From: Fusibacter paucivorans
Lineage (GTDB): Bacteria > Bacillota > Clostridia > Peptostreptococcales > Acidaminobacteraceae
NCBI RefSeq assembly: GCF_018390735.1
Contig: NZ_JAHBCL010000010.1
Coordinates: 62,001 to 126,000 of the forward strand
Direction: 5' to 3'
DNA length: 64,000 nucleotides
Shown: piece after piece, positions 1 to 64,000 of the stretch
How the letters are laid out: each line of letters begins with the position of its first letter
Numbering within the stretch: the first letter of the stretch is position 1
Program-made: the position numbers and the translations under genes
The notes under the pieces: generated by a model
Told to the model about the DNA's origin: nothing
Database searches by the model: none
Seen by the model: the letters and a program-made list of their open reading frames with translations, nothing else

Positions 1-423
1 GATTTCAAAAGCACCTGAAGCTAATGAGCTAATAATTTGATCCGCACCACTTGCCAACTGATTGGCAGGATAAATCTGAAGCACTATTTTGCCACCGCTT
101 CGCGCTTCAATTTCGTCAACCATCGTTTTAAAGAGAACACCCGATGGGGTCACGCCATAGTCCGCCGCGCTGAGTGATGTTGAAATTCTGGCAATGCGTA
201 CACCCTCTTGTTGGGTATACTGCGGAATTTCATAAACATTTTTATCAAGGCCAACCCTTACTTCTTCTGTTTGTGAAACTTCTGTACTTGAAGAGGATGA
301 TGCATTGCTTTCATTGTTATCGCTGTTCTGTGTTTCAGACGGCGCACTGCCTAATCCTCCACATCCTGACAAAACAATCGACAGTATCATTATCACGGTT
401 AACAAATAACGCATTTTTTTCAT
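1..423 (-). CDS. TRAP transporter substrate-binding lipoprotein (DctP family), C-terminus outside the window
   Basis: Only the first 141 codons are present; the gene continues beyond base 1. Reading the minus strand from ATG 421-423 gives a lipoprotein signal peptide with the lipobox LSGC (Cys at about residue 21), then a Ser/Asn-rich linker. A typical DctP start follows, with a segment reading FKTMVDEIEARSGGKI and IYPANQLASG. These are hallmarks of the extracytoplasmic receptors of TRAP transporters, which bind organic acids and deliver them to a DctQ/DctM sodium symporter. DctQM would be expected just to the left but is not visible. It is the last visible gene of the operon that starts at 4517, so it probably supplies the substrate that those enzymes degrade. 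The substrate cannot be read from this fragment. Confidence 0.85.
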   Translation of the reverse strand, partial: MKKMRYLLTVIMILSIVLSGCGGLGSAPSETQNSDNNESNASSSSSTEVSQTEEVRVGLDKNVYEIPQYTQQEGVRIARISTSLSAADYGVTPSGVLFKTMVDEIEARSGGKIVLQIYPANQLASGADQIISSLASGAFEI

Positions 424-481
424 AGTTTGACCCCTTTCATCATTACGATTCTTTTTTCATATGATCTAATTTCTAATTCCC

Positions 482-530
482 CAATTGAAGCGTCTCTTCA
501 ATTGACATACGCATTCATTGAACGAATGCG
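482..530. repeat. Two adjacent perfect stem-loops between the BKACE and TRAP receptor genes
   Basis: CAATTGAA (482-489) pairs with TTCAATTG (497-504), and CGCATTC (510-516) pairs with GAATGCG (524-530), each with a 7-base loop. No T-run follows on the minus strand, so these do not look like intrinsic terminators. In the mRNA they would sit between the enzyme genes and the receptor gene. They could protect the receptor message from decay or mark a processing site; that role is inference. Confidence 0.55.
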
Positions 531-646
531 ATCGACATCCCTGCCTGCTGCAACCCCTTTTACGTTGTCATTACACTCTTAAATGCTGTCGCAAACCTTT
601 GGTCACTCACATTGTTTTTGTTTACTTTGATAGCTCTACTTAGGTG

Positions 647-1549
647 TCATTTGTTTTTAATTGCCAACATCGCCCTTGCAGTTTCGACTGAAGCGATTGT
701 ATGACCTGATATTTCAGCAATTGTACGAACTGCCGCCACTTGTTCAGCACTGGATTTCGCCAAGACGCCTCGTTTAATATAGAGATTGTCTTCAAGACCA
801 ACACGGACATTGCCGCCCAGTGCAATCGCAACCATCGCCATATTAAACTGTGCCCTGCCAGCCCCTGCTACTGACCATACGTAATCACCGATCAGCTTAT
901 CTGCCGTTTGTTTTAAAAACACTAAATTTTCAACGGTTGCCGGCATACCGCCTAGAATCCCCAAGACAAATTGGATGTAAATAGGCCCTTTGAGAATGCC
1001 TTTTTGTTTAAAATAGGCCAAGTTGTTAATCATCCCTACATCATAAACTTCAAATTCCGGCTTCGTCCCCACTTCCGACATCGTCTCAATATAATGTTGT
1101 AAACCATCGAAAGTATTTTTAAAAACATTGTCCCGCGTCTTAATGAGATATGGCTTTTCCCAGCCGAATCCATCATCAATTTTTTCTGCAATCTCCGACA
1201 AGACAAAGTTCATTGTCCCAGCATTGCAAGAAGCCAATTCAGGCTTAAACACTTCAACCGGCAACAGCCTTTCTGCCGTTGTCATAAGCTGGCTGGCACC
1301 TGTCGTAACACAGACGATCACATCGCATTTCGAACGAATCCTCTCCAATATGTCTGACATGAGTTCATTTGAGGAAGACGGTTCTCCGGTTTCAGGGTTT
1401 CGAGCGTGAACGTGTACAACGGCAGCGCCTGCTTCGTAAGCTGCCTTTGCTTCCTCTGCAATTGCCTCTGGTGTAATGGGTAAATACGGGCTCATACTCG
1501 GCACGTGTACAGCACCTGTTAACGCTGCAGTAATGATTACTTGACGCAT
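647..1549 (-). CDS. 3-keto-5-aminohexanoate cleavage (BKACE) family enzyme
   Basis: A 300-residue TIM-barrel protein of the BKACE/Kce family. Members use a divalent metal to split a beta-keto acid with acetyl-CoA, giving acetoacetate and a new acyl-CoA. The N-terminus MRQVIITAALTGA and the metal-binding HVH (His46, His48) are characteristic. I chose the ATG at 1547-1549 because GAGGG lies at proper spacing and the family usually begins here; in-frame ATG 1606 and TTG 1609 would add about 20 residues that look unrelated. It follows the DUF6282 gene in the same operon. The family has many substrate subgroups (beta-keto acids from lysine, carnitine, betaine and others), and I cannot assign the substrate from sequence alone. 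Confidence 0.88.
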   Translation of the reverse strand: MRQVIITAALTGAVHVPSMSPYLPITPEAIAEEAKAAYEAGAAVVHVHARNPETGEPSSSNELMSDILERIRSKCDVIVCVTTGASQLMTTAERLLPVEVFKPELASCNAGTMNFVLSEIAEKIDDGFGWEKPYLIKTRDNVFKNTFDGLQHYIETMSEVGTKPEFEVYDVGMINNLAYFKQKGILKGPIYIQFVLGILGGMPATVENLVFLKQTADKLIGDYVWSVAGAGRAQFNMAMVAIALGGNVRVGLEDNLYIKRGVLAKSSAEQVAAVRTIAEISGHTIASVETARAMLAIKNK

Positions 1550-1613
1550 CTCGGTTTTCCCTCTACTTTCTTTTATAACTTTCTTTTCGTTCTTGGTGTT
1601 CGTCATCAAACGT

Positions 1614-2486
1614 TTAAAACCTCATGAGTTTTGCTGGATTAGTCTTGCCAATGAGTTCAATATCAGCCTCAGTTAGGCCATTACGAGATTCCAGTAAATT
1701 TATAAAGGTCATCATGCCTTCAACCGGGCTGCCATTGCCCTTTTGTCCCATATCCGAATCGAGAATAAAACAGTCGATTGGCAATGCCTCAAGCATTTCA
1801 TCGACAATATGCCAAGGTAGAGGCCCCAATTTGGATGCATCTGAGAAGACGCAGACATTCAGCTCAATATAAGCCCCCATCTTTGCCCATTTTTGCATTT
1901 GCTCATAAGTCGCGCCAATATGAAAATGAGGGTGATTGACAAGAACACGTTTAACGCCCACTTCAAATGCTTTTGTTACCAGATGGTCAATTTCCCATGC
2001 AGAGCCATGCCCCGTTCCCAATACCATGTCATTAGCAGCCATGTATTTTAAAATTTCCACAGCTTCCGGCATCATCACACCGTCTTCATCAACATAGACA
2101 ACGGGTTCTTCTTTTACCGATGCCATTCCTGATCCCGCAAAATTCCCCTTGTGAGCATCAATGTGATTCTTTGCTGACACCGTGGGAAAATAAATCATCT
2201 GTGTCCCCATTTGACGTGCTGTATCAACTGCCTTGAGATTAAAAAGGCCCATAGAATGATTGAGGGCCAACGAACTGAATATTCTAACATCACCCTTTGC
2301 CAAATGTTTTTCAATCATGGTACAACCAAGTGCAGATGGGAAATAATGATCTTTTACTAAAAACCCTCTATAACCAGCCGCACGCGCCTCCGTCAGCATA
2401 TCAGCTACATCCAGTTCGCGGTTTGCCGTTGAAGGCCCCGTGTGAACATGTAAATCAATAAGTCCCTTGAGTATGGATCGATTCAT
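1614..2486 (-). CDS. DUF6282 family protein, amidohydrolase/PHP-like metal-dependent hydrolase
   Basis: A 290-residue protein with a metal-site beginning DLHVHTGPS, a second DH pair (KDHYFPS), a third His-rich motif NHPHFH and a late Asp in ILDSDMGQ. This order of ligands is that of amidohydrolase/PHP-type barrels, and the overall pattern matches the DUF6282 family. Its reaction is unknown; hydrolysis or decarboxylation of an organic-acid intermediate is likely given its neighbours. The start is ATG 2484-2486, eight bases after AAGGAGG; a GTG at 2495 overlaps that ribosome site and is less likely. It lies between the DUF169 gene and the BKACE gene in one transcription unit. Confidence 0.8.
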   Translation of the reverse strand: MNRSILKGLIDLHVHTGPSTANRELDVADMLTEARAAGYRGFLVKDHYFPSALGCTMIEKHLAKGDVRIFSSLALNHSMGLFNLKAVDTARQMGTQMIYFPTVSAKNHIDAHKGNFAGSGMASVKEEPVVYVDEDGVMMPEAVEILKYMAANDMVLGTGHGSAWEIDHLVTKAFEVGVKRVLVNHPHFHIGATYEQMQKWAKMGAYIELNVCVFSDASKLGPLPWHIVDEMLEALPIDCFILDSDMGQKGNGSPVEGMMTFINLLESRNGLTEADIELIGKTNPAKLMRF

Positions 2487-2540
2487 GCATAACACCTCCT
2501 TAAGATGACCGCATTATTCTTTTGAATACACCAGCATTTT

Positions 2541-3311
2541 CTAAAACGCTGCATAGCTGTCTGGGAGCCCTGCCATCATATCCGTTGAAATGCCATAAGG
2601 CGCAATTGGATAGCGAAGACCATTTTTATAAAGCTTCTCAAGGCCTTCTAAAGCACGTTCCAAATTTTTTGGCGTCATTGTCAGAACGAGATCATGCGCC
2701 TTCGTACCGCCAAATTTTCGCTCTGCAAAACTAGGGAGCGCAAGGCTCGGTTTGCCTGTTTCATAGGTTCTAATCCAAGAATCATTGCACGCAGATTCAC
2801 CTGAAAAAGTAAATGACAGTTTCTCATATTGACCATACAGGTATCCGCTGAGCAGCATAAAAAACTGTTCAGAATCACCATAGAGAATACAGACATCTGT
2901 CTGTGTCAGCTTGCCACTGTCCACTGGTGAAGCAATAATACCAACAACCTGCTTTGACAGAATATTGAGCTGACAGTGATGTGCCTTTGCCGCTTCAGGA
3001 TCGTGCCAGATATCCGCAAACATTTTGCCGGATTCAAAGCGTTCATCCGGTTTTTCAAAACCGTGGATGACACGGCAATAATCTGCGTGAAAATTGTGAT
3101 GTCTAATCCCCATCGTCCAACGATAGTAGCGGGCTTGTCCAATGAGCTGACATGCCGCATGCCGTTTAGGACTGGTGCGAACACCTTTTACCGCTTGAAA
3201 AGCTTCTTCCGTTTCACAAAACTGCAACCCGATGATCGGTTCAGCATAGCGAAGGTACTTCACTAATTTTGATATGATATCTTCCCACGCTACTTTGCTT
3301 TCATCATGCAT
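2541..3311 (-). CDS. DUF169 family protein
   Basis: A 256-residue soluble protein of the DUF169 family (COG2043). The typical features are the early phrase EPIIGLQF, a CQLIGQARYY segment, and the later GDSEQFFMLLSGY and FSGESACND segments. Conserved Cys and His residues suggest metal or cofactor binding, but no function is established for this group. Its ATG overlaps the TAA stop of the cupin gene by one base (TAATG at 3311), so the two are probably translationally coupled. The operon context points to a role in the same degradative pathway. Confidence 0.75.
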   Translation of the reverse strand: MHDESKVAWEDIISKLVKYLRYAEPIIGLQFCETEEAFQAVKGVRTSPKRHAACQLIGQARYYRWTMGIRHHNFHADYCRVIHGFEKPDERFESGKMFADIWHDPEAAKAHHCQLNILSKQVVGIIASPVDSGKLTQTDVCILYGDSEQFFMLLSGYLYGQYEKLSFTFSGESACNDSWIRTYETGKPSLALPSFAERKFGGTKAHDLVLTMTPKNLERALEGLEKLYKNGLRYPIAPYGISTDMMAGLPDSYAAF

Positions 3312-3694
3312 TATTTGCCTTCTTTCTCAGCTAAAAATGCGGTAAAGCTTTCTGTATATTCCGGTCTGTCCGGTGTAAAAATATCCATTTGCAGACAAGG
3401 TACCGTGCTATCGTAAACATGGATATAATGCTCGACATTCGGCGGCACCGTTACCCATGAACCCGGTGTTAAGCGATAGGGTACGCCGTCAACATAATAA
3501 TCGCACTCGCCTTCAAGGACTAATGCCACCTGCTCATTTGGATGCGTATGCGGTTTTACTTCATTACCATTTTCTACGCGTCCCACCGTACAGCATAGCG
3601 TGTCTGCTTCCATCGCGAAAACGACGCGCTCAATACCCGCTCTCAGCGGCTGCCATTTTGTTTCATTCCAGTTGCCATTTGCAATTTTACTCAT
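3311..3694 (-). CDS. Small cupin-domain protein
   Basis: A 127-residue single cupin barrel. The two cupin motifs are visible: a KPHTHPNEQVALVLEGE stretch containing two His and a Glu that would bind a metal, and GSWVTVPPNVEHYIH with the final His. Such small cupins act as isomerases, dioxygenases or ligand-binding proteins, so the reaction cannot be named. The start ATG 3692-3694 follows GAGGAGG by six bases and overlaps the end of the aldolase gene by eight bases. The gene is coupled to both neighbours. Confidence 0.85.
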   Translation of the reverse strand: MSKIANGNWNETKWQPLRAGIERVVFAMEADTLCCTVGRVENGNEVKPHTHPNEQVALVLEGECDYYVDGVPYRLTPGSWVTVPPNVEHYIHVYDSTVPCLQMDIFTPDRPEYTESFTAFLAEKEGK

Positions 3695-4517
3695 TCTTTG
3701 CCTCCTCAACTTGCTTTGATAATGTTTCATAGCGCTTTGTCTTAAATGTATTCAGTTCTTCATAGGCCTGCTGAAACCTCTTTGCCGCCATTAACAAATC
3801 TGAACTGTATGCCACCATATGCATTCCCCACGCCTCATAGAGCGTCACTTCTTCCATCGATCCGGCATACGCCCCTAGATACTTGCCGCTCCTTAGAACT
3901 GTTTCTGTAATGCCTCTGACGACAGCAAGTACTTCAGGATCATTGGTTTGTCCACGTTTGCCCATCTCAGCACTGATACTTGCAACGCCAATAAAGATGA
4001 CATCGACATTGCGGATATTGCATATTTCATTGATGCGACCTGCCATTTGCAGATTTTCAATCATCACCATGCTGGTAAATGCCTCATTGAATCCTTCAAT
4101 ATAGTCATCACTTTCATAAAGACCATAATGTCCGGAGCGTGTTGTCAGTGCAAAATCCAATCTCCCAAGTGGTGCATATCGCATATAGGTAGCAGCACTT
4201 TCTATTTCTGCCAACTCATCGGCAATCGGCATCAAGATGCCCTGCGCACCTAAATCAATTGTATGAAGAATATGCTCTTCCTGATTTGAAGGAAGCCTCA
4301 CAACTGCCGACATGCCCACGCCATTCGCCGTTCGGATCATTGTCATTATGGATTCATAGCTGTAAGCACTATGTCTGGCATCGACAATGATAAAGTCAAA
4401 TTGCGAATAGCCAATCATTTCCACAATTTGAGCATTATTAAGTTTGATATACGTTCCCACAGAGAGCCCGCCTTGACTTAATTTTGCTTTCAGGGATAAT
4501 TGCGATGGATACGCCAA
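3687..4517 (-). CDS. HpcH/HpaI aldolase/citrate-lyase family protein with an altered metal site
   Basis: A 276-residue TIM barrel of the HpcH/HpaI family, class II aldolases that cleave hydroxy-keto acids to pyruvate and an aldehyde. Visible family landmarks are a TYIKLN start, VDARHS (the catalytic His region), VVRLPSN, LGAQGILMP and MIEN with the metal-binding Glu. Where relatives read FIGPxDLS, this protein reads FIGVASIS, so the Asp metal ligand is replaced by Ser. The start is TTG 4515-4517 with a strong AAAGGAGG seven bases upstream. As first gene after the sigma-54 promoter it leads the operon. It may be an aldolase with a changed metal mode, or a lyase or binding protein of different specificity. 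Confidence 0.8.
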   Translation of the reverse strand: MAYPSQLSLKAKLSQGGLSVGTYIKLNNAQIVEMIGYSQFDFIIVDARHSAYSYESIMTMIRTANGVGMSAVVRLPSNQEEHILHTIDLGAQGILMPIADELAEIESAATYMRYAPLGRLDFALTTRSGHYGLYESDDYIEGFNEAFTSMVMIENLQMAGRINEICNIRNVDVIFIGVASISAEMGKRGQTNDPEVLAVVRGITETVLRSGKYLGAYAGSMEEVTLYEAWGMHMVAYSSDLLMAAKRFQQAYEELNTFKTKRYETLSKQVEEAKNE

Positions 4518-4553
4518 TCCTTCACCTCCTTTTTAAAGCTCGTCTAGACTTAA

Positions 4554-4569
4554 CGCAAAAGTGATGCCA
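4554..4569 (-). promoter_or_regulatory. Sigma-54 (-24/-12) promoter of the aldolase-BKACE-TRAP operon
   Basis: The minus strand reads TGGCAT-CACTT-TTGCG. The -24 GG (4567-4568) and the -12 GC (4555-4556) have the exact spacing required by the RpoN consensus TGGCAC-N5-TTGCW. A transcript would start near 4543 and reach the ribosome site of the TTG-started aldolase gene within about 20 bases. The divergent gene at 5048 encodes a matching sigma-54 activator, which supports the call. Confidence 0.8.
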
Positions 4570-5047
4570 AATATCATCTTCAAAACTTAAACGCTCTGTT
4601 TTCAACGCGTTTGCAGCTTCTGACGATGAGCGTAAGCATCATTTCACCTAAACAGTGAAGAGATATACTTCAATTTGCTGATTTTTGAAAATCCATCAAG
4701 TCAATATCGACTCGTTTGTTGCTTCGTTTAATTGAGATATTTCTTTAAAATTTTGAACTTTTTTAAGAAATCACTCAAAATAGGCCATATCAACATTTCT
4801 TTCAAAGCATTTACTGTAATTATTCAATAGATGCAATAAGTCGTTTTTGATTTATATAGGCAATTGTATTTTGCTTCATCGTGCCTCAAGCGTTCTTATT
4901 TCACACAATCAGATAATCAACTCATATTCGACTTGTTTTTATCTTGCGCTTTAAGTCATCATTGTACCTTAAGTTGACTTTTTAAAAACATCATGTTAGA
5001 TTGAAGTAAATTTGATGTCGTGTAACCACAGAGGGGGCCAGCAAATC
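4570..5047. promoter_or_regulatory. Activator-binding region between the sigma-54 promoter and the divergent regulator
   Basis: This 478-base AT-rich stretch has no convincing gene. It contains repeated AAGTC/GACTT half-sites: a compact dyad AGTC-N6-GACT at 4699-4712, and single or inverted copies at 4838-4842, 4930-4934, 4953-4957 and 4976-4980. They lie 130 to 410 bases upstream of the -24 element, a normal distance for enhancer sites of sigma-54 activators. The 4976-4980 copy is close to the regulator's own start and could allow autoregulation. Binding is inferred. Confidence 0.4.
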
Positions 5048-6508
5048 ATGAACAGTGTCGAATGGAATTTGTCCATCAACTTGCAGGATATTCTAGATGT
5101 TCTCGAACTGCCAACGCACATTATCGATCATAACGGCATTGTCGTCGCCGTTAACGATAAGTGGGTAAAGCACATTGGCGTGTCTAAAGAGGAAGCCATT
5201 GGTTTTAAAATCAATGACGTGCTCCGAAGCTCTATGACGAAATTCTACTTTTCAATTGATTACGATGCGGACAAAGATGACAGCGAACAAAACGTCACAC
5301 ACTTTAAGGAAGCACTAAAGGATTCCGTTGCACTAAAAGTATTGGAAACCAAGACGAAAATAGCGATGTTCACGTATTCCGCAAAGCACGAAACAAAGCA
5401 TAATAAGATGCTTGTCACCAGCACCCCCATCTTGCGCGATAACAAGGTCTGCTATGTTGTGACGACACTAGCAAACGTCACCGAATCCATTCATCAGGCG
5501 CAACAGCTTGAAAAAGAAATACAAAAAAACGAAATGATTTTAGAAGAACTGAATTATTATAAAATGCAGCAGGTATCGCCAAAGATCGTTGGCAACAGCC
5601 CAGAAATTAAAAAAATAAAGGATTACATCGCCTTTGTCTCAAAAGCGAACGTCACCGTTTTAATCACTGGCGAAAGCGGCGTTGGCAAGGAAGTCTTTGC
5701 CAATGAAATTTATAGGAACAGTCATCGTGCTGACAAGGCCTTTGTTAAAATCAACTGCGCTTCTATACCGGATAATTTAATTGAATCCGAGCTCTTTGGG
5801 TATGAAAAAGGCGCCTTTACAGGCGCCAATAAAACGAAAATAGGACTGTTTGAAGTCGCCGATCAGGGGACTATTCTCCTTGACGAAATTGGAGAGCTGC
5901 CGCTCAATCTCCAGTCAAAGCTCCTTCGCGTGCTTCAAGAAATGGAAATCATGCGCATTGGTGGTAAAAAGCCTATTAAGATCGATGTCAGAGTCATTGC
6001 TTCAACAAATGTTGATTTATATCAAAGTGTTCAAAATGGGCTTTTCCGCAGCGATCTTTTCTATCGTCTCAACGTTATTCCCATCCATATCCCTGCACTC
6101 CGAGGACGAAGTGAAGATATTCCCGAATTAGCCGACTACTTCGTCGAAAAGTTCAATCGCAAATACAGCAAATTAAAAAGTCTTTCTGACGATGCCATTA
6201 TGCTTTTAAAGAATTACCAGTGGCCCGGCAATATTCGTGAAATGGAAAATTTACTTGAGCGCATTGTCATCATTGGCAGCAAAGACAAGATTACACAGGC
6301 TGATTTACGCTGCATTCTCTATCAGGATGAAGCCGCAGTCGCTGAAACCGCTGATTTAAGTTACGATGAAGCACTCGAAGCTTTTGATCGAAAATTGATA
6401 GAGGATTCACTGCATAAATATGGCAGTACTTATAAAGCCGCGGAGCATTTGCATACGACACAGTCTAAAATTGCACGTAAAGCAAAAAAATACAATATCC
6501 TGTGGTAA
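5048..6508 (+). CDS. Sigma-54-dependent transcriptional activator (PAS-AAA+-Fis)
   Basis: A 486-residue enhancer-binding protein. It starts with a PAS sensory domain (about residues 10-135), followed by a short coiled linker and an AAA+ domain (about 175-410). The AAA+ domain has Walker A GESGVGKE, the sigma-54 contact loop GAFTGA, a Walker B region GTILLDEIGELP and an arginine region RSDLFYRLNVI. A Fis-type helix-turn-helix occupies the last 45 residues (YGSTYKAAEHLHTTQSKI). ATG 5048 follows GAGGGGG and is preferred over the weak TTG at 5012. It is divergent from the catabolic operon and almost certainly activates its -24/-12 promoter when the PAS domain senses a ligand. Confidence 0.92.
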   Translation: MNSVEWNLSINLQDILDVLELPTHIIDHNGIVVAVNDKWVKHIGVSKEEAIGFKINDVLRSSMTKFYFSIDYDADKDDSEQNVTHFKEALKDSVALKVLETKTKIAMFTYSAKHETKHNKMLVTSTPILRDNKVCYVVTTLANVTESIHQAQQLEKEIQKNEMILEELNYYKMQQVSPKIVGNSPEIKKIKDYIAFVSKANVTVLITGESGVGKEVFANEIYRNSHRADKAFVKINCASIPDNLIESELFGYEKGAFTGANKTKIGLFEVADQGTILLDEIGELPLNLQSKLLRVLQEMEIMRIGGKKPIKIDVRVIASTNVDLYQSVQNGLFRSDLFYRLNVIPIHIPALRGRSEDIPELADYFVEKFNRKYSKLKSLSDDAIMLLKNYQWPGNIREMENLLERIVIIGSKDKITQADLRCILYQDEAAVAETADLSYDEALEAFDRKLIEDSLHKYGSTYKAAEHLHTTQSKIARKAKKYNILW

Positions 6509-6709
6509 TGACATACACTGCCTTTTACAACCGTTACACTAGCCTTACAAACAAACATGCACCATAACAAGTGTATGCCATAACAAACATGCGCTACATT
6601 AAACATACGCATTCCTAAAATGTAAACACAATCCTTTCGCCGAACAATAAGAAACGCCGTTTCATTTTACTGCTCTCGGTTAACTGGTATAATGTTGTCG
6701 ATAAACGTA

Positions 6710-6770
6710 AAAAAGCCCTGCCGTGCATCTGATCTGCTCAATCATCATGCAAGACAAGGCTTTATTTTAT
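6710..6770 (-). terminator. Intrinsic terminator downstream of carB
   Basis: On the minus strand AAGCCTTGTCTTGCAT pairs with ATGCACGGCAGGGCTT (13 of 16 positions), followed by TTTTTT. It lies 15 to 75 bases after the carB stop and between two convergent genes. A run of T also follows the plus-strand arm, so it may end the activator transcript as well. Confidence 0.75.
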
Positions 6771-6784
6771 TGATTTTAACGCCT

Positions 6785-9700
6785 TTAACCAATTTTTTTA
6801 ATATCGTAAACCTGAAGGTCATCAAGGCCTTCTTTGGTGTTAATCAATTTGACAAATGCACGATACGTATCATAGGCATGAACACACGGGATCTTCTTTT
6901 CAGTCGCATATCGTCTAAGACCAAATGACTGCTTACCCGCTTCACCAGACAAATTGGTAACGACAAATTTTACGTCGCCGTCGTTGATTACTTCGACGAG
7001 ATCATCTGATACTGACATTTTCGGCATTTTAATATGATTGGCTTCACAGAAGGCAACGGTTGCCTGATCTGTTACGATTTCAAGGCCTGCTGATGCAAAA
7101 CCGTCGACGATCTTTTCTACTTCGTAGAGCTGCTCGTCTAAGTAATCGAGCTGGCAAACGACTTTTCCCTTATTGTCAACCGCATTGCCTAAGGAAATAA
7201 ATCCCTTTAACAACGCGCGTTCCACTGTGTCTTCAATGCACATGATTTCGCCTGTAGACTTCATATTCGGTCCAAGGGCAATATCAATACCAACGAGTTT
7301 GTCGTTGGAGAAGACAGGCAGTTTCACTGCATAGACATCTTTTTCAGGGTAAAGACCCGTACTGTATCCCTGCTCTGCAAGTGTCTGTCCAAGCATAATG
7401 CCCGTTGACAGCTTAATCATCGGCACACCGGTGATCTTGCTGAGGAATGGTACCGTACGCGATGCACGAAGATTGACCTCAATGATGTATATTTCGCCAT
7501 TTTGGATAATGAGCTGAATATTCATCAGACCCTTGACTTCAAAGATTTCAGAGAGTTTCTTTGTTATCTCAAAAATGCGGTTTTTAACATCGACATTCAA
7601 AGCCGGCGGCGGATAGATGGAAATACTGTCACCGGAGTGAATACCCGCGCGCTCAAGATGTTCCATAATACCCGGGATCAATACTTCGCTGCCGTTGCAG
7701 ATTGCATCGACTTCCACTTCCTTGCCGTTAAGATAATTATCGACGAGAACGTCTTCATTACCAAGATCAAGCAGCTCCTGTACGTAGGTCGCCAGCGTTT
7801 CCTTTGTTTCAACAATTTTCATGCCGAGACCGCCAATGACATAACTTGGTCTAACGAGTACCGGATAGCCATAGCCTTCTGCCGCCTCAAGTGCTTTTTC
7901 CGGTGTCGTAACAGTCGTCCCCTCCGGATGTTTAATTCCTGCTTTATTAATAAGTTGATAGAAGCGCTCACGATTTTCACTCGCATCAATCTGATCGTAA
8001 TCTGTACCAAGTACGTAGTCTTTCATCGAATCAGCAAGTTTAAGCCCTGTATTGCCTGCATATTGTACGATAACACCTTCTGGCTGTTCATACTCAACGA
8101 CATTCAGGACATCCTCAATGGTCAGCGGTTCAAAATACAGTTTATCGGAAACGTCGAAATCGGTACTGACCGTTTCGGGGTTATTGTTAATGATAATGCC
8201 TTCATAGCCTTTTGATTTAAGTGCCATAATACCATGGACAGAACAGTAGTCGAATTCGACACCCTGTCCAATTTTAATGGGGCCCGAACCAACGACGACT
8301 ACTTTTTTGCGATCAGTGCGCTCATTTTCATCAAACGGATCATAAGTTGAATAATAGTAAGGCGTCAGCGCCTCAAATTCACCGCTACAGGTATCGACCA
8401 TCTTATACGATGCAACAATGCCCATATTTTTACGATAAGTCCTGACGTCAAATTCTGAAGGATGATCCAGCAAGTGCTTTGAAAGGAATGCATCCGACAT
8501 CCCCATGCGTTTCATCTTTGTCATCTGATCTTTCGTGATGCATTTGAGCACCGATTTGCGCACAAAATTTTCGAGCATGACAATATTTTTCAATTTATGC
8601 AGAAAGAAGAGGTCAATCCCAGTTCTCGCATTAATCCCAATCGGCGTCACTTCACGTCTTAACAGTTCCGCTACATAGAATATGCGGTCGGATTTTGGAA
8701 ATTTAATATTGTCAAAAAGTTCTGTCAAAGTAAGTTTCATCAGCGGTTCAAACATTAAGCTGTACTGATTCAGTTCCAATGACCGAATGGCTTTTAAGAA
8801 AGCCGCTTCAAAGTTATTGCCAATGGCCATGACCTCACCAGTTGCCTTCATTGTCGTTCCAAGTGAGTTATCACCTTCTGGGAACTTGTCAAATGCCCAT
8901 TTAGGGAATTTAATGACGCAATAATCCAATGACGGCTCATAGCAGGCATAGGTATTCTTTGTAATATCATTTTCAATTTGGTCTAAATGATAGCCAAGCG
9001 CAATCTTCGTCGACACTTTGGCTATCGGATAGCCCGTCGCCTTGGAAGCCAGCGCCGATGATCTAGAAACCCTAGGATTGACTTCAATAACGTAAAACTG
9101 AAAGCTATCCGGGTCAAGTGCATACTGAACATTACAGCCGCCGACGATTTCCAGTTCGCCTGCGATATCAATCGCCGCTTTCCGCAGCATTTGATACTCA
9201 CGATCACTGAGTGTTTGTGATGGCGCCACAACAATGCTGTCTCCCGTGTGTACGCCGAGCGGATCAATATTTTCCATATTACAGATGGTAATGCAGTTGC
9301 CTGCGCCATCGCGCATAATTTCGTATTCAATTTCTTTCCAGCCCATCAGTGATTTTTCAATCAAAACTTGGCTAACTGGCGATAATGACAGGCCGCGTTT
9401 CGTAACGGTTTCAAACTCTTCCATGGTATGACAAATACCGCCGCCCGTGCCCCCAAGGGTATAGGCCGGTCTGACAACCAACGGAAGTTCTAAATGTTTC
9501 AATGTCTCAAGTGCTTCTTTGTATGTGGTGACTGGATAGCTTTCGAGCACGGGAATATCAATTTTTTCCATTGCTTTTTTAAAAGCATCACGGTCTTCTG
9601 ATCGCTTAATCCCTTCAATAGAAGTTCCGAGTACTTCAATGCCGTAAGCATCGAGTACGCCGCTTTCATGAAGTTCGACGGCAGCGTTTAAACCCGTCTG

Positions 9701-9958
9701 ACCGCCAATACCTGGGATGATAGCGTCAGGGCGTTCTTTTTCAATGATTTTCTTCAAGAATTCAAGCTTTATAGGCTCAAGGTAAACGGCATCCGCCATT
9801 TCGCGATCTGTCATAATCGTCGCAGGATTGTTGTTGACGAGTATCGTGTAAATACCTTCTTCTTTTAACACTTTGCAGGCTTGGCTGCCCGAATAGTCAA
9901 ATTCTGCCCCTTGTCCAATGACGATTGGGCCGGAACCAATGACGAGAATACGTTTCAT
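6785..9958 (-). CDS. carB: Carbamoyl-phosphate synthase large subunit
   Basis: At 1057 residues this has the normal length for CarB. It makes carbamoyl phosphate from ammonia, bicarbonate and two ATP for pyrimidine and arginine synthesis. The two homologous halves each begin with a nucleotide-binding motif (VIGSGPIVIGQGAEFDYSG near residue 5 and VVGSGPIKIGQGVEFDYC near residue 555) and contain ATP-grasp domains (VIEVNPRVSRSSALASK and IIEVNLRASRTVPF). The last 130 residues form the MGS-like regulatory domain that binds allosteric effectors. Its ATG shares one base with the carA stop (TAATG at 9958), so the subunits are translated in a coupled way. Confidence 0.98.
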   Translation of the reverse strand: MKRILVIGSGPIVIGQGAEFDYSGSQACKVLKEEGIYTILVNNNPATIMTDREMADAVYLEPIKLEFLKKIIEKERPDAIIPGIGGQTGLNAAVELHESGVLDAYGIEVLGTSIEGIKRSEDRDAFKKAMEKIDIPVLESYPVTTYKEALETLKHLELPLVVRPAYTLGGTGGGICHTMEEFETVTKRGLSLSPVSQVLIEKSLMGWKEIEYEIMRDGAGNCITICNMENIDPLGVHTGDSIVVAPSQTLSDREYQMLRKAAIDIAGELEIVGGCNVQYALDPDSFQFYVIEVNPRVSRSSALASKATGYPIAKVSTKIALGYHLDQIENDITKNTYACYEPSLDYCVIKFPKWAFDKFPEGDNSLGTTMKATGEVMAIGNNFEAAFLKAIRSLELNQYSLMFEPLMKLTLTELFDNIKFPKSDRIFYVAELLRREVTPIGINARTGIDLFFLHKLKNIVMLENFVRKSVLKCITKDQMTKMKRMGMSDAFLSKHLLDHPSEFDVRTYRKNMGIVASYKMVDTCSGEFEALTPYYYSTYDPFDENERTDRKKVVVVGSGPIKIGQGVEFDYCSVHGIMALKSKGYEGIIINNNPETVSTDFDVSDKLYFEPLTIEDVLNVVEYEQPEGVIVQYAGNTGLKLADSMKDYVLGTDYDQIDASENRERFYQLINKAGIKHPEGTTVTTPEKALEAAEGYGYPVLVRPSYVIGGLGMKIVETKETLATYVQELLDLGNEDVLVDNYLNGKEVEVDAICNGSEVLIPGIMEHLERAGIHSGDSISIYPPPALNVDVKNRIFEITKKLSEIFEVKGLMNIQLIIQNGEIYIIEVNLRASRTVPFLSKITGVPMIKLSTGIMLGQTLAEQGYSTGLYPEKDVYAVKLPVFSNDKLVGIDIALGPNMKSTGEIMCIEDTVERALLKGFISLGNAVDNKGKVVCQLDYLDEQLYEVEKIVDGFASAGLEIVTDQATVAFCEANHIKMPKMSVSDDLVEVINDGDVKFVVTNLSGEAGKQSFGLRRYATEKKIPCVHAYDTYRAFVKLINTKEGLDDLQVYDIKKIG

Positions 9959-11028
9959 TATTCAGCCTCCTTCATCATACGAATAAATTCATCAAACAGA
10001 TAACTGGAATCACCGGGACCCGGAGAAGCTTCCGGGTGATACTGTACGCTGAAAATCGGCAACTCATTATGTTTCAGGCCTTCAATAGACCGATCGTTCA
10101 AATTCAAATGCGTTACGGTGACGGGCTTGTCTTTCAGACTTTCATCGACGACCACATAACCGTGATTTTGGCTCGTAATAACGATTTTGTCATTGACGAG
10201 ATCTTTGACCGGATGATTGGAGCCTCTATGACCAAATTTCAACTTTTCCGTCTTAGCACCAAGCGCCAGCGATATGAGCTGATGTCCGAGACAGATGCCA
10301 AAAACTGGTTTTAAGTCAAGCAATGTTTTCACATTTTCAATGACTTCGACATAGTCTTCCGGATTGCCGGGACCATTGGACAGAAAGATGCCATCTGGCG
10401 CGTATGCCATAATATTCTCTACCGATGTAAAGGCAGGAAATACTCTGACATTTAAGTTGCGCAGCACGAGTGAGTCCAAAATATTGCGCTTAATGCCAAA
10501 ATCAAGCACCGCCACTTTGAGGTCACCTTTGCCCAAATCATAAGCATCTGGTGTTGTTACGGCTTTAAGGATATCAACGCCTTCTTCCAAACCTTCGAAA
10601 ACATCTGCTTTATTGACATCGTAAAGTGTTTCGCTGACAATTTTCCCAATCATGGTTCCCTTGTCTCGAATGTGCTTAACCAACGCACGGGTATCAATGC
10701 CTTGAATGCCGACGATCTTGTTGTTATTCAAATAATCTGACAGATTATCTTTGCCGCGCCAATTTGAATAGTCTTCAACGAATTCACGACAGACGAGTCC
10801 TTTGATTTTAGGCCCGCGTGATTGTTCGTCTTCATGGCTTATGCCGTAGTTCCCAATTAATGGATAGGTCAAAATAACAATTTGACCGTAGTATGAAGGG
10901 TCTGTGATGATCTCCTCATAGCCAGTCATCCCAGTGTTAAAAACCACTTCGCCTACGGTCTCAGTCTCACACCCGAACAGGGTGCCTTCAAATATCAAGC
11001 CATCCTCTAGCAAAAGATAACCTTTCAT
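9958..11028 (-). CDS. carA: Carbamoyl-phosphate synthase small subunit (glutamine amidotransferase)
   Basis: A 356-residue CarA that releases ammonia from glutamine for CarB. The N-terminal CarA-specific domain (MKGYLLLEDG, LTYPLIGNYGI) is followed by a class I amidotransferase domain with nucleophile Cys in GICLGHQ and the His-Glu pair in QYHPEASPGP. The start ATG 11026-11028 lies five bases after GGAGG; an earlier in-frame start at 11049 adds residues unlike the family. It is preceded by 68 bases and a small gene in the same orientation. No PyrR attenuator or pyrimidine-type leader was seen. Confidence 0.97.
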   Translation of the reverse strand: MKGYLLLEDGLIFEGTLFGCETETVGEVVFNTGMTGYEEIITDPSYYGQIVILTYPLIGNYGISHEDEQSRGPKIKGLVCREFVEDYSNWRGKDNLSDYLNNNKIVGIQGIDTRALVKHIRDKGTMIGKIVSETLYDVNKADVFEGLEEGVDILKAVTTPDAYDLGKGDLKVAVLDFGIKRNILDSLVLRNLNVRVFPAFTSVENIMAYAPDGIFLSNGPGNPEDYVEVIENVKTLLDLKPVFGICLGHQLISLALGAKTEKLKFGHRGSNHPVKDLVNDKIVITSQNHGYVVVDESLKDKPVTVTHLNLNDRSIEGLKHNELPIFSVQYHPEASPGPGDSSYLFDEFIRMMKEAE

Positions 11029-11096
11029 GCATACCTCCATTTTAATCAATGTATCTCGTACATTATTAATTACTGTCTACCTAAATTTATATGATA

Positions 11097-11447
11097 TCAC
11101 AACTGAGCTTCCGGTGAAACTATTTTTATATTTTTTTTATCATTCACCATTTGACTGAGTATTTCTAAAAGGCCTTCATCAACAGCAATGATGTCGGCAT
11201 TCTCCTTCTCTGCAATCGCCATTATTTTTTTTGCCCGATATCCGGCGCTTTCAATTTGCGCTTTTTCACCTTCAATCATATACACGCGGTTAGCACCAAT
11301 CGCAGTTGCAGCATTGGACAGCATTGGTGCATCAACTTCTGAAAAATGGACGGCAATACGCCGCGCATTGGCTTGCGCTTCCATCCAAGCAAGCACTTTT
11401 GAATTTAGATTGTCTTCACGATAAGCAAAAATAATGGTTTCCTGCAC
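11097..11447 (-). CDS. Small hypothetical protein upstream of carAB
   Basis: A 116-residue soluble protein with a GTG start eight bases after GAGGTGAT. It alternates predicted beta strands and helices: ETIIFAY at the start, then GANRVYMIEGE, KKIMAIAEKENADIIAVDEG and NIKIVSP. The GANRVYMIEG and ENADIIAV phrases recall the nucleotide-binding fold of electron-transfer flavoprotein subunits, but the protein is too short for a full ETF subunit and I do not name it. It has its own strong promoter and probably forms a transcription unit with carA and carB. A role in carbamoyl phosphate synthesis is possible but unsupported. Confidence 0.65.
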   Translation of the reverse strand: MQETIIFAYREDNLNSKVLAWMEAQANARRIAVHFSEVDAPMLSNAATAIGANRVYMIEGEKAQIESAGYRAKKIMAIAEKENADIIAVDEGLLEILSQMVNDKKNIKIVSPEAQL

Positions 11448-11474
11448 TTTTTTATCACCTCAGTCTTTTAAGTG

Positions 11475-11503
11475 ATTATACATAACATTTTATATTTATT
11501 CAA
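11475..11503 (-). promoter_or_regulatory. Sigma-A type promoter of the small gene and carAB
   Basis: The minus strand shows TTGAAT (11498-11503), a 17-base spacer and a perfect TATAAT (11475-11480). It lies about 30 bases before the GTG start at 11447 and just after the terminator of the preceding nitroreductase gene. It is the best candidate for transcribing 11447-6785. Confidence 0.75.
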
Positions 11504-11510
11504 TTGTTTT

Positions 11511-11539
11511 TTGAAAAAAAGAGGACAAAATGTCCTCTT
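11511..11539 (-). terminator. Intrinsic terminator of the nitroreductase gene
   Basis: AAGAGGACA (11519-11527) and TGTCCTCTT (11531-11539) form a perfect 9-base stem with an AAA loop, followed on the minus strand by a long T tract. It lies about 40 bases after the stop of the 11578-12399 gene. Confidence 0.9.
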
Positions 11540-11577
11540 ATAACAGTTGCATAAAATGAATTGAAATATCTACAGTC

Positions 11578-12399
11578 TCATGACAGTTTATTTGAAAAAC
11601 CTTCAATAACAAAACTCGTAATATACTCGTATTTTTCAAACGGCTTAATCACTTCATTAATCCACTGACCCTTAAAGCCCATGGCTTCAACTGCAATGCC
11701 AAAATGACACATGACAATGCCCATATCAATGTATTTGAGATTCAGCCCTTGCTCTGTTAGATAATCTGACTGCATATAAAACCTAAAAACAGTATCGTCA
11801 ATCACAATGCGCCACGGCTGACGATTCATCGTCGACGGGGCTCTTTGAACCGCTTCAAAAATCGGTTCGTAGCGATTGATATGGTATCCTTTTAAAGGAC
11901 TTCCGATAAAATTTGCAAAGAACAACTGGTCGATTCGCTTACGCTCTCTCCCGTGTTTTGCCCTGATTTTTTGATGCCAACTCGCCTCATCAGCACGATA
12001 ACCAACACTAATCAGCGCCGGAATATTGTCATCGTCTTCAAGGCCTAAATGACGCTCGATTCTGCCCTTGTTAGGTATATTGCCGATCCAGCATGTACCC
12101 AATCCCTCGGCAGTGAGATTTAAAACCATGTGTTCCAGGCTATAGCCGTAATCTATGAGGATAGAGCGCTCATTTGGAACGCGCGCAAAAAGATAAGCGG
12201 GACTGCCTGTAATCGCACCAAATGACGAAAAACGCGTAATGCCTATGTCGCGTGCTGTCTCCGTATCGACGATTTCAGGTTCTAGTATATTGCCGAACAC
12301 CCCGCGTCGGCATTGCCTGAGTAGGGGCTTTAGGGTCTCGACATTAAATGGTGACAGTTCATAAGCTCGAACCGACGTTCTCTGTCTTATCCGATCCAT
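11578..12399 (-). CDS. TM1586-like nitroreductase family protein
   Basis: A 273-residue flavin-fold protein of the nitroreductase superfamily, of the single-chain double-domain (TM1586-like) type. It begins with the RQRTSVRAY flavin-contact motif, has a GLGTCWIGN segment in the middle and a second RAPSTMNRQPWRIV motif near residue 190. It probably binds FMN and reduces a quinone, nitro or similar electron acceptor with NAD(P)H; the substrate is unknown. It stands alone between its own extended -10 promoter and a clear terminator. A paralogue with the same two motifs is at 42155-43021. Confidence 0.8.
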   Translation of the reverse strand: MDRIRQRTSVRAYELSPFNVETLKPLLRQCRRGVFGNILEPEIVDTETARDIGITRFSSFGAITGSPAYLFARVPNERSILIDYGYSLEHMVLNLTAEGLGTCWIGNIPNKGRIERHLGLEDDDNIPALISVGYRADEASWHQKIRAKHGRERKRIDQLFFANFIGSPLKGYHINRYEPIFEAVQRAPSTMNRQPWRIVIDDTVFRFYMQSDYLTEQGLNLKYIDMGIVMCHFGIAVEAMGFKGQWINEVIKPFEKYEYITSFVIEGFSNKLS

Positions 12400-12482
12400 G
12401 TTAACTCCTTTCTCATATGCCCTTCCGCCATGATGATATTGCTTGTCTGTACGCTAGGGCAGCACGTACTTACATCTATTAT

Positions 12483-12491
12483 ATTATACCA
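12483..12491 (-). promoter_or_regulatory. Extended -10 promoter of the nitroreductase gene
   Basis: The minus strand reads TGG-TATAAT (12491 down to 12483), a TG-N-TATAAT extended -10 element. It lies about 85 bases upstream of the ATG at 12399. No good -35 hexamer is seen, which is normal for this promoter class. Confidence 0.55.
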
Positions 12492-12521
12492 CTTTTTACA
12501 AAAAATATTCAGTACAATGGC

Positions 12522-12550
12522 TTGCAATACATCACAAATTTTGATATAAT
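12522..12550 (+). promoter_or_regulatory. Sigma-A type promoter of the CarA-N-terminal-like gene
   Basis: TTGCAA (12522-12527) and a perfect TATAAT (12545-12550) are separated by 17 bases. Transcription would begin near 12557, giving a leader of about 78 bases before the ATG at 12635. Confidence 0.75.
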
Positions 12551-12634
12551 ATCGTTAATAAATATTCATTCCATTGTATAATAATTAGTAGTTATTTAAG
12601 TCGTTCCGTGAGACGACAATACGAGGAGGTATGT

Positions 12635-12913
12635 ATGAAAAGTTATTTGGTACTTGAAAACGGCTCAATGTTGAACCTTGCAACCTGTTCTTTCAGCCAC
12701 AATGTCTTAGGCGTGGTTACCGTTGATAATCATACACTCAATCTACAAGATCCGGCAACTGGTAAAGCATATCGTTCAAAACTCGATATGAAAGAAGAAA
12801 ATCGGCTCGCTTCTATGCTGATGACTGGTCATCCGATGCTTGGCAAATTTGTTACAGACGAATTGCCGCTCGACTATCATTTATATGATTTAAAAACGGT
12901 GATTCTTTCGTAA
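12635..12913 (+). CDS. Orphan protein resembling the N-terminal domain of CarA
   Basis: A 92-residue protein that starts MKSYLVLENG, matching seven of the ten first residues of this genome's CarA (MKGYLLLEDG). Near residue 70 it reads MTGHPMLGKFVTDEL, which lines up with LTYPLIGNYGISHED of CarA; the spacing is also similar. I read it as a diverged stand-alone copy of the CarA N-terminal domain, without the amidotransferase half. ATG 12635 follows GAGGAGG by five bases. It has its own promoter and terminator, 1.6 kb from carA and on the opposite strand. A function in binding CarB or a metabolite is only a guess. Confidence 0.7.
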   Translation: MKSYLVLENGSMLNLATCSFSHNVLGVVTVDNHTLNLQDPATGKAYRSKLDMKEENRLASMLMTGHPMLGKFVTDELPLDYHLYDLKTVILS

Positions 12914-12951
12914 ATCATTCGATTAGTCTACATAACGCTTTACGTAAAATC

Positions 12952-12998
12952 CAAAACGGTTATTTCAAGCAAGATCCTTGAAATGACCGTTTTTTTAT
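12952..12998 (+). terminator. Intrinsic terminator
   Basis: AAACGGTTATTTCAAG and CTTGAAATGACCGTTT pair at 15 of 16 positions around a short loop and are followed by a T tract. It ends the 12635-12913 gene about 40 bases after its stop. Confidence 0.9.
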
Positions 12999-13233
12999 TT
13001 TGTCAATTATTCTTTTGTTAATTTAATTTTTTCAGATAAGACAATTACATCATTACCTTTAAGTAATCCTTCACGTAGGTTGTATTTTTGTAGGATGCAA
13101 TTTCCTCTCAAAAACTAATTTCTATGATTCATATTCTATAAACAAATTTTGAATGATTTATAAATATGTGATCATTATAGTGAACTTATACAATCCCAAC
13201 TGGATTGATTAATAAGAAAAGAGGTTCATTAAA
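12999..13233. other. AT-rich intergenic region before the NTF2-like gene
   Basis: No gene or clear RNA structure is visible here. A weak promoter candidate, TTGAAT (13149-13154) with CATTAT (13173-13178) at an 18-base spacing, could drive the following gene. The ribosome site AGAGG lies at about 13220. Confidence 0.35.
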
Positions 13234-13716
13234 ATGACAAAAACAATTTATGGTAAACAAAGAGATACAGGCTTAGAAAACGTTTTACAAGAAGTAAAAT
13301 CTGAAATACCAGGCCGAAGTGCATTTGAAAATGCAATAAAACTAAGAATGTTTGACTGGTGGGCAAAATGGGTTCCCGACTATGCCGGCTGGTTGAAAAT
13401 TGCAGACAGTCTATACGCGGATGAATGTGTTATAGAAGCAATTGGCCCAGAACCGCAGATTTACAAAGACTATCGATCAGCCATGAAACATCAGCGCGAT
13501 GCTTATGAAATGGATATGGGCCCCATTGAAAATTGCGTTGTTGAAAATGATACCGTTGCATTAGATTACAAAATGTATATGACGCCAAAGGCAGGTGACA
13601 AAAAAGGTGAAACCTTTATCCTTCGCGTTACAGAATTTAACCGCTTTGACAATGTTCCCGGCTACGATCAGCCAATGGTAGTCCATTTAAGAGTCGTTGC
13701 AACCGGCATCGCGTAA
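13234..13716 (+). CDS. NTF2/SnoaL-like domain protein
   Basis: A 160-residue protein with the composition and layout of a SnoaL/NTF2-like cone fold. An N-terminal helical segment (FDWWAKWVPDYAGWLKIAD) leads into DECVIEAIGP, then a helix and several beta strands ending in FDNVPGYDQPMVVHLRVV. Proteins of this fold include small isomerases, hydrolases and binding proteins, so no reaction can be given. The start has a good AGAGG nine bases upstream. It is a single gene followed directly by a strong terminator, and converges on the nitrilase gene. Confidence 0.6.
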   Translation: MTKTIYGKQRDTGLENVLQEVKSEIPGRSAFENAIKLRMFDWWAKWVPDYAGWLKIADSLYADECVIEAIGPEPQIYKDYRSAMKHQRDAYEMDMGPIENCVVENDTVALDYKMYMTPKAGDKKGETFILRVTEFNRFDNVPGYDQPMVVHLRVVATGIA

Positions 13717-13744
13717 AAATATAGCTGACAGCTTCCATATAACA

Positions 13745-13794
13745 GCCCCTCCAAGTTGATGCATTTAAGCATCCTATCCGGAGGGGCCTTTTAT
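13745..13794 (+). terminator. Intrinsic terminator of the NTF2-like gene
   Basis: GCCCCTCC (13745-13752) pairs with GGAGGGGC (13780-13787), with an inner GATGC/GCATC stem, and is followed by CTTTT. It starts 28 bases after the stop codon. Confidence 0.85.
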
Positions 13795-13934
13795 GTGAAA
13801 ATAAACAATGCCTTTCGTTGAACTTTCACAACCATGTATTGCATTTCAAGCTCATAAAGATGGACATGCCATGCATCTTTTTCACATTGCCGCTTTCTCT
13901 GATTTCGTTAGTGCGATGATTGCCAAGATTTTAA

Positions 13935-14861
13935 TTACTTATTGTCATGTACGATCAATTCAAACACATCCGGTCTGGCATAATGTCCCGTCGGGTCAAA
14001 GTCCATTCGACTCAATGGCACCTGTGCCATATCAAGTGTTGCATAGGCAATCATCTCTTTGTTCCATATTGGCTCAATCACGTACTTGCCATATGGATCC
14101 ACAACGCAGCTTCCGCCGGGGCACAATTCCTCCGATAAAGATTCAAGCTCACTTTGATAGTGGAATCGCTCAGGATACATGCTTTTCGTCACATATTGAT
14201 TACAACCGACAACAAAACACCTGCCTTCCGCAGCAATATGCCGCATTGTACATTGCCATTCCTCGCGATTGTCAGCCGTTGGCGCAAGATAAATCGCAAC
14301 CCCCTTTTGATAGAGTGCCGCACGTGCAAGCGGCATATAGTTTTCCCAGCAAATCAGTCCACCTATTGTACCAAAAGGTGTTTCAACCGTCGAAATGGCA
14401 CCTTCATGACCATCTCCCCAAATACAGCGTTCCGTTCCCGTCGGTTTTAGCTTTCGATGTTTTGAAACAATTTCACCCTCTGGACTAAAGAGCAAATACG
14501 TACAATAGAGTGTCGCATTGACTGCATCTCTTTCCGAAATGCCAAGTCCGACATAGATACCAGCTTTTTGGGCAGCTTCGGCAATCTTCGCCGTTTCATC
14601 ACCCGGTACCACAACGGATTCATCGTAATAAACTTTCCAGTCTTCCCGTCCCTTCATCGTACGGCTGCCGACGACAAATCCATACGAGAAGCCTCGAGGA
14701 TAACAGGGCACATATGCTTCTGGAAAGACAATGAGATCTGCTTTTTCAGCACCAGCCGCTTCGATGTATGCAACAGCTTTTGCAATGGTTTTGGTTTTAT
14801 CAAATAAAATGGGTGCCGCTTGAACAACCGCTACTTTGCATTTGTCTGCCAGTATTTTCAT
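13935..14861 (-). CDS. Nitrilase (carbon-nitrogen hydrolase superfamily)
   Basis: A 308-residue protein of the true nitrilase branch, which converts a nitrile to a carboxylic acid and ammonia. The catalytic Glu is in FPEAYVPCYPRG, the Lys in KHRKLKPTGTER and the Cys in GGLICWENYMP; the CWEN form of the Cys motif favours nitrilase over amidase. ATG 14859-14861 follows GGGGAGG by eight bases and gives the usual N-terminus (CKVAVVQAAP). It is transcribed away from a LysR-type regulator at 15026, which probably controls it. The natural substrate (aromatic or aliphatic nitrile, perhaps plant-derived) is not readable. Confidence 0.9.
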   Translation of the reverse strand: MKILADKCKVAVVQAAPILFDKTKTIAKAVAYIEAAGAEKADLIVFPEAYVPCYPRGFSYGFVVGSRTMKGREDWKVYYDESVVVPGDETAKIAEAAQKAGIYVGLGISERDAVNATLYCTYLLFSPEGEIVSKHRKLKPTGTERCIWGDGHEGAISTVETPFGTIGGLICWENYMPLARAALYQKGVAIYLAPTADNREEWQCTMRHIAAEGRCFVVGCNQYVTKSMYPERFHYQSELESLSEELCPGGSCVVDPYGKYVIEPIWNKEMIAYATLDMAQVPLSRMDFDPTGHYARPDVFELIVHDNK

Positions 14862-14947
14862 GTAATCGTCCTCCCCTTTTTCTGCCGACTTGGCCAATGT
14901 TTACGTCAATATTTTCATTACGGCATTGTCGCCGCTCTATTTGTATG

Positions 14948-14989
14948 ATACCATTTTTTTAATATCAGTTCAGATGAAATATATGGTAT
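14948..14989. promoter_or_regulatory. Candidate LysR operator between nitrilase and its regulator
   Basis: ATACCAT (14948-14954) and ATGGTAT (14983-14989) form a perfect 7-base inverted repeat separated by 28 bases in the 164-base divergent intergenic region. This arrangement is compatible with paired recognition and activation sites of a LysR tetramer. Binding is not shown by sequence alone. Confidence 0.45.
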
Positions 14990-15025
14990 GTATTATCGCT
15001 TTTATCGATAAGGAGAACGCAATTA

Positions 15026-15910
15026 ATGGAATTTCGAAATCTTAAATCGTTTGTTCACGTTGCAGAATCCGGCAGTTTTTCCAAAACAGCGGAACAGTTG
15101 GGATATGCACAGTCAACAATCACAGCACAAATCGATTCGCTTGAAAAGGAGCTGGGCGTCTCCCTTTTTATTCGGCACGGCAAGCGCTTTTCTCTCTCGA
15201 GCGAAGGCTGTCAGCTTCTTGCATACGCTTATCAAATTCTTAAACTGGAAGCAGAAGCAAACGCCTATTTTCAAGGCGATGCCGCACCTGTAGGTTCACT
15301 AAAAGTCGGCATGCTCGAGTCCATCAGCGCTTCAAAGCATGCCGATGTCCTAAGTCATTTTCTGTCGCATTATCCTGATGTAAAACTAGAAGTCGTCGTT
15401 GCTACGACGCTACAGCTTCTGTCTATGCTCGAAAAAGGCACACTCGATCTAATTGTGACATTGGATATTCCTATCCGGAATCCTAAATTTAAATGTATGC
15501 TTTCAAAGCCTGTGCCCATTCAATTTTTTGCTGATAATCATTCCCCATATGCTCATCATGCTGCCATCTCGCTTAGTGATCTTGCAAGAGCTCGTTTTCT
15601 ATTAACGGAGAAAGGCTGCAATTATAGACAGGTATTTGAAGAAATTTTAGCTGAACACGCTTTGTGTATCAATGATTCTCTGGAAATTGGTTATACACAA
15701 ATTATTATCGACTGCGTCCGTGAAGGACTTGGCATTTCACTGCTGCCGTCGTTTAATTTGACCAATGCACTTGAAAACGGCGAGATTGCCCTTGTTAATG
15801 TTAAAAATTGCAGCATTGAACTGTCACTGCAAATACTCGTTCTTCAAAATCAGTGGCTATCACCTGCGAAAAAGGCCTTTATTAATGCATTTACTTTGTC
15901 TTTATCATAA
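15026..15910 (+). CDS. LysR-family transcriptional regulator
   Basis: A 294-residue LysR protein. The winged helix-turn-helix covers residues 1-60 (FRNLKSFVHVAESGSFSKTA, QLGYAQSTITAQIDSLEKELG), followed by a linker helix and a two-lobed periplasmic-binding-like effector domain (about 90-290, beginning LKVGMLESIS). The start has AAGGAG at proper spacing. It is divergent from the nitrilase gene, the classical position for a LysR regulator and its target. The inducer could be a nitrile or the acid product. Confidence 0.92.
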   Translation: MEFRNLKSFVHVAESGSFSKTAEQLGYAQSTITAQIDSLEKELGVSLFIRHGKRFSLSSEGCQLLAYAYQILKLEAEANAYFQGDAAPVGSLKVGMLESISASKHADVLSHFLSHYPDVKLEVVVATTLQLLSMLEKGTLDLIVTLDIPIRNPKFKCMLSKPVPIQFFADNHSPYAHHAAISLSDLARARFLLTEKGCNYRQVFEEILAEHALCINDSLEIGYTQIIIDCVREGLGISLLPSFNLTNALENGEIALVNVKNCSIELSLQILVLQNQWLSPAKKAFINAFTLSLS

Positions 15911-16002
15911 AAGATTGCCATTGCTTTACCGATACGATAAAGTTGTTCAGTATCTTAAAATCATTACGAATGGAGGAAAGCATCGCCTGATGCTGCAACC
16001 CT

Positions 16003-16689
16003 ATGCTAAAATCGCTTGAAATCCTCTTTGAAAACGATCGTTTCATGGTCGTCGTCAAACCACAAAACACACCTGTACAAGCAACGCGTGCCGGCAGCAT
16101 TTCTATGCTAGATCTTGCCGAGGATTATATGACCTTTAAATGCGGTGTTGAAAATCCTTATGTCGGCCTTGTTCATCGGCTTGATCAGCCTACCGGCGGT
16201 TTAATGCTCCTTTCAAAGTCGCCGGATGCTACCAAGAAACTCAACGAAGCCTTTCGAAACCATCGTGTCGAAAAAAAATACCTCGTTCTGATACAAGGAC
16301 ATATCGTACCTGAGTCTGCCGACGTCTGTCATTATCTATCGGCTGATTCAAAAGCCAATTATGTCACCGTCAGTAAAAATCCCGCCCCCGGCTATCAAAA
16401 GGCCATCCTCCACTATCGGTGTCTCCGCCACGATACTTGGCAAAATCAGCCCGTCAGTTTACTTGAAATTCATCTCGATACAGGGCGGCAGCATCAGATA
16501 CGCTGTCAGATGAGCACTTTGGGACACGGCGTCATTGGCGATCGAAAATACGGCGTCGTCATTGCCAACGAGCCCTTAATGCTATGGGCATATGCATTGA
16601 CTTTCTCAGATCAAAAAAAACATTATCATTTTGAACTGCCGCCATCTGTCGAACCCATGCAATCTATCTATCAAGTAACCACAGACTAA
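16003..16689 (+). CDS. RluA-family RNA pseudouridine synthase
   Basis: A 228-residue pseudouridine synthase that isomerises uridine in rRNA or tRNA. The catalytic Asp is in VHRLDQPTGG (about residue 61), and the later motifs EIHLDTGRQHQIRCQMS and IGDRKYG are typical of the RluA family. There is no S4 domain at the N-terminus. The GGAGG at about 15973 is 25 bases before the ATG; between them lies a nine-codon overlapping reading frame beginning ATG 15990, so translation may be coupled or weak. Which RNA and position it modifies is unknown. Confidence 0.88.
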   Translation: MLKSLEILFENDRFMVVVKPQNTPVQATRAGSISMLDLAEDYMTFKCGVENPYVGLVHRLDQPTGGLMLLSKSPDATKKLNEAFRNHRVEKKYLVLIQGHIVPESADVCHYLSADSKANYVTVSKNPAPGYQKAILHYRCLRHDTWQNQPVSLLEIHLDTGRQHQIRCQMSTLGHGVIGDRKYGVVIANEPLMLWAYALTFSDQKKHYHFELPPSVEPMQSIYQVTTD

Positions 16690-16904
16690 CGTGGATTTAA
16701 CATTTTTTTATCATCCGTACACTTGCAAGATGCGACAGTCTCTTTTACACTGATAAGAAAATAGTAAAGTGCAATATACCATTGAGACAATGACATCCTT
16801 CAAATTTTAATCCTGAGTTGATGATGTGATGTATTGCCTTATACGAACGGATAAATGAGACAATCGCCTTAGATGGTAAAATTTATGACAAAGGTGGCAA
16901 TCAT

Positions 16905-18044
16905 ATGAAGATCAATACCAAAACACTCATTATCACCATCCTTTTCTGCCTTTTCTATGCAAGCGGTATTTACTGGCTTAATACACCATCAGAAGGCGAA
17001 GTGCCTACCGCTGCCAGCAAACTGCTCTTTGTTAAAGCACATGTTTCAGAAATTCTAGACGATAATGCTTCACCAGACATTTGGACAGAAGGTTTAAGAT
17101 TGGGAACACAAGAAATTGTCGCCATCATAGACAGCGGTCTTTATAAAGGACGGGAACTCTATGCCGTCAATTATCTAAATGCCTACCAGAATATTGATCT
17201 GAAAGAAGGTATGAAAATCATTGTGCGTTTGGATAATGACGACCCCAAAAACCCCAAAATCGCTTCAATTGCCAATTATGACCGCAGTGCACTCATCATC
17301 GTGCTCGTCACAACGTTTATCCTGTTATTGTTGCTTTTCGGCGGCAAAAAGGGGCTTATGGCCATTTTGGGACTGTTCTTTACTATCTTCAGCATTTGGT
17401 TCATGCTCATACCAATGATGCTTAAAGGTTTTCCGGTGATCCCCTCTGCTGTCCTGTTAGTAAGTATTACCGCCGTCGCTTCACTCGTACTGCTTAACGG
17501 TTTTTCACGAAAAACATTTTGTGCTATTATCGGCTGCATCGGCGGCGTTTCATTTGCCGGCGCAATCGCCTATCTCGCCGGAATCATCACACCGCTTGGC
17601 GGCTTTAATATGATTGAAGCAGAAGAACTGGTTTTGAGAGCATCTGACAGCGGCTTGCAAATCAGCGGACTACTTGTCAGCGGCATTCTCATCGCCGCAC
17701 TTGGTGCCGTTATGGACATTTCACTAACGATTACATCCGCTGTTTACGAAATGCATCAACTCAATCCCAAAACCAATTGGCAATCACTTTTCAAATCCGG
17801 GCTCAATATCGGCCGCGATGCCATGGGCACCATGGCCAATACCCTTATACTGGCTTTCGCCGGCGCCTCACTCAATACACTCATTCTCTTTAGAGTCTAC
17901 GACTATCCTTCTCTTCAAGTCTTCAATAGCGATATGATGACCGTCGAAATCGTTCAAGGCCTCGCCGGTTCTATTGGAATCGTCTTAACTGTACCGCTTG
18001 TCGCACTGCTTAGCGCGATGCTCTTTACCAAAAAAAGCTTATAA
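16905..18044 (+). CDS. YibE/F family membrane protein
   Basis: A 379-residue integral membrane protein. One N-terminal membrane segment (residues 7-25) is followed by an extracytoplasmic region of about 100 residues with an OB-like character. About seven further helices follow, beginning at ALIIVLVTTFILLLLLFGG. The conserved GRDAMGTMANTLILAFAGA segment near residue 305 identifies the YibE/F family. Its role is not established; transport has been proposed. The ribosome site is a moderate AAAGG. It lies in tandem with the pseudouridine synthase and the SLH protein but has separate intergenic regions of 200 bases or more. Confidence 0.85.
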   Translation: MKINTKTLIITILFCLFYASGIYWLNTPSEGEVPTAASKLLFVKAHVSEILDDNASPDIWTEGLRLGTQEIVAIIDSGLYKGRELYAVNYLNAYQNIDLKEGMKIIVRLDNDDPKNPKIASIANYDRSALIIVLVTTFILLLLLFGGKKGLMAILGLFFTIFSIWFMLIPMMLKGFPVIPSAVLLVSITAVASLVLLNGFSRKTFCAIIGCIGGVSFAGAIAYLAGIITPLGGFNMIEAEELVLRASDSGLQISGLLVSGILIAALGAVMDISLTITSAVYEMHQLNPKTNWQSLFKSGLNIGRDAMGTMANTLILAFAGASLNTLILFRVYDYPSLQVFNSDMMTVEIVQGLAGSIGIVLTVPLVALLSAMLFTKKSL

Positions 18045-18105
18045 ATTCAAAAGGAATTTACCCAACATTAACAGAAATACGCCCTCTCTTTTAACGCTGT
18101 TTTTC

Positions 18106-18111
18106 TATAAT
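18106..18111 (+). promoter_or_regulatory. -10 element of the SLH protein gene
   Basis: A perfect TATAAT lies 155 bases before the ATG at 18265 and would give a leader of about 147 bases. No good -35 hexamer is seen at 16 to 18 bases. Confidence 0.4.
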
Positions 18112-18174
18112 AATATCGGTTGTAATTACATGAGCCATTGACCTTTTATGTCGGTGGCTTTCATTATCTCAATG

Positions 18175-18218
18175 CCCAAAAAACACTTATTTTCGTCTAT
18201 ACATCGACGGCTTTTGGG
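18175..18218 (+). other. Leader hairpin of the SLH protein mRNA
   Basis: CCCAAAA (18175-18181) pairs with TTTTGGG (18212-18218), enclosing a TCGTC/GACG stem. It sits in the long leader, 47 bases before the ATG. It does not match a riboswitch class that I can recognise; it may stabilise the mRNA of this very long gene. Confidence 0.4.
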
Positions 18219-18264
18219 TAGAAACTATTCGACAAACATTTCACAACCTTTAGGGAGGGAAAAC

Positions 18265-21200
18265 ATGAAGACGACACTGAAACGGTATCTCAGTATGTTA
18301 CTGGCGTTTTTAATGATGACCAGCACGACGAGCATACCAGTGAATGCTGCGCCTGCGCCTACATCGGCTACACATGTAGTCATCAGCCAAGTTTATGGCG
18401 GTGGCGGCAACAGCGGCGCACCGTATTCAAACGATTTTATCGAACTTTACAACCCTACTGCTTCTGCCATTTCGCTGGATGGCTGGTCTGTTCAATATAC
18501 CAGTTCATCTGGAACATTTGGTTCGAATACGACGCCGCTGACAGGTAGTATCGCAGCTGAATCGTATTATCTCATCCAAGAAAACAAGGGCTCCGGAGAT
18601 TATGAAGCGCTGCCGACGCCAGACGCTACCGGCAGCATCAGCATGAGTGGTTCCAAAGGTAAAGTAGCACTCGTTTCCAATACGGACGCCGCAACCTCAA
18701 AAGATGATCCTGATGTCGTTGATTTCGTAGGCTACGGTTCTGCCAATGAATACGAGGGTACTGGAACTGCACCTACACTCAGCAGTACAAAATCAGCCAT
18801 GCGTTCATCCAGCAGTATTGACACCAATGACAATGCGGCTGATTTCAAAGAATCATCGCCAACACCGCGCAACAGTACTTATGGTGCAGCTGTAACCAAA
18901 TGCGCCACACCAACTGCCAATATACCTTCAGGGACAATTCTTCCAGGGACACAGGTTACATTTGACAGTACGACAGACGGCGTCCTCGTTCAATACAATA
19001 TGGATTCCGCTGCCAGCGTCAATTGGACATCCGGCAGCACCGTCAATGTCACATCAAGCGCTACCTATTATGTCAAAGCCGTTAAAAGCGGGTTAAGCGA
19101 CAGTGATGTCTCCAGCTTTGATTACACCGTTGACAACAGTGCACCTGTTACCATCGCAGAAGCCAAAGCAGCTGCTGTCGACACAAAAGATATTAAGATT
19201 GCCGGCATCGTTACTTATGTCAGCGGTAAAAATGTCTATGTACAAGATACAACCGGTGCAATTTGTCTCTATCTCACGTCGAATGCTTCCGTGCTCCAAA
19301 AGGGTGACATGATTACCGCCATTGGGACGCGGGACGCCTATAATAATCTTCTCGAATTATCAGGCATAAATGAAGCGACAGTCCTCATTTCATCCCATGA
19401 TAACACACTGCCAACGCCTACGACCGCAACGATTTCAGAACTCATTGCAACACCAGACGGGCAAACCGCCGGTTATAACCACATGTGTGAAATCGTCAAT
19501 GTCAAAGGTGTTACGCTGACCAGCATTTCACAGCTTTCCCAGGGCGGTTCCGATATCGTCGTATATCCAAAAGTTGATTTGACAAAATATACGGGAATTG
19601 CGGAAGGCGATACCATTGATGCAACACTGCGCATGTATGATTATAGAGGAACACTTGAAGTCGAAATACTCACCATGAGCAAATCCGACGTTGAGGCTCC
19701 GCTTGCCGTCACTGCATCACCAAATGGCGGCAGCATTGTCAGCGGCGATGCCGTAACCTTATCTGCCAACAAAACTGGTGCCGCTATTTATTATACGCTT
19801 GACGGCACTAACCCAACGGCTTCCAGCACCGTTTATACAGCGCCAATCGCCATCACCGGTACCGTTGGTGAAACGATTACCCTTAAAGCTTTTGCGAAAG
19901 CTTCGGGAATTGCTGACAGCAGTGTTACAACCATTACCTATACCATTAAAGATCCAGACGCCACATTATCCATCAAAGAAGTTTTAGAACTCCCAAGCGG
20001 CACGAAAGATGTCGTCGTCACCGGACAAATTGTCTACTTTGCAACATCGTACGGCAACCCTGTTATTCAGTCCGTCATTGATGGCAAAACTTATGCACTA
20101 TATGTCTACGGTTCAGCACCAGAGGGTGCTGTCGTCGGCGATATCGTGAAACTCACAGGGACTTATTCCATCTATAACGGACTGCCGGAACTCTCCAGCG
20201 TTACCGATCCCACGATCATCGGCAATGCTGCTAAGCAGGTCCCAGAAACCGTTACGATTGCCGATCTCAAAACTAACGGCCTCAATATGCTGGATCACTA
20301 CGTGAAAATTAAAGATGTTTCACTTGGCAGTTACAACGCCAACGGTTCTACTGAAATTACCGATAGTACCGGTAAAATAAGTATTTACAAAGCAACGGCT
20401 TATCCTGCACTCGTTGAAGCAAACGATGTTGTCGACCTCTATGCAATGGTCGCATGCTACCATTCCTCCGTGCAGCTTTATACGGGGACTGCCAGCGACA
20501 ATGGCTATCAAGTTTACGACGTCGTCAATGATACGAAAAAACCGCTTTTAACATTGCCGGAACAATTTTTAACGGCAAAGGCAAAACAGCCTTATACCAT
20601 TGCCGTTGAGGCGGCAGATAACAAAGGCATTGATACTGTGACTCTAACCTACACCATTGGCTCAAACACCGTGACAGCACAGCCGATGACTTATCAGTCG
20701 GATTTAGGCAAATACGTGTTTGATATCCCTGCTGTCGAATTAGACGGCACTGTTGAATCGCTGTCTTTCACCATTACAGCGACGGATGTCACTGGCCTCA
20801 CAACGACCTCCGACGCCGTTGTTGTTGACATTGACAATCGGCCTCAGATCACAGCTGTCACACCTGCGAAAAACGGCAACACCGGCGAAGATAAAACTCC
20901 TACCATCTCTGCCACACTAGTCAATGCCGGCACAGCACCAATCGTCACTTTAACACTTAAATTAGATAACACAACGATCGTAGATGAAACCACAATGACG
21001 CAAACCGCTGATACAAGCAACATCATCTACAGTTATACACCAGCGGCACTTGAAGATGGCAACTATTTTGCAACGGTTACAGTATTGAGAAGTGACAATG
21101 TCAGCAACAGTGAAACATGGCAATTCACAGTTGGAACGCCTCGTTTCAAAGCTTACTTCGGACAGCTTCACGCACATACAGCTGAATACTCTGATGGTTC

Positions 21201-24200
21201 CGGAACGTTACAAGATTCTCTAAACTATCTCACAGGCATTAATGATAGCGACAATGTCGATTTTATTTCACTGACAGATCATTCCAACTATTTTGACAGT
21301 ACTTCAGCTGCCAATCCCGCGGGAGCACTTAACGACAAATCCCTGATGACATCTGAAAGTCTATCGCTTTGGAACAAGTATACCGGCACGATGAGGACTT
21401 TCAACGAGAATCACGCCGGTGCACTGGCAGCATTGCCAGGCTTTGAAATGACGTGGTCAGGCGGCCCCGGCCATATCAACACCTTTAATTCTGACGGCCT
21501 CGTCAGCCGCAACAACACCACCTTAAACAGCAAAAGCGGCGATGCCGGTATGAAAGCATACTACGATACGTTAATACAAGATACCGATCCACTGGCAAAC
21601 CTTTCACAGTTTAACCATCCTGGTGCCACTTTCGGTACATTCTCTGACTTTGCCTATTGGTCACCAGCTTATGACCAAAAAATGGTTGCTGTTGAAGTTG
21701 GTAACGGCGAAGGCGCCATTGATTCGGGCGGTTATTTCCCAAGCTATAGCGAATACACCAAAGCGCTCGATAAAGGCTGGCACGTCGCACCAACTAACAA
21801 TCAAGACAATCATAAGGGGCACTGGGGAAATTCAAATACTGCACGTACTGTTATCATTACAGATGATTTCTCAGAAACAGGCCTTTTAACAGGTCTTAAA
21901 AATATGTCCGTTTATGCTACAGAAGACAAGAATCTCAATATCGACTACAAGGTTAATGATTTAATCATGGGAAGTACCATTAGCACAGTTCCAACAGATC
22001 CGCTTGCTTTCACGATTAATATTGATGATGAAGATTCAAATGACACCATTTCAAAAGTAGAAGTCATTACCAATGGCGGCCGCATTGCAGCAAGTAAAAC
22101 ATTTGCATCAAACGTTGCCAACTGGTCATTTGAATTGCCGCCAGAGCAAGGTTATTATTATGTCCGCGTCACTGAAGCGGATAAAAATATGGCTGTCACC
22201 GCGCCAGTCTGGGTCGGTCAAGCACCACTCGTCGGCATCAGTTCGCTGGAAACAACCTCTGAAATGCCAGTTACAGGCGAATCATTAAAACTTGAAACGA
22301 CGCTGTTTAACAATGAAACCAGCGACGTAACTGTAAAAAGCATTGACTACACCATTGATAATACCGTTATTGCTTCTGAAACACCAAATGCAACCATCAC
22401 TTCCATGGGAACATTTAAAAATGAAATTAATTATACGCCAACTGACGCAGCATTGACAGCGGTAACCGTTTCATCTGTTTGCAGCATCGCCGGCCAAGAC
22501 AAGACCTTTACTGCCAATCTCGATTTAAATGTCCGTGACAGCGAAAAACTTGTTTACATTGGCATTGATGCCAGCCATTTCAACGAATACGTTGACGGCA
22601 ATTACAAAGCCAGCATGGGGAATTTCGCCAATATGGCTACTGATTTTGATGTACGCGTCGTCGAACTCGAAACCAGTGACGCATTGATTGCCGCCGCACA
22701 AAATGAGAAGTATGAAATGCTTATCTTGACACCGCCAACTCGCCGAGACGGCACTGCCTTCTTGATTGGCTACAAGAATTATTCAGATGCAGAAATCGAC
22801 GCCGTTGCTGCTTTCGCCAAATCCGGCAAGACTGTTATCGTCACCGGTTGGGGTGATTACTATGAAAACTATACAAAATACTCTGACGGCACCGATTTTA
22901 CACTACCAGCGAATGAGCAAATGTCTGTGCAGCAAAACAGACTACTAAAAGCCATTGGTTCTTCACTGCGAATTTCTGATGATGAAATTAAAGACGATGT
23001 CACCAACGGCGGTCAACCGCAAAGACTGTATCTCACCAATTATAATCTCGACAACAGTTTCTTAAACCGCGTCGTGACTGACGAACAAGTATACTCCAAT
23101 TATGGTGGTTCAACCGTTTATGCTGTTGATTCTACTAACCAGCCGACATCAACATATGCAGATCATGTCAGCCCAATGGTCTATGCCTTTGAAACAAGTT
23201 ACTCATCAGATGATGATGGCGACGGTACGACTGGTATAAAAGATGTAAACGTCCCTAAATACGATGATAAATACATGGTTGCAGCCACTGAAACCATCGC
23301 ACATGAAGATGGAATCACTTCTACCGTCATCGTAGCCGGCTCTGCATTTATGAGCAACTTTGAAATTCAGGCAACACTTGATAGTTATTCCACACCGGCA
23401 TACAGCAACTATACGATTTTAGAGAACATTGTCGCCTCCGTAAAAGACATTACACCAATTGCAACTGTTCAATCCGCAGATGAGGGTGAAAGCTTTACTA
23501 TTCGGGGCATTGTCACTTCAAATGCATCTGGTTATGATCAGGATACGGCATTCTTCGATTGTATTTATGTTCAAGATGATACATCAGGTATTAACGCCTT
23601 CCCTGTTTCAGGCAATATCCAAGCGGGACAAACCGTTGAAATCATCGGTAGAGCAAGTTCGTATAACGGCGAACGTCAAATTGCCGTTACAAAGATCATG
23701 GTCGTTGATGATACCGTTCAAACACTGCCAGAACCAATTAACGCAACCGCTGCTGAAATCGAATCGGCCATGTACCTAGGAAGCCTCGTTCGCATTGACG
23801 GTACGATTTCAAATATTACTGCGCCAAATGGTGCTGTTGAAAGCATTTATGTTCGCGATGCCGCTGGTGATACTTGTCGCGTCTTTATAGACGGCTATAT
23901 CACAAGTAACAAGCACATTCCAAATCTTTCGATCGGTTCTGATATTCAAGCAGTCGGCCTCGCTTCCATTGACACAGAAGGCAGCCGCATTCGCATTCGA
24001 GACAGAGCCGATATCGTTTGTACGGACACATCGGATGATCGCAGCAACCGAAACAACAATACCGATACAGACACAGCACCCGAGCCTGTGAAAACAGAAA
24101 CAGCCGGCGAAACTGCCACTGCTTCTGCCACCGTTGAAGGAAAACTCGAAGCTCCTGGCCGCTTAAAAGCTACAATTTCAGCCGCAGCGAGCAACACCCT

Positions 24201-25302
24201 TATCGAAGCCGCAAAGAATGCGGAAATACAAGGTCAAAAGGCAGTCATCGAAATTCAAATGAACGCCTCTGGAGATGAAAAAGCAATGGCTGTTGCCATT
24301 CCAAAAGCAGCTTTTAAAGCCATTGCAGACGATACTAAAGCCGATGTCAAAATCAATACAGGTCTTGGTGCCGTCACCTTTGATATTGGTGCGGTCAAAA
24401 CAATCAGCGATGCATCTGAAGACGCCGCAGAAGACATCAGTATCAGCATTGAAAAAGTTGATGCATCTTCTGTAACTGAATCAGTTCGCCAAGTTGTCGG
24501 CGATCGTCCGGTATATGACTTTACCGTCAGTGCCGGTTCAAAAACTGTTTCTTCATTTGGTGGCGGTAAAGCAACCGTAAACTTGCCATATACACCAAGT
24601 GCAGATGAAGACGTCAATGCCATTGTCGTCTACTACCTTGACGACAGTGGTAACTTACAAAAAGTTCGAGGTCAATACAATAAAGAAACAGCAGCCGTCG
24701 AATTTGTAACAACCCATTTTTCAACCTATATTATAGGCTATGACAAAAAATCATTTAAAGATGTCAGTGAAAGCGACTGGTATCACGATGCCGTCTCTTA
24801 TATAACAGCGCGTGACATCGCTTCCGGCACAGGTACGAATGCGTTTAGTCCAAGCGATGCCATTACGAGAGGCCAATTTATCGTCATGATGATGAAAGCC
24901 TATGAAATCGAGCCTGATACCATCATTACCGGCAACTTTGCAGATGCGGGCAACACTTATTACACTGGTTATCTAGCTGCTGCCAAACGCCTTGGCATTA
25001 CCAGCGGTATCGGCGATAATCGCTTTGCACCGGACGCCGCAATCACACGCCAAGATCTCAGTACCATCCTTTATAAAACACTGGTCCTGACGGATGAGTT
25101 GCCAGAAGTCGATGCAGCTGCATCTTCAAATGCGTTTAAAGGCTACAATGATACAGCAAAAGTCGCCGACTATGCAGAAGACGCTATGCGTCATTTTGTC
25201 GCAGGCGGTGTTCTCTCGGGCAGTTATGCACAAATCAATCCGACGACACCAACGAGCCGAGCTGAATTCGTCCAAATCCTTTACAACCTGCTTAATCAAT
25301 AA
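18265..25302 (+). CDS. Giant SLH-anchored multidomain surface protein with CehA/PHP metallohydrolase domain
   Basis: A 2345-residue exported protein. Domains in order: signal peptide (1-30, ending VNAAPA); lamin-tail-like domain (about 32-165); OB-like domains (about 245-380 and 555-690, e.g. VYVQDTTGAICLYL); a chitobiase-type domain (about 480-550, AAIYYTLDGTNPTASS); Ig-like regions; a PHP/CehA metallohydrolase domain (about 960-1230) with GQLHAHTAEYSDG, SLTDHSNYF, QFNHPGAT and NQDNHKGHWG; a GATase-like region (about 1425-1640); two more OB folds (about 1730-1920); a Thr/Ala-rich linker; and three SLH repeats (about 2160-2345). It is probably a cell-wall-attached phosphoesterase acting on nucleotides or nucleic acids outside the cell. 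ATG 18265 follows GGGAGGG. Confidence 0.88.
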   Translation: MKTTLKRYLSMLLAFLMMTSTTSIPVNAAPAPTSATHVVISQVYGGGGNSGAPYSNDFIELYNPTASAISLDGWSVQYTSSSGTFGSNTTPLTGSIAAESYYLIQENKGSGDYEALPTPDATGSISMSGSKGKVALVSNTDAATSKDDPDVVDFVGYGSANEYEGTGTAPTLSSTKSAMRSSSSIDTNDNAADFKESSPTPRNSTYGAAVTKCATPTANIPSGTILPGTQVTFDSTTDGVLVQYNMDSAASVNWTSGSTVNVTSSATYYVKAVKSGLSDSDVSSFDYTVDNSAPVTIAEAKAAAVDTKDIKIAGIVTYVSGKNVYVQDTTGAICLYLTSNASVLQKGDMITAIGTRDAYNNLLELSGINEATVLISSHDNTLPTPTTATISELIATPDGQTAGYNHMCEIVNVKGVTLTSISQLSQGGSDIVVYPKVDLTKYTGIAEGDTIDATLRMYDYRGTLEVEILTMSKSDVEAPLAVTASPNGGSIVSGDAVTLSANKTGAAIYYTLDGTNPTASSTVYTAPIAITGTVGETITLKAFAKASGIADSSVTTITYTIKDPDATLSIKEVLELPSGTKDVVVTGQIVYFATSYGNPVIQSVIDGKTYALYVYGSAPEGAVVGDIVKLTGTYSIYNGLPELSSVTDPTIIGNAAKQVPETVTIADLKTNGLNMLDHYVKIKDVSLGSYNANGSTEITDSTGKISIYKATAYPALVEANDVVDLYAMVACYHSSVQLYTGTASDNGYQVYDVVNDTKKPLLTLPEQFLTAKAKQPYTIAVEAADNKGIDTVTLTYTIGSNTVTAQPMTYQSDLGKYVFDIPAVELDGTVESLSFTITATDVTGLTTTSDAVVVDIDNRPQITAVTPAKNGNTGEDKTPTISATLVNAGTAPIVTLTLKLDNTTIVDETTMTQTADTSNIIYSYTPAALEDGNYFATVTVLRSDNVSNSETWQFTVGTPRFKAYFGQLHAHTAEYSDGSGTLQDSLNYLTGINDSDNVDFISLTDHSNYFDSTSAANPAGALNDKSLMTSESLSLWNKYTGTMRTFNENHAGALAALPGFEMTWSGGPGHINTFNSDGLVSRNNTTLNSKSGDAGMKAYYDTLIQDTDPLANLSQFNHPGATFGTFSDFAYWSPAYDQKMVAVEVGNGEGAIDSGGYFPSYSEYTKALDKGWHVAPTNNQDNHKGHWGNSNTARTVIITDDFSETGLLTGLKNMSVYATEDKNLNIDYKVNDLIMGSTISTVPTDPLAFTINIDDEDSNDTISKVEVITNGGRIAASKTFASNVANWSFELPPEQGYYYVRVTEADKNMAVTAPVWVGQAPLVGISSLETTSEMPVTGESLKLETTLFNNETSDVTVKSIDYTIDNTVIASETPNATITSMGTFKNEINYTPTDAALTAVTVSSVCSIAGQDKTFTANLDLNVRDSEKLVYIGIDASHFNEYVDGNYKASMGNFANMATDFDVRVVELETSDALIAAAQNEKYEMLILTPPTRRDGTAFLIGYKNYSDAEIDAVAAFAKSGKTVIVTGWGDYYENYTKYSDGTDFTLPANEQMSVQQNRLLKAIGSSLRISDDEIKDDVTNGGQPQRLYLTNYNLDNSFLNRVVTDEQVYSNYGGSTVYAVDSTNQPTSTYADHVSPMVYAFETSYSSDDDGDGTTGIKDVNVPKYDDKYMVAATETIAHEDGITSTVIVAGSAFMSNFEIQATLDSYSTPAYSNYTILENIVASVKDITPIATVQSADEGESFTIRGIVTSNASGYDQDTAFFDCIYVQDDTSGINAFPVSGNIQAGQTVEIIGRASSYNGERQIAVTKIMVVDDTVQTLPEPINATAAEIESAMYLGSLVRIDGTISNITAPNGAVESIYVRDAAGDTCRVFIDGYITSNKHIPNLSIGSDIQAVGLASIDTEGSRIRIRDRADIVCTDTSDDRSNRNNNTDTDTAPEPVKTETAGETATASATVEGKLEAPGRLKATISAAASNTLIEAAKNAEIQGQKAVIEIQMNASGDEKAMAVAIPKAAFKAIADDTKADVKINTGLGAVTFDIGAVKTISDASEDAAEDISISIEKVDASSVTESVRQVVGDRPVYDFTVSAGSKTVSSFGGGKATVNLPYTPSADEDVNAIVVYYLDDSGNLQKVRGQYNKETAAVEFVTTHFSTYIIGYDKKSFKDVSESDWYHDAVSYITARDIASGTGTNAFSPSDAITRGQFIVMMMKAYEIEPDTIITGNFADAGNTYYTGYLAAAKRLGITSGIGDNRFAPDAAITRQDLSTILYKTLVLTDELPEVDAAASSNAFKGYNDTAKVADYAEDAMRHFVAGGVLSGSYAQINPTTPTSRAEFVQILYNLLNQ

Positions 25303-25314
25303 TGTTCATGCCCT

Positions 25315-25400
25315 TTAAAGTTAAAAATAGCATCTGTGATTAAACGGGATTAAAGTTAAAAATAGCATCTGTGATTAAACGGGATTAAATTTAAAAATGG
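25315..25400. repeat. 35-base tandem repeat downstream of the SLH gene
   Basis: Two identical 35-base units (25315-25349 and 25350-25384), each beginning TTAAAGTTAAAAATAGCATC, are followed by a diverged 16-base third start (25385-25400). They lie between the SLH stop and its terminator. Each unit is non-coding and AT-rich. The perfect identity points to a recent duplication. Confidence 0.85.
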
Positions 25401-25429
25401 CGACATCTCAATGATGTCGCCGCTTTTTT
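25399..25429 (+). terminator. Intrinsic terminator of the SLH gene
   Basis: GGCGACATC (25399-25407) and GATGTCGCC (25413-25421) form a perfect stem with a 5-base loop, followed by GCTTTTTT. Confidence 0.92.
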
Positions 25430-25542
25430 CTTCATAGCATAATCTTTATTCGACTGTTATCACAGCATTTCATAAAAACGCCGTCATCAACCAATGCCCT
25501 CCTGATGCGGAAAAAGCTTTTCCCCGTACCAGTATAGCCGTA

Positions 25543-26568
25543 TTACTTAACTGTATAAATCCAACCTTCCGGTGCTTCGACATCGCCAAACTGAATACCC
25601 GTTAACGTATTGTAAAGCTCAGTTGTTACAGGCCCCACCTCTGTTTCGCTGTAGAAAACATGGAGGCTGTCTTTATAATCAATGCCACCAATTGGTGTGA
25701 TCACAGCTGCTGTACCACAAGCCCCAGCTTCTGTAAATTCATCTATTTTATCAATTGGACAGTCACGTTCTTCAACTTTCAGTTTTAAATAGTGCTCTGC
25801 CAGATACATTAACGAGTATTTTGTAATACTCGGTAAAATAGACGGTGATTTTGGCGTTACAAACACTTTGTCTTTTGTGATGCCAAAGAAGTTAGCTGCA
25901 CCGACTTCTTCAATTTTTGTATGTGTCATCGGATCCAGATAGATACAATCTGCATAACCTTTTTCAGCTGCTCTTTCATGCGGCATCAAACTGCCGGCAT
26001 AATTGCCGCCAACTTTTGCGGCGCCAGTACCATAAGGTGCCGCTCTATCCATGTCGGCAATGGTAAAGTTGACAGGTGTCAGGCCACCTTTAAAATACGC
26101 GCCAACCGGCATACAGAAAACGCCGAAAAGGAATTTAGGTGCCGGTTTGACACCAATCGTATCGCCTATACCAATCATAAAAGGTCTTAAGTATAGCGTT
26201 GCGCCAAAACCATACGGCGGTACATACTGTTCATTTGCTTTTACAACCTGCATACAGGCATCGACAAATTTTTCTACCGGAACGGTTGGCATTAAAATAC
26301 GTTCACAGCTCTTCATCATGCGTTTCGCATTTTCATCCGGTCTAAATAGCTGAATGCTGCCATCTTTGGTACGGTAAGCTTTTAGCCCTTCAAAACATTG
26401 CTGTCCATAATGCAATGCTGTTGAAGCTTCACTAATGGTAACCGTATTATCGGTAACGAGATTCCCATCATCCCATTGACCGTTTTCCCATATGGATATG
26501 TAGCGATAGTCCGTTTTAACATATGCAAAACCGAGGTTCGCCCAATCCCAATCTAATGTCTTACTCAC
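25543..26568 (-). CDS. ilvE: Branched-chain amino acid aminotransferase
   Basis: A 341-residue class IV PLP-dependent aminotransferase that interconverts leucine, isoleucine and valine with their keto acids using glutamate/2-oxoglutarate. The PLP lysine is in [13 protein letters not shown], and [16 protein letters not shown] and [18 protein letters not shown] are typical of the longer (BCAT type) subgroup. A GTG start at 26566-26568, eight bases after GGGG, is preferred; the TTG at 26586 overlaps the ribosome site. It is a monocistronic gene with a -10 TATAAT at 26717-26722 on the minus strand. No T-box or leucine-leader motif was seen upstream. Confidence 0.95.
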
Positions 26569-26716
26569 TTTTTCAGCCCCTTTCAAATCCTATCTTATTT
26601 AGTTTGTGTCATCTTACTGACCGCTGAAAGGCTATGCTTTTAGCTAAAATGAAATGAGACGTCAATCCAATTAACTTTACACCAACACTTTTCAACTGTC
26701 ATCAGGCTCTAAAGCT

Positions 26717-26722
26717 ATTATA
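26717..26722 (-). promoter_or_regulatory. -10 element upstream of ilvE
   Basis: A perfect TATAAT on the minus strand, about 150 bases upstream of the GTG start. The -35 region is weak (GGTCAA at 16 bases). The leader between it and ilvE shows no recognised riboswitch. Confidence 0.45.
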
Positions 26723-26809
26723 GCCCAATCGCAGAGTGTTGACCAGTGAACTTTTACAATTCTGTCATATCTCCATCACTTGAATATGATGATACCAATC
26801 TCATAGCAC

Positions 26810-27742
26810 TTAGGCTCTTAAAATGCCATGGTGTTTTGGATTAGCCGCAGGTAACTGCACCGTATATGTCAAAACACCATCGACAACGTGAATGCGAATG
26901 GCGGCAATGGATTCCAAATAAGCTAGGTATGCTTTAATGCTGCGTTCCGCGACATAATACTTAAATACATTTTTACCTAAACCATATTGAATCCCTATCG
27001 TGCGCATCAAAGCATCAAATGTAGACTCTGGCGATAAAAATTTCAGCACTTCACGATACTGCCGCTGGAAAAAAGCGCGATTGCGATCGCAAAGCCCAGA
27101 TAATTCTTCCGGTAGATAAACATGTGCGCCATGTCCCACGGCAAAAAAACAACCTCTAATATTTCGTACCGCCTCAATGGATTCAAAATGCTTTTCAAGT
27201 TGCGTCACGACACCAACTTTTGCCGTTGCCAACCTCGTATCATCCAATAGTACATCACCAATAAAACAAACATGATCCGGTGTTATGACAACATGGTGGT
27301 TAGGCGTATGCCCTGGCATCGTCATCAATCGAAAAGTATGTCCTAAAATTTCAAGCGTCTCTTGACCGTTCAGCATTGTATCAACACGAAATCTTTCTTC
27401 GCCGTAAACCATCAATCCATCTATCGCCGTCGTCACAAAAGACATATAATACCGGCTGCTGTCTTCACAATAAAGATGGTCAATATAAGGCATGGCGATT
27501 TCGCATCCAAAATGTGCCTGTAATAAATAATTGCCGCCTACGTGATCGATATGTCCATGCGTATTCACAATATAGCGCACTGTAAGCGCCTGTTCTGTCA
27601 GCCATGCCAGCAATTGCCTGCTTTCACGCACGTGACCGGTATCAATGAGGATCACCTCATGATCTGATAAATAATACAGCCCTGCATTGGCATATTTCAT
27701 TACCAGCAGGGCTGTTTTGGGCGTTAACGAAATCAAATGCAT
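26810..27742 (-). CDS. MBL-fold metallohydrolase
   Basis: A 310-residue metallo-beta-lactamase-fold hydrolase. The metal ligands are visible: HGHIDH (about residue 61-66), the His of MPGHTPNHHV, the Asp of CFIGDVLLDD and a late His in FFAVGHGAHVY. The C-terminal third is a helical region resembling the winged-helix tails of related thioester or lactone hydrolases. Its substrate is unknown; thioesterase or glyoxalase II-like activity are the usual possibilities. It lies 100 bases after rsgA in the same orientation. Confidence 0.82.
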   Translation of the reverse strand: MHLISLTPKTALLVMKYANAGLYYLSDHEVILIDTGHVRESRQLLAWLTEQALTVRYIVNTHGHIDHVGGNYLLQAHFGCEIAMPYIDHLYCEDSSRYYMSFVTTAIDGLMVYGEERFRVDTMLNGQETLEILGHTFRLMTMPGHTPNHHVVITPDHVCFIGDVLLDDTRLATAKVGVVTQLEKHFESIEAVRNIRGCFFAVGHGAHVYLPEELSGLCDRNRAFFQRQYREVLKFLSPESTFDALMRTIGIQYGLGKNVFKYYVAERSIKAYLAYLESIAAIRIHVVDGVLTYTVQLPAANPKHHGILRA

Positions 27743-27841
27743 TCGAATCTGCCATCCTTCACTGTTTTGAAGCCATTATAGCATATTCACTGCAAATAAG
27801 CATTCTTTTATACGAATATCCGTGATTGCCGTACATGTGTC

Positions 27842-28963
27842 TTATCGTTTTTTAAAGTGTTTTTGCTTTCGATTCCGCATCGTTTGAAGCTGTTGTTTCT
27901 TTCTATTGAGAAATGCGATTTCACGCTGCAGTTTAAGATAGTGCGCATACCTTTCTTCCGTAAGTGCACCAGATTCAATAGCCGCTCTCACAGCACATCC
28001 TGGCTCGTTGCCGTGGGTACAATTGTTAAATCGACATTTCGCCGTTAACGCGCCAATATCATCAAATGTTTGGTCCAACGTCTCTTCATCTGCCCAAAGC
28101 TGTACTTCTCGAACACCAGGTGTATCAATAATTGCAAGACCATTCACGCCTTGTAAAAGCTGCGCAGCCGTCGTTGTATGCTTTCCCTTCGCGGTATGCA
28201 GCTGTGTTTCACCTGTCTTTTGAACCGACGCTGATAATAGTTTATTGGTCAGTGTTGACTTGCCGACGCCCGACGATCCAATGAGCACAATCGTATCGGT
28301 TGGTTCCAGCTCTGCTGAAAGCATTTCGAAGCCCTCACCCGTGACAGCGCTATAGCCAATGACCGGAATACCGAATGCGACAGCCTTCACTGCTTCTATC
28401 AGGGCTTCCGGCGTGGGACATAAGTCGCGCTTACTCATGACGATTATAGGCTTGGCACCACTGTTGTAGGCAAGCGTTATAAAGCGTTCAATGCGCTTCA
28501 AATTATAATTACCGTCCAAGCCTGTCACAATAATCGCTTTATCGACATTTGCTGCAATAACTTGTTCTTGGGTCGTACCCACGCCGCCTGCCATCTTTTT
28601 ACCGCCTGTGTCTTTTTGCTTGCGAACAAAAACACTTCGCCTTGGCTTTACAGATTCGATTCGGCAATGACCGTCCACTAGGAAAATAGTAACCCAGTCA
28701 CCAACTGCGGGGAAATCAATGTTGCCTACCGTTTCATACTTGAAACGACCCGAAAGCACTGCATCAAATACTTGATCAGAAGTCTGTACACGGTAGTGTC
28801 CTCTATTTTTATAGATGACTCTACCTTCCTGCAACGATGTCTCAGGAGCACTATAGCCTGCCCCGTTCTGAACCGTTTCACCGATATTGCCGTCAATTTT
28901 AATTGTCTCAAGTTCCTTCTTCTCAATTTCTCTTCTGTTCATATGTTCTTTATTGTTTATCAT
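27842..28963 (-). CDS. rsgA: Ribosome small-subunit-dependent GTPase A
   Basis: A 373-residue RsgA, the circularly permuted GTPase that checks late 30S subunit maturation. An OB domain (about 50-120) is followed by the permuted G motifs: G4 as SKRD, G1 as GSSGVGKST, G3 as DTPGV. The C-terminal zinc knuckle is CRFNNCTHGNEPGC. The N-terminus is about 50 residues longer than usual and charged. ATG 28961-28963 lies four bases after GGAGG; an upstream start at 29035 would run through the leader terminator hairpin and is rejected. Expression probably depends on the complex leader at 29003-29284. Confidence 0.95.
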   Translation of the reverse strand: MINNKEHMNRREIEKKELETIKIDGNIGETVQNGAGYSAPETSLQEGRVIYKNRGHYRVQTSDQVFDAVLSGRFKYETVGNIDFPAVGDWVTIFLVDGHCRIESVKPRRSVFVRKQKDTGGKKMAGGVGTTQEQVIAANVDKAIIVTGLDGNYNLKRIERFITLAYNSGAKPIIVMSKRDLCPTPEALIEAVKAVAFGIPVIGYSAVTGEGFEMLSAELEPTDTIVLIGSSGVGKSTLTNKLLSASVQKTGETQLHTAKGKHTTTAAQLLQGVNGLAIIDTPGVREVQLWADEETLDQTFDDIGALTAKCRFNNCTHGNEPGCAVRAAIESGALTEERYAHYLKLQREIAFLNRKKQQLQTMRNRKQKHFKKR

Positions 28964-29002
28964 TTCGCCTCCATGCATGGGACGTATTTTGTCCCGATTA
29001 AT

Positions 29003-29029
29003 TAAAAATAAAACACGATTCCCATCGTG
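29003..29029 (-). terminator. Terminator or attenuator in the rsgA leader
   Basis: On the minus strand CACGAT-GGGA-ATCGTG is followed by TTTTATTTTT. This is an intrinsic terminator 40 to 66 bases upstream of the rsgA start codon. It either ends a separate short transcript or regulates rsgA by readthrough. Confidence 0.7.
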
Positions 29030-29042
29030 CATCAAAAACCAT

Positions 29043-29143
29043 GCTGAAAGGTTAATCCATCACTTGGCAATTGCCAAGGCATTATTTCGTTACGCCAAAA
29101 TCACCATTTTAAATTTTGTCATAATAACATCACTCCTTTCAGC
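29043..29143 (-). promoter_or_regulatory. Structured leader: long-range stem enclosing a mini-ORF and a 16-base palindrome
   Basis: GCTGAAAGG (29043-29051) is the exact inverse of CCTTTCAGC (29135-29143). In minus-strand RNA the second copy is the ribosome site GGCTGAAAGGAG of a 10-codon reading frame, so pairing would hide it. Between the arms lies the perfect palindrome CTTGGCAATTGCCAAG (29063-29078). The arrangement suggests translation-dependent control of the downstream terminator and rsgA. Confidence 0.5.
29090..29122 (-). CDS. Possible leader peptide upstream of rsgA
   Basis: Ten codons read MTKFKMVILA and end in TAA. An AAAGGAG ribosome site lies ten bases before the ATG. The reading frame is too short to be a functional protein on its own merit and is proposed as a regulatory leader because it lies inside the inverted repeat and before the terminator. 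It could also be chance. Confidence 0.35.
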   Translation of the reverse strand: MTKFKMVILA

Positions 29144-29197
29144 CTATACATGTCAGCTGCTTGCATTCGTGTATTACTGCGTCTTTCATATTCAATG

Positions 29198-29284
29198 GCC
29201 AAATATCGCTTGGCATTATAGCCATGCAGATACGTGCCAAATCATTAACATCGTTATTGTACGCTATTTGCCAAGTACTGTCAA
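29198..29284 (-). promoter_or_regulatory. Strong promoter with repeated TTGGCA operator sites
   Basis: The minus strand has a textbook TTGACA (29279-29284), 17-base spacer and TACAAT (29256-29261). The spacer contains CTTGGCAA (29268-29275). A second -10-like TATAAT lies at 29215-29220, a TTGGCA at 29235-29240, and the dyad GCCAA-N7-TTGGC at 29198-29214. The repeated half-site also forms the palindrome at 29063-29078. I infer a repressor that binds TTGGCAA-type sites and controls the transcript leading to rsgA; I cannot name it. Confidence 0.6.
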
Positions 29285-29362
29285 GTTTCAATATTGACGG
29301 CAATTGACTCCCCATTAATATGATCGCATAAGGGGGCATTCAGCAAGTATTCCCTGTTATGG

Positions 29363-30118
29363 TTAAAGCGTAAAATTGGCAATCAATTGCTTTGTATAAG
29401 CATGTTTCGGCGCTGTAAAAAGTGTTTCCTTATCGGACAGTTCAACCATCTCGCCATCTTTCATAACCGCGATGCGGTTACACATATGTTTAATCACGTT
29501 TAGATCGTGGCTGATAATAATGTATGTCAAATCCTGCTGTGCGTGCAGCTTCATCAGCAGATTAATGATTTGTCCCTGTACCGATACATCAAGTGCCGAT
29601 ACGGGCTCATCGAGCAACAGGAGTTTCGGTTCAACCGCTAGCGCCCTCGCAATGCAAACGCGCTGCAGCTGCCCGCCGCTAAACTGATTGATCTTCTTTA
29701 TTTTGTCAACAGGCGACATCCCCACTGAAGACAACAGGGCTTCAATACGCTCATCCTGTTCTGACTTGGTGAGTTTATGATGCCGTTTGATAGCCGTGCG
29801 CAAAATTTTTTCCACAGATGAAAGCGGGTCAAACACTTCATTAGATTGCTGCATGACAATCTGAACATCTTTGCGAAAAGGCATGCCAATGCCGTCAAAG
29901 ATCAGTTCACCTGCTGTCGGTGCTTGCAGTTTTAAAATCATTTCACCGAGCGTCGTTTTACCTGAACCCGATTCACCAATAATGCCCAATATATCGCCTC
30001 GGTAAACCGTCATGCTGACGTCCTTAACCGCATCAATGAGATGACCGCGCTTAAGCAAATTTGGCTTTACAAAAAATTGTTTTCTGAGATGGTTAATCAA
30101 TAAAATGCGTTCATGCAT
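29363..30118 (-). CDS. Peptide ABC transporter ATP-binding protein, OppF-like
   Basis: A 251-residue ABC ATPase. Walker A GESGSGKTT, the Q-loop region VMQQSNE, the signature FSGGQLQRV and Walker B LLLLDEPVSALD are all intact, so ATP hydrolysis is expected. The N-terminus (FVKPNLLKRGHLIDAVKDVS) is typical of OppF/DppF. The C-terminal extension found in many relatives is short. It overlaps the preceding ATPase gene by eight bases and is the last gene of the 35715-29363 operon. With the OppD-like partner it powers the two fused permeases. Confidence 0.9.
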   Translation of the reverse strand: MHERILLINHLRKQFFVKPNLLKRGHLIDAVKDVSMTVYRGDILGIIGESGSGKTTLGEMILKLQAPTAGELIFDGIGMPFRKDVQIVMQQSNEVFDPLSSVEKILRTAIKRHHKLTKSEQDERIEALLSSVGMSPVDKIKKINQFSGGQLQRVCIARALAVEPKLLLLDEPVSALDVSVQGQIINLLMKLHAQQDLTYIIISHDLNVIKHMCNRIAVMKDGEMVELSDKETLFTAPKHAYTKQLIANFTL

Positions 30119-31100
30119 GGGCTAATCCTCCGTCATTTGCATCCAGATACGGGTGACAGCATCGATAGCGCTCACCCCGATAAGTCTCCATAATCGGAAC
30201 CATCGCTTCACAGCTTATCGTTTTGCGTTCACAGCGTTCAGCAAATGGACAGGCTTCTTTAAAATTTAAAGGGTTCAGCGGATAGCCAGAAAGCTCATAA
30301 AGCGTTGACGACATGTCTTTCAGCGATTCAGCACAGGTGATGAGCCCGCGTGTATACGGGTGCACTGATGCTTTCATCAGCGCCTGTGTATCCCCTTCAT
30401 TCATGACAAGCCCGCCATACATCACCACAACGCGCTGTGTTATATGGTGAATAACGTCAAAATCATGCGTTACAATAATCATAGCAGTCCCATATTTTTC
30501 ATTGATTTGCTTAAGCAATTTCATCATTTTCAGTTTCAATGTCGCATCAATTGCACTGGTTGGTTCATCGGCAATAATCACTTTGGGCTGTGCAACGAGC
30601 GCAAGCGCAAGTGCGATACGCTGTCCTTGTCCCCCGCTGAGTTGATAAGGATATTGTTTTAGCAATGTCGTTTGATTTTCAATACCGACATCTGACAACA
30701 ATTGTTTTACATAGGATGCATCATAAGGTTTGCCCAGTACTTTGAACTGCTCTTTAAAATGGTACTGTATCGTTTTGCGCTGTGACAGCGACTGCTTAGG
30801 ATTCTGAAAAATATAAGCAATCGATCTGCCAAGAATCTGATACCGCTTCTTTATTGGCAGCTCCAGCATAGATTCCCCTTCATAAAGCAATGTACCACTA
30901 TCGACGCGATAAGAATCATAATCCATTAACCCAAGCATGGTCTTCAAAAGGACTGACTTTCCGCTGCCCGACTCTCCTATGATGCCTAAAACCTCACCTT
31001 TTGCAAGCTTCAAGTCAATGCCGCGGATAACTTCGAGATACTTATCTGAAATTTTTAGCGATACGCGATATGCTTTTAATGCAAGTAACGCTTCTGCCAT
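30111..31100 (-). CDS. Peptide ABC transporter ATP-binding protein, OppD-like
   Basis: A 329-residue ABC ATPase with Walker A GESGSGKSV, the Q-loop IFQNPKQS, signature LSGGQGQRI and Walker B VIIADEPTSAID. The C-terminal oligopeptide-transporter extension carries Cys residues (CPFAERCERKTISCEA) that in OppD/DppD relatives can hold an iron-sulfur cluster. The start has GAGGGAG at good spacing. It is separated by 65 bases from the DppC-like fusion gene upstream. Its presence fixes the transporter family as the oligopeptide/dipeptide/nickel class. Confidence 0.92.
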   Translation of the reverse strand: MAEALLALKAYRVSLKISDKYLEVIRGIDLKLAKGEVLGIIGESGSGKSVLLKTMLGLMDYDSYRVDSGTLLYEGESMLELPIKKRYQILGRSIAYIFQNPKQSLSQRKTIQYHFKEQFKVLGKPYDASYVKQLLSDVGIENQTTLLKQYPYQLSGGQGQRIALALALVAQPKVIIADEPTSAIDATLKLKMMKLLKQINEKYGTAMIIVTHDFDVIHHITQRVVVMYGGLVMNEGDTQALMKASVHPYTRGLITCAESLKDMSSTLYELSGYPLNPLNFKEACPFAERCERKTISCEAMVPIMETYRGERYRCCHPYLDANDGGLAHA

Positions 31101-31165
31101 GTTTTTATCTCCCTCTTGGTATAAGATTAATCACCTTATAAGATTCGACAACTTTCTATGCATCG

Positions 31166-33343
31166 TCAATACAGTTCGAATACGAGCGATTCAATCAGCA
31201 AGTTGCCAAAATCTTCAACGCTAATACCGTCATTTTTTGTTTCGGATGTCTGATAGTTAAGATAGACTGTTGGAATTCCCCATTTGTAATAAAATGGTTC
31301 TTTCGTGCGTCTCGCTAAAAAAGAATCTGGATGACCACTTATATTTTCGATGTTTTCGACAAGTAAGTTCGTAAAGTTAGCAGCGACCGGCTTGGCGTCT
31401 GATATGAGGTGTTTGTCGATGGTCACTTCACCATTTAATCCTTGTGAAAAATCGAGATGCGTCAAATCAAGGTAGCATTCGCTATTCTTAATCTGATAAT
31501 AATACCGCTCCCAGTAAACGCCTTTCCCACCGTTATCCTCTAATTGACTGCCATCCCAGAAGATAAGGATAACACTCTTTGTCAATCGCCCTTCATTGGC
31601 TTTTAACGCTTGCAGGAAGTTCATAACGAAATTAAAACGCCGCGTTCCCTCTTCACTGTCTTCATAATTCAAATCAAATCCCAAAATCATCGCTTCCGGT
31701 TCATTGATATCGGGATTGCCTTGAATATAGCCGACGACGTTCGTGAGAACTGCCTCTTCCTGCTGACTCTTTACTGTCAAATGCATCCGTTCCTTCATCA
31801 GCGCCCGTTCATATTTTTTTGGCATACCGATGATCACACCGTCTTCAACACGTGTTCCGAGGCGTGAATACTGTGACGCTTCGTCTTCCAGTACGATAAT
31901 CCCCAGTGCATTCGTCTCCTGCAAGACTTTCTCCGAGAAGTTCAGCCAATAAGCTTCATCATAGAGCTCCGGATTGATAATGACAAACTTATGGTTAATT
32001 TTAGCACGCTCCGTATTTGACAGGCTGGTTAAATCCGATTGTCGAGCATCGTAGACATAGCCTGTTCCCTCAAAAGATTGATACGTATAAGGTACAATCC
32101 CTTCAATCACTGTATTGCCAATCTCTCCATCAATGGCCTCAATCCAATGATAGCGCAATGATTCATAGGGCTGGTCATAGGTTTCCAGTGCCGGAACGGG
32201 ATCAATCCCGAGTGTGGTCAGTCGGTTTACAAGATACGTTCTATGAGATTCATTACCGGGCAGTGCCGCTTCCTGATCAAAGGCGACACTTGGTATACGC
32301 GACATCGAAAAATCATGATACGCTGCCCCCGACGTAACCATCGGCATTGTAATCACCGCAATTAACACGAGAAACACAATCGCACCGACCGTCGTCTCAC
32401 GCTTCGAAAACTGAAGCACTTTCATTTGCTTAAGTTTTCGGCGAATCCCTTCACCCAGTAAATTGAAGCCCAATACGACGAAGAAAAAAGCCGCTGCACT
32501 GGAAAAAACAATCCACGGTGCACTGCGGATCGTATTTTTGGCAGCACCGAGCATACTTGACCACTCTGGTTCATAACTCGTCGCCTTGCCGACCAACACC
32601 CCCTGATCTGTTGAAGCGACAATGCGCAAATTGCCAATATAGACGTTAAATATCCCAAGCTGCATCAGTACAGTCAGTACACGTGCAATTTCCATAAAGA
32701 ACATCACAGTCATTTCCGGCAGCAAATGCGGCAGAATATTGCTGAAAATAATCTGAAGAGGGTGTCTGCCAATGGCTATTTCGCTTTTAATAAAATCCTT
32801 TTGCCGAATGCGTATAACGCGATCACGGACAACTTCGCCGGTTCTCGCCCACTCTACAAGTGTTAAAACAACAATAAACACCATCGTTGACGCCGATTTT
32901 GAAAATGTTTTAAAATAGGGAATACTCAGCACGAGAATACAAAGCAGTACCGGGGGAATGCCGTTAAAGACATTATTGAATTGTTCAATGACAACTTTTG
33001 ACGCCGTTCGCTCATAACCGGCACCGATCCCAAAGATTAGTGCGAACAAAAATCGCAAGAGCGTTACGGATAAAGCAACGGACAATGTCAGTCGCGTGCC
33101 ATAGAGAATAAAGCTTAAGACATCTCTGCCGGAATCATCCGTTCCAAGCACATAATCTTCATCCGGTTCAAAAGGTGCCGTCCGAAACACAAAGGCTCCC
33201 GACGAATCTGTATAACTGTCCAGTGTGTTCGTCGTATAGGGATTCTTATCTGTCAATACCCATGGAAAAAGCATGATGATAAAGGTAACGAACAACATGA
33301 GTATACCCGCGATCATGAAGCCATTTGTATACTTTTTAATCAC
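31166..33343 (-). CDS. DppC-like permease fused to an extracellular degenerate M28-type domain
   Basis: A 725-residue fusion. Residues 1-310 are a DppC/OppC permease: N-terminal membrane helix, the VLGTDDSGRDVLS motif, five further helices and the coupling-loop motif AIGRHPLQIIFSNILPHLLPE. An extra membrane helix (about 322-345) places residues 346-725 outside the cell. That part resembles an M28 aminopeptidase fold (MILGFDLNYEDSEEGTRR, ILIFWDGSQLEDNGGKG, YKWGIPTVYLNY), but the expected His/Asp/Glu/His metal ligands are missing. The start is GTG 33341-33343 after GAGGAGG, overlapping the upstream gene by four bases. I infer a receptor rather than an enzyme. Confidence 0.85.
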   Translation of the reverse strand: MIKKYTNGFMIAGILMLFVTFIIMLFPWVLTDKNPYTTNTLDSYTDSSGAFVFRTAPFEPDEDYVLGTDDSGRDVLSFILYGTRLTLSVALSVTLLRFLFALIFGIGAGYERTASKVVIEQFNNVFNGIPPVLLCILVLSIPYFKTFSKSASTMVFIVVLTLVEWARTGEVVRDRVIRIRQKDFIKSEIAIGRHPLQIIFSNILPHLLPEMTVMFFMEIARVLTVLMQLGIFNVYIGNLRIVASTDQGVLVGKATSYEPEWSSMLGAAKNTIRSAPWIVFSSAAAFFFVVLGFNLLGEGIRRKLKQMKVLQFSKRETTVGAIVFLVLIAVITMPMVTSGAAYHDFSMSRIPSVAFDQEAALPGNESHRTYLVNRLTTLGIDPVPALETYDQPYESLRYHWIEAIDGEIGNTVIEGIVPYTYQSFEGTGYVYDARQSDLTSLSNTERAKINHKFVIINPELYDEAYWLNFSEKVLQETNALGIIVLEDEASQYSRLGTRVEDGVIIGMPKKYERALMKERMHLTVKSQQEEAVLTNVVGYIQGNPDINEPEAMILGFDLNYEDSEEGTRRFNFVMNFLQALKANEGRLTKSVILIFWDGSQLEDNGGKGVYWERYYYQIKNSECYLDLTHLDFSQGLNGEVTIDKHLISDAKPVAANFTNLLVENIENISGHPDSFLARRTKEPFYYKWGIPTVYLNYQTSETKNDGISVEDFGNLLIESLVFELY

Positions 33344-35715
33344 GATTGCCTCCTCATCGGGTCAAACCAGTTATTAAGTATTCTAAAGAATGTATTTGCA
33401 GCAATAAACATCAGCCCCAAGATAACAGAAATAAGCAGTACATACGTTGGATCATAGCGGTTGATAATCAAATAGGCCCCCACGCCGACACAGGCATAAA
33501 GGTATTCAACCACCAGTAGATTCACCATAATCAGTCTCAATATTGAAGCCATGGATGTCAATAAATACGTAATGAGCATTGGCAGGACGTGATGCCACAA
33601 AATGCGCTTTCGAGGCACGCCTCTAGCAATTTCACCCATGATAAATGGTTCTGCCATCAGGCGCTCTGTTTCCATTTGAATGATGCGAATGATATAAATC
33701 ATCGGGACAACACACATTACAATAATCGGCATCACGGTCATCCGCATCGTTTCAGGTGTAAAGGGACCAAGCCATCCGTGTTTGACGAGTACAATAATGG
33801 TATAAATACCAAGAAGACTAATGAGAACATCCGGTATTGCATAAAGGATGAGCACGACGAGATCGCCGAATGTTCGCTTTTTAAGCCCCCTGTGCATACC
33901 GATGAGCAGACCTGCAACACCTGATATGGTCACCGTTGCCAAAAAACGTTTTAGTGTCTCCAAAAAGCCAACATATAATGCAGTTTTAAGTGCCGGCGTC
34001 AAGTATGAAGCTGAATTTCCCACCAACTGCATCACATAGTAAATCATGCGTCTGATGTGCAGTGAAAAAACATAATTCGTATACTGTCCGCCATAATCTG
34101 CTTTAGTAATATCGTTTGGCACCAATAAAATAAACAGCATCAAAATCAGCATGATGACTGTTGGCACGATGATGATCAGTGCTTTGAGCAGCAGCTGATA
34201 AAGGGTTGAACGGTACATTCTTACGAGGATCCCTGTCGTCATATGTTTGCCCACGCTAACAATCGCCGCCAATCCAATAGTCAGCCAGAGTAAAAACACA
34301 ATCACTCTAAGCTGATAAGGCATGTAATTGAGATCTCTCGGCTTAAAATAAGCTTGACTTAACAGCCCTTTCAGCGCATCAACACCGCGCTGATATGCAT
34401 CTATATCCATCATATCAATACGGTCTTGCGCCATAATATGCGACATGGTACTCATATTGATGTTCTGCGTTAAGATAATAGATGGAACAGACTGATTTAA
34501 TAAGTAACTGCTGCCATCTGTATTGAGAATATCGGTCTCCCCCAATACAACATCGGAGGTTTCAAGATATTGGCTCACTTTACTCGCCAGTATTGCCGAA
34601 AACTTATTGCCGTTATTATTGGCACTGCGATATCCGATATTGACATCGGAACTCCCGGCAAAACCCATGACCCCAATTTCAATAAATTCACTACCTTCGG
34701 GCATTTGTTTCAATAAGTTTGCAACGCCTGCGTCACTGCTTGAGCCCCCGTCAACAAAAGCAAAATACACATCACCGGCTGGTTTCTGAGCAATCTCAGC
34801 TGCATACTTAATCATTTCAGAAAGTGCCGATACACCTGTCAGACGTTGCATGACATTTTGATAACGGTCACCTAGATAGTAACCAATGCTATCATAATAT
34901 GTGTAAAAGACGATTGGGCGTCCATGCCCTGTTCCTTTGATTTTGCCGACAATATTATGCCCCGTTAAAACGGGATAAGCATCGCCAACCTTTAACGTTA
35001 CATTTGAAATACGGCCTGATACGGGACCGCTTTTTGCCGTACCTTCTAAAGGCCTTTCGATCGCCATTGCCTTTAATGCGGCATAAGTTTCTTTCGTGAT
35101 TTTTGCGAGGTACAGATCGTCAGCGCGTTTTTGACCAAAATAGGGATTAAAATACAGTTGCTCACGCTGCGGTGTATCCTCCATAATCATTAGTCCGCGA
35201 ACGCCATTTTCTCTGGCATATGCAACGATTTCATCTGTTAGCTGATTGAATTTTGTCACGACAATTTTGCCGGACAAAAGCGCAGGCGTCGTACTATAAA
35301 AGCTGCTCTCTAAAAACAACATGTCGCCAGTATAATTAATGGCACCCGAATATTGATTATAATAAGTCTGATAATCAGACATAATTTCAAAATCCAGCGT
35401 TTCTGAATCTGTATGAATCATGAAAGTCGGCGCTTCATCATAACTGATTCCGATCATATCGAAGTCTTGAACATAATTCTCACCATCCGGCTTAAGACCC
35501 GAACTAGCCATGGTTTCAAGCAGTGCATTTTCAAATACTGCGTGTCCTTCAGTTCCTACCTGGCGTGTTGTTTTATCCGCATCAATCAATGCATAAATTG
35601 AAGGATGCCCACCTGTTTCAGTCACACGATCTTCGTGGCTAAACAACACCCATGCCAAAGACAGCGTTATGGTAATAAAGATGATGCTGTAAAGAGCCAA
35701 ACGCTTTTGCCGCAT
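33340..35715 (-). CDS. DppB-like permease with N-terminal extracellular degenerate M28-type domain
   Basis: A 791-residue fusion and first gene of the operon. A membrane helix (about 8-27) leads to an extracellular region (about 30-455) with a PA-like insert (KIVVTKFNQ, NGVRGLMIMED) and an M28-like core (IVGKIKGTGHGRPIVFYTYYDS, LTGVSALSEMIKYA). A helix at about 462-485 returns to the cytoplasm, and a DppB-type permease follows (about 490-791) with the coupling motif EIARGVPRKRILWHHVLP. Active M28 enzymes read HYDS, GADDN, EE and SDH; here they read YYDS, QRLTGV, GSSS and TDG, so catalysis is unlikely. ATG 35713-35715 follows GTGAGG. Confidence 0.86.
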   Translation of the reverse strand: MRQKRLALYSIIFITITLSLAWVLFSHEDRVTETGGHPSIYALIDADKTTRQVGTEGHAVFENALLETMASSGLKPDGENYVQDFDMIGISYDEAPTFMIHTDSETLDFEIMSDYQTYYNQYSGAINYTGDMLFLESSFYSTTPALLSGKIVVTKFNQLTDEIVAYARENGVRGLMIMEDTPQREQLYFNPYFGQKRADDLYLAKITKETYAALKAMAIERPLEGTAKSGPVSGRISNVTLKVGDAYPVLTGHNIVGKIKGTGHGRPIVFYTYYDSIGYYLGDRYQNVMQRLTGVSALSEMIKYAAEIAQKPAGDVYFAFVDGGSSSDAGVANLLKQMPEGSEFIEIGVMGFAGSSDVNIGYRSANNNGNKFSAILASKVSQYLETSDVVLGETDILNTDGSSYLLNQSVPSIILTQNINMSTMSHIMAQDRIDMMDIDAYQRGVDALKGLLSQAYFKPRDLNYMPYQLRVIVFLLWLTIGLAAIVSVGKHMTTGILVRMYRSTLYQLLLKALIIIVPTVIMLILMLFILLVPNDITKADYGGQYTNYVFSLHIRRMIYYVMQLVGNSASYLTPALKTALYVGFLETLKRFLATVTISGVAGLLIGMHRGLKKRTFGDLVVLILYAIPDVLISLLGIYTIIVLVKHGWLGPFTPETMRMTVMPIIVMCVVPMIYIIRIIQMETERLMAEPFIMGEIARGVPRKRILWHHVLPMLITYLLTSMASILRLIMVNLLVVEYLYACVGVGAYLIINRYDPTYVLLISVILGLMFIAANTFFRILNNWFDPMRRQS

Positions 35716-35756
35716 GTTCAAACCTCACTTTTAATAAGCATTCACAATCATTTGCC

Positions 35757-35774
35757 GTATAAAATTCTTTATAC
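35757..35774. promoter_or_regulatory. Candidate operator of the peptide transporter operon
   Basis: GTATAAA (35757-35763) and TTTATAC (35768-35774) form a perfect 7-base inverted repeat with a 4-base spacer, 42 bases upstream of the first ATG. A TATAAA -10-like element lies inside it, so a bound repressor would block transcription. The regulator is not identified. Confidence 0.45.
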
Positions 35775-35918
35775 AGCTTATTTTACGGTTTTTTAATAGA
35801 AAAATCTAGTAATTATAAAGTTTTTATAGCATTTTACAATGAAACTTGCTTTTCCGCTATACATTCCATTAAGATAGAAGATGATAGTTTGACAATCAAA
35901 GTAAATTGAGGAGGCTCA

Positions 35919-36989
35919 ATGAAACTTCCATCTTTAAAAATCGGTGATCTCACCGTTAAATACCCCATCGTCCTCGGTGCCATGGGCGTTGGCGTCACAA
36001 GATCGTCACTTGCTTCCGCAGTGACAAACGCCGGAGGACTCGGCGTCATTTCAGGTGTTAATCTTGGCTTTTCAGAACCTGATTTTCTTGAAAATATGCT
36101 TGAAGCTAATCTGCGCGCTCTAAGGCGTGAAATTAGACGCGCAAAAGAACTGACAAAGGACGGCATTGTCGGTATCAATTTTATGGTCGCTATGAACACT
36201 TATGCAGAACACGTCGTCGAAGCCGTCAAAGAAGGCATTGATTTTATCGCCTCGGGCGCCGGACTGCCAACAGAACTTCCAGCACTGGTAAAGGGGACAA
36301 AGACAAAAATAGCACCAATCATTTCTTCTTCAAAAGCAGCAGGACTCATTACAAAACTTTGGGATCGCAATTACAATGTCATTCCCGATGCCATTATTTT
36401 AGAGGGCATTAAGGCCGGCGGTCATTTGGGCTTTAAACCCAAAGAGCTGTTAGAACCTCAGTATGACATGGTTCAAACACTCCATGATATCAAAGAGGTT
36501 TTAAAACCTTTTGAAGCGAAATACAACCGTAAAATACCGATTATCGTCGCAGGCGGCATCTTTGACAGCAATGATATGAAAGCTGTTTTTCAAGCCGGCG
36601 GCGATGGCGTTCAAATGGCAACGCGTTTTGTCGCAACAGATGAATGCGATGCACACCAGCACTTTAAAGATGCCTATATTCAAGCGCAGAAAGAAGATGT
36701 CCAAATCATTATCAGTCCTGTCGGCCTTCCCGGAAGGGCCATTGGCAATCCCTTTATAGATGCCGTTGCTTCAGGCAGCAGACCACCGATTAAACGGTGC
36801 ATCAATTGCTTGAAAACCTGTGATATCAAAACAACACCTTATTGTATTTCGCAAGCTTTAGTCAATGCCGTCAACGGCAATGTTGATGAAGGGCTTATCT
36901 TCTCCGGAGAAAACGTCTACAAAGTAGATCGCATGTCTACAGTGCCGGAGATTTTCGAAGAACTCGTTTCTGCATTCGAACGTCCTTAA
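35919..36989 (+). CDS. Nitronate monooxygenase / 2-nitropropane dioxygenase-like flavoprotein
   Basis: A 356-residue FMN-dependent TIM barrel. Signs are the start KYPIVLGAMGVGVTRSSLAS, the GVNF-like phrase GINFMVAMN, the GLPTELP loop, IILEGIKAGGHLGF and the flavin-phosphate motif IIVAGGIFDSNDMKAVFQAG. The C-terminus has a Cys-rich segment (KRCINCLKTC) common in anaerobe members. Nitronate oxidation is the named reaction, but many relatives are NAD(P)H:quinone reductases or FabK-like enoyl reductases. ATG 35919 follows GAGGAGG. It is divergent from the transporter operon and ends at a bidirectional-looking terminator. Confidence 0.85.
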   Translation: MKLPSLKIGDLTVKYPIVLGAMGVGVTRSSLASAVTNAGGLGVISGVNLGFSEPDFLENMLEANLRALRREIRRAKELTKDGIVGINFMVAMNTYAEHVVEAVKEGIDFIASGAGLPTELPALVKGTKTKIAPIISSSKAAGLITKLWDRNYNVIPDAIILEGIKAGGHLGFKPKELLEPQYDMVQTLHDIKEVLKPFEAKYNRKIPIIVAGGIFDSNDMKAVFQAGGDGVQMATRFVATDECDAHQHFKDAYIQAQKEDVQIIISPVGLPGRAIGNPFIDAVASGSRPPIKRCINCLKTCDIKTTPYCISQALVNAVNGNVDEGLIFSGENVYKVDRMSTVPEIFEELVSAFERP

Positions 36990-37015
36990 TGCAATCGTCA
37001 AAAAACAAAAAACAA

Positions 37016-37060
37016 AAAGGCTATCCCAATGCTCATTATGCACATTGTGATAGCTTTTTT
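37016..37060 (+). terminator. Terminator between convergent oxidoreductase and LacI genes
   Basis: GCTATC-C-CAATG (37020-37031) pairs with CATTG-T-GATAGC (37043-37054), followed by TTTTTT. The left arm is preceded by an A-rich tract, so the same hairpin can end minus-strand transcription from the LacI gene. Confidence 0.85.
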
Positions 37061-37171
37061 ATTGGGACATACATGTGCATCTCCATATGCATCGCCCTGT
37101 GACGTTTCGTAATAAGAAAACTTTGCAAGGAGAAACTTCTAAGCAAAAGACTGTGGTGATTCAATCTGAGA

Positions 37172-38185
<1,014 letters not shown>

Positions 38186-38209
38186 TTAAAACTCCTTTCA
38201 TCTATCGAA

Positions 38210-38266
38210 ATTTTAGTAAATATTTTTACATTTCATATTTCTATTGTAATGTTTTTTTACTAAAAT
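38210..38266. promoter_or_regulatory. Inverted repeats upstream of the LacI gene
   Basis: ATTTTAGTAAA (38210-38220) is the exact inverse of TTTACTAAAAT (38256-38266). A compact palindrome GTAAA-TATT-TTTAC lies at 38216-38229. These could be operators for the adjacent LacI repressor, although they lack the usual central CG. Confidence 0.4.
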
Positions 38267-38631
38267 GTCTCATAAATCTCTAAATTTCAATGTCTTCGAA
38301 ATGAAAATATTGCAGCGGCATTCGCCATTTCATAAAATCCTCATTACACGCCAACAAAGTTTTACCCAGTTTTACGGTGAAGTTCCTTCAATTATTTAAT
38401 CAATTGCGCCATGTAAATGTCTATTGCCTATGTTTTTATGTATACAAATAAAAACAAGGACAAATTTAAGCTTAAATTTATCCTTGTATATTCTCTTTTC
38501 GGCAAACACCTTCACGTGTATGAAAAACATTTTAAATAACGACATCGTTCATGTTCGCCTTGTCAACAACATCCGATTTCATTTTCGAATACGTTATCAA
38601 ACGAGAGGGCATTTTTTAAACTTAGGATTAA
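38267..38631. other. Intergenic region with a 32-base palindrome
   Basis: This AT-rich region of about 365 bases holds no convincing gene. Its main feature is the near-perfect palindrome 38455-38486 (CAAGGACAAATTTAAG against CTTAAATTTATCCTTG, one mismatch). On the minus strand it is followed by TTTTTATTT and could be an intrinsic terminator, but no minus-strand gene ends here. Confidence 0.5.
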
Positions 38632-38660
38632 TTTACAAATCCAGACAATTTCATTATAAT
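38632..38660 (+). promoter_or_regulatory. Sigma-A type promoter of the sirtuin gene
   Basis: TTTACA (38632-38637) and a perfect TATAAT (38655-38660) are separated by 17 bases. The transcript would start near 38667. A GCAGCG/CGCTGC stem (38712-38734) lies directly before the GGAGG ribosome site and may limit translation. Confidence 0.75.
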
Positions 38661-38746
38661 AGAGTCAATCAATGAATACAAATACGATATTATACTTCGT
38701 TTTAATTGCATGCAGCGGCACGCCGATTCGCTGCTGGAGGTGAACT

Positions 38747-39484
38747 ATGGACAAAATCAAACAACTCGCCGCATGGATTGAAGAATCACACTCAACCGTT
38801 TTTTTCGGAGGTGCCGGCACATCAACCGAAAGTAATGTCCCTGATTTCCGGTCGGAAGACGGTCTCTACAAAATCGATTTTCAAGGCATTCGACCAGAAG
38901 AGGTCTTAAGTCGCGACTTTTACTTCGATCATACGGATCTCTTTTACAAATTTCTCAAAACCTATCTCCTCAAATCGGATATTCAGCCTCACAAAGGACA
39001 TCATGCGCTGGTATCTTTAGAACGCGAAGGGATGCTTGATGCTATTATTACCCAAAATATCGACGGTCTCCACCAAATGGCCGGATCTAAAAATGTTTTC
39101 GAATTACATGGCACACTTGCTAAATACCATTGCATTAATTGCCGCACGCCCTATACTGCCACTATTTTATCCGAACAGTCATCATTAGTGCCAACATGCC
39201 CCAAATGCGGTGGAAACTTAAAACCAGACGTTGTCCTCTATCAGGAAGGTCTTGATGATCATGTCGTCAGTGGTGCCATCAAGGCCATTGCCGGTGCCGA
39301 TTTGCTCATCGTCTGCGGCACATCTCTGGTCGTCTATCCTGCCGCTGGATTTTTGCAGTACTACAGAGGCAAACGCCTTGTGCTGATCAATCGTGATGAA
39401 ACACCTTATGATGGCAGAGCCGACCTCGTTATTCGTGCACCCTTTGGCGAGGTTTTTGGTAGTCTCGTACGCCGTACCACGTGA
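38747..39484 (+). CDS. cobB: Sir2-family NAD-dependent protein deacylase
   Basis: A 245-residue sirtuin that removes acyl groups from lysine using NAD. The NAD site reads GGAGTSTESNVPDFRS (Asn replaces the usual Gly before the PDFRS), followed by ITQNIDGLHQMAG, the catalytic His in ELHGTL, a zinc site (CINC and CPKC) and VCGTSLVVYPAAG. Length and motifs fit the bacterial class that deacetylates metabolic enzymes such as acetyl-CoA synthetase. ATG 38747 has GGAGG six bases upstream. It is a single gene converging on the response regulator. Confidence 0.93.
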   Translation: MDKIKQLAAWIEESHSTVFFGGAGTSTESNVPDFRSEDGLYKIDFQGIRPEEVLSRDFYFDHTDLFYKFLKTYLLKSDIQPHKGHHALVSLEREGMLDAIITQNIDGLHQMAGSKNVFELHGTLAKYHCINCRTPYTATILSEQSSLVPTCPKCGGNLKPDVVLYQEGLDDHVVSGAIKAIAGADLLIVCGTSLVVYPAAGFLQYYRGKRLVLINRDETPYDGRADLVIRAPFGEVFGSLVRRTT

Positions 39485-39507
39485 TCATCAATGCTTCACA
39501 CGATCAA

Positions 39508-40323
39508 TTATTGTTTCAGCAATCGTCCCATTTTATCAAGAATGCTCTGCTGGTCAATACCGTCTTTAGGATAGGTAACAAATGTATTCATCAATGCAAA
39601 CCCCTTTAAGTTTGCATTGTTTTCCTGCATGGTCGCAAAGAGCATCTTTAATTTACCGTCGACAATTTCAGTCTCATTAATACCGCAAAAAGGAAAAAAA
39701 CTGACGAAACCACGCGGTCCATACTGGATCAGCAGATCGGTATCCCAATAATGCTGGCGAATGCGATTGATAATCCGTGAGCCTTCTTCATAATTGAGAT
39801 CCTTATCAGTGATGTTTTCACCAATGGGCTGAATTACGCTGAGACCAATACTCAGCTCGTATCTACCCTTTTGCGCCTTTCTGAGCTCTCCCGACAAGTA
39901 AGTGTTTAAGTCAAAGACGATCTGGTTCAGATAGACTTCTTCCGTCTTAGCACTTTCGCCAGCCTGCAAATTTTTCATAACCCTTTCAACAAAGACATCA
40001 TCATCACTGGACTTCAGAATATAATCCTTAGCGCCCAGTTTTAAGCCGCTCACCAGTGTCGCGCGCGTTACAGATGAAGTATAGATTATGAGTGGTGTAA
40101 ACGGATGGTTTGCCATATAATTTTCAAGCCACTTGGAAACGCCGTCAGAATCAAAATTGACATCTGCTAAAATCAGATCAAACCGCGAACCGTTTTCGTT
40201 TGACAAATAATTCAGTTGTGCCTGTGAGCCAGCTTCAATCACATCAATCTTAAAGGTTTTTAAGATTCGAATCACTTTTGACCTAATATATTGCGCCTCA
40301 TCATATACCAACACCCTAAACAC
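39508..40323 (-). CDS. Response regulator with a degenerate GGDEF-like output domain
   Basis: A 271-residue protein. The N-terminal receiver (1-125) keeps the acidic pair Asp8-Glu9, the phospho-acceptor Asp54 (LADVNF) and the Lys near residue 105. The C-terminal part (about 145-270) has the layout of a diguanylate cyclase fold (SIGLSVIQ, INRIRQHYWDTDLLIQYG, PKDG), but the GGDEF loop reads YGPRGFVSFFP, so synthesis of cyclic-di-GMP is not expected. It probably acts by protein contact or ligand binding. No histidine kinase is adjacent. It converges on the sirtuin gene. Confidence 0.7.
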   Translation of the reverse strand: MFRVLVYDEAQYIRSKVIRILKTFKIDVIEAGSQAQLNYLSNENGSRFDLILADVNFDSDGVSKWLENYMANHPFTPLIIYTSSVTRATLVSGLKLGAKDYILKSSDDDVFVERVMKNLQAGESAKTEEVYLNQIVFDLNTYLSGELRKAQKGRYELSIGLSVIQPIGENITDKDLNYEEGSRIINRIRQHYWDTDLLIQYGPRGFVSFFPFCGINETEIVDGKLKMLFATMQENNANLKGFALMNTFVTYPKDGIDQQSILDKMGRLLKQ

Positions 40324-40433
40324 GTACAGCCCCCTAAAAATCCCATTTGACGTCGTAAAGCCACATCAGTCACTGTCATTCACACCGCTAGGCGCTCTAT
40401 TGACACCTTAATTCTTAATGAGCGGTTTCTCAT

Positions 40434-41348
40434 TTATATACCCATTTTAAGCGGCCAGCCATACATAAAATTTAACGTTTGGATCGCTGCACCACTGGCG
40501 CCTTTTCCCAAGTTATCGAGTTTAATAGTAAAGAGGAACTGCGTTTCATTGCCGTGAACATCTATTTCGAATCGATTGCCAAAGTCAATTGTCTCAGCAT
40601 TTAAAACGCCGGTATCGTTTAAACCAATTTTTGCAAACTCGCAGTTTTTATAATACGCTTGGTAAATTGCCAGCAGCGCCTCGCGATCTGCCTTTTTTTT
40701 CAGCTCTTCACCCTCTAATGGCATACTTAAGACAATACCACGCTTATAGGCACCCACAACAGGCATAAACATTGGTTTGCGTTTTAGCCCCAAGTGCTTC
40801 ATCATCTCTGGGATATGCTTATGATTCAGTGTCATTGCATAATGCCTTGGCGGCAGCGTATTGCCGGATTCAAATTCATTAATCATTGATTTCCCGCCGC
40901 CGGAATACCCTGTAATCGAATAGAGTTTCAGCACACTTTCCGAATCGAGAACCCCCGCTTCAATCAAGGGTTTAATCAGTAAAATTGCAGCCGTTGCATG
41001 ACATCCCGGATTGGCAATGCGCTTTGATGTTTTCAACACTTCAGCCTGCACCGCTGATAATTCTTGTAAGCCGTAGCACCACGCATCATCCGTTCGATAA
41101 GCAGTACTGGTATCAATGACGACCACTTGATTGTTTTCAATCATCGACACCGCTTCCCGGCTCCCCACATCCGGAAGACACAAAATAGCAATGTCACAGT
41201 CATTTAGCATCTTTTTTCGCACAGACGGGTCATGTCGCTGTTCATACGGCATTTCAACAAGTGTTAAATGCGGATGTCTTTCAATATACTTTTGAATTTC
41301 TAGTCCTGTTGTACCATGTTGACCATCAACATAAACGCGTTTTATCAT
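40434..41348 (-). CDS. argC: N-acetyl-gamma-glutamyl-phosphate reductase, short type
   Basis: A 304-residue ArgC of the shorter (type 2) class, which reduces N-acetylglutamyl phosphate with NADPH in arginine synthesis. It starts with the nucleotide motif VYVDGQHGTTGLEI, has LCLPDVGSREAV and the catalytic Cys in NPGCHATAAI, and the YSITGYSGGGKSMI segment. ATG 41346-41348 is preferred over the GTG at 41357, which overlaps the ribosome site. No other arginine gene is next to it; carAB, which shares the pathway, is 30 kb away. It has its own promoter within the preceding terminator region. Confidence 0.95.
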   Translation of the reverse strand: MIKRVYVDGQHGTTGLEIQKYIERHPHLTLVEMPYEQRHDPSVRKKMLNDCDIAILCLPDVGSREAVSMIENNQVVVIDTSTAYRTDDAWCYGLQELSAVQAEVLKTSKRIANPGCHATAAILLIKPLIEAGVLDSESVLKLYSITGYSGGGKSMINEFESGNTLPPRHYAMTLNHKHIPEMMKHLGLKRKPMFMPVVGAYKRGIVLSMPLEGEELKKKADREALLAIYQAYYKNCEFAKIGLNDTGVLNAETIDFGNRFEIDVHGNETQFLFTIKLDNLGKGASGAAIQTLNFMYGWPLKMGI

Positions 41349-41389
41349 ATTGTTCACCTCGAATGCATTTTTATTCGTTATTATGTAAT

Positions 41390-41418
41390 ATTATACTAAA
41401 AATGACGTTGGGTTTCAA
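41390..41418 (-). promoter_or_regulatory. argC promoter overlapping a terminator hairpin
   Basis: TTGAAA (41413-41418) and a perfect TATAAT (41390-41395) are 17 bases apart on the minus strand. The -35 hexamer overlaps the loop and one arm of the Nudix-operon terminator at 41398-41427. Confidence 0.75.
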
Positions 41419-41427
41419 CGTCATTTT
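41398..41427 (-). terminator. Intrinsic terminator of the Nudix operon
   Basis: AATGACGTTG (41401-41410) and CAACGTCATT (41416-41425) form a perfect 10-base stem with a 5-base loop, followed by TTTTTAG on the minus strand. It lies about 20 bases after the Nudix gene. Confidence 0.85.
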
Positions 41428-41448
41428 CGCAGGCGGCATCAATTGCCG

Positions 41449-42093
41449 TTATTTGTTCTTAAGAAATCCCGGTGTTTTTTGAACCATTCTCAGAACACTC
41501 CATTCACGGGTATATATTGCCACTTGATCAATCGGTATCCACTTGAGCTGTTTAGATTCACGATTGACTGTCGTTTTGGCCTTTGAATCTGCCATAAACA
41601 TAAAGCGGATATCATAATGGATATGTGACGGCGTCATACGATAAGTCGGAATTTCATGAACGTCAAGATCAAAAATCGCATCGCTCACCAATTGGATATC
41701 AGTCAGCCCTGATTCTTCTAATGCCTCACGACGGGCGGCCTCAATAATCGTCTCACCGATTTCCGTATGCCCACCAAGCTGCAACCAACGATTGAGCTTA
41801 TAATGATGGGTCAGCAGTACCTCGGTGCCCGCCGAATTAATCAGCCACGCAGAAGCAGTGATATGTCCCGCCAAATTCGTTTTGCCAAACGGCTGTTGTG
41901 TTTCTTTTAAAAATGTTATGATACGTTTTTTAGCAACTGCCTCATCATCATACGCCGGCAGATGGTTTTCAAGCATATTTATAAGCTCAACCCTATATGG
42001 TTCAGACGGTTGCATTCCTTCTGCACGATTGGTCTCTGCTGCTTTCAATAACGCGTTTGCGTCAGTTTCATACTTTTGCATCAATAGCCGCAT
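41449..42093 (-). CDS. NUDIX hydrolase
   Basis: A 214-residue protein with a complete Nudix box (GGHTEIGETIIEAARREALEESG; G-x5-E-x7-RE-x2-EE-x-G), which binds magnesium and cleaves a nucleoside diphosphate linked to another group. About 65 extra N-terminal residues form a helical region. The substrate is not readable. Starts at 42093 or 42081 are both possible, since an AAAGGG element precedes them. It is the last gene of the operon that includes the 43468 membrane protein, ndk and a nitroreductase, and ends at a strong terminator. Confidence 0.88.
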   Translation of the reverse strand: MRLLMQKYETDANALLKAAETNRAEGMQPSEPYRVELINMLENHLPAYDDEAVAKKRIITFLKETQQPFGKTNLAGHITASAWLINSAGTEVLLTHHYKLNRWLQLGGHTEIGETIIEAARREALEESGLTDIQLVSDAIFDLDVHEIPTYRMTPSHIHYDIRFMFMADSKAKTTVNRESKQLKWIPIDQVAIYTREWSVLRMVQKTPGFLKNK

Positions 42094-42154
42094 TCCCTTT
42101 CAAATGGTTTTGTCATGATTGACTATCCTTTAACGCGCTTCTCATACAGCAGCA

Positions 42155-43021
42155 TTAATAAGATGACAGACATGCTGTTGCAACAAATTCACAATGCTCA
42201 TCCGGCACTTTGATGGGCGGCATTTCAGTTGTCACCCATTTGAGATCATGGCCCATTTCCGTTACGGAAGCTTCAAAATGATACATGGCAATGCCAATAT
42301 CCAAATACTGCATATCAAAATTGAGTTTATTGCCGTAATTAGGTGTATGTGCCAAGAAAAAATGAACACAGTTCTTTTCGCGATCATAAACGAGGCGCCA
42401 AGGCTGCTTATTTGAAGCCGACGGCCCTCTTCGCACCATTTCAAAGACCATATCGTAAACACCGGCCGCTTCGTGACTGAGCGGCAAACTGAAATCATTT
42501 TGAAAAAAAAGCATTTCCCATGGTAATCGCGTATCAGACTGCGCCATCTTTCGCATTGTCGTTTCAATAAGGCGCTGACCGGGCTTTGCATAGCCAATTG
42601 GCGAAATCGCCGGGATCAGTTTGCTCGTGTGAATATCAAACTTCTCATAAAATAAGTTGCGCTTGAAAGTTCCGCCAAGCCAACAGCTTCCGATGTTTAA
42701 ATGCTGCATAAAGATAATGAGTTTTTCAAACAGATAACCCAGATCAATCAGATGTTCACGGGTGTCTTTACATGCTGAAATAATATAGGCAGATGCATTC
42801 TTAACAACGCCGTAAGTCCCTATTTTTTCTCCTTTTGAGGTAATGTTGTTGCTAACTCTGGAATAATAAAATTCTGCTCTATTACCAAACGGCCCCATCT
42901 CGTAGTAAATATGATGCAGATACTGCTTGATTTCAGCGACGTGTTCCTGAGACAGCGCCTCTGCTGTAAAGGTTCTAACAGAGCGTCTGTTCTTAATCGC
43001 TTCGATTTTGGAAAATTGCAT
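42155..43021 (-). CDS. TM1586-like nitroreductase family protein
   Basis: A 288-residue relative of the 11578-12399 protein. It has the flavin-contact motif KNRRSVRTF at the start, NIGSCWLGG in the middle and RRGPSASNKQPWRLVYD near residue 195, followed by LDIGIAMYHFE. It probably binds FMN and transfers electrons from NAD(P)H to an unknown acceptor. It lies 35 bases after ndk and 61 bases before the Nudix gene, so it is part of that operon. The two copies are clearly diverged, which argues for different substrates. Confidence 0.8.
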   Translation of the reverse strand: MQFSKIEAIKNRRSVRTFTAEALSQEHVAEIKQYLHHIYYEMGPFGNRAEFYYSRVSNNITSKGEKIGTYGVVKNASAYIISACKDTREHLIDLGYLFEKLIIFMQHLNIGSCWLGGTFKRNLFYEKFDIHTSKLIPAISPIGYAKPGQRLIETTMRKMAQSDTRLPWEMLFFQNDFSLPLSHEAAGVYDMVFEMVRRGPSASNKQPWRLVYDREKNCVHFFLAHTPNYGNKLNFDMQYLDIGIAMYHFEASVTEMGHDLKWVTTEMPPIKVPDEHCEFVATACLSSY

Positions 43022-43056
43022 CCTGTGCCTCCTAGTTCATCGCCATTGCTAACCCC

Positions 43057-43467
43057 TTAAAGTCCAAACCAAATATCTATCTCTTTCTTTGCGCTGTCAG
43101 TTGAATCGGCCCCATGTACGAGATTCGCCGTAATATCCACGCCATAGTCGCCGCGTATCGTCCCCATTTCAGCGTCTAAAAACTTTGTTGCACCATTGAT
43201 TTTTCGAACCTGCGCAACAGCATTTGGCCCCGTAATCGTCATGACGACGACGTCGCCTGACATCATAAAAGCCAGTAAATTTTCAAAAAAAGATTTGCCT
43301 TCATGCTCGGCATAGTGTTTTACCAGCGTGTCTCGTGAAGGCGTCAGCATCATCATCTTTGTTATTGTCAGCTGTTTTGCCTCATAGCGTTTGATGATTT
43401 CACCGATTAACCCTCGTTTTACAGCATCCGGCTTGATAATGACGAGCGTTTTTTCCAACTGTGCCAT
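43057..43467 (-). CDS. ndk: Nucleoside diphosphate kinase
   Basis: A 136-residue NDK, the normal length. It balances nucleoside triphosphate pools by a phospho-histidine mechanism. The catalytic His is in ANLVHGADS, with TLVIIKPDAVKRGLIGEI at the start and the RKINGATKFLDAEMGTIRGDYG stretch typical of the family. Its ATG directly follows the stop of the membrane-protein gene, and its ribosome site (GAGGAGG) lies inside that gene's end. Confidence 0.97.
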   Translation of the reverse strand: MAQLEKTLVIIKPDAVKRGLIGEIIKRYEAKQLTITKMMMLTPSRDTLVKHYAEHEGKSFFENLLAFMMSGDVVVMTITGPNAVAQVRKINGATKFLDAEMGTIRGDYGVDITANLVHGADSTDSAKKEIDIWFGL

Positions 43468-44160
43468 TTAAACCTCCTCTATCGGATGATATATAAAAGT
43501 TTCTGGTGCTAAATTATTCGCTGATTTCTGATACGTGCGCTGTCTGTTTGGATTATCTGCAAGTGTCGCCATCAGGCTGCTGAGTTCAGCCGTATGCAGA
43601 TTGCTGTTGTCCATCTGACGCAATGATGCGACTGACTCGATGGTTATTGTTTCCGATTTTAATGTCAGCAGTTCAATATTGCGGATCTCTATTGCATCTG
43701 TCGCCTCGGACTTCAGACGCTTTATCTTAGTCTGCATTGTTTCATCCAATATTTCACCTAATGCCAACTTCGCGTGCAATACCATCGCTTCATGCCAGCG
43801 TCGAAGCCTTTTCACATAATATACCTGCTGATCATTCCGAACCATCTCAAACTGTCCACTGTAATAAGCGGTCAATAGTGTCGTCATCGCCGAAACTTCT
43901 TTGGCGATTTGGCGATAGATCATTTGTTTAGATAAATTCTCTGTCAGCTCATCCACTGTATCCAATGAAACACATACAAAAATACGCTGTAAAATTGCAT
44001 CAAAATAGCGCATGCCCTCACGGTATTCAACCCAGTACATCCCTGCAACGGCAAGGGTAATCGTCGCACCGCCCCTGCCAATTTGACCATGTAATGCCAT
44101 ACTGAGACCAACTGCTAAAAATCCAAGGCTTATCAGCCCTTTTGTTATTTTCTTCGTCAA
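43468..44160 (-). CDS. Hypothetical membrane protein upstream of ndk
   Basis: A 230-residue protein that I do not recognise. Two short membrane helices lie near the N-terminus (LISLGFLAVGLSMAL and ATITLAVAGMYWVEY), followed by about 170 mostly helical, charged residues that should be cytoplasmic. A TTG start at 44158-44160, seven bases after GAGGGG, fits best; another TTG at 44175 overlaps that site. It is the first gene of the four-gene operon with ndk. No catalytic motif is visible. Confidence 0.65.
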   Translation of the reverse strand: MTKKITKGLISLGFLAVGLSMALHGQIGRGGATITLAVAGMYWVEYREGMRYFDAILQRIFVCVSLDTVDELTENLSKQMIYRQIAKEVSAMTTLLTAYYSGQFEMVRNDQQVYYVKRLRRWHEAMVLHAKLALGEILDETMQTKIKRLKSEATDAIEIRNIELLTLKSETITIESVASLRQMDNSNLHTAELSSLMATLADNPNRQRTYQKSANNLAPETFIYHPIEEV

Positions 44161-44222
44161 TTCTTCACCCCTCAAATACGTCCCAATTGCTTGCCACGAT
44201 CTTCACTGCGGCACCTCTCTCT

Positions 44223-44253
44223 ATTATAACATTTTGTATACAGCATTTTGCAA
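44223..44253 (-). promoter_or_regulatory. Promoter of the membrane protein-ndk operon
   Basis: The minus strand shows TATAAT (44223-44228) and TTGCAA (44248-44253) with a 19-base spacer. TTGCAA is a palindrome and also serves as -35 of the divergent promoter, so the two promoters may compete. Confidence 0.5.
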
Positions 44254-44276
44254 AAATATGATTTCTGCGATTAGAT
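44248..44276 (+). promoter_or_regulatory. Promoter of the cobalamin adenosyltransferase gene
   Basis: TTGCAA (44248-44253), a 17-base spacer and TTAGAT (44271-44276) precede the ATG at 44331. The -35 hexamer is shared with the divergent operon. Confidence 0.5.
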
Positions 44277-44330
44277 TTCTGAAAAAAGGTTATAAGAGGA
44301 AATATAAAATGTATTGTTGGAGGCTATTTT

Positions 44331-44867
44331 ATGAAAATATACACGAAGACAGGTGATAAGGGACAAACGAGCTTATACGATGGTCACCGCGTCCCGAAAA
44401 ATGACATCCGTGTTGAAAGTTACGGAACAATTGATGAACTCAACGCCTCTATTGGTGTCGCGAGACAATACTGTCGCGATGCTTCTGTCAAAGAAGCGCT
44501 CTTCCGCATTCAGCGCCTTCTTTTTAACGTTGCCGGTATGCTGGCCACAAAGGATTCAAGCCAGTTTCCCGAGCCAATCACGGATGAAGATGTCCGCTGG
44601 CTCGAACAGACTATTGATTATTATCTCGATAAAATGAATCGCGATGAAGTCTTTCAATTCATTATTCCGGGCAGCAATTTCTTTAGCGCTTCCATGCACG
44701 TCTCAAGGACAATCTGCAGAAGAGCCGAGCGCAGAATGCTAACACTTGCGGAACAAGAACCCGTTCCGGAGGCACTCATGAAATTTATCAACAGACTTTC
44801 AGACACGCTTTACACGGTTGCTCGCTATAGTGAAACCGAACTCAACTTGGTAAATTTCAAAAAATAG
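44331..44867 (+). CDS. PduO-type ATP:cob(I)alamin adenosyltransferase
   Basis: A 178-residue helical-bundle enzyme that makes adenosylcobalamin from ATP and cob(I)alamin. The ATP-binding start IYTKTGDKGQTSLYDG, the VESYGTIDELNA motif and the C-terminal SRTICRRAERR are diagnostic. One deviation is PGSNFFSASMH in place of the usual PGG-x2-AA-x-LH. It indicates that the organism uses B12-dependent enzymes, although none is in this window. A good GGAGG precedes the ATG. It may be expressed with the ADP-ribosylglycohydrolase homologue 79 bases downstream. Confidence 0.92.
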   Translation: MKIYTKTGDKGQTSLYDGHRVPKNDIRVESYGTIDELNASIGVARQYCRDASVKEALFRIQRLLFNVAGMLATKDSSQFPEPITDEDVRWLEQTIDYYLDKMNRDEVFQFIIPGSNFFSASMHVSRTICRRAERRMLTLAEQEPVPEALMKFINRLSDTLYTVARYSETELNLVNFKK

Positions 44868-44946
44868 AAAGATGTCAATCGCAATTACAGTAAAATTCAG
44901 CGAAACCTTTTGACACTTATTGACGATACGTCACAAGGAGGACTGT

Positions 44947-45831
44947 ATGGATAAACTGAGAGGTCTTTTATTCGGCGCAATGATTGGTGATTCCTTTGCG
45001 TTGCCTGCACATTGGATTTATGATATAGGCCAAATACGAGAGGCATTTTCAGATTATACTGCATACAGGCCAACAGTCCGACATACTTTCCATCAAAATA
45101 AGCCGAAAGGTACTCAGACGCATTATGGCGATCAGGCACTTTTAATGCTAAGAAGTATTGCTTCTAGTGAAGGCTTTCAGCTTGAAACATACCGTCAGCA
45201 TTGGCTGCATATGATGTCAAACTACGAAGGTTATCTCGACAAAGCGACAAAAGACAGTTTGCCGCTGCTAAAGTCCGGCCTCAAAACCGGTTCTGCTTCA
45301 GATGACCTTGGCGGTTTTGTCATGTGCGCCCCGCTGATTACATATCATTTCGACGACATAGCACTCTTTGACGATTTACATGATGCCATTCGCATGACGC
45401 ATGATTCACCTGCTCTACTGTCAGCAGCTGATTTCATCACCTGCGTTCTCATGGAACTCGTCATCGGCAAAACGTTAGTCGAATCGCTCGATGAAATTGC
45501 TGCGGCACATGAAGACGGCGCCAAATGGCTGGCACTCGCACGCAAGCATCTGGGCGCCGCTACCACTGACAGCATTCGTACAATAGGTCAAAGCTGCGCC
45601 ATGGCTTTTGCCCTGCCAAGCGCACTGGTTATCGTTTTAGAGTATCCTGACGATTTCATGGGCGCCATGCGCGCCAATGTGCTCGCAGGCGGCGATTCAG
45701 CAGCACGCGGTATGCTCATCGGCATGCTGCTCGGTGCGGCAATGGGTATCCAAGGCATTCCGAAACCGCTTATTGACGGGATCGCGTGCCGAGATTTACT
45801 CATGAGTTTTACTAAACACAACCGTGTTTAA
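44947..45831 (+). CDS. ADP-ribosylglycohydrolase family protein with altered metal motifs
   Basis: A 294-residue all-helical protein of the ADP-ribosylglycohydrolase/J1-crystallin group. The N-terminal motif GLLFGAMIGDSFALPAHWIYD and the C-terminal NVLAGGDSAARGMLIGMLLGA fit the family. However, the dimetal motif usually written TDDT reads HYGDQ here, and the second usually GDTDT reads GDSAAR, so several Mg ligands are lost. It may have another hydrolase activity or none. ATG 44947 lies five bases after AAGGAGG. A strong terminator follows. Confidence 0.85.
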   Translation: MDKLRGLLFGAMIGDSFALPAHWIYDIGQIREAFSDYTAYRPTVRHTFHQNKPKGTQTHYGDQALLMLRSIASSEGFQLETYRQHWLHMMSNYEGYLDKATKDSLPLLKSGLKTGSASDDLGGFVMCAPLITYHFDDIALFDDLHDAIRMTHDSPALLSAADFITCVLMELVIGKTLVESLDEIAAAHEDGAKWLALARKHLGAATTDSIRTIGQSCAMAFALPSALVIVLEYPDDFMGAMRANVLAGGDSAARGMLIGMLLGAAMGIQGIPKPLIDGIACRDLLMSFTKHNRV

Positions 45832-45848
45832 TGTATCTGCTTATGCCC

Positions 45849-45912
45849 CCGATACACCTTATGCAAACACATAGGCTCATATGTGTGACAATATGCGTGT
45901 ATCGGTTTTTTT
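45849..45912 (+). terminator. Terminator of the ADP-ribosylglycohydrolase gene
   Basis: CCGATACAC (45849-45857) pairs perfectly with GTGTATCGG (45897-45905), with an inner ACACATA/TATGTGT stem, followed by seven T. The T-run reaches the stop codon of the convergent histidine kinase gene. Confidence 0.9.
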
Positions 45913-47596
45913 AATGCGCTTTAAACGTTTCTTCAGTGGCAAAAGGTAAAATCACCTTGAACGTGGTTCCCTCTCCCGCTGTGCTTTCTACAGTAATGCT
46001 GCCATTGTGCTTCGCCATAATATCCTGACTGAGTGCAAGCCCCAAGCCGCTGCCTTTGCCAATGGGTTTTGTCGTAAACCCCTGATCAAATATCCTTTCC
46101 ATGACGCCTTCCGGCATACCAATGCCGTCATCTGCTATCTCAACAATGACGTTTGCCTCTTCCTGATATAGCCTGATCCAAATATGTCCCGTACGTTCTA
46201 TGGCATCAATCGCATTGGTGATGATATTCATAAATACCTGATTCAACAGTGAAGCATAACACATAACGGCGGGAAGCGCTTCATACGTTTTGATGATTTC
46301 AATACGGCTCTTCCACAAATTCGACGTCAGCAGCAGGACGCTGTCGATACCTTCACGCAAATCTGCAGCTTGAAAATTAGACTGATCAATCCGAGAAAAC
46401 TGTTTGATATTGCGAATAATTTCAATCACGCGATCTGCGGCTTCAATCACCATTTGGTTGGTCGTTTTTATCTTGCCTGCCTGCTGCTGCATACGTGTTA
46501 TATCCTCGCTGTGCTCAAATTGGCCAAGAATCATATCGGCCATTTGCGCGTTGCTTCGAATAGCACCGACTGGCGTATTGATTTCATGCACAATAGCGGC
46601 GGTAATTTGACCGACTGAAGCCATTTTTTCGTTCTGTATCAACTGCTTTTGCTGCGTTTCGATGATTTCACGGTTCTTCACAAGTTCTTCGTTTTGAACA
46701 GTCAGTTCTTCATTTTGATTTTCAAGTGTACTTTGCAGCGTTCTAAATTTATCATGAATAGCATTAGAACTTGCGATCATCTCTGCAATTTCTTCCGGTG
46801 GCCGTTTGATACCCAGTGTGTAGTGACTCACTTCATTGATTTGATACGCTGCAATGCGTTTCAACTGACTATTGAGCTGACTGAGAGGCCGCATGATTCC
46901 CTTTGCCATCATCATGCTGACAATTTTAACAATGAGAATGGAAAGCAGCGACATGACGATAAGCGTCGCAATATAGGGCACTAAAATAATCTGGAGCAGC
47001 TGCGGGTCCATTGCAATACTGAGTTCACCAATTTGATTCCCGTCAGCATTCACGATGGGCATCCGTTTCCGATGCGTATTAATCATGGCATACACTTTGC
47101 CATTCGTATCAATTTCTTCAGATTTTGTCAAGCTGAGCATCCGATCATCAACAGTCACTGTAATATTGCAAATATCCATATTAACCATATAGGCTTCGAG
47201 AAAATCGTTGATATTATTATAGATTTCGCCTGAGATCAGCATCAATCGCTTGACGTCATTGTCGCTTTCCACGACGATCACCGCCGAATCATCAATCGCA
47301 ATCCCCTCCGGCATCTCCATTGCAACAGCATTCTCACTTTCAAGGTTTTGAATGATTTCCTCTATGGAATAGTTCATTGTAAATGCCTGATTGATCATCG
47401 CCTTCGATGTTGTACTCTCACGTGTCGCTTCATATCTTTTGACGATATCATCTGTCGCTGACTTGGTTATAAAGTATGTCACAGGGTATAATGTCAACAG
47501 GAAAACCGGAACGATGATTGCAAAAATGATGATAAGTGTCAACAGATTGGCAATAAACATGGAACGCTCAATTTTTCGTTTAATCGTGTGTTTCAT
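45911..47596 (-). CDS. Membrane sensor histidine kinase
   Basis: A 561-residue sensor kinase. Helix 1 (about 15-40) and helix 2 (about 205-230) bracket an extracytoplasmic sensor domain. A HAMP-like segment, a coiled coil (LENQNEELTVQNEELVKN) and a phospho-acceptor domain with His in IVHEINTPVGAIRSN follow. The ATPase domain has NIITNAIDAI, DDGIGMPEG and GKGSGLGLALSQDI, all intact. ATG 47594-47596 follows GAGGG. It is divergent from the HD-GYP response regulator at 47712, and the two probably form one two-component system. Confidence 0.92.
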   Translation of the reverse strand: MKHTIKRKIERSMFIANLLTLIIIFAIIVPVFLLTLYPVTYFITKSATDDIVKRYEATRESTTSKAMINQAFTMNYSIEEIIQNLESENAVAMEMPEGIAIDDSAVIVVESDNDVKRLMLISGEIYNNINDFLEAYMVNMDICNITVTVDDRMLSLTKSEEIDTNGKVYAMINTHRKRMPIVNADGNQIGELSIAMDPQLLQIILVPYIATLIVMSLLSILIVKIVSMMMAKGIMRPLSQLNSQLKRIAAYQINEVSHYTLGIKRPPEEIAEMIASSNAIHDKFRTLQSTLENQNEELTVQNEELVKNREIIETQQKQLIQNEKMASVGQITAAIVHEINTPVGAIRSNAQMADMILGQFEHSEDITRMQQQAGKIKTTNQMVIEAADRVIEIIRNIKQFSRIDQSNFQAADLREGIDSVLLLTSNLWKSRIEIIKTYEALPAVMCYASLLNQVFMNIITNAIDAIERTGHIWIRLYQEEANVIVEIADDGIGMPEGVMERIFDQGFTTKPIGKGSGLGLALSQDIMAKHNGSITVESTAGEGTTFKVILPFATEETFKAH

Positions 47597-47647
47597 AATA
47601 GCCCTCATCAATTATTCTGTGTTAAAATATATTTAGCTTACAGCCTT

Positions 47648-47676
47648 ATTATACCCCAATCCGGGCATTAATTGCC
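47648..47676. promoter_or_regulatory. Divergent control region of the kinase and HD-GYP regulator
   Basis: A perfect TATAAT (47648-47653, minus strand) is the likely -10 of the kinase gene. A small palindrome GGCA-TTAAT-TGCC (47664-47676) lies just upstream and is a possible regulator site. Confidence 0.4.
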
Positions 47677-47711
47677 ACTAACTTAAACTCGCAGAAAACA
47701 GGAGCACTAAC

Positions 47712-48776
47712 ATGCGTAAAATTATCATCGTCGACGACGAACCCATGATTACCAACACCCTTGCGACTCTGATCGAGCTCATGCTGGATTATGCCGTTTA
47801 TACTTTTAATAGCCCTTCTGATGTCTTAAACAGCTCCATTGTCAAAAACGAACATATTGATTTGATCATTTCAGATTTCATCATGCCGGGCATGAACGGC
47901 CTAGAGCTGCTTTCCGCGATTAAAACAATGCAGCCGCATATTATTACGATTTTGCTAACCGGCTATTCCGACAAAGAAAGCGCAATCCGCAGTATTAACG
48001 ATTTAGGTCTTTACTATTACCTGGAAAAACCTTGGGATAACAATGAATTGATAAAAATTATTCAGAATGGTATTGAAAAAACAGAACTCGAAACAGCTCT
48101 GCATCAAAAAATTACTGTCATCGAGAAGAAAAATCAAGAAATTTCAAGACTTTACGAGCTTTTAAGACGTGATTTCAATCGTGAGATGGACAACGTTCTC
48201 GAACTGGTTCTCAGTTTATCCAATGTGATCGAAGCAAAAGATCATTATACTGACGGGCATACGAGGCGCGTTGCAGACCTCGCCATCGCACTTGCCAAGC
48301 GCCTGAACCTAAGTGAGCCGCAAATTCACAATATTGAGATCGGCGCCATTATCCATGATATTGGTAAAGTCGCCACGCCTGAAGTCATCTTAAACAAACC
48401 CGGGAGACTCACTTATGAAGAATTTGAAGTCATGAAAGAGCATTCTGAATCCGGCGCTAATATCATTATGCCCATTTCGACACTGAAAGACTGTGTGCCA
48501 ATCGTCCGTTCACATCACGAGAAACTCGATGGATCAGGCTACCCTTACGGGTTAAAAGGAGATGCAATTGGCATTGAAACACGCATTGTCGCTATTTCAG
48601 ATATCTTCGATGCACTCTACTCTGATCGCCCTTATCGTAGGGCTCTATCTTTTGAAGAGGTTAAAGCCATCTTAGATCATGATGCCGACAATGGCAAACT
48701 TGATCTCACCATTATCAAGACACTGTACGATTTGTATCACGAAGGTGCCATTGATGCTATTTATCGGGATGCTTAA
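47712..48776 (+). CDS. Response regulator with HD-GYP phosphodiesterase domain
   Basis: A 354-residue RpfG-like protein. The receiver (1-122) has Asp8, Asp9 and the phospho-acceptor Asp55 (IISDFIMPG). A helical linker is followed by a complete HD-GYP domain (about 160-345): EAKDHYTDGHTRRV, IIHDIGKV, HHEKLDGSGYP and ISDIFDALYS. It should hydrolyse cyclic-di-GMP when phosphorylated, most likely by the kinase encoded divergently. The metallophosphoesterase gene follows 38 bases later. Confidence 0.94.
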   Translation: MRKIIIVDDEPMITNTLATLIELMLDYAVYTFNSPSDVLNSSIVKNEHIDLIISDFIMPGMNGLELLSAIKTMQPHIITILLTGYSDKESAIRSINDLGLYYYLEKPWDNNELIKIIQNGIEKTELETALHQKITVIEKKNQEISRLYELLRRDFNREMDNVLELVLSLSNVIEAKDHYTDGHTRRVADLAIALAKRLNLSEPQIHNIEIGAIIHDIGKVATPEVILNKPGRLTYEEFEVMKEHSESGANIIMPISTLKDCVPIVRSHHEKLDGSGYPYGLKGDAIGIETRIVAISDIFDALYSDRPYRRALSFEEVKAILDHDADNGKLDLTIIKTLYDLYHEGAIDAIYRDA

Positions 48777-48814
48777 GACTTTTACAGTGTCAATTGGAAA
48801 GTACGAGGCAAAAT

Positions 48815-49699
48815 ATGTTTACATTAAAACGTTTAAATCAGGCATATGAACATGCAGAGCACTTTACCATTGACAACACGACCAAACTCATCTTTTTCAG
48901 TGATGTTCATCGGGGCGACAACAGTCTTTCTGACGAATTCGCTCACAATCAGAACCTGTATTTTTACGCATTAAAATATTATTACGCCAACGGTTTTACC
49001 TATGTCGAAGTCGGTGATGGTGACGAACTCTGGGAACACAGCAAGTTTGAAGTTATTCGCTATGCACACAGCGATGTCTACATTCTACTGAGACTTTTTT
49101 TTGATCAGCAGCGATTTATCATGCTCTACGGCAATCACAATATCGCCTTTAAACATCAGCATCACATTGAACAAATGCTCTTTTCCTTTTATGATGAATA
49201 CACTTCTTTCACCGATCATCTCTTCCCGAATATTAAAGTTCACGAAGGCATTGTCATACATCATGCCGAAAGCAATCGTGAAATCTTCGTCGTTCATGGT
49301 CACCAAGGTGATTTTATCAATGATCAAATTTGGCCGGTCATGAAATTCCTCAACCGCCACTTTTGGCGTTACCTGCATGTCGTCGGTTTTCACAACCCAG
49401 CCAGTCCTGCGAAAAACGTTCACAAACGTCACAAGATTGAACGCAATTACAATAAATGGCTTGCATTAAATGACAAACTATTGATCGCAGGGCATACACA
49501 TCGGCCAAAATTCCCAAAACAGAATGAACGCCCTTACTTTAATACGGGCTGCTGCATTCATCCGCGAAACATCACGGGCATCGAAATCGAAAATGGTGAG
49601 ATTGCCTTAATTGAGTGGCGCATTACACCTGATCTCGAAGGATGTTTGAAAATCAAGCGCCGCGTGGTTCGCGGCCCCGTGCCTATTGCTGATTTTTAA
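48815..49699 (+). CDS. Calcineurin-type metallophosphoesterase
   Basis: A 294-residue phosphoesterase with all metal motifs: FFSDVHRGDN, VGDGDELWEH, LYGNHN, VVHGHQGD and AGHTHRPKF. It resembles the group of UDP-2,3-diacylglucosamine hydrolase-like and Ser/Thr phosphatase-like proteins of Gram-positives, whose substrates are mostly unknown. ATG 48815, six bases after ACGAGG, is preferred over TTG 48794. It is probably cotranscribed with the HD-GYP regulator, 38 bases upstream. Confidence 0.9.
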   Translation: MFTLKRLNQAYEHAEHFTIDNTTKLIFFSDVHRGDNSLSDEFAHNQNLYFYALKYYYANGFTYVEVGDGDELWEHSKFEVIRYAHSDVYILLRLFFDQQRFIMLYGNHNIAFKHQHHIEQMLFSFYDEYTSFTDHLFPNIKVHEGIVIHHAESNREIFVVHGHQGDFINDQIWPVMKFLNRHFWRYLHVVGFHNPASPAKNVHKRHKIERNYNKWLALNDKLLIAGHTHRPKFPKQNERPYFNTGCCIHPRNITGIEIENGEIALIEWRITPDLEGCLKIKRRVVRGPVPIADF

Positions 49700-49707
49700 T
49701 TATTATA

Positions 49708-49765
49708 AAACCGGCCTCCAAAAGCGTCGTCTTTAAGCTTCGCTTTTAGGGGTCGGTTTATTCTT
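49708..49765 (+). terminator. Terminator of the HD-GYP/metallophosphoesterase unit
   Basis: AAAACCGGCCTC pairs with GGGTCGGTTT, with an inner AAAAGCG/CGCTTTT stem, followed by a T-rich stretch. It lies between two convergent genes and could act in both directions. Confidence 0.75.
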
Positions 49766-49819
49766 TTAAGCAACTCTTTTTGAAATTGTTTTTAAAAAAT
49801 AGTTTTTCGGCAATTTGAT

Positions 49820-51655
49820 TCATACAGTCTTAAGGCGCTCGTACAGCGCACTAAAGGCATCAAAATGACGGGCTAGGCTATCAATAATCATCGGATCAAA
49901 ATGTGTTCCGCGACCTTTTACAATCATTGCCCAAGCTGTTTCAAAGCTGTAAGCCTCTTTGTATGGCCTTACGTTGGTCAGGGCATCAAAGACATCCGCT
50001 ATTGCAACAATGCGTGCAGAAAGTGGAATTTGCTCCCCAGAAAGCCCATCTGGATACCCCGTCCCATCATAATGCTCATGATGAGACTTGGCGATTTCGC
50101 GTGCAATCTTGAAGTAATCACTTCGATCGACGTACATCCCTGCCGTCATATTCACCAAAACATCAAATCCAATGAGTGTATGCTTTTTAATAACGGCAAA
50201 CTCTTCTGCCGTCAATTTTCCGGGTTTATTTAAAACCGCTTCGCTTATGCCTACTTTTCCAATATCGTGCAGCGGACTGAATTTAAGAATTTTATCAATG
50301 TACGACTCATCAACCTGCTGAACGTACAAAGCATCATTGTATAGGCACTCCGCAACAAATTTTGCATAAATGCTCATGCGATCAATATGATTGCCCGTCA
50401 CGTAATCTTTCGATTCTACAATTTTAGCGAAGCCTTTCACAGAAGCCAAAATGAGATCGTCAAAGACAAAACTCTTTTCAAAGGCAATGGCCAACGATGT
50501 GGTTAAACTATCTACAAACTGCATGTGGGCTTCATTATAGGCATCTTTGTGTTTTGATGAGAAAAAGATGACGCCAATGACCTGCTGATCTACCAGCAGC
50601 GGCACTGTCATTGATGCTCGAATGCCCTCTTCCAGGATAATTTTTGTCGATTCGGATTTTGGATGCGATTCAAGATAAGCTTCCAAATCGTTGATAATTC
50701 TAATTTTACGACTGCGAATCACATCGGCTATTGACGATCGTGAAAGCGGTTCCTGATAATTGCGTCCCATCAGTGCCGTGTAGTCCGCTCTCGCTCGAAG
50801 TGCTCGAATATACTGACCGTCCTCTGTAATAATGGCGATTGCAAATCGATTATAAGGCAAAAAAGGTTTACAGGCACGGAAGACAAAGTCCATCACTTCG
50901 TCAAAATCTTTTTGGGCATATATTTTAGAATTGAGCTCTGTAATCATTGAGAGCCGTTCTGTAAAATGATTTAATTTTTCTGCAAAAATGCCCAACTCAT
51001 GTCGCATGCCCATCTCGATCTTAGGGGGTGACATTTCATTGTTTGCCAAACGATCATCAATAATGCCGCTGAATTTTTTTAGCGGCTTTAAAAGCTGCAT
51101 ATCGACTATAATAAAAATCAAAACGAGTATCAAAAGATCATAAACAACCATAATCCCATTCAAGAAGCCTGATTTTACATTATTTTCACGTATGACGACG
51201 ATTGAATCCTGACGAATTCTGGCAATATATGCTTTTAGTTGTTCAATGTCGTCTAAGGTCGAAGCGATCAGCCTTTCATCAAAGGTTGCATCGTCTTTCA
51301 TCCGCATCTCCAGATCATCCGTTAGCTTTGCGATCATCGTTACATTGCCCGTGTCAATTTCAGCGTCATAAATACCATTTTGTTCTGCACGATTCAAGGC
51401 TGTTCGAAGGTTTTCAATTTCACCGTCAATCATATCGCGTATGTCGCGATGCATATCGGCAATGACAAAGTATTTGTAATAGTGTTTTTCGATTTCATCC
51501 AGCGAAGAGACCATGGCAATGCTGGTGCTCACATAACCATTATAAGAAACAACCGTTTTTTCATAGTAGGATATGCGGTATAATAATATAAAAAGTAAAA
51601 GCCCTGAAATAATCATAAGGGCTACAAATGTTTTTTTCAATGATATTTGCTGCAT
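49820..51655 (-). CDS. Membrane protein with GAF and HD-GYP phosphodiesterase domains
   Basis: A 611-residue signalling protein. Two membrane helices (about 8-28 and 165-185) frame an extracytoplasmic four-helix-type sensor. A GAF domain (about 245-390, YNRFAIAIITEDGQYI, ASMTVPLLVDQQVIGVIFF) and a C-terminal HD-GYP domain (about 400-595) follow, with PLHDIGKVG, SHHEHYDGTGYP and IADVFDALTN intact. It should degrade cyclic-di-GMP in response to an outside signal. The ORF extends upstream to 51799, but the ATG at 51653-51655 has GGAG at five bases and starts right before the first helix. Confidence 0.88.
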   Translation of the reverse strand: MQQISLKKTFVALMIISGLLLFILLYRISYYEKTVVSYNGYVSTSIAMVSSLDEIEKHYYKYFVIADMHRDIRDMIDGEIENLRTALNRAEQNGIYDAEIDTGNVTMIAKLTDDLEMRMKDDATFDERLIASTLDDIEQLKAYIARIRQDSIVVIRENNVKSGFLNGIMVVYDLLILVLIFIIVDMQLLKPLKKFSGIIDDRLANNEMSPPKIEMGMRHELGIFAEKLNHFTERLSMITELNSKIYAQKDFDEVMDFVFRACKPFLPYNRFAIAIITEDGQYIRALRARADYTALMGRNYQEPLSRSSIADVIRSRKIRIINDLEAYLESHPKSESTKIILEEGIRASMTVPLLVDQQVIGVIFFSSKHKDAYNEAHMQFVDSLTTSLAIAFEKSFVFDDLILASVKGFAKIVESKDYVTGNHIDRMSIYAKFVAECLYNDALYVQQVDESYIDKILKFSPLHDIGKVGISEAVLNKPGKLTAEEFAVIKKHTLIGFDVLVNMTAGMYVDRSDYFKIAREIAKSHHEHYDGTGYPDGLSGEQIPLSARIVAIADVFDALTNVRPYKEAYSFETAWAMIVKGRGTHFDPMIIDSLARHFDAFSALYERLKTV

Positions 51656-51926
51656 CATAACTCCATCAGTTTTCATATTCTGCATCGTCAACAAATTAGG
51701 TTCGATGTTGGTCGATTGTACCATCTTTATATTCACAAACGCTAGCTTCATTTTCATTGTATCATATCCGTATGTGAGGAAAAAGCAAATTTGCGTCAAA
51801 GCACGCCATCTTCACAATATGCACTCATCCAAAACGATAGCGTAACTAACAGTCGGCTAAAAACACCATTGTGAAAATTGTTTCGCAAGAATACACCTTT
51901 AAACCGAAACGCCTAGGAGGCAATAC

Positions 51927-52130
51927 ATGATTCCAAACGATCCGTATATTCTGTTAAGTTTCATCAATACCAAACTAAGGGACGCCTATCCTTCACTTGA
52001 AGCACTCTGCGACGATTTAAACATTGTGCCAACCGACCTGTGTAATCAGCTCAACGCAATTGGTTACGTCTATCGAAAAGATTTACGTCAATTCCTTTCT
52101 GTAGCAGCGCAATCGCCTCCTTCTCTTTGA
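51927..52130 (+). CDS. DUF4250 family protein
   Basis: A 67-residue protein matching DUF4250: it begins MIPNDPYILLSFINTKLRD, followed by YPSLEALCDDLNI and IGYVYRKDLRQF. The family is small and of unknown function and is found mainly in Bacillota. An excellent AGGAGG lies six bases before the ATG. Its last 80 bases overlap the 3' end of the convergent EAL gene, so both proteins are encoded by the same DNA there. Confidence 0.85.
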   Translation: MIPNDPYILLSFINTKLRDAYPSLEALCDDLNIVPTDLCNQLNAIGYVYRKDLRQFLSVAAQSPPSL

Positions 52131-54480
52131 GCGGCTTTGCAAAAAAATACCCTTGAAAACGACTGCAGGCAAATGCAATCAGCTGTTCCAGCTGCGCTTC
52201 TGTTTCTATCCCCTCAGCAATAATCTGAAGCTCCAACTGGCTTCCGAGTTTCAACATTGTCTCGACGAGACTGAGCACTTTGCTTCTCGTCATCATCCCA
52301 TCAATAAATGTACGATCAATTTTCAGTGTACTAATCGGCAGTTCAGCCAATTGACTCAATGAAGAATATCCTGTTCCGAAGTCATCCAAATGGATTTCAA
52401 TTGAAGCCTTTCGAAAGGCTTCTAAATTATCGCTAACCTCATCAATATATTTTGCAATAGCCGATTCTGTAATTTCAATTGCAATATAAATCCCTTCCCT
52501 TCGCGCTTTGACTATTTTATCAATAATCCGACGAATGTGTTCTGTGTTTAAGAGTTCAATATACGACAGGTTAACTGCAATGCCGATCTCCTGCCCGCCG
52601 TTGACTATCTTTCTGCCAAAGCCCAGCGCCTTCTCTAAAACAATCTCATCAATTCTGTGAATCTCCCCCAACTCTTCTGCCAGTCCAATAAAAACATCCG
52701 GTGAAATCATACCGTAATTGGGATGGCGCAGTCTTACCAACGCTTCAAACCCCCATATGCTGAATACACCGTTTTCATATTTAATCTGCGGTTGATAATA
52801 GACTTCAAAAAGCGATTCCATCATTGCTGTTCTTAAATAAGCAGAGATTTCTTTTACAAATACTTTGCGATTAAAATAATCCCAGTCAAATGCTTTTAAC
52901 TTGCCATAGTAATGTGTCTCATCACAGAATGTTCGTGTTTCTTCCAGCCGATCGAGGATGGTTTCAGTTGTTTCATTTCCGCGATACTCATAATAGGGAA
53001 ACATCAGCGTACACTGAACATCAACATTGAAAATATGAACAGGTCTTTCGTATTGCCTCGAAAGCGCAGCAACGCCATCGACCAACGTATCGTAGTATTG
53101 ATCCTTTTGCAGAACCAATACGCCAAAAGTGCCTGCCTGTATGACGCTAAAAATGGAAAAGTGACCAAATATGTTTTTAATATCATTGCCGAGCTGATAC
53201 TGCAATGCTTCAATCACTTTTTTCCCGTAGACTTGCATCAGCTTATCATAACGTGCAATACTAACATAAAAAACCAATAAGCTTTCATTTGACGTCAGCA
53301 TATACTTCTTCATGGTTTCTGTAAAATAATCAGCATTTAAAAAGCCCGTAATTGGGTCGTGAAAAGCATAGAACTCTACTTTTTCCTGTTCAATTTTACG
53401 TTGATGAATATCCAAAATAGACCCCGTAACACGCTGAAGACGATGAAAACCGTCTATATCCGCAATAGCATTAAACAAAAACCATTTAAGATAGCCATGC
53501 TTATCGGCTATTTGAATCTCAAGCGAAATAACGCGATCATCCGGCCATACCGCAGCACTGTTAAAATACATTTCGACACTTTTGTGTATTAAGGGAATGT
53601 GTTCAAACCATTCAATCGCCAGTCGATTCGATTCCGATTCCGGATAGGATAAAAGTTCACAAAACCGCTTCGATAAAAACCAAACTTTTGTAATCGGATA
53701 ATAGTCGAAAAATCCTTCACAACTGGCGTCCAGCACACGTTCATACCTTTTTTCAGATGTTTCCAGCCGCCAGCGATATTCGTCCAGTGTCTCATAGTTT
53801 TGCTTTAAGGACAACTCTGCTTGACGGACATTGTCATAAAGCGTTCGAATTTCTTCATTCTGCGTTTCAAGATCTTCCTTTGCGAGGTAAAGATCTTCGA
53901 TCTGGCGATGGATATGACGTTCACTATCCACGAGATAACACAGCGCAACAACAACGAGTGCAAACATCGACAGCCCCGCAAACATATTATTTTCAACCAT
54001 ATTTAAATAGGGATTATTCGGCGCTATCATCATTGTCGTCATGATATTGGCTACACCAATTACAATCGTTGTCAGCGCCAGTGATATATAGCGATGCGGA
54101 CGCTTATAAATATAATGACGATACACCTCTGCTATGACAATTGTCAGCAGCGTCGCAACAAAGCTTTCAATCACATTTCCGCGCTGAATCAGAAAAATAT
54201 AGGCATTGATCATACCGAAGGGAATCAATGCCGTACTAAGATCATAACAGACAATCGCCAATATCAAAATGGCAAATCGCCCATCTGACATATCCTGTAT
54301 CGCTGTAAGATCGACGAGCACCATGAGAAAAACGGCGGCTGACCCTAACATCAACCCTCGTCTGATTGGTGATTCAGCACGCTTCAACGATAGCGGACGA
54401 TATTTAATTTGAAGGTAAATAAGTGAAAACAACAGTCCATATGCAAAAAAAGCGGTGAGCATATAATTAAACCCAATCAT
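52051..54480 (-). CDS. Membrane PAS/GGDEF-like/EAL cyclic-di-GMP phosphodiesterase
   Basis: An 809-residue protein. About six membrane helices (1-185) are followed by a coiled coil (190-240), a PAS domain (about 245-370), a degenerate GGDEF domain (about 375-535, loop reads AGTFGV) and an EAL domain (about 545-795). The EAL domain keeps the catalytic motifs GFEALVR, IEITES, LDDFGTGYSSL, IIAEGIET and QGYFFAKPL, so it should be an active phosphodiesterase. The GGDEF part may bind GTP as a regulator. The C-terminal coding region overlaps the DUF4250 gene by 80 bases. Confidence 0.93.
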   Translation of the reverse strand: MIGFNYMLTAFFAYGLLFSLIYLQIKYRPLSLKRAESPIRRGLMLGSAAVFLMVLVDLTAIQDMSDGRFAILILAIVCYDLSTALIPFGMINAYIFLIQRGNVIESFVATLLTIVIAEVYRHYIYKRPHRYISLALTTIVIGVANIMTTMMIAPNNPYLNMVENNMFAGLSMFALVVVALCYLVDSERHIHRQIEDLYLAKEDLETQNEEIRTLYDNVRQAELSLKQNYETLDEYRWRLETSEKRYERVLDASCEGFFDYYPITKVWFLSKRFCELLSYPESESNRLAIEWFEHIPLIHKSVEMYFNSAAVWPDDRVISLEIQIADKHGYLKWFLFNAIADIDGFHRLQRVTGSILDIHQRKIEQEKVEFYAFHDPITGFLNADYFTETMKKYMLTSNESLLVFYVSIARYDKLMQVYGKKVIEALQYQLGNDIKNIFGHFSIFSVIQAGTFGVLVLQKDQYYDTLVDGVAALSRQYERPVHIFNVDVQCTLMFPYYEYRGNETTETILDRLEETRTFCDETHYYGKLKAFDWDYFNRKVFVKEISAYLRTAMMESLFEVYYQPQIKYENGVFSIWGFEALVRLRHPNYGMISPDVFIGLAEELGEIHRIDEIVLEKALGFGRKIVNGGQEIGIAVNLSYIELLNTEHIRRIIDKIVKARREGIYIAIEITESAIAKYIDEVSDNLEAFRKASIEIHLDDFGTGYSSLSQLAELPISTLKIDRTFIDGMMTRSKVLSLVETMLKLGSQLELQIIAEGIETEAQLEQLIAFACSRFQGYFFAKPLKEKEAIALLQKGIDVNLFDRRNQLR

Positions 54481-54634
54481 AAAAACCCCCTGCTGGTATT
54501 AGCTTATATATACCCGTTTGAACACCTATCAATCCAATGTTTGTTATCTCTACACATCTTTTCACAGGTGCGTATCTATCGCAAATTCCTATAGAACAAT
54601 CGTTGACCTGCTGAATGATGGCAAAATGGCTATC

Positions 54635-54670
54635 AAAAAAGCCGACTCATTGAATAATACACATGAGTCG
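54635..54670 (-). terminator. Terminator of the CoA-transferase operon
   Basis: CGACTCAT (54643-54650) and ATGAGTCG (54663-54670) form a perfect stem with a 12-base loop. On the minus strand it is followed by GCTTTTTT. It lies about 50 bases after the dehydrogenase stop. Confidence 0.85.
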
Positions 54671-54715
54671 ACTGATTGTGTTGTTGGAATATTTACTGCA
54701 TATGATCGTGATATC

Positions 54716-55435
54716 CTAAAGTCTTAAGCCACCGTTGACGGACAAGTTATGACCTGTCACAAACGACGATTCATCACTTGCTAAGAAAAGCACTGCATTG
54801 GCGATTTCCTGCGGCTCACCAAGTCTGCCGAGCATCGTCTTTTGTCTGATTGGATCAAGTACCTTATCAGGGACTGTCTTCATCATATCGGTATTGACAT
54901 AACCAGGGGCAACACTGTTGCAGCGAACAGCAGCGCCTTTGCGCGCAAACTCTTTAGCCCATGTTTTCGCCATACCAATAACACCAGCTTTTGTCGCTGC
55001 ATAATTGGATTGACCGACATTACCAAATTCACCTACAACTGAAGCGATGTTGATAATGCTGCCTTTACCAATTTCCATCATGTGCGGCCCAATGGCCTGT
55101 GCCATGTTAAAGACACCTTTAAGGTTAACATTGATAACCATGTCCCACATGTCTTCAGTCATCTTGTTAATCAATGCATCCCTTGTAATCCCTGCATTGT
55201 TGACAAGAATGTCAATGTGACCATATGATGCAACTGTTTCTTCGACAAACTTAGCAATGGCATCTCTGTCTGTGATATTAAGTTTGTAACCTTTGATCAT
55301 TTCTGTATCAAAAGTTGCTTCTTGCATATCCACAGCGATTACTTTTGCGCCCTCTTTCGCAAAAGTTTCAGAAATTGCGCGGCCAATACCCTGTGCACCA
55401 CCTGTTACGACTGCTACTTTTCCTTCTAATCTCAT
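54716..55435 (-). CDS. Short-chain dehydrogenase/reductase, 3-oxoacyl or acetoacetyl-CoA reductase type
   Basis: A 239-residue classical SDR. The NAD(P) motif is TGGAQGIG, NNAG is present at about residue 82, and the active site Ser plus Tyr-x3-Lys is in NYAATKAG. Close relatives are FabG and PhaB, which interconvert 3-oxoacyl and (R)-3-hydroxyacyl thioesters. Its position behind a CoA-transferase and a permease argues for oxidation of (R)-3-hydroxybutyrate or its CoA ester rather than fatty acid synthesis. ATG 55433-55435 lies eight bases after AAGGAG. It is the last gene of the operon. Confidence 0.9.
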   Translation of the reverse strand: MRLEGKVAVVTGGAQGIGRAISETFAKEGAKVIAVDMQEATFDTEMIKGYKLNITDRDAIAKFVEETVASYGHIDILVNNAGITRDALINKMTEDMWDMVINVNLKGVFNMAQAIGPHMMEIGKGSIINIASVVGEFGNVGQSNYAATKAGVIGMAKTWAKEFARKGAAVRCNSVAPGYVNTDMMKTVPDKVLDPIRQKTMLGRLGEPQEIANAVLFLASDESSFVTGHNLSVNGGLRL

Positions 55436-55515
55436 TATACTCACTCCTTATTTATAAATGTGAGTAATGCCGGCAACCGATAAATAGCTGCCGGCATACT
55501 CAATGGTTGCTTATT

Positions 55516-57060
55516 TTATAATTTTAAGTTCATTACTTCCGGTCTGAAGATTCTCTCATCCATCATCTTGAGATCTTTGGCAATTGCTGGCCTAAATGCC
55601 ATCTGTGCTAATATATCTTTCTCAAGATCCACGCCAGGTGCGATTTCAGTAAGGGTCAAGCCCTCTTCTGTCAGTTCAAATACTGCTCTCTCCGTTACGT
55701 AGATAACAGGCTGCTTAATTTCATAAGCATATTCACCGGAGAAAGTAACTTGTTCACAAGTTTCATTGAACTTTTTCGCTCTACCTTCGTTTGCTATAAC
55801 GAGTTTGCCATCTTCAACTGCGATTTCCAAACCACCTGCTGTAAAAGTGCCGCAATAGACAACTTTTTTCGCATTTTGAGAAATATTGATGAAGCCACCG
55901 CAGCCAGGTACTTTAATACCGAACTTGGAAACGTTGACATTACCTTGCTTGTCACATTGGGCAAGACCGAGGAATGTCACATCCAAACCACCGCCATCGT
56001 AGAAATCGAATTGATACGGCTGGTCGATAATCATATCTGGATTGATCGCTGCACCAAAGCTTTGACCTCCGGCAGGAATACCGCCGATTGTCCCTGCTTC
56101 AGTCGTCAAGATCAGACCCTCAATGCCCTCTTCAGCTGCTACCATGGAAACACCTTCGGGCATCCCTATACCCAAGTTCATAATGGCGTTTTCCTTTAAC
56201 TCCATTGCTGCTCTACGCGCGATAATCTTGCGTTCATTCAGCGGCAATGCTGGTATGCTTTTCATTGGAATTCTGATATCTTGACTGTAAGACGGGTTGT
56301 ACTGCTCTGCAAAAGTCTGCATGTGCTCAGAAGGATCTGCTTCCACAATCGCATCAACATAAATGCCTGGTAATTTAACGAGTTTGTGGTTCAACGTGCC
56401 GTCTGCAACAACTTTTTCAACTTGCAGAATTACGATTCCGCCTGAATTTTTAACAGCTTGAGCGATCGATAACATTTCGAGGCTCGCTGCTTCTCTTTCA
56501 AATGTACAGTTGCCAAATGAATCTGCATAGGTTCCTCTGACAAGTGCAACATCTACTGGAAATGCTTTATAAAATAGCCATTCTTCGTTATTCAGTGTCA
56601 CGACCTCTACTAAATCTTCTGTCGCGCTCTTATTAATTTTTCCGCCTTCTAATCTAGGGTCAACGAAGGTTTTTAGACCAACCTTCGTAATAACCCCAGG
56701 TGTTCCTGCGGCGATTGCTCTAAAGAGATGAGAAATTGCGCCCTGTGGAAAATTGTAGGCTTCTATTTTTTCATCGAGTGCCAGCTTGCCTAATTTAGGC
56801 GCCAGCCCCCAGTGTCCGCCAACAACTTTTTTCACAAGCCCTTCATGACCAAAGTGATTTAGACCTCTGTTCTTGCCATCGCCTTGACCCGCTGCATAGA
56901 CCAACGTTAAATCGCGTGGATGTCCCTCTTTTAAAAATGCGTCTTCGACCCCTCTGCTCAATGCTTCAGGATGCATATTCCCTACAAAACCACCAGATGC
57001 AAGCGTTGCGCCATCTTTGATCATGGCGATTGCCGATTCAAGTGTCATCACTTTATTCAT
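55516..57060 (-). CDS. Acetate/acetoacetate-type CoA-transferase (both subunits fused)
   Basis: A 514-residue family I CoA-transferase of the single-chain (propionate CoA-transferase/YdiF) type. The glycine-rich [12 protein letters not shown] start belongs to the alpha half, and [11 protein letters not shown] and the catalytic Glu in [10 protein letters not shown] to the beta half. It moves CoA between short-chain acyl-CoA and a free acid by a glutamyl-CoA intermediate. In this operon it would activate a short-chain 3-hydroxy or 3-oxo acid using acetyl-CoA. The ribosome site TAGGAGG is ideal. Confidence 0.93.
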
Positions 57061-57092
57061 GATAGCCTCCTAATATTTAAATCAACTGTTTC

Positions 57093-58448
57093 TTATACAA
57101 GACCTGTTGTCAGATAAACGAGTGACGTTACAACAACTGAGATAAGCGGTAATACCATTGTCAATACCGCGATGTCGCCGTAGCTTTCTTTATGTGTTAA
57201 TTTACATACGGAAAGCAATGTGATAACGGCACCACAATGCGGCAATGAGTCAAGACCACCGGAAGCTAAGAGCATAATTCTGTGCAATGCCTGTGGGTTG
57301 ATCCCCATAGACAAGAATTCGTCTGATAAAACTTCGAGTGCAATCGCTGTACCACCGGATGATGAACCAACGATACCGGCAAGCAATGTTGTAGAAATTG
57401 CTACTTTGAAGATTGATGGAATTGACATTGCAACGATCATACCTTTTACAGTTGTAAATGCAGCAAGTGATTTGATTACGCCGCCGTAACCAACTTCTGA
57501 ACCAGTGTTGAAAATTGGCAGAAGGGCGCCCACTGCACCGTCAAACATAACTTTGTTGGTATTGACAAGGTATTTTCTCATGGCAATCAAAATGAAGACA
57601 ACCGAAATTGAAAGACCGAGAACAACTGGCCAAGTACCGTTGACGCTACCGCCAATGGCTTCATATTTTGCCATGACAGAAGGCATTGTGAAGTAGACTT
57701 TTGTGAAGAAGTAATTCAACAGGAATACCATGGCGATTGGTGCAAATGATAAACCAACATTCGGTAAATCACCTTCAAAATCATGTAAACCTTCATTTTC
57801 ATGATCGCCGTAACCTTCGCCTGCTGCATTGGCTTGAGCGGCTCTTCTATTTAACCACCATACGCCGCCGAAGAACATGATTGCTGCTGCAATGATCCCA
57901 AGAATTGGACCTGCATAAATATCTGTACCGAAATAAACTGTCGGCATTGTGTTAAGGTATTGCGGTGAGCCAGGAAGTGCTGTCATTGTGAAGGTGAAAG
58001 CACCGCCGGCAATTGCTGCAGGCAATAAACGCTTTGGTACATCTGCTTCTTTGTAGAGCATTGCGCCGATTGGATACATAGCGAAAACGACAACGAATAG
58101 TGAAACCCCACCATATGTCAACAGACCCGTTGCCACGATAACTGCTGCGATCGCATGTTTTTTACCAAACTTTGCTGAAATAAAGTGTGCAATTGAGGTT
58201 GCAGCACCTGTAACGTCCATGAGTTTACCAAAGATTGCGCCTGCTAAAAAGACAGGATAATACGAAGAAATATAGCCGGTTGCGGCTGGCATAAAGATAT
58301 TGGAAAGTGCGTAAAGCGGTGGAATTTCACCTGACATAAGCGCTGCCAACATCGCGAGAATTGGTGCTAAGATCAAAACGGTAATGCCTCGATAAGCAAA
58401 ATACATTAAACATACTAAAGTTAATATAATCGAGAGTACACCTAACAT
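57093..58448 (-). CDS. GntP-family short-chain organic acid permease
   Basis: A 451-residue transporter with about 12 membrane helices, belonging to the GntP/DsdX group that imports gluconate, 3-hydroxybutyrate or similar acids with protons. Family signs include PFITGxxx-like helices, the GVSLFVVVFAMYPIGAML region, GSEVGYGGVI and the C-terminal LPHCGAVITLLSVC segment. A hydrophilic loop of about 30 residues lies near residue 215. It is the second gene of the operon, directly before the CoA-transferase, so it probably imports the acid that enzyme activates. Confidence 0.88.
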   Translation of the reverse strand: MLGVLSIILTLVCLMYFAYRGITVLILAPILAMLAALMSGEIPPLYALSNIFMPAATGYISSYYPVFLAGAIFGKLMDVTGAATSIAHFISAKFGKKHAIAAVIVATGLLTYGGVSLFVVVFAMYPIGAMLYKEADVPKRLLPAAIAGGAFTFTMTALPGSPQYLNTMPTVYFGTDIYAGPILGIIAAAIMFFGGVWWLNRRAAQANAAGEGYGDHENEGLHDFEGDLPNVGLSFAPIAMVFLLNYFFTKVYFTMPSVMAKYEAIGGSVNGTWPVVLGLSISVVFILIAMRKYLVNTNKVMFDGAVGALLPIFNTGSEVGYGGVIKSLAAFTTVKGMIVAMSIPSIFKVAISTTLLAGIVGSSSGGTAIALEVLSDEFLSMGINPQALHRIMLLASGGLDSLPHCGAVITLLSVCKLTHKESYGDIAVLTMVLPLISVVVTSLVYLTTGLV

Positions 58449-58458
58449 CTAAATCCCC

Positions 58459-58935
58459 CTAACTGATCAATAATTGAATAATGACATAAAATGTGTAAGT
58501 CATCGACACTAAAATGGTCGCGTACATTAAGTAGAAAATGGTAAATATGAATTTACGGCCTTTTTCAAGCACTTCAACATGTTTTGGTACCATTTTCTCA
58601 GCGACATCCGGTTGCTTTGAATCATGAATGACATTGCCAATCATTCTTAGAAGCAAATAGGTTGCCGCCATTAGGCTCACTAAATAAATCATACTGAGTT
58701 GGATGCCGGCAGATTTTTCAATAATGGAAACAATCGTCGTTATGGCAATTAACGGCGCAAACCAGTAATCCATCTTGAATGCACGATAATCCTGTTGATA
58801 CATCTCTGTGAGAAGCATCCTGACCACGAGCACTGCCAAGTGCATGTACTTGTACTCCTGAGGCCAATAAATCTGCTGCGTTAACGTAAAGATTAGCAAC
58901 GCCTGATAGACCAAGTTCAAAATACGTGGTTTCAT
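58459..58935 (-). CDS. Small membrane protein, first gene of the CoA-transferase operon
   Basis: A 158-residue protein that I do not recognise. Four membrane helices are visible (about 10-25, 60-78, 85-103 and 132-155), with a short charged cytoplasmic loop near residues 108-128. Its first ATG with a good ribosome site (GGGAG, five bases) is at 58933-58935. It ends 10 bases before the permease gene and lies first after the sigma-54 promoter. A role as accessory subunit or stabiliser of the permease is plausible but unproven. Confidence 0.7.
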   Translation of the reverse strand: MKPRILNLVYQALLIFTLTQQIYWPQEYKYMHLAVLVVRMLLTEMYQQDYRAFKMDYWFAPLIAITTIVSIIEKSAGIQLSMIYLVSLMAATYLLLRMIGNVIHDSKQPDVAEKMVPKHVEVLEKGRKFIFTIFYLMYATILVSMTYTFYVIIQLLIS

Positions 58936-59008
58936 AATCGCTCCCATCATAAAAAGCCAAACCTCCTAAACATAATAATAATCATTCACCTCCACTCCTT
59001 ATTTAATA

Positions 59009-59024
59009 TGCAATACACATGCCA
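59009..59024 (-). promoter_or_regulatory. Sigma-54 promoter of the CoA-transferase operon
   Basis: The minus strand reads TGGCAT-GTGTA-TTGCA, an excellent match to TGGCAC-N5-TTGCW. It lies 74 bases upstream of the first gene, directly downstream of the activator gene at 59255. Confidence 0.85.
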
Positions 59025-59120
59025 ACTTTACGAGTAATTATTTACCCAAATATACAGTGAAATGTCGAATTTTTACGTTTTTTTGCCAAAAAAATCCTAT
59101 TGTACAACAAAAAAACAAAA

Positions 59121-59146
59121 AAAGTGTAAAATTTAATTTACACTTT
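59121..59146. promoter_or_regulatory. Activator dyad 1 (TGTAAA-N6-TTTACA), possible terminator of the activator gene
   Basis: TGTAAA (59125-59130) and TTTACA (59137-59142) form the core of a longer perfect inverted repeat (AAAGTGTAAA against TTTACACTTT). It is centred about 115 bases upstream of the -24 element. On the minus strand it is followed by a T-rich run, so it could also end the activator mRNA. Confidence 0.6.
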
Positions 59147-59207
59147 CTTTTCGCTTTTTTTGTACTATGTCAATCAAACATTACAGATATGTCGAAGCAT
59201 CACCTAC

Positions 59208-59225
59208 TGTAAATATAAGTTTACA
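59208..59225. promoter_or_regulatory. Activator dyad 2 (TGTAAA-N6-TTTACA)
   Basis: The same core dyad as at 59125-59142, with a different 6-base spacer. The two centres are 83 bases apart, close to eight helical turns, which suits cooperative binding by two activator dimers. Confidence 0.6.
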
Positions 59226-59254
59226 ATTTGCAAGTGTGCAATTTTTGGTCACTT

Positions 59255-60964
59255 CTATTTCAAGTCGAATTTTTCTAATTTTTTATGCAGCGCCATCCTT
59301 GAAATTCCAAGGTCTTCAGCCGTTCTCGTCTTATTCCCTTTAAAGTATAAAAGTCTTTCTAAAATAATTTTTTTCTCGACATTCTCCATCACGACGCGTA
59401 GCGGATCGCCTACATAATCGTCTTCAGTCGCCTTGAGCTGCATCGGCAAATGGTACGGTTGAATGTATTCTTCACCCTCAATAATGTTATAAGCGCGCTC
59501 AATGACGTTGCGAAGCTCTCTAATATTGCCTTTCCACTGATAAGATGTCAACAAAAGTTGCGCTTTTTCTGAAACGCCTTTAATTTTGCCGTGATTTTGA
59601 CGATTTAACGTTTCTAAAAAATGCTTTGACAACAGAATAATATCTTCTTTGCGATCCCTCAGCGGCGGTATCGACAAATTAATGACGTTCAGCCTGTAAT
59701 ACAGATCTTCACGGAAAGTTTTTTCCTCTACCATTTCCCTGAGATTCTTATTGGTTGCCGCAATCACTCGAACATCTATTTGTTTCGGACGATTGGAGCC
59801 TACGCGCTCCACTTCGCCTTCCTGAATAACCCGCAAAATTTTTGCCTGCATTTGCAAGGGCATATCACCAATCTCATCGAGGAATATCGTCCCTTGATCA
59901 GCCAATTCGAATTTTCCAATCTTTCCGTTTTTATCGGCACCGGTGAAAGCACCTTTTTCATACCCAAATAATTCTGATTCTAACAAGTGCTCAGGAATCG
60001 CCGCACAATTAACAGAAACAAAAGGCATCTCTGATCGCTGGCTTTCATTGTGGATAGCATGTGCAAATAATTCCTTGCCAGTGCCGCTTTCACCTTGGAT
60101 AAGCACATTGGAACGCGTATGAGCAATTTTTCGCACATACTGTTTAAGCTTGTCCATTTGGAGGTTGCCTGTAATAATGTGATCGAGCGAATACTTTGCA
60201 CGATGCAGATTGCTGATTTCTGATTTTAAATTGCGAAGTTCCTGTTCAATCTTATTGTATTTTTTATTGATATTGTGCAGTTCTGATACATTCCTAAATA
60301 TAACTTTGCCGATGGCGCCAGCAAGTTTGCCATCCACATAATAGGGGATCCGCGTCGCTACCATATAATCACCGCGGATTTCCTGAAAATCATTAATTTC
60401 CGGTATGCCCGTCTTCGCAACAATGTGCATTCTGGTATTTTCAATAATGTCCGTAACGTGCTTGCCGATAACGGCATCATCTTCGCGTCCTAAAAAACGC
60501 TTGTACGCATCTGAAAGCATCGTGATATAACCATCCTTATTGACGACGACAATACCATCGTAAGCCAATTCCAAAACAGTTTTTAAAATCGCCATCTCGC
60601 TGCGTTCGGCTTCAAGTCGCAAATTCAAGTTTTCGAATTTTGTGATATCATCAAAGATTGCAATAGCCCCAACGAGTTTGCCGTCTAAATAAAACGGCAG
60701 CCGAGATGTAATACAGATATGATTGCGAACAATAATGCGAACGTCCCGCTCAGCAGTTTCTGTTTTCACAATGCGTTCGAGCTCGGATTCGGCATAGACT
60801 TCCAGAATATATCGATCCGTTGCATATTCCTTTGTCAAATCCAAAAGTTCCAACGCTCTGACATTGATAAACTTAACAACACCCTTTAGATCAATAATAA
60901 TAATCGCGTTGCGCATTTCATCAAAAATAGCACTGTTTTCGTGAAAATAGTCAAATAGTGTCAC
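59255..60964 (-). CDS. Sigma-54-dependent activator with two PAS domains
   Basis: A 569-residue enhancer-binding protein. Two PAS domains (about 10-115 and 130-245) and a coiled linker lead to an AAA+ domain (about 270-510) with Walker A GESGTGKE, the GAFTGA loop and GTIFLDEIGDMP. A Fis-type helix-turn-helix ends the protein (GNKTRTAEDLGISRMALHKK). The GTG at 60962-60964 is preferred; a TTG one codon earlier is closer to the ribosome site. It lies just upstream of, and in line with, the CoA-transferase operon, and almost certainly activates its -24/-12 promoter. PAS domains may sense the acid or a redox signal. Confidence 0.93.
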   Translation of the reverse strand: MTLFDYFHENSAIFDEMRNAIIIIDLKGVVKFINVRALELLDLTKEYATDRYILEVYAESELERIVKTETAERDVRIIVRNHICITSRLPFYLDGKLVGAIAIFDDITKFENLNLRLEAERSEMAILKTVLELAYDGIVVVNKDGYITMLSDAYKRFLGREDDAVIGKHVTDIIENTRMHIVAKTGIPEINDFQEIRGDYMVATRIPYYVDGKLAGAIGKVIFRNVSELHNINKKYNKIEQELRNLKSEISNLHRAKYSLDHIITGNLQMDKLKQYVRKIAHTRSNVLIQGESGTGKELFAHAIHNESQRSEMPFVSVNCAAIPEHLLESELFGYEKGAFTGADKNGKIGKFELADQGTIFLDEIGDMPLQMQAKILRVIQEGEVERVGSNRPKQIDVRVIAATNKNLREMVEEKTFREDLYYRLNVINLSIPPLRDRKEDIILLSKHFLETLNRQNHGKIKGVSEKAQLLLTSYQWKGNIRELRNVIERAYNIIEGEEYIQPYHLPMQLKATEDDYVGDPLRVVMENVEKKIILERLLYFKGNKTRTAEDLGISRMALHKKLEKFDLK

Positions 60965-61000
60965 CAAATCCCCCTCATCTGCAAATCATTTTCTGATTCA

Positions 61001-61753
61001 TTAAAAAGCATCCAATAGAATCGGACAGTGGTCGCTGCCCATAATGTCTGCATGAATTGCCGCTTCATTAAGCGCGCCTTTAAGACTTTCTGAAGCAATA
61101 AAGTAGTCAATACGCCAACCAGTATTGTTTGCTCTGGCTTTCCCCATATAGGACCACCATGTATAAGCACCCTCCAAATCAGGGTAGAAGTACCGAAAAG
61201 TATCGACAAAGCCATTTTCGAGCAGAATACTTATCTTGTTGCGTTCTTCATCTGTAAAACCTGCATTTCTGCGGTTCGTCTTCGGATTTTTAAGATCAAT
61301 CTCACGATGGGCAACATTGAGATCGCCGCAGACAATCACAGGTTTCGTTTCTTCGAGCTTCTTTAAATAAGCCAGAAAAGCCTCTTCCCACGTCATGCGA
61401 TAATCGAGGCGAAGCAAGTCACGCTTGCTGTTCGGCGTGTAGACATTCACCAGATAAAACGCTTCATAAGCAAGCGTCAATACACGTCCCTCGTGATCAT
61501 GCTCTTCAATACCAATGCCTCGTGACACTGAAAGCGGCTTATGTTTTGTAAAAATCGCTGTTCCCGAATACCCCTTTTTTTCCGCAGAATACCAATACTG
61601 TTCATAGCCATCGAGTTCTAACGTCAATTGCCCTTCCTGCATCTTTGTCTCTTGAATACAAAAAAAATCTGCATCCACCGATTGGAAATAGTCTAAAAAA
61701 CCCTTTTTAACACAAGCCCGGATGCCGTTGACATTCCATGAAATAAACTTCAT
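61001..61753 (-). CDS. xth: Exodeoxyribonuclease III
   Basis: A 250-residue AP endonuclease/exonuclease of the Xth/ExoA family for base-excision repair. The motifs are complete: ISWNVNGIRA, CIQETKMQ, CGDLNVAHREID, WRIDYF and GSDHCPI. ATG 61751-61753 lies four bases after AAGGAGG; an upstream in-frame start is disfavoured. The sigma-54 activator gene begins 36 bases later in the same orientation, so some cotranscription is possible. Its upstream region carries a strong palindrome. Confidence 0.96.
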   Translation of the reverse strand: MKFISWNVNGIRACVKKGFLDYFQSVDADFFCIQETKMQEGQLTLELDGYEQYWYSAEKKGYSGTAIFTKHKPLSVSRGIGIEEHDHEGRVLTLAYEAFYLVNVYTPNSKRDLLRLDYRMTWEEAFLAYLKKLEETKPVIVCGDLNVAHREIDLKNPKTNRRNAGFTDEERNKISILLENGFVDTFRYFYPDLEGAYTWWSYMGKARANNTGWRIDYFIASESLKGALNEAAIHADIMGSDHCPILLDAF

Positions 61754-62015
61754 CGCGCCTCCTTGTAACAATTTATTTACAGTTATCATTTATCAAAATT
61801 ATCCACTCGGCAAAACAGCATAATATTGAATGCATTCAATCCTTTATCAGCATTAATAAGTGCCGTAATTGCCAAACAAACGATACATTTGTATCGTTTA
61901 GTTTACATTTCTGCACCTGTCCATAACTAGTTAAATTATAACACAATAATACGAAAGTCGTGCTAAATTTGCAAAAAATACGCTCACACTGTCACCCATC
62001 ACACTTTTCATGTAC
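61754..62015. promoter_or_regulatory. Upstream region of xth with extended -10 promoter and a 22-base palindrome
   Basis: On the minus strand TGT-TATAAT (61943 down to 61935) is an extended -10 promoter. About 25 bases downstream of its expected start lies the palindrome AAACGATACA-TT-TGTATCGTTT (61878-61899). Its size and symmetry fit the operator of a TetR-type or similar dimeric repressor acting as a roadblock. No gene is visible in this stretch. Confidence 0.55.
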
Positions 62016-62071
62016 AAAAGGGAGCGACATTCGGCCATTTATTATCTTAATAAACAACTTTTGTCGCTCCC
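62016..62071 (-). terminator. Terminator of the superoxide dismutase gene
   Basis: GGGAGCGACA (62020-62029) and TGTCGCTCCC (62062-62071) form a perfect 10-base stem around a long loop. The T-run on the minus strand is short (TTTTG). It lies about 90 bases after the superoxide dismutase stop. Confidence 0.65.
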
Positions 62072-62161
62072 CTCGTATCTTCACACTTTACAGTTGAGAA
62101 ATTGCATCATTTTCTTAGTTCTTTACCATGTTGACTTTTGATTACTGATTTTCATTGCATG

Positions 62162-62758
62162 CTAGAAATTTAAAGCAACCTTATCCCAATCGACAACTTC
62201 AAAGAAGGCGTCCAAATATTCTGCTCTCCGGTTTTGGTATTTCAAATAATAGGCATGCTCCCAAACGTCCACCCCCAGAAGGATCTTCTTCCCTTCTGAA
62301 ACGGGGGAATCCTGATTCGGCGTGCTGACTACTTCTAATTTGCCGTCACTGACAATCAGCCAAGCCCATCCACTGCCAAACTGTTTGAGTGCCGCTGATT
62401 TAAAGGTTTCTTTAAAGCGATCAAAGCTGCCAAAATCGCGGTTAATCGATTCCAGCAGGGCACCTTTTGGTGCCCCACCGCCTGACGGTGAGATAATCTC
62501 CCAAAAGAGTTTATGATTATAATAACCGCCGCCATTATTACGGACAGTGCCCCGAATAGCCTCTGGGAGCTTATCGAGTCCTTGCAGCAGTTCTTCAATG
62601 GTTTTATTCTGCAATTCCGAATAGGCTTCAAGTGCAGCATTCAAATTATTCGTATAGCCCGCATGGTGCTTCGAATGATGCACTTCCATAGTCTTAGCAT
62701 CTATATGTGGTTCCAATGCGTCATACGCATAATTCAGTGTTGGTAATACAAATTTCAT
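62162..62758 (-). CDS. Fe/Mn superoxide dismutase
   Basis: A 198-residue superoxide dismutase that removes superoxide in the cytoplasm. Metal ligands are in the helix [14 protein letters not shown], in the second helical region ([11 protein letters not shown]) and in [13 protein letters not shown], all intact. The choice between iron and manganese cannot be read reliably. AAGGAGG precedes the ATG. A Fur-like box overlaps its promoter, which suggests iron-dependent expression. In an anaerobe this would protect against short oxygen exposure. Confidence 0.95.
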
Positions 62759-62843
62759 AAGTTGCCTCCTTAAGTCAGTTTACTTTATTGTCTGTGATTG
62801 AAGCCAAATGCTTTCAGCAATCAATCACTTTAGCTCGTTATGA

Positions 62844-62882
62844 AGTATATATCCCATTTTTTAATTGATAATCATTTTCAAT
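62844..62882 (-). promoter_or_regulatory. Promoter and Fur-like box of the superoxide dismutase gene
   Basis: The minus strand has TTATCA (62866-62871), a 16-base spacer and TATACT (62844-62849). Overlapping the -35 is TGATAAT-C-ATTTTCA (62866-62880), one mismatch from the Fur 7-1-7 consensus TGATAAT-N-ATTATCA. The box also overlaps the last codons of the cation efflux gene. Confidence 0.65.
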
Positions 62883-63834
62883 TAACTTTTTTTGCATTTT
62901 TTTCTTTTTCTTTTTCAAGGTAGTATAAATACTCTTCGTGAATATATGGCTCCAAGTGAATGGTAATAATGCTGTCCTGGCCAAATTTCTCAAAGAGCGC
63001 TTCCTCGATATGTGTTGCAATATCATGCGCTTGTGTAATTTTCATATTTTCTTCTACCATAATGTGAAATTCAATGGCAACGCGGTTGCCGAGCTTTCTA
63101 GCGCGAATTTCATGATAGGTAATAACAGCAGGAGTGTCCTCCAGAATATTACGTATTTGATTCATTTTTTCCTGTGGAAGTGCCGATTCCATCAGTTCAT
63201 TAAGTGCAGGCATAAAAATTTCAAACGCCACTTTTAAAATAAAGACCGACACAATCACAGATGCAATGGGGTCAAGAATTGTCCACTGATGTCCCAAAAG
63301 CATAGCGCCGCCGATGCCTATAGACGTTCCCATAGATGAAAAAGCATCAGAACGATGATGCCATGCATTCGCTTTGACGGCAGCACTGTTAATCTGGTTT
63401 GCAACTTTTGAAGTTCGTCTATACAAATATTCCTTAACAACAATAGAGACAGCTGCCGCTAGTAGTGCAATAGGTTCAGGAGGTGGGATGACTTCTCCGT
63501 GAAAACTGCCGTAAATATTGACAACCCCTGCTTTAAAAATATTGTAGCCAACGACTGCCAGCATAATACTAATGATAATCGTCGCAAGTGTTTCATATTT
63601 CCCATGTCCGTATGTATGGTCGTCATCTTCAGGTTTCTCCGTAATCTTAAAACCAATGAGTACGACGATATCGGTCAAAAAATCAGAAAGAGAGTGGATC
63701 CCATCTGCAAGCATTGCCTGACTGTGACCTGCATAGCCTGCAACTAACTTAAAGAAAGTCAAACCGCCATTGGCCCAAAAACCCAAAAGCGTAATTTTTT
63801 TTGCCGCTCTGCTTCTCAATAATTCTTTTTTCAT
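62878..63834 (-). CDS. Cation diffusion facilitator family metal transporter
   Basis: A 318-residue metal/proton antiporter of the CDF family. Six membrane helices occupy residues 12-205. The metal site motifs are ADGIHSLSDFLTD in helix 2 and WHHRSDAFSSMG in helix 5. The C-terminal cytoplasmic domain (about 210-295) has the typical ferredoxin-like layout. It exports zinc, iron, manganese or another divalent metal; the HxxxD pair does not decide which. It lies directly upstream of the superoxide dismutase gene and shares its 3' end with the Fur-like box. Confidence 0.93.
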   Translation of the reverse strand: MKKELLRSRAAKKITLLGFWANGGLTFFKLVAGYAGHSQAMLADGIHSLSDFLTDIVVLIGFKITEKPEDDDHTYGHGKYETLATIIISIMLAVVGYNIFKAGVVNIYGSFHGEVIPPPEPIALLAAAVSIVVKEYLYRRTSKVANQINSAAVKANAWHHRSDAFSSMGTSIGIGGAMLLGHQWTILDPIASVIVSVFILKVAFEIFMPALNELMESALPQEKMNQIRNILEDTPAVITYHEIRARKLGNRVAIEFHIMVEENMKITQAHDIATHIEEALFEKFGQDSIITIHLEPYIHEEYLYYLEKEKEKNAKKVN

Positions 63835-63944
63835 TCAAATGCCCCATTCTTAAATAATCGTCAAACAGCACACGGATCATCGCTGTTCTTTGTCACAAGT
63901 TTCATTAAACACGTATGTCTTCATACAATCAAATGTATAAAAAA

Positions 63945-63984
63945 ACCCCATGGCCATTCGGTCCATAGGTGTTTTCCATCAATG
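63945..63984 (-). terminator. Terminator of a gene to the right of the window
   Basis: On the minus strand AAAACACCTATGG pairs with CCATGGGGTTTT, followed by a T-run. It lies upstream of the efflux gene and would end a minus-strand transcript coming from beyond base 64000, of which nothing else can be read. Confidence 0.65.
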
Positions 63985-64000
63985 CTGTCCCAGATCATGC

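Follow-up and report, generated by a model that had tools for sequence, protein, structure and literature searches.

The first 4,569 bases of the window, a 64,000-nucleotide stretch of Fusibacter paucivorans contig NZ_JAHBCL010000010.1, hold half of a catabolic operon. We read this operon, with a probability of about 0.5, as a sigma-54-controlled unit with which an anaerobic clostridium takes up and breaks down a sugar-acid-like carboxylate. The genes and their families, the sigma-54 control elements, a neighbourhood conserved in relatives, the fold of DUF6282 and the loss of a metal-ligand aspartate in one enzyme were all computed, and the pathway proposed below is built on them.

Organization of the operon

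All six genes of this region lie on the minus strand, and the families named for them in the preliminary description are borne out by Pfam (Table 1), in the case of DctP only through its full-length protein. The DctP gene runs past the window start; its complete product of 392 aa (L006:11245-12423) matches PF03480 at 228.5 bits and has 4p47 and 7bbr as relatives in the PDB. Alignment favours the ATG at 1549 as the start of BKACE. The coupled starts reported earlier are present, with TAATG at 3311 common to the cupin stop and the DUF169 start, and the aldolase stop overlapping the cupin ATG at 3687-3694. The six genes had also been called tightly packed, which fits these two overlaps but not every junction, since 223 bases separate BKACE from DctP.

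Table 1. Genes and control site at the start of the window
Feature	Position	Strand	Remarks
TRAP receptor DctP, N-terminal 141 aa	1..423	-	fragment below Pfam cut-off
BKACE (beta-keto acid cleavage enzyme), 320 aa from TTG start	647..1609	-	PF05853, 357 bits
DUF6282, GTG start or ATG at 2486	1614..2495	-	PF19799, 214 bits
DUF169 protein	2541..3311	-	PF02596, 121 bits
Small cupin	3311..3694 (open frame to 3730)	-	PF07883, 52.6 bits; likely ATG at 3694
HpcH/HpaI aldolase homologue	3687..4517	-	PF03328 HpcH_HpaI, 68.7 bits
Sigma-54 promoter-like site TGGCATCACTTTTGC	4555..4569	-	upstream of first gene
Divergent sigma-54-dependent activator (AAA+, HTH)	5012..6508	+	PF00158, 235.9 bits

The six genes are real, but the unit is larger than the six-gene one first described. 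Its remainder, running off the window start, comprises TRAP Q, TRAP M, a galactonate-dehydratase-like enzyme, a second HpcH/HpaI aldolase, an acyl-CoA dehydrogenase and EtfB/EtfA, so that the transporter is a complete DctPQM system (PF04290, 76.3 bits, and PF06808, 342.5 bits, in addition to PF03480). The operon genes that were read include neither a kinase nor an NAD-dependent dehydrogenase, and no riboswitch of a known family lies within the operon. Base composition is uninformative on foreign origin, with 44.8% G+C in cluster A and 41.6% in cluster B against 40.9-44.6% in other 12.7-kb stretches of the window. Terminator-like sites number 22, somewhat above the shuffle level of 14.3 (sd 4.2), and sigma-70-like sites number 34, near the shuffle level of 30.8; neither count entered the interpretation.

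Sigma-54 control

The earlier proposal of sigma-54 control gains support. The -24/-12 site stands upstream of the operon in the right orientation, the activator gene is divergent, and PF04552, the sigma-54 DNA-binding domain, is matched once in the genome (212.7 bits). The PAS domain of the activator scores below its own Pfam cut-off. Sites precede 10 of the 15 related loci scanned, against a mean of 0.027 and a maximum of 1 in 300 shuffles. This count comes from the second of two scans, for which the pieces reached about 60-120 bases further, into the first gene, to allow for some gene starts having been placed too far upstream; the first, on tighter intergenic pieces at a score of at least 22, gave 7/15 and no site upstream of the TRAP receptor gene. 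Locus L019, which has an activator that is not divergent, was omitted from both. Both clusters of the sister genome have the sites already counted in our genome, so that among independent loci the figure is 8/13. Sites fell below threshold at five of the 15 loci, four or five of which share the window's receptor type (L010-L013, L026). Activator homologues occur at 14/21 related DUF6282 loci. Inverted repeats upstream offered no clear candidate for an activator binding site, the best (4732-4778) being A+T-rich and possibly due to chance. These sequence data support the assignment of the unit as a sigma-54-controlled operon.

Conservation of the neighbourhood

A second, rearranged cluster lies on contig C12 of the same genome, with DUF6282, a cupin, a full DctPQM TRAP set, an aldolase, BKACE and its own activator. 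The wider comparison covers 21 DUF6282 loci from 19 other assemblies, gathered with two short peptide patterns that reach close relatives only; neighbouring genes took their labels from BLAST comparison with both clusters of our own genome, and only samples were checked in Pfam. Gene order is shuffled among these loci, but a core is kept, namely TRAP genes at 20/21, a cupin at 19/21 and an HpcH aldolase at 16/21. BKACE is present at 12/21 and DUF169 at 10/21 (one at 23% identity). As these two were not found within reach at 9/21 and at 11/21, respectively, both appear modular, although several loci are cut by contig ends. The preliminary description had asked whether relatives keep these genes together: the core does stay together, whereas the exact six-gene set was seen only in the window genome and its sister genome.

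An enolase-type dehydratase is found at 7 of the 21 loci and unseen at 14. Its distribution follows the TRAP receptor, occurring in 8/8 loci with the window's receptor type and in 0/14 with the other type. Five of the eight loci with the window's receptor type also carry a homologue of the LarA family (2-hydroxyacid racemase).

The coming and going of BKACE, DUF169, dehydratase and acyl-CoA dehydrogenase among the 21 loci would suit a composite island, in which two or three separate pathways (one for sugar acids, one around BKACE, one around acyl-CoA dehydrogenase and Etf) share a regulator and serve no single substrate. We consider this unlikely, because most loci keep TRAP and cupin genes with DUF6282, the dehydratase is confined to one receptor type and present at every locus of that type, and the window genes overlap or abut.

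DUF6282 as a predicted metallohydrolase

The amidohydrolase superfamily is recognized by a barrel with HxH on strand 1, histidines on strands 5 and 6, and an aspartate on strand 8. The predicted model of DUF6282 (pLDDT 91.3) has this barrel and the same placing of HxH, His, His and Asp, and its matches among known structures are members of the superfamily, with Z scores of about 19-21.6. The corresponding residues (HxH, H160, H185 and D245) are invariant in 22/22 aligned proteins. A sequence search of the PDB returned no significant relative (best E 0.15). DUF6282, first described as a domain of unknown function, is thus confidently modelled as an amidohydrolase-superfamily metallohydrolase, with predicted metal binding and hydrolysis. 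The structural matches leave dipeptidase, dihydroorotase, lactonase and other amidohydrolases all possible. Compared with dipeptidases, dihydroorotase and phosphotriesterase-like lactonases, which share the barrel and the HxH...H...H...D series along its strands, DUF6282 has, as judged by strand placing, neither lysine nor glutamate where strand 4 usually carries the bridging residue; it has in addition two invariant motifs, KDH following strand 2 and HxxxH following strand 4.

Eleven more distant DUF6282 loci were read, 10 from eight other genomes together with our own on contig C6; G244, G070, G057, G364, G292:C115 and short partial hits were left out. Carboxylate importers adjoin in 9/11 of them, as TRAP M in seven (Pfam-checked in six) and as MatC/CitMHS carboxylate carriers in two, and other partner enzymes are present, for example aconitase or an HMGL-like protein. 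Such varied partners beside a carboxylate importer might be expected if DUF6282 were the only dedicated enzyme of a lactone- or amide-scavenging system, with the remaining genes funnelling ordinary products into central metabolism. That reading seems improbable to us, given that the cupin and aldolase persist in close relatives at the frequencies above, which suggests a dedicated pathway.

Cupin, DUF169, aldolases and dehydratase

The cupin was compared with KdgF, which has a His/His/Gln/His metal site and catalytic Asp, Phe and Arg: H, H, Q and H together with D are invariant in 21/21 proteins (L008, L009:920, L018 and L023 were left out of the alignment), R is nearly so, and F is not in all. 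Against PDB sequences KdgF ranks only fourth (E 1.9e-7), behind other small cupins that include a cellulose oxidative enzyme. The cupin may be called KdgF-like in its metal and Asp/Arg pattern. DUF169 has Cys54, Cys79, Cys175, His75 and His111 invariant in 9/9 aligned proteins. Its model, with a pLDDT of 77, is of moderate confidence only; Foldseek returned nothing for it at E 0.001 (best 0.28), and its sequence found no significant relative in the PDB (best E 0.15).

HpcH/HpaI class II aldolases need a metal-ligand glutamate and a metal-ligand aspartate. The first gene of the operon had been described as an aldolase homologue, and its membership of PF03328 stands, but GxGDLS has become GVASIS, in which serine replaces the metal-ligand aspartate. 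The metal-ligand glutamate is kept and the glutamate of the EH motif is missing. The aspartate is retained in 18/20 aligned HpcH proteins and lost only in the window and sister genomes (L009, L023, L024 and the second aldolase of L008 were left out). The product of this gene is therefore probably not a normal aldolase, and that reading was rejected. The second aldolase, outside the window, is intact, with VHVENLE and GPGDLS kept (PF03328, 92.8 bits).

For the dehydratase, galactonate dehydratase (PRK14017 / NF010624) is the top NCBIfam hit at 239.6 bits, below the cut-off of 311. Its Glu/His motif residues are kept in 8/8, which argues that the enzyme works in a galactonate-dehydratase-like manner. 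The NCBIfam models for named dehydratases, aldolases and acyl-CoA reductases were in no case matched above their cut-offs.

The beta-keto acid cleavage enzyme

The window BKACE keeps the HxH and RxGxED motifs, both invariant in 12/12 aligned proteins. By phmmer it is related to BKACE15 (8rip, 275 bits), and like BKACE15 of Paracoccus denitrificans (PDB 8RIO/8RIP/9HNF; PMC11961710) it is a long BKACE. The confirmed substrates listed for BKACE15 are uncharged C5-C6 beta-keto acids, and its physiological role is given as unknown (PMC11961710). The window enzyme, judged by its sequence, resembles enzymes that cleave such acids. Subgrouping by active-site residues, which the preliminary description had suggested, places it in the long type near BKACE15 with Val at the specificity position, but this subgroup names no single substrate. 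Kce of lysine fermentation was rejected as an identity, the window enzyme scoring 271 against a cut-off of 382 that an enzyme on contig C55 passes at 437.4.

The model NF053538 (3,5-dioxohexanoate:acetyl-CoA acetone transferase; cut-off 430) is passed by the C12 paralogue at 433.1 and narrowly missed by the window enzyme at 414.6 bits. These scores lend some weight to a polyketide-like or phenol-derived substrate, such as a pyrone, a cyclic 1,3-diketone or a phloroglucinol-type intermediate. DUF6282 would then open the ring or lactone by hydrolysis, giving 3,5-dioxohexanoate or 5-hydroxy-3-oxohexanoate, and BKACE would convert this to acetoacetate and acetoacetyl- or 3-hydroxybutyryl-CoA, leaving the dehydratase and aldolase as a side branch. 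The origin of related loci in Papillibacter, Flavonifractor, Oscillibacter and rumen genomes is consistent with such a route, as are enoate reductase (four), HpaB-like (two), CoA-transferase (seven) and thiolase (three) genes among the 21 loci. We nevertheless hold this route to be doubtful, because an acid-sugar dehydratase, a LarA homologue and a KDG-type aldolase would be unexpected in it. Moreover, contig C33 encodes another, short BKACE close to a PF04199 cyclase, and in the alignment this enzyme has the Trp that replaces Glu14 of Kce and marks triacetate acetoacetate-lyase (TAL), the phloroglucinol enzyme (PMC10470551). The window cluster need not, then, serve the phloroglucinol pathway, and its identification with that pathway was rejected: PF04199 has no match in this operon (its matches in the genome lie on C33 and C23), the specificity residue is Val rather than Trp, and the C33 locus is the better candidate.

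Thiolase genes near DUF6282 occur at 3/9 loci without BKACE and at 0/12 with it, counts too small to rest on. It is possible from these gene contents that a CoA-transferase and a thiolase replace BKACE in some relatives.

Proposed pathway

A sugar-acid-like substrate is indicated by TRAP Q and M, the galactonate-dehydratase-like enzyme, the second aldolase, the acyl-CoA dehydrogenase and Etf. From these genes we infer the order of steps, the class of substrate, the bond hydrolysed and the identity of the beta-keto acid. The PAS-type activator would sense the substrate or a related signal and switch on the operon from the -24/-12 site, and the TRAP transporter would import a hydroxylated, sugar-acid-like carboxylate. 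For DUF6282 we propose hydrolysis of the compound as imported or of an intermediate formed early, with a lactone, ester or amide as the most likely bond type. Dehydration by the galactonate-dehydratase-like enzyme would then yield a 2-keto-3-deoxy acid. The KdgF-like cupin may assist in the opening or tautomerisation of a cyclic form, and the second HpcH/HpaI enzyme, the intact one, would release pyruvate by a retro-aldol reaction. BKACE, with acetyl-CoA, would cleave a beta-keto acid of the pathway to acetoacetate and an acyl-CoA. Acyl- or enoyl-CoA would be handled by EtfAB and the acyl-CoA dehydrogenase together.

This scheme gives no step to DUF169 or to the aldolase homologue that lacks its aspartate. 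No carbon path could be traced by which a sugar-acid-like substrate would become an uncharged beta-keto acid, and the two halves of the operon may therefore serve different compounds. The earlier suggestion of organic-acid uptake and degradation is strengthened by the conserved neighbourhoods, the sigma-54 sites and the second cluster, and is modified by the larger unit, the DUF6282 fold and the Asp-less aldolase.

A more specific proposal, which we advance only tentatively, is that DUF6282 forms a new family of carboxylate-specific metallohydrolases acting directly behind TRAP/MatC-type importers. In the clostridial cluster it would open an undescribed route: the dehydratase, the KdgF-like cupin and the KDG-type aldolase would supply sugar-acid chemistry, to which the cleavage of a beta-keto acid with acetyl-CoA would be coupled. 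Some relatives would use a CoA-transferase and a thiolase instead of BKACE.

Significance and comparison with known systems

A Pfam family that had no function class can now be predicted to consist of metal-dependent hydrolases acting on imported carboxylates, and the analysis names the genes expected to work together with them. Related modules in Flavonifractor, Oscillibacter and rumen Lachnospiraceae suggest an acid of plant or host origin as a possible substrate, one whose breakdown under anaerobic conditions may be hitherto undescribed, and the two receptor types offer a direct way to the compound. We found nothing on this cluster for DUF6282 / PF19799, and no description of this gene combination, in the open-licence literature.

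Anaerobic phloroglucinol degradation in Clostridium scatologenes proceeds through PGR, DPGC, TfD and TAL (PMC10470551). There, as proposed for the window operon, a BKACE-family enzyme makes acetoacetate from a beta-keto acid; the window operon differs in having no PF04199 gene and a long BKACE with Val instead of Trp. The parts of the operon are of known kinds, and their combination was not found described in the literature searched. Acid-sugar operons pair an enolase-superfamily dehydratase with an HpcH/HpaI (KDG-type) aldolase. The window operon shares with them a galactonate-dehydratase-like enzyme, a GarL/HpaI-type aldolase and a carboxylate importer. It differs from these operons in that the genes read include neither a kinase nor an NAD-dependent dehydrogenase, that its enzymes stay below the NCBIfam cut-offs for named dehydratases and aldolases, and that it adds DUF6282, DUF169, BKACE, acyl-CoA dehydrogenase and Etf.

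Organization and predicted sigma-54 control of the operon

The operon is, on the sequence evidence, a real and conserved catabolic unit with predicted sigma-54 control. The genome assembly spans 4.43 Mb over 96 contigs, and the window is positions 62001-126000 of contig C1. Our gene reading agrees with the six families, in the order named by the preliminary description, and the TAATG junction at 3311 and the 8-base overlap at 3687-3694 are both present in the sequence. The unit is twice the length seen in the window, continuing on the same strand past its start into L006, the adjoining stretch of the same genome. There, the top NCBIfam match of the dehydratase is galactonate dehydratase (239.6 bits, below the cut-off of 311), while the acyl-CoA dehydrogenase, EtfB and EtfA resemble the acryloyl-CoA reductase complex at scores under its cut-offs.

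Features of the operon, its continuation and a second operon in the window
Feature	Position	Strand	Remark
Sigma-54 activator	5012-6508		divergent from operon, operon start side
-24/-12 site	4555-4569	minus	TGGCATCACTTTTGC
HpcH/HpaI homologue	4517-3687	minus	first operon gene
Cupin	3694-3311	minus	
DUF169	3311-2541	minus	
DUF6282	2495-1614	minus	
BKACE	1609-647	minus	
DctP receptor, first 141 residues	423-1	minus	cut by window start
Rest of DctP	L006, beyond window start	as operon	PF03480, 228.5 bits for the full-length protein
DctQ	L006, beyond window start	as operon	PF04290, 76.3 bits
DctM	L006, beyond window start	as operon	PF06808, 342.5 bits
Enolase-superfamily dehydratase (MR_MLE)	L006, beyond window start	as operon	
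Second HpcH aldolase	L006, beyond window start	as operon	
Acyl-CoA dehydrogenase	L006, beyond window start	as operon	
EtfB	L006, beyond window start	as operon	
EtfA	L006, beyond window start	as operon	N-terminal ferredoxin domain
Short-chain dehydrogenase (PF00106), CoA-transferase-like and GntP-like permease operon	54716-58448		
-24/-12 site	59010-59024		upstream of 54716-58448
Sigma-54 activator-like gene	59255-60967		42%; upstream of 54716-58448

L006 also holds a cobalamin riboswitch (353-527, 93 bits) directly upstream of a gene that we take to be cobT-like.

The proposal of sigma-54 control is supported by a site matching the -24/-12 consensus, by the divergent activator and by sites at related loci. 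Among 15 loci with an activator divergent from the operon, scanned in the operon direction at a threshold of at least 22 of 24, 10 carry a site, against a mean of 0.027 and a maximum of 1 in 300 dinucleotide shuffles; the set includes two near-identical sister pairs, and with each pair counted once the figure is 8 of 13. When shorter pieces were scanned earlier, sites appeared in 7 of 15. The five loci without a site at this threshold (L010-L013 and L026) all have the window's receptor type. TGGCAY-N5-TTGC occurs four times in the window versus 0.57 in shuffles, and the sigma-54 DNA-binding domain has one match in the genome. Two more exact pattern matches, at 37515-37529 and 47086-47100, are possibly due to chance, because they lie within called ORFs.

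Conservation and distribution

The same genome holds a second cluster on contig C12, with a sigma-54 activator of its own, an FMN-reductase-like flavoprotein, an aldolase and TRAP P/Q/M proteins of a different type; its DUF6282, cupin and BKACE are 57%, about 80% and 58% identical to the window's. A distant third DUF6282, on contig C6 (23000-41000, within 5086-11697 of that stretch), adjoins a TAXI-like receptor (NMT1_3) and a large TRAP M-like protein. A PIG-L deacetylase and an iron-only hydrogenase are also encoded near it.

A scan seeded with two short peptides, and thus confined to close relatives, gave 21 DUF6282 loci in 19 assemblies, every title being Clostridia or Firmicutes. Genes labelled by BLAST were tallied to a distance of about 10 kb, with several loci cut by contig ends; the neighbours are TRAP (20/21), cupin (19/21), HpcH (16/21), sigma-54 activator (14/21), BKACE (12/21, one of which, at 33% identity, is truncated by a contig end), DUF169 (10/21, one at just 23% identity), enolase-type dehydratase and CoA-transferase (7/21 each), LarA homologue and PRK12394-like amidohydrolase (5/21 each), enoate reductase, metallo-beta-lactamase-fold protein and FMN reductase (4/21 each), acyl-CoA dehydrogenase and thiolase (3/21 each) and HpaB-like protein (2/21). 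The sole locus lacking TRAP, from Tissierella (L021), has a CitMHS-type carrier directly upstream. Because gene order varies among genera, the association does not reflect a single frozen block. The sister genome matches the order of both clusters up to the ends of its contigs. In that sister MAG a BKACE orthologue (L008:10998-11902) is broken into two overlapping frames, perhaps through a sequencing or assembly error or gene decay.

The cluster is patchy in distribution, since DUF6282 matches are sparse. Among 61 relatives the model matched only this genome and one of the same genus, with none in 35 same-family or 24 same-order genomes. Across the class-wide sample, 27 of 391 genomes gave a match of any kind, many weak and short; 10 besides this one exceeded 100 bits, just one of them close (G292, 378 bits). 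Patchy occurrence is a frequent trait of mobile catabolic modules. Base composition gives no sign of foreign origin for the cluster.

Modelled fold and context of DUF6282

The DUF6282 model (pLDDT 91.3, pTM 0.90, 22 sequences) matched the amidohydrolase superfamily in Foldseek and VIA-align, which would newly place the family in this known superfamily. The matches include human dipeptidase 3 (Z 21.6, rmsd 2.9, 256 aligned), dihydroorotase (20.8), phosphotriesterase homology protein (20.4), lactonase Lmo2620 (19.3) and 2-pyrone-4,6-dicarboxylate hydrolase (18.9), rows too close to pick one subclass. All 22 sequences keep H13 and H15 (strand 1), H160 (strand 5), H185 (strand 6) and D245 (strand 8), as well as K45-D46-H47 (after strand 2), H108, H112 and E208; metal-ligand places were assigned by a pattern that we take to be canonical.

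Eleven further loci (10 from eight other genomes, plus C6; DUF6282 identity 29-52%) carry TRAP M in seven cases (Pfam-checked in six) and MatC/CitMHS in two; of the remaining two, the first has MFS carriers, and no importer is in view at the second, which lies on a contig of 5.4 kb. This company of carboxylate importers at distant loci suggests that DUF6282 acts on the imported compound or shortly afterwards.

Aldolases, BKACE and cupin

The GxGDLS Asp and EH-motif Glu are kept in 18 of 20 aligned HpcH proteins; the protein of the window and the orthologue from the sister genome instead have Ser and Arg. Comparison with GarL (1dxe) gives the same change. With these replacements, the window protein is unlikely to be a normal class II aldolase. 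The operon's second aldolase is intact.

The window BKACE is of the long type, nearest by phmmer to 3lot, 3e49, 3e02, 8rip and 8rio. Against NF053538 (3,5-dioxohexanoate, cut-off 430) it scores 414.6, under the threshold, and the C12 enzyme 433.1, over it; five relatives score 397.9-418.9. Section 9 of PMC10470551 gives the specificity position as Glu in the lysine-fermentation enzyme Kce versus Trp in the phloroglucinol enzyme. Long-type enzymes have Val or Ile there. The genome has nine BKACE matches. One on contig C55 (90000-107000; gene at 8428-9288) scores 437.4 with the model for lysine-fermentation 3-keto-5-aminohexanoate cleavage, above its cut-off of 382. Another, on C33 (100000-118000; 7310-12802), is short, with the Trp of triacetate acetoacetate-lyase and a PF04199 cyclase one gene away; the stretch also holds a sigma-54 activator-like gene and a sodium/solute symporter-like protein, whose 108 bits fall short of the cut-off (184), and from these four genes it is a likely phloroglucinol-degradation cluster. 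Given the C55 score and the C33 Trp and cyclase, the two pathways appear to be served by their own separate BKACEs.

All 21 aligned cupins share H, H, Q, H and D, and nearly all share R. PMC11381880 names Asp102, Phe104 and Arg108 in KdgF. As KdgF ranks just fourth among solved-structure matches (E 1.9e-7), its likeness to the cupin stays a suggestion.

Receptor types and the predicted pathway

The window's receptor type occurs in 8 of 23 loci, both clusters of this genome included, and the dehydratase in precisely those 8; none of the 14 loci with the other type has it. Five of the 8 carry a LarA-family homologue. Among solved receptors, 4p47 and 7bbr lie closest to the first type, and 4n8y lies closest to the second but also ranks fourth for the first. 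We take 7bbr to bind sugar acids and 4n8y a uronate. The first type fits a hydroxy acid needing dehydration first.

Dehydratase and aldolase would yield pyruvate and an aldehyde; a carbon path from these to the beta-keto acid of BKACE was sought and no closing route was found, and DUF169 gave no fold match. Acetoacetate from BKACE could feed the operon at 54716-58448, which possibly serves 3-hydroxybutyrate/acetoacetate use; its CoA-transferase-like gene matches one near a related DUF6282 at 57%, and its GntP-like permease matches at 40%. No description of the catabolic operon was found in the open-licence papers searched, and it is a new combination of enzyme kinds already known.
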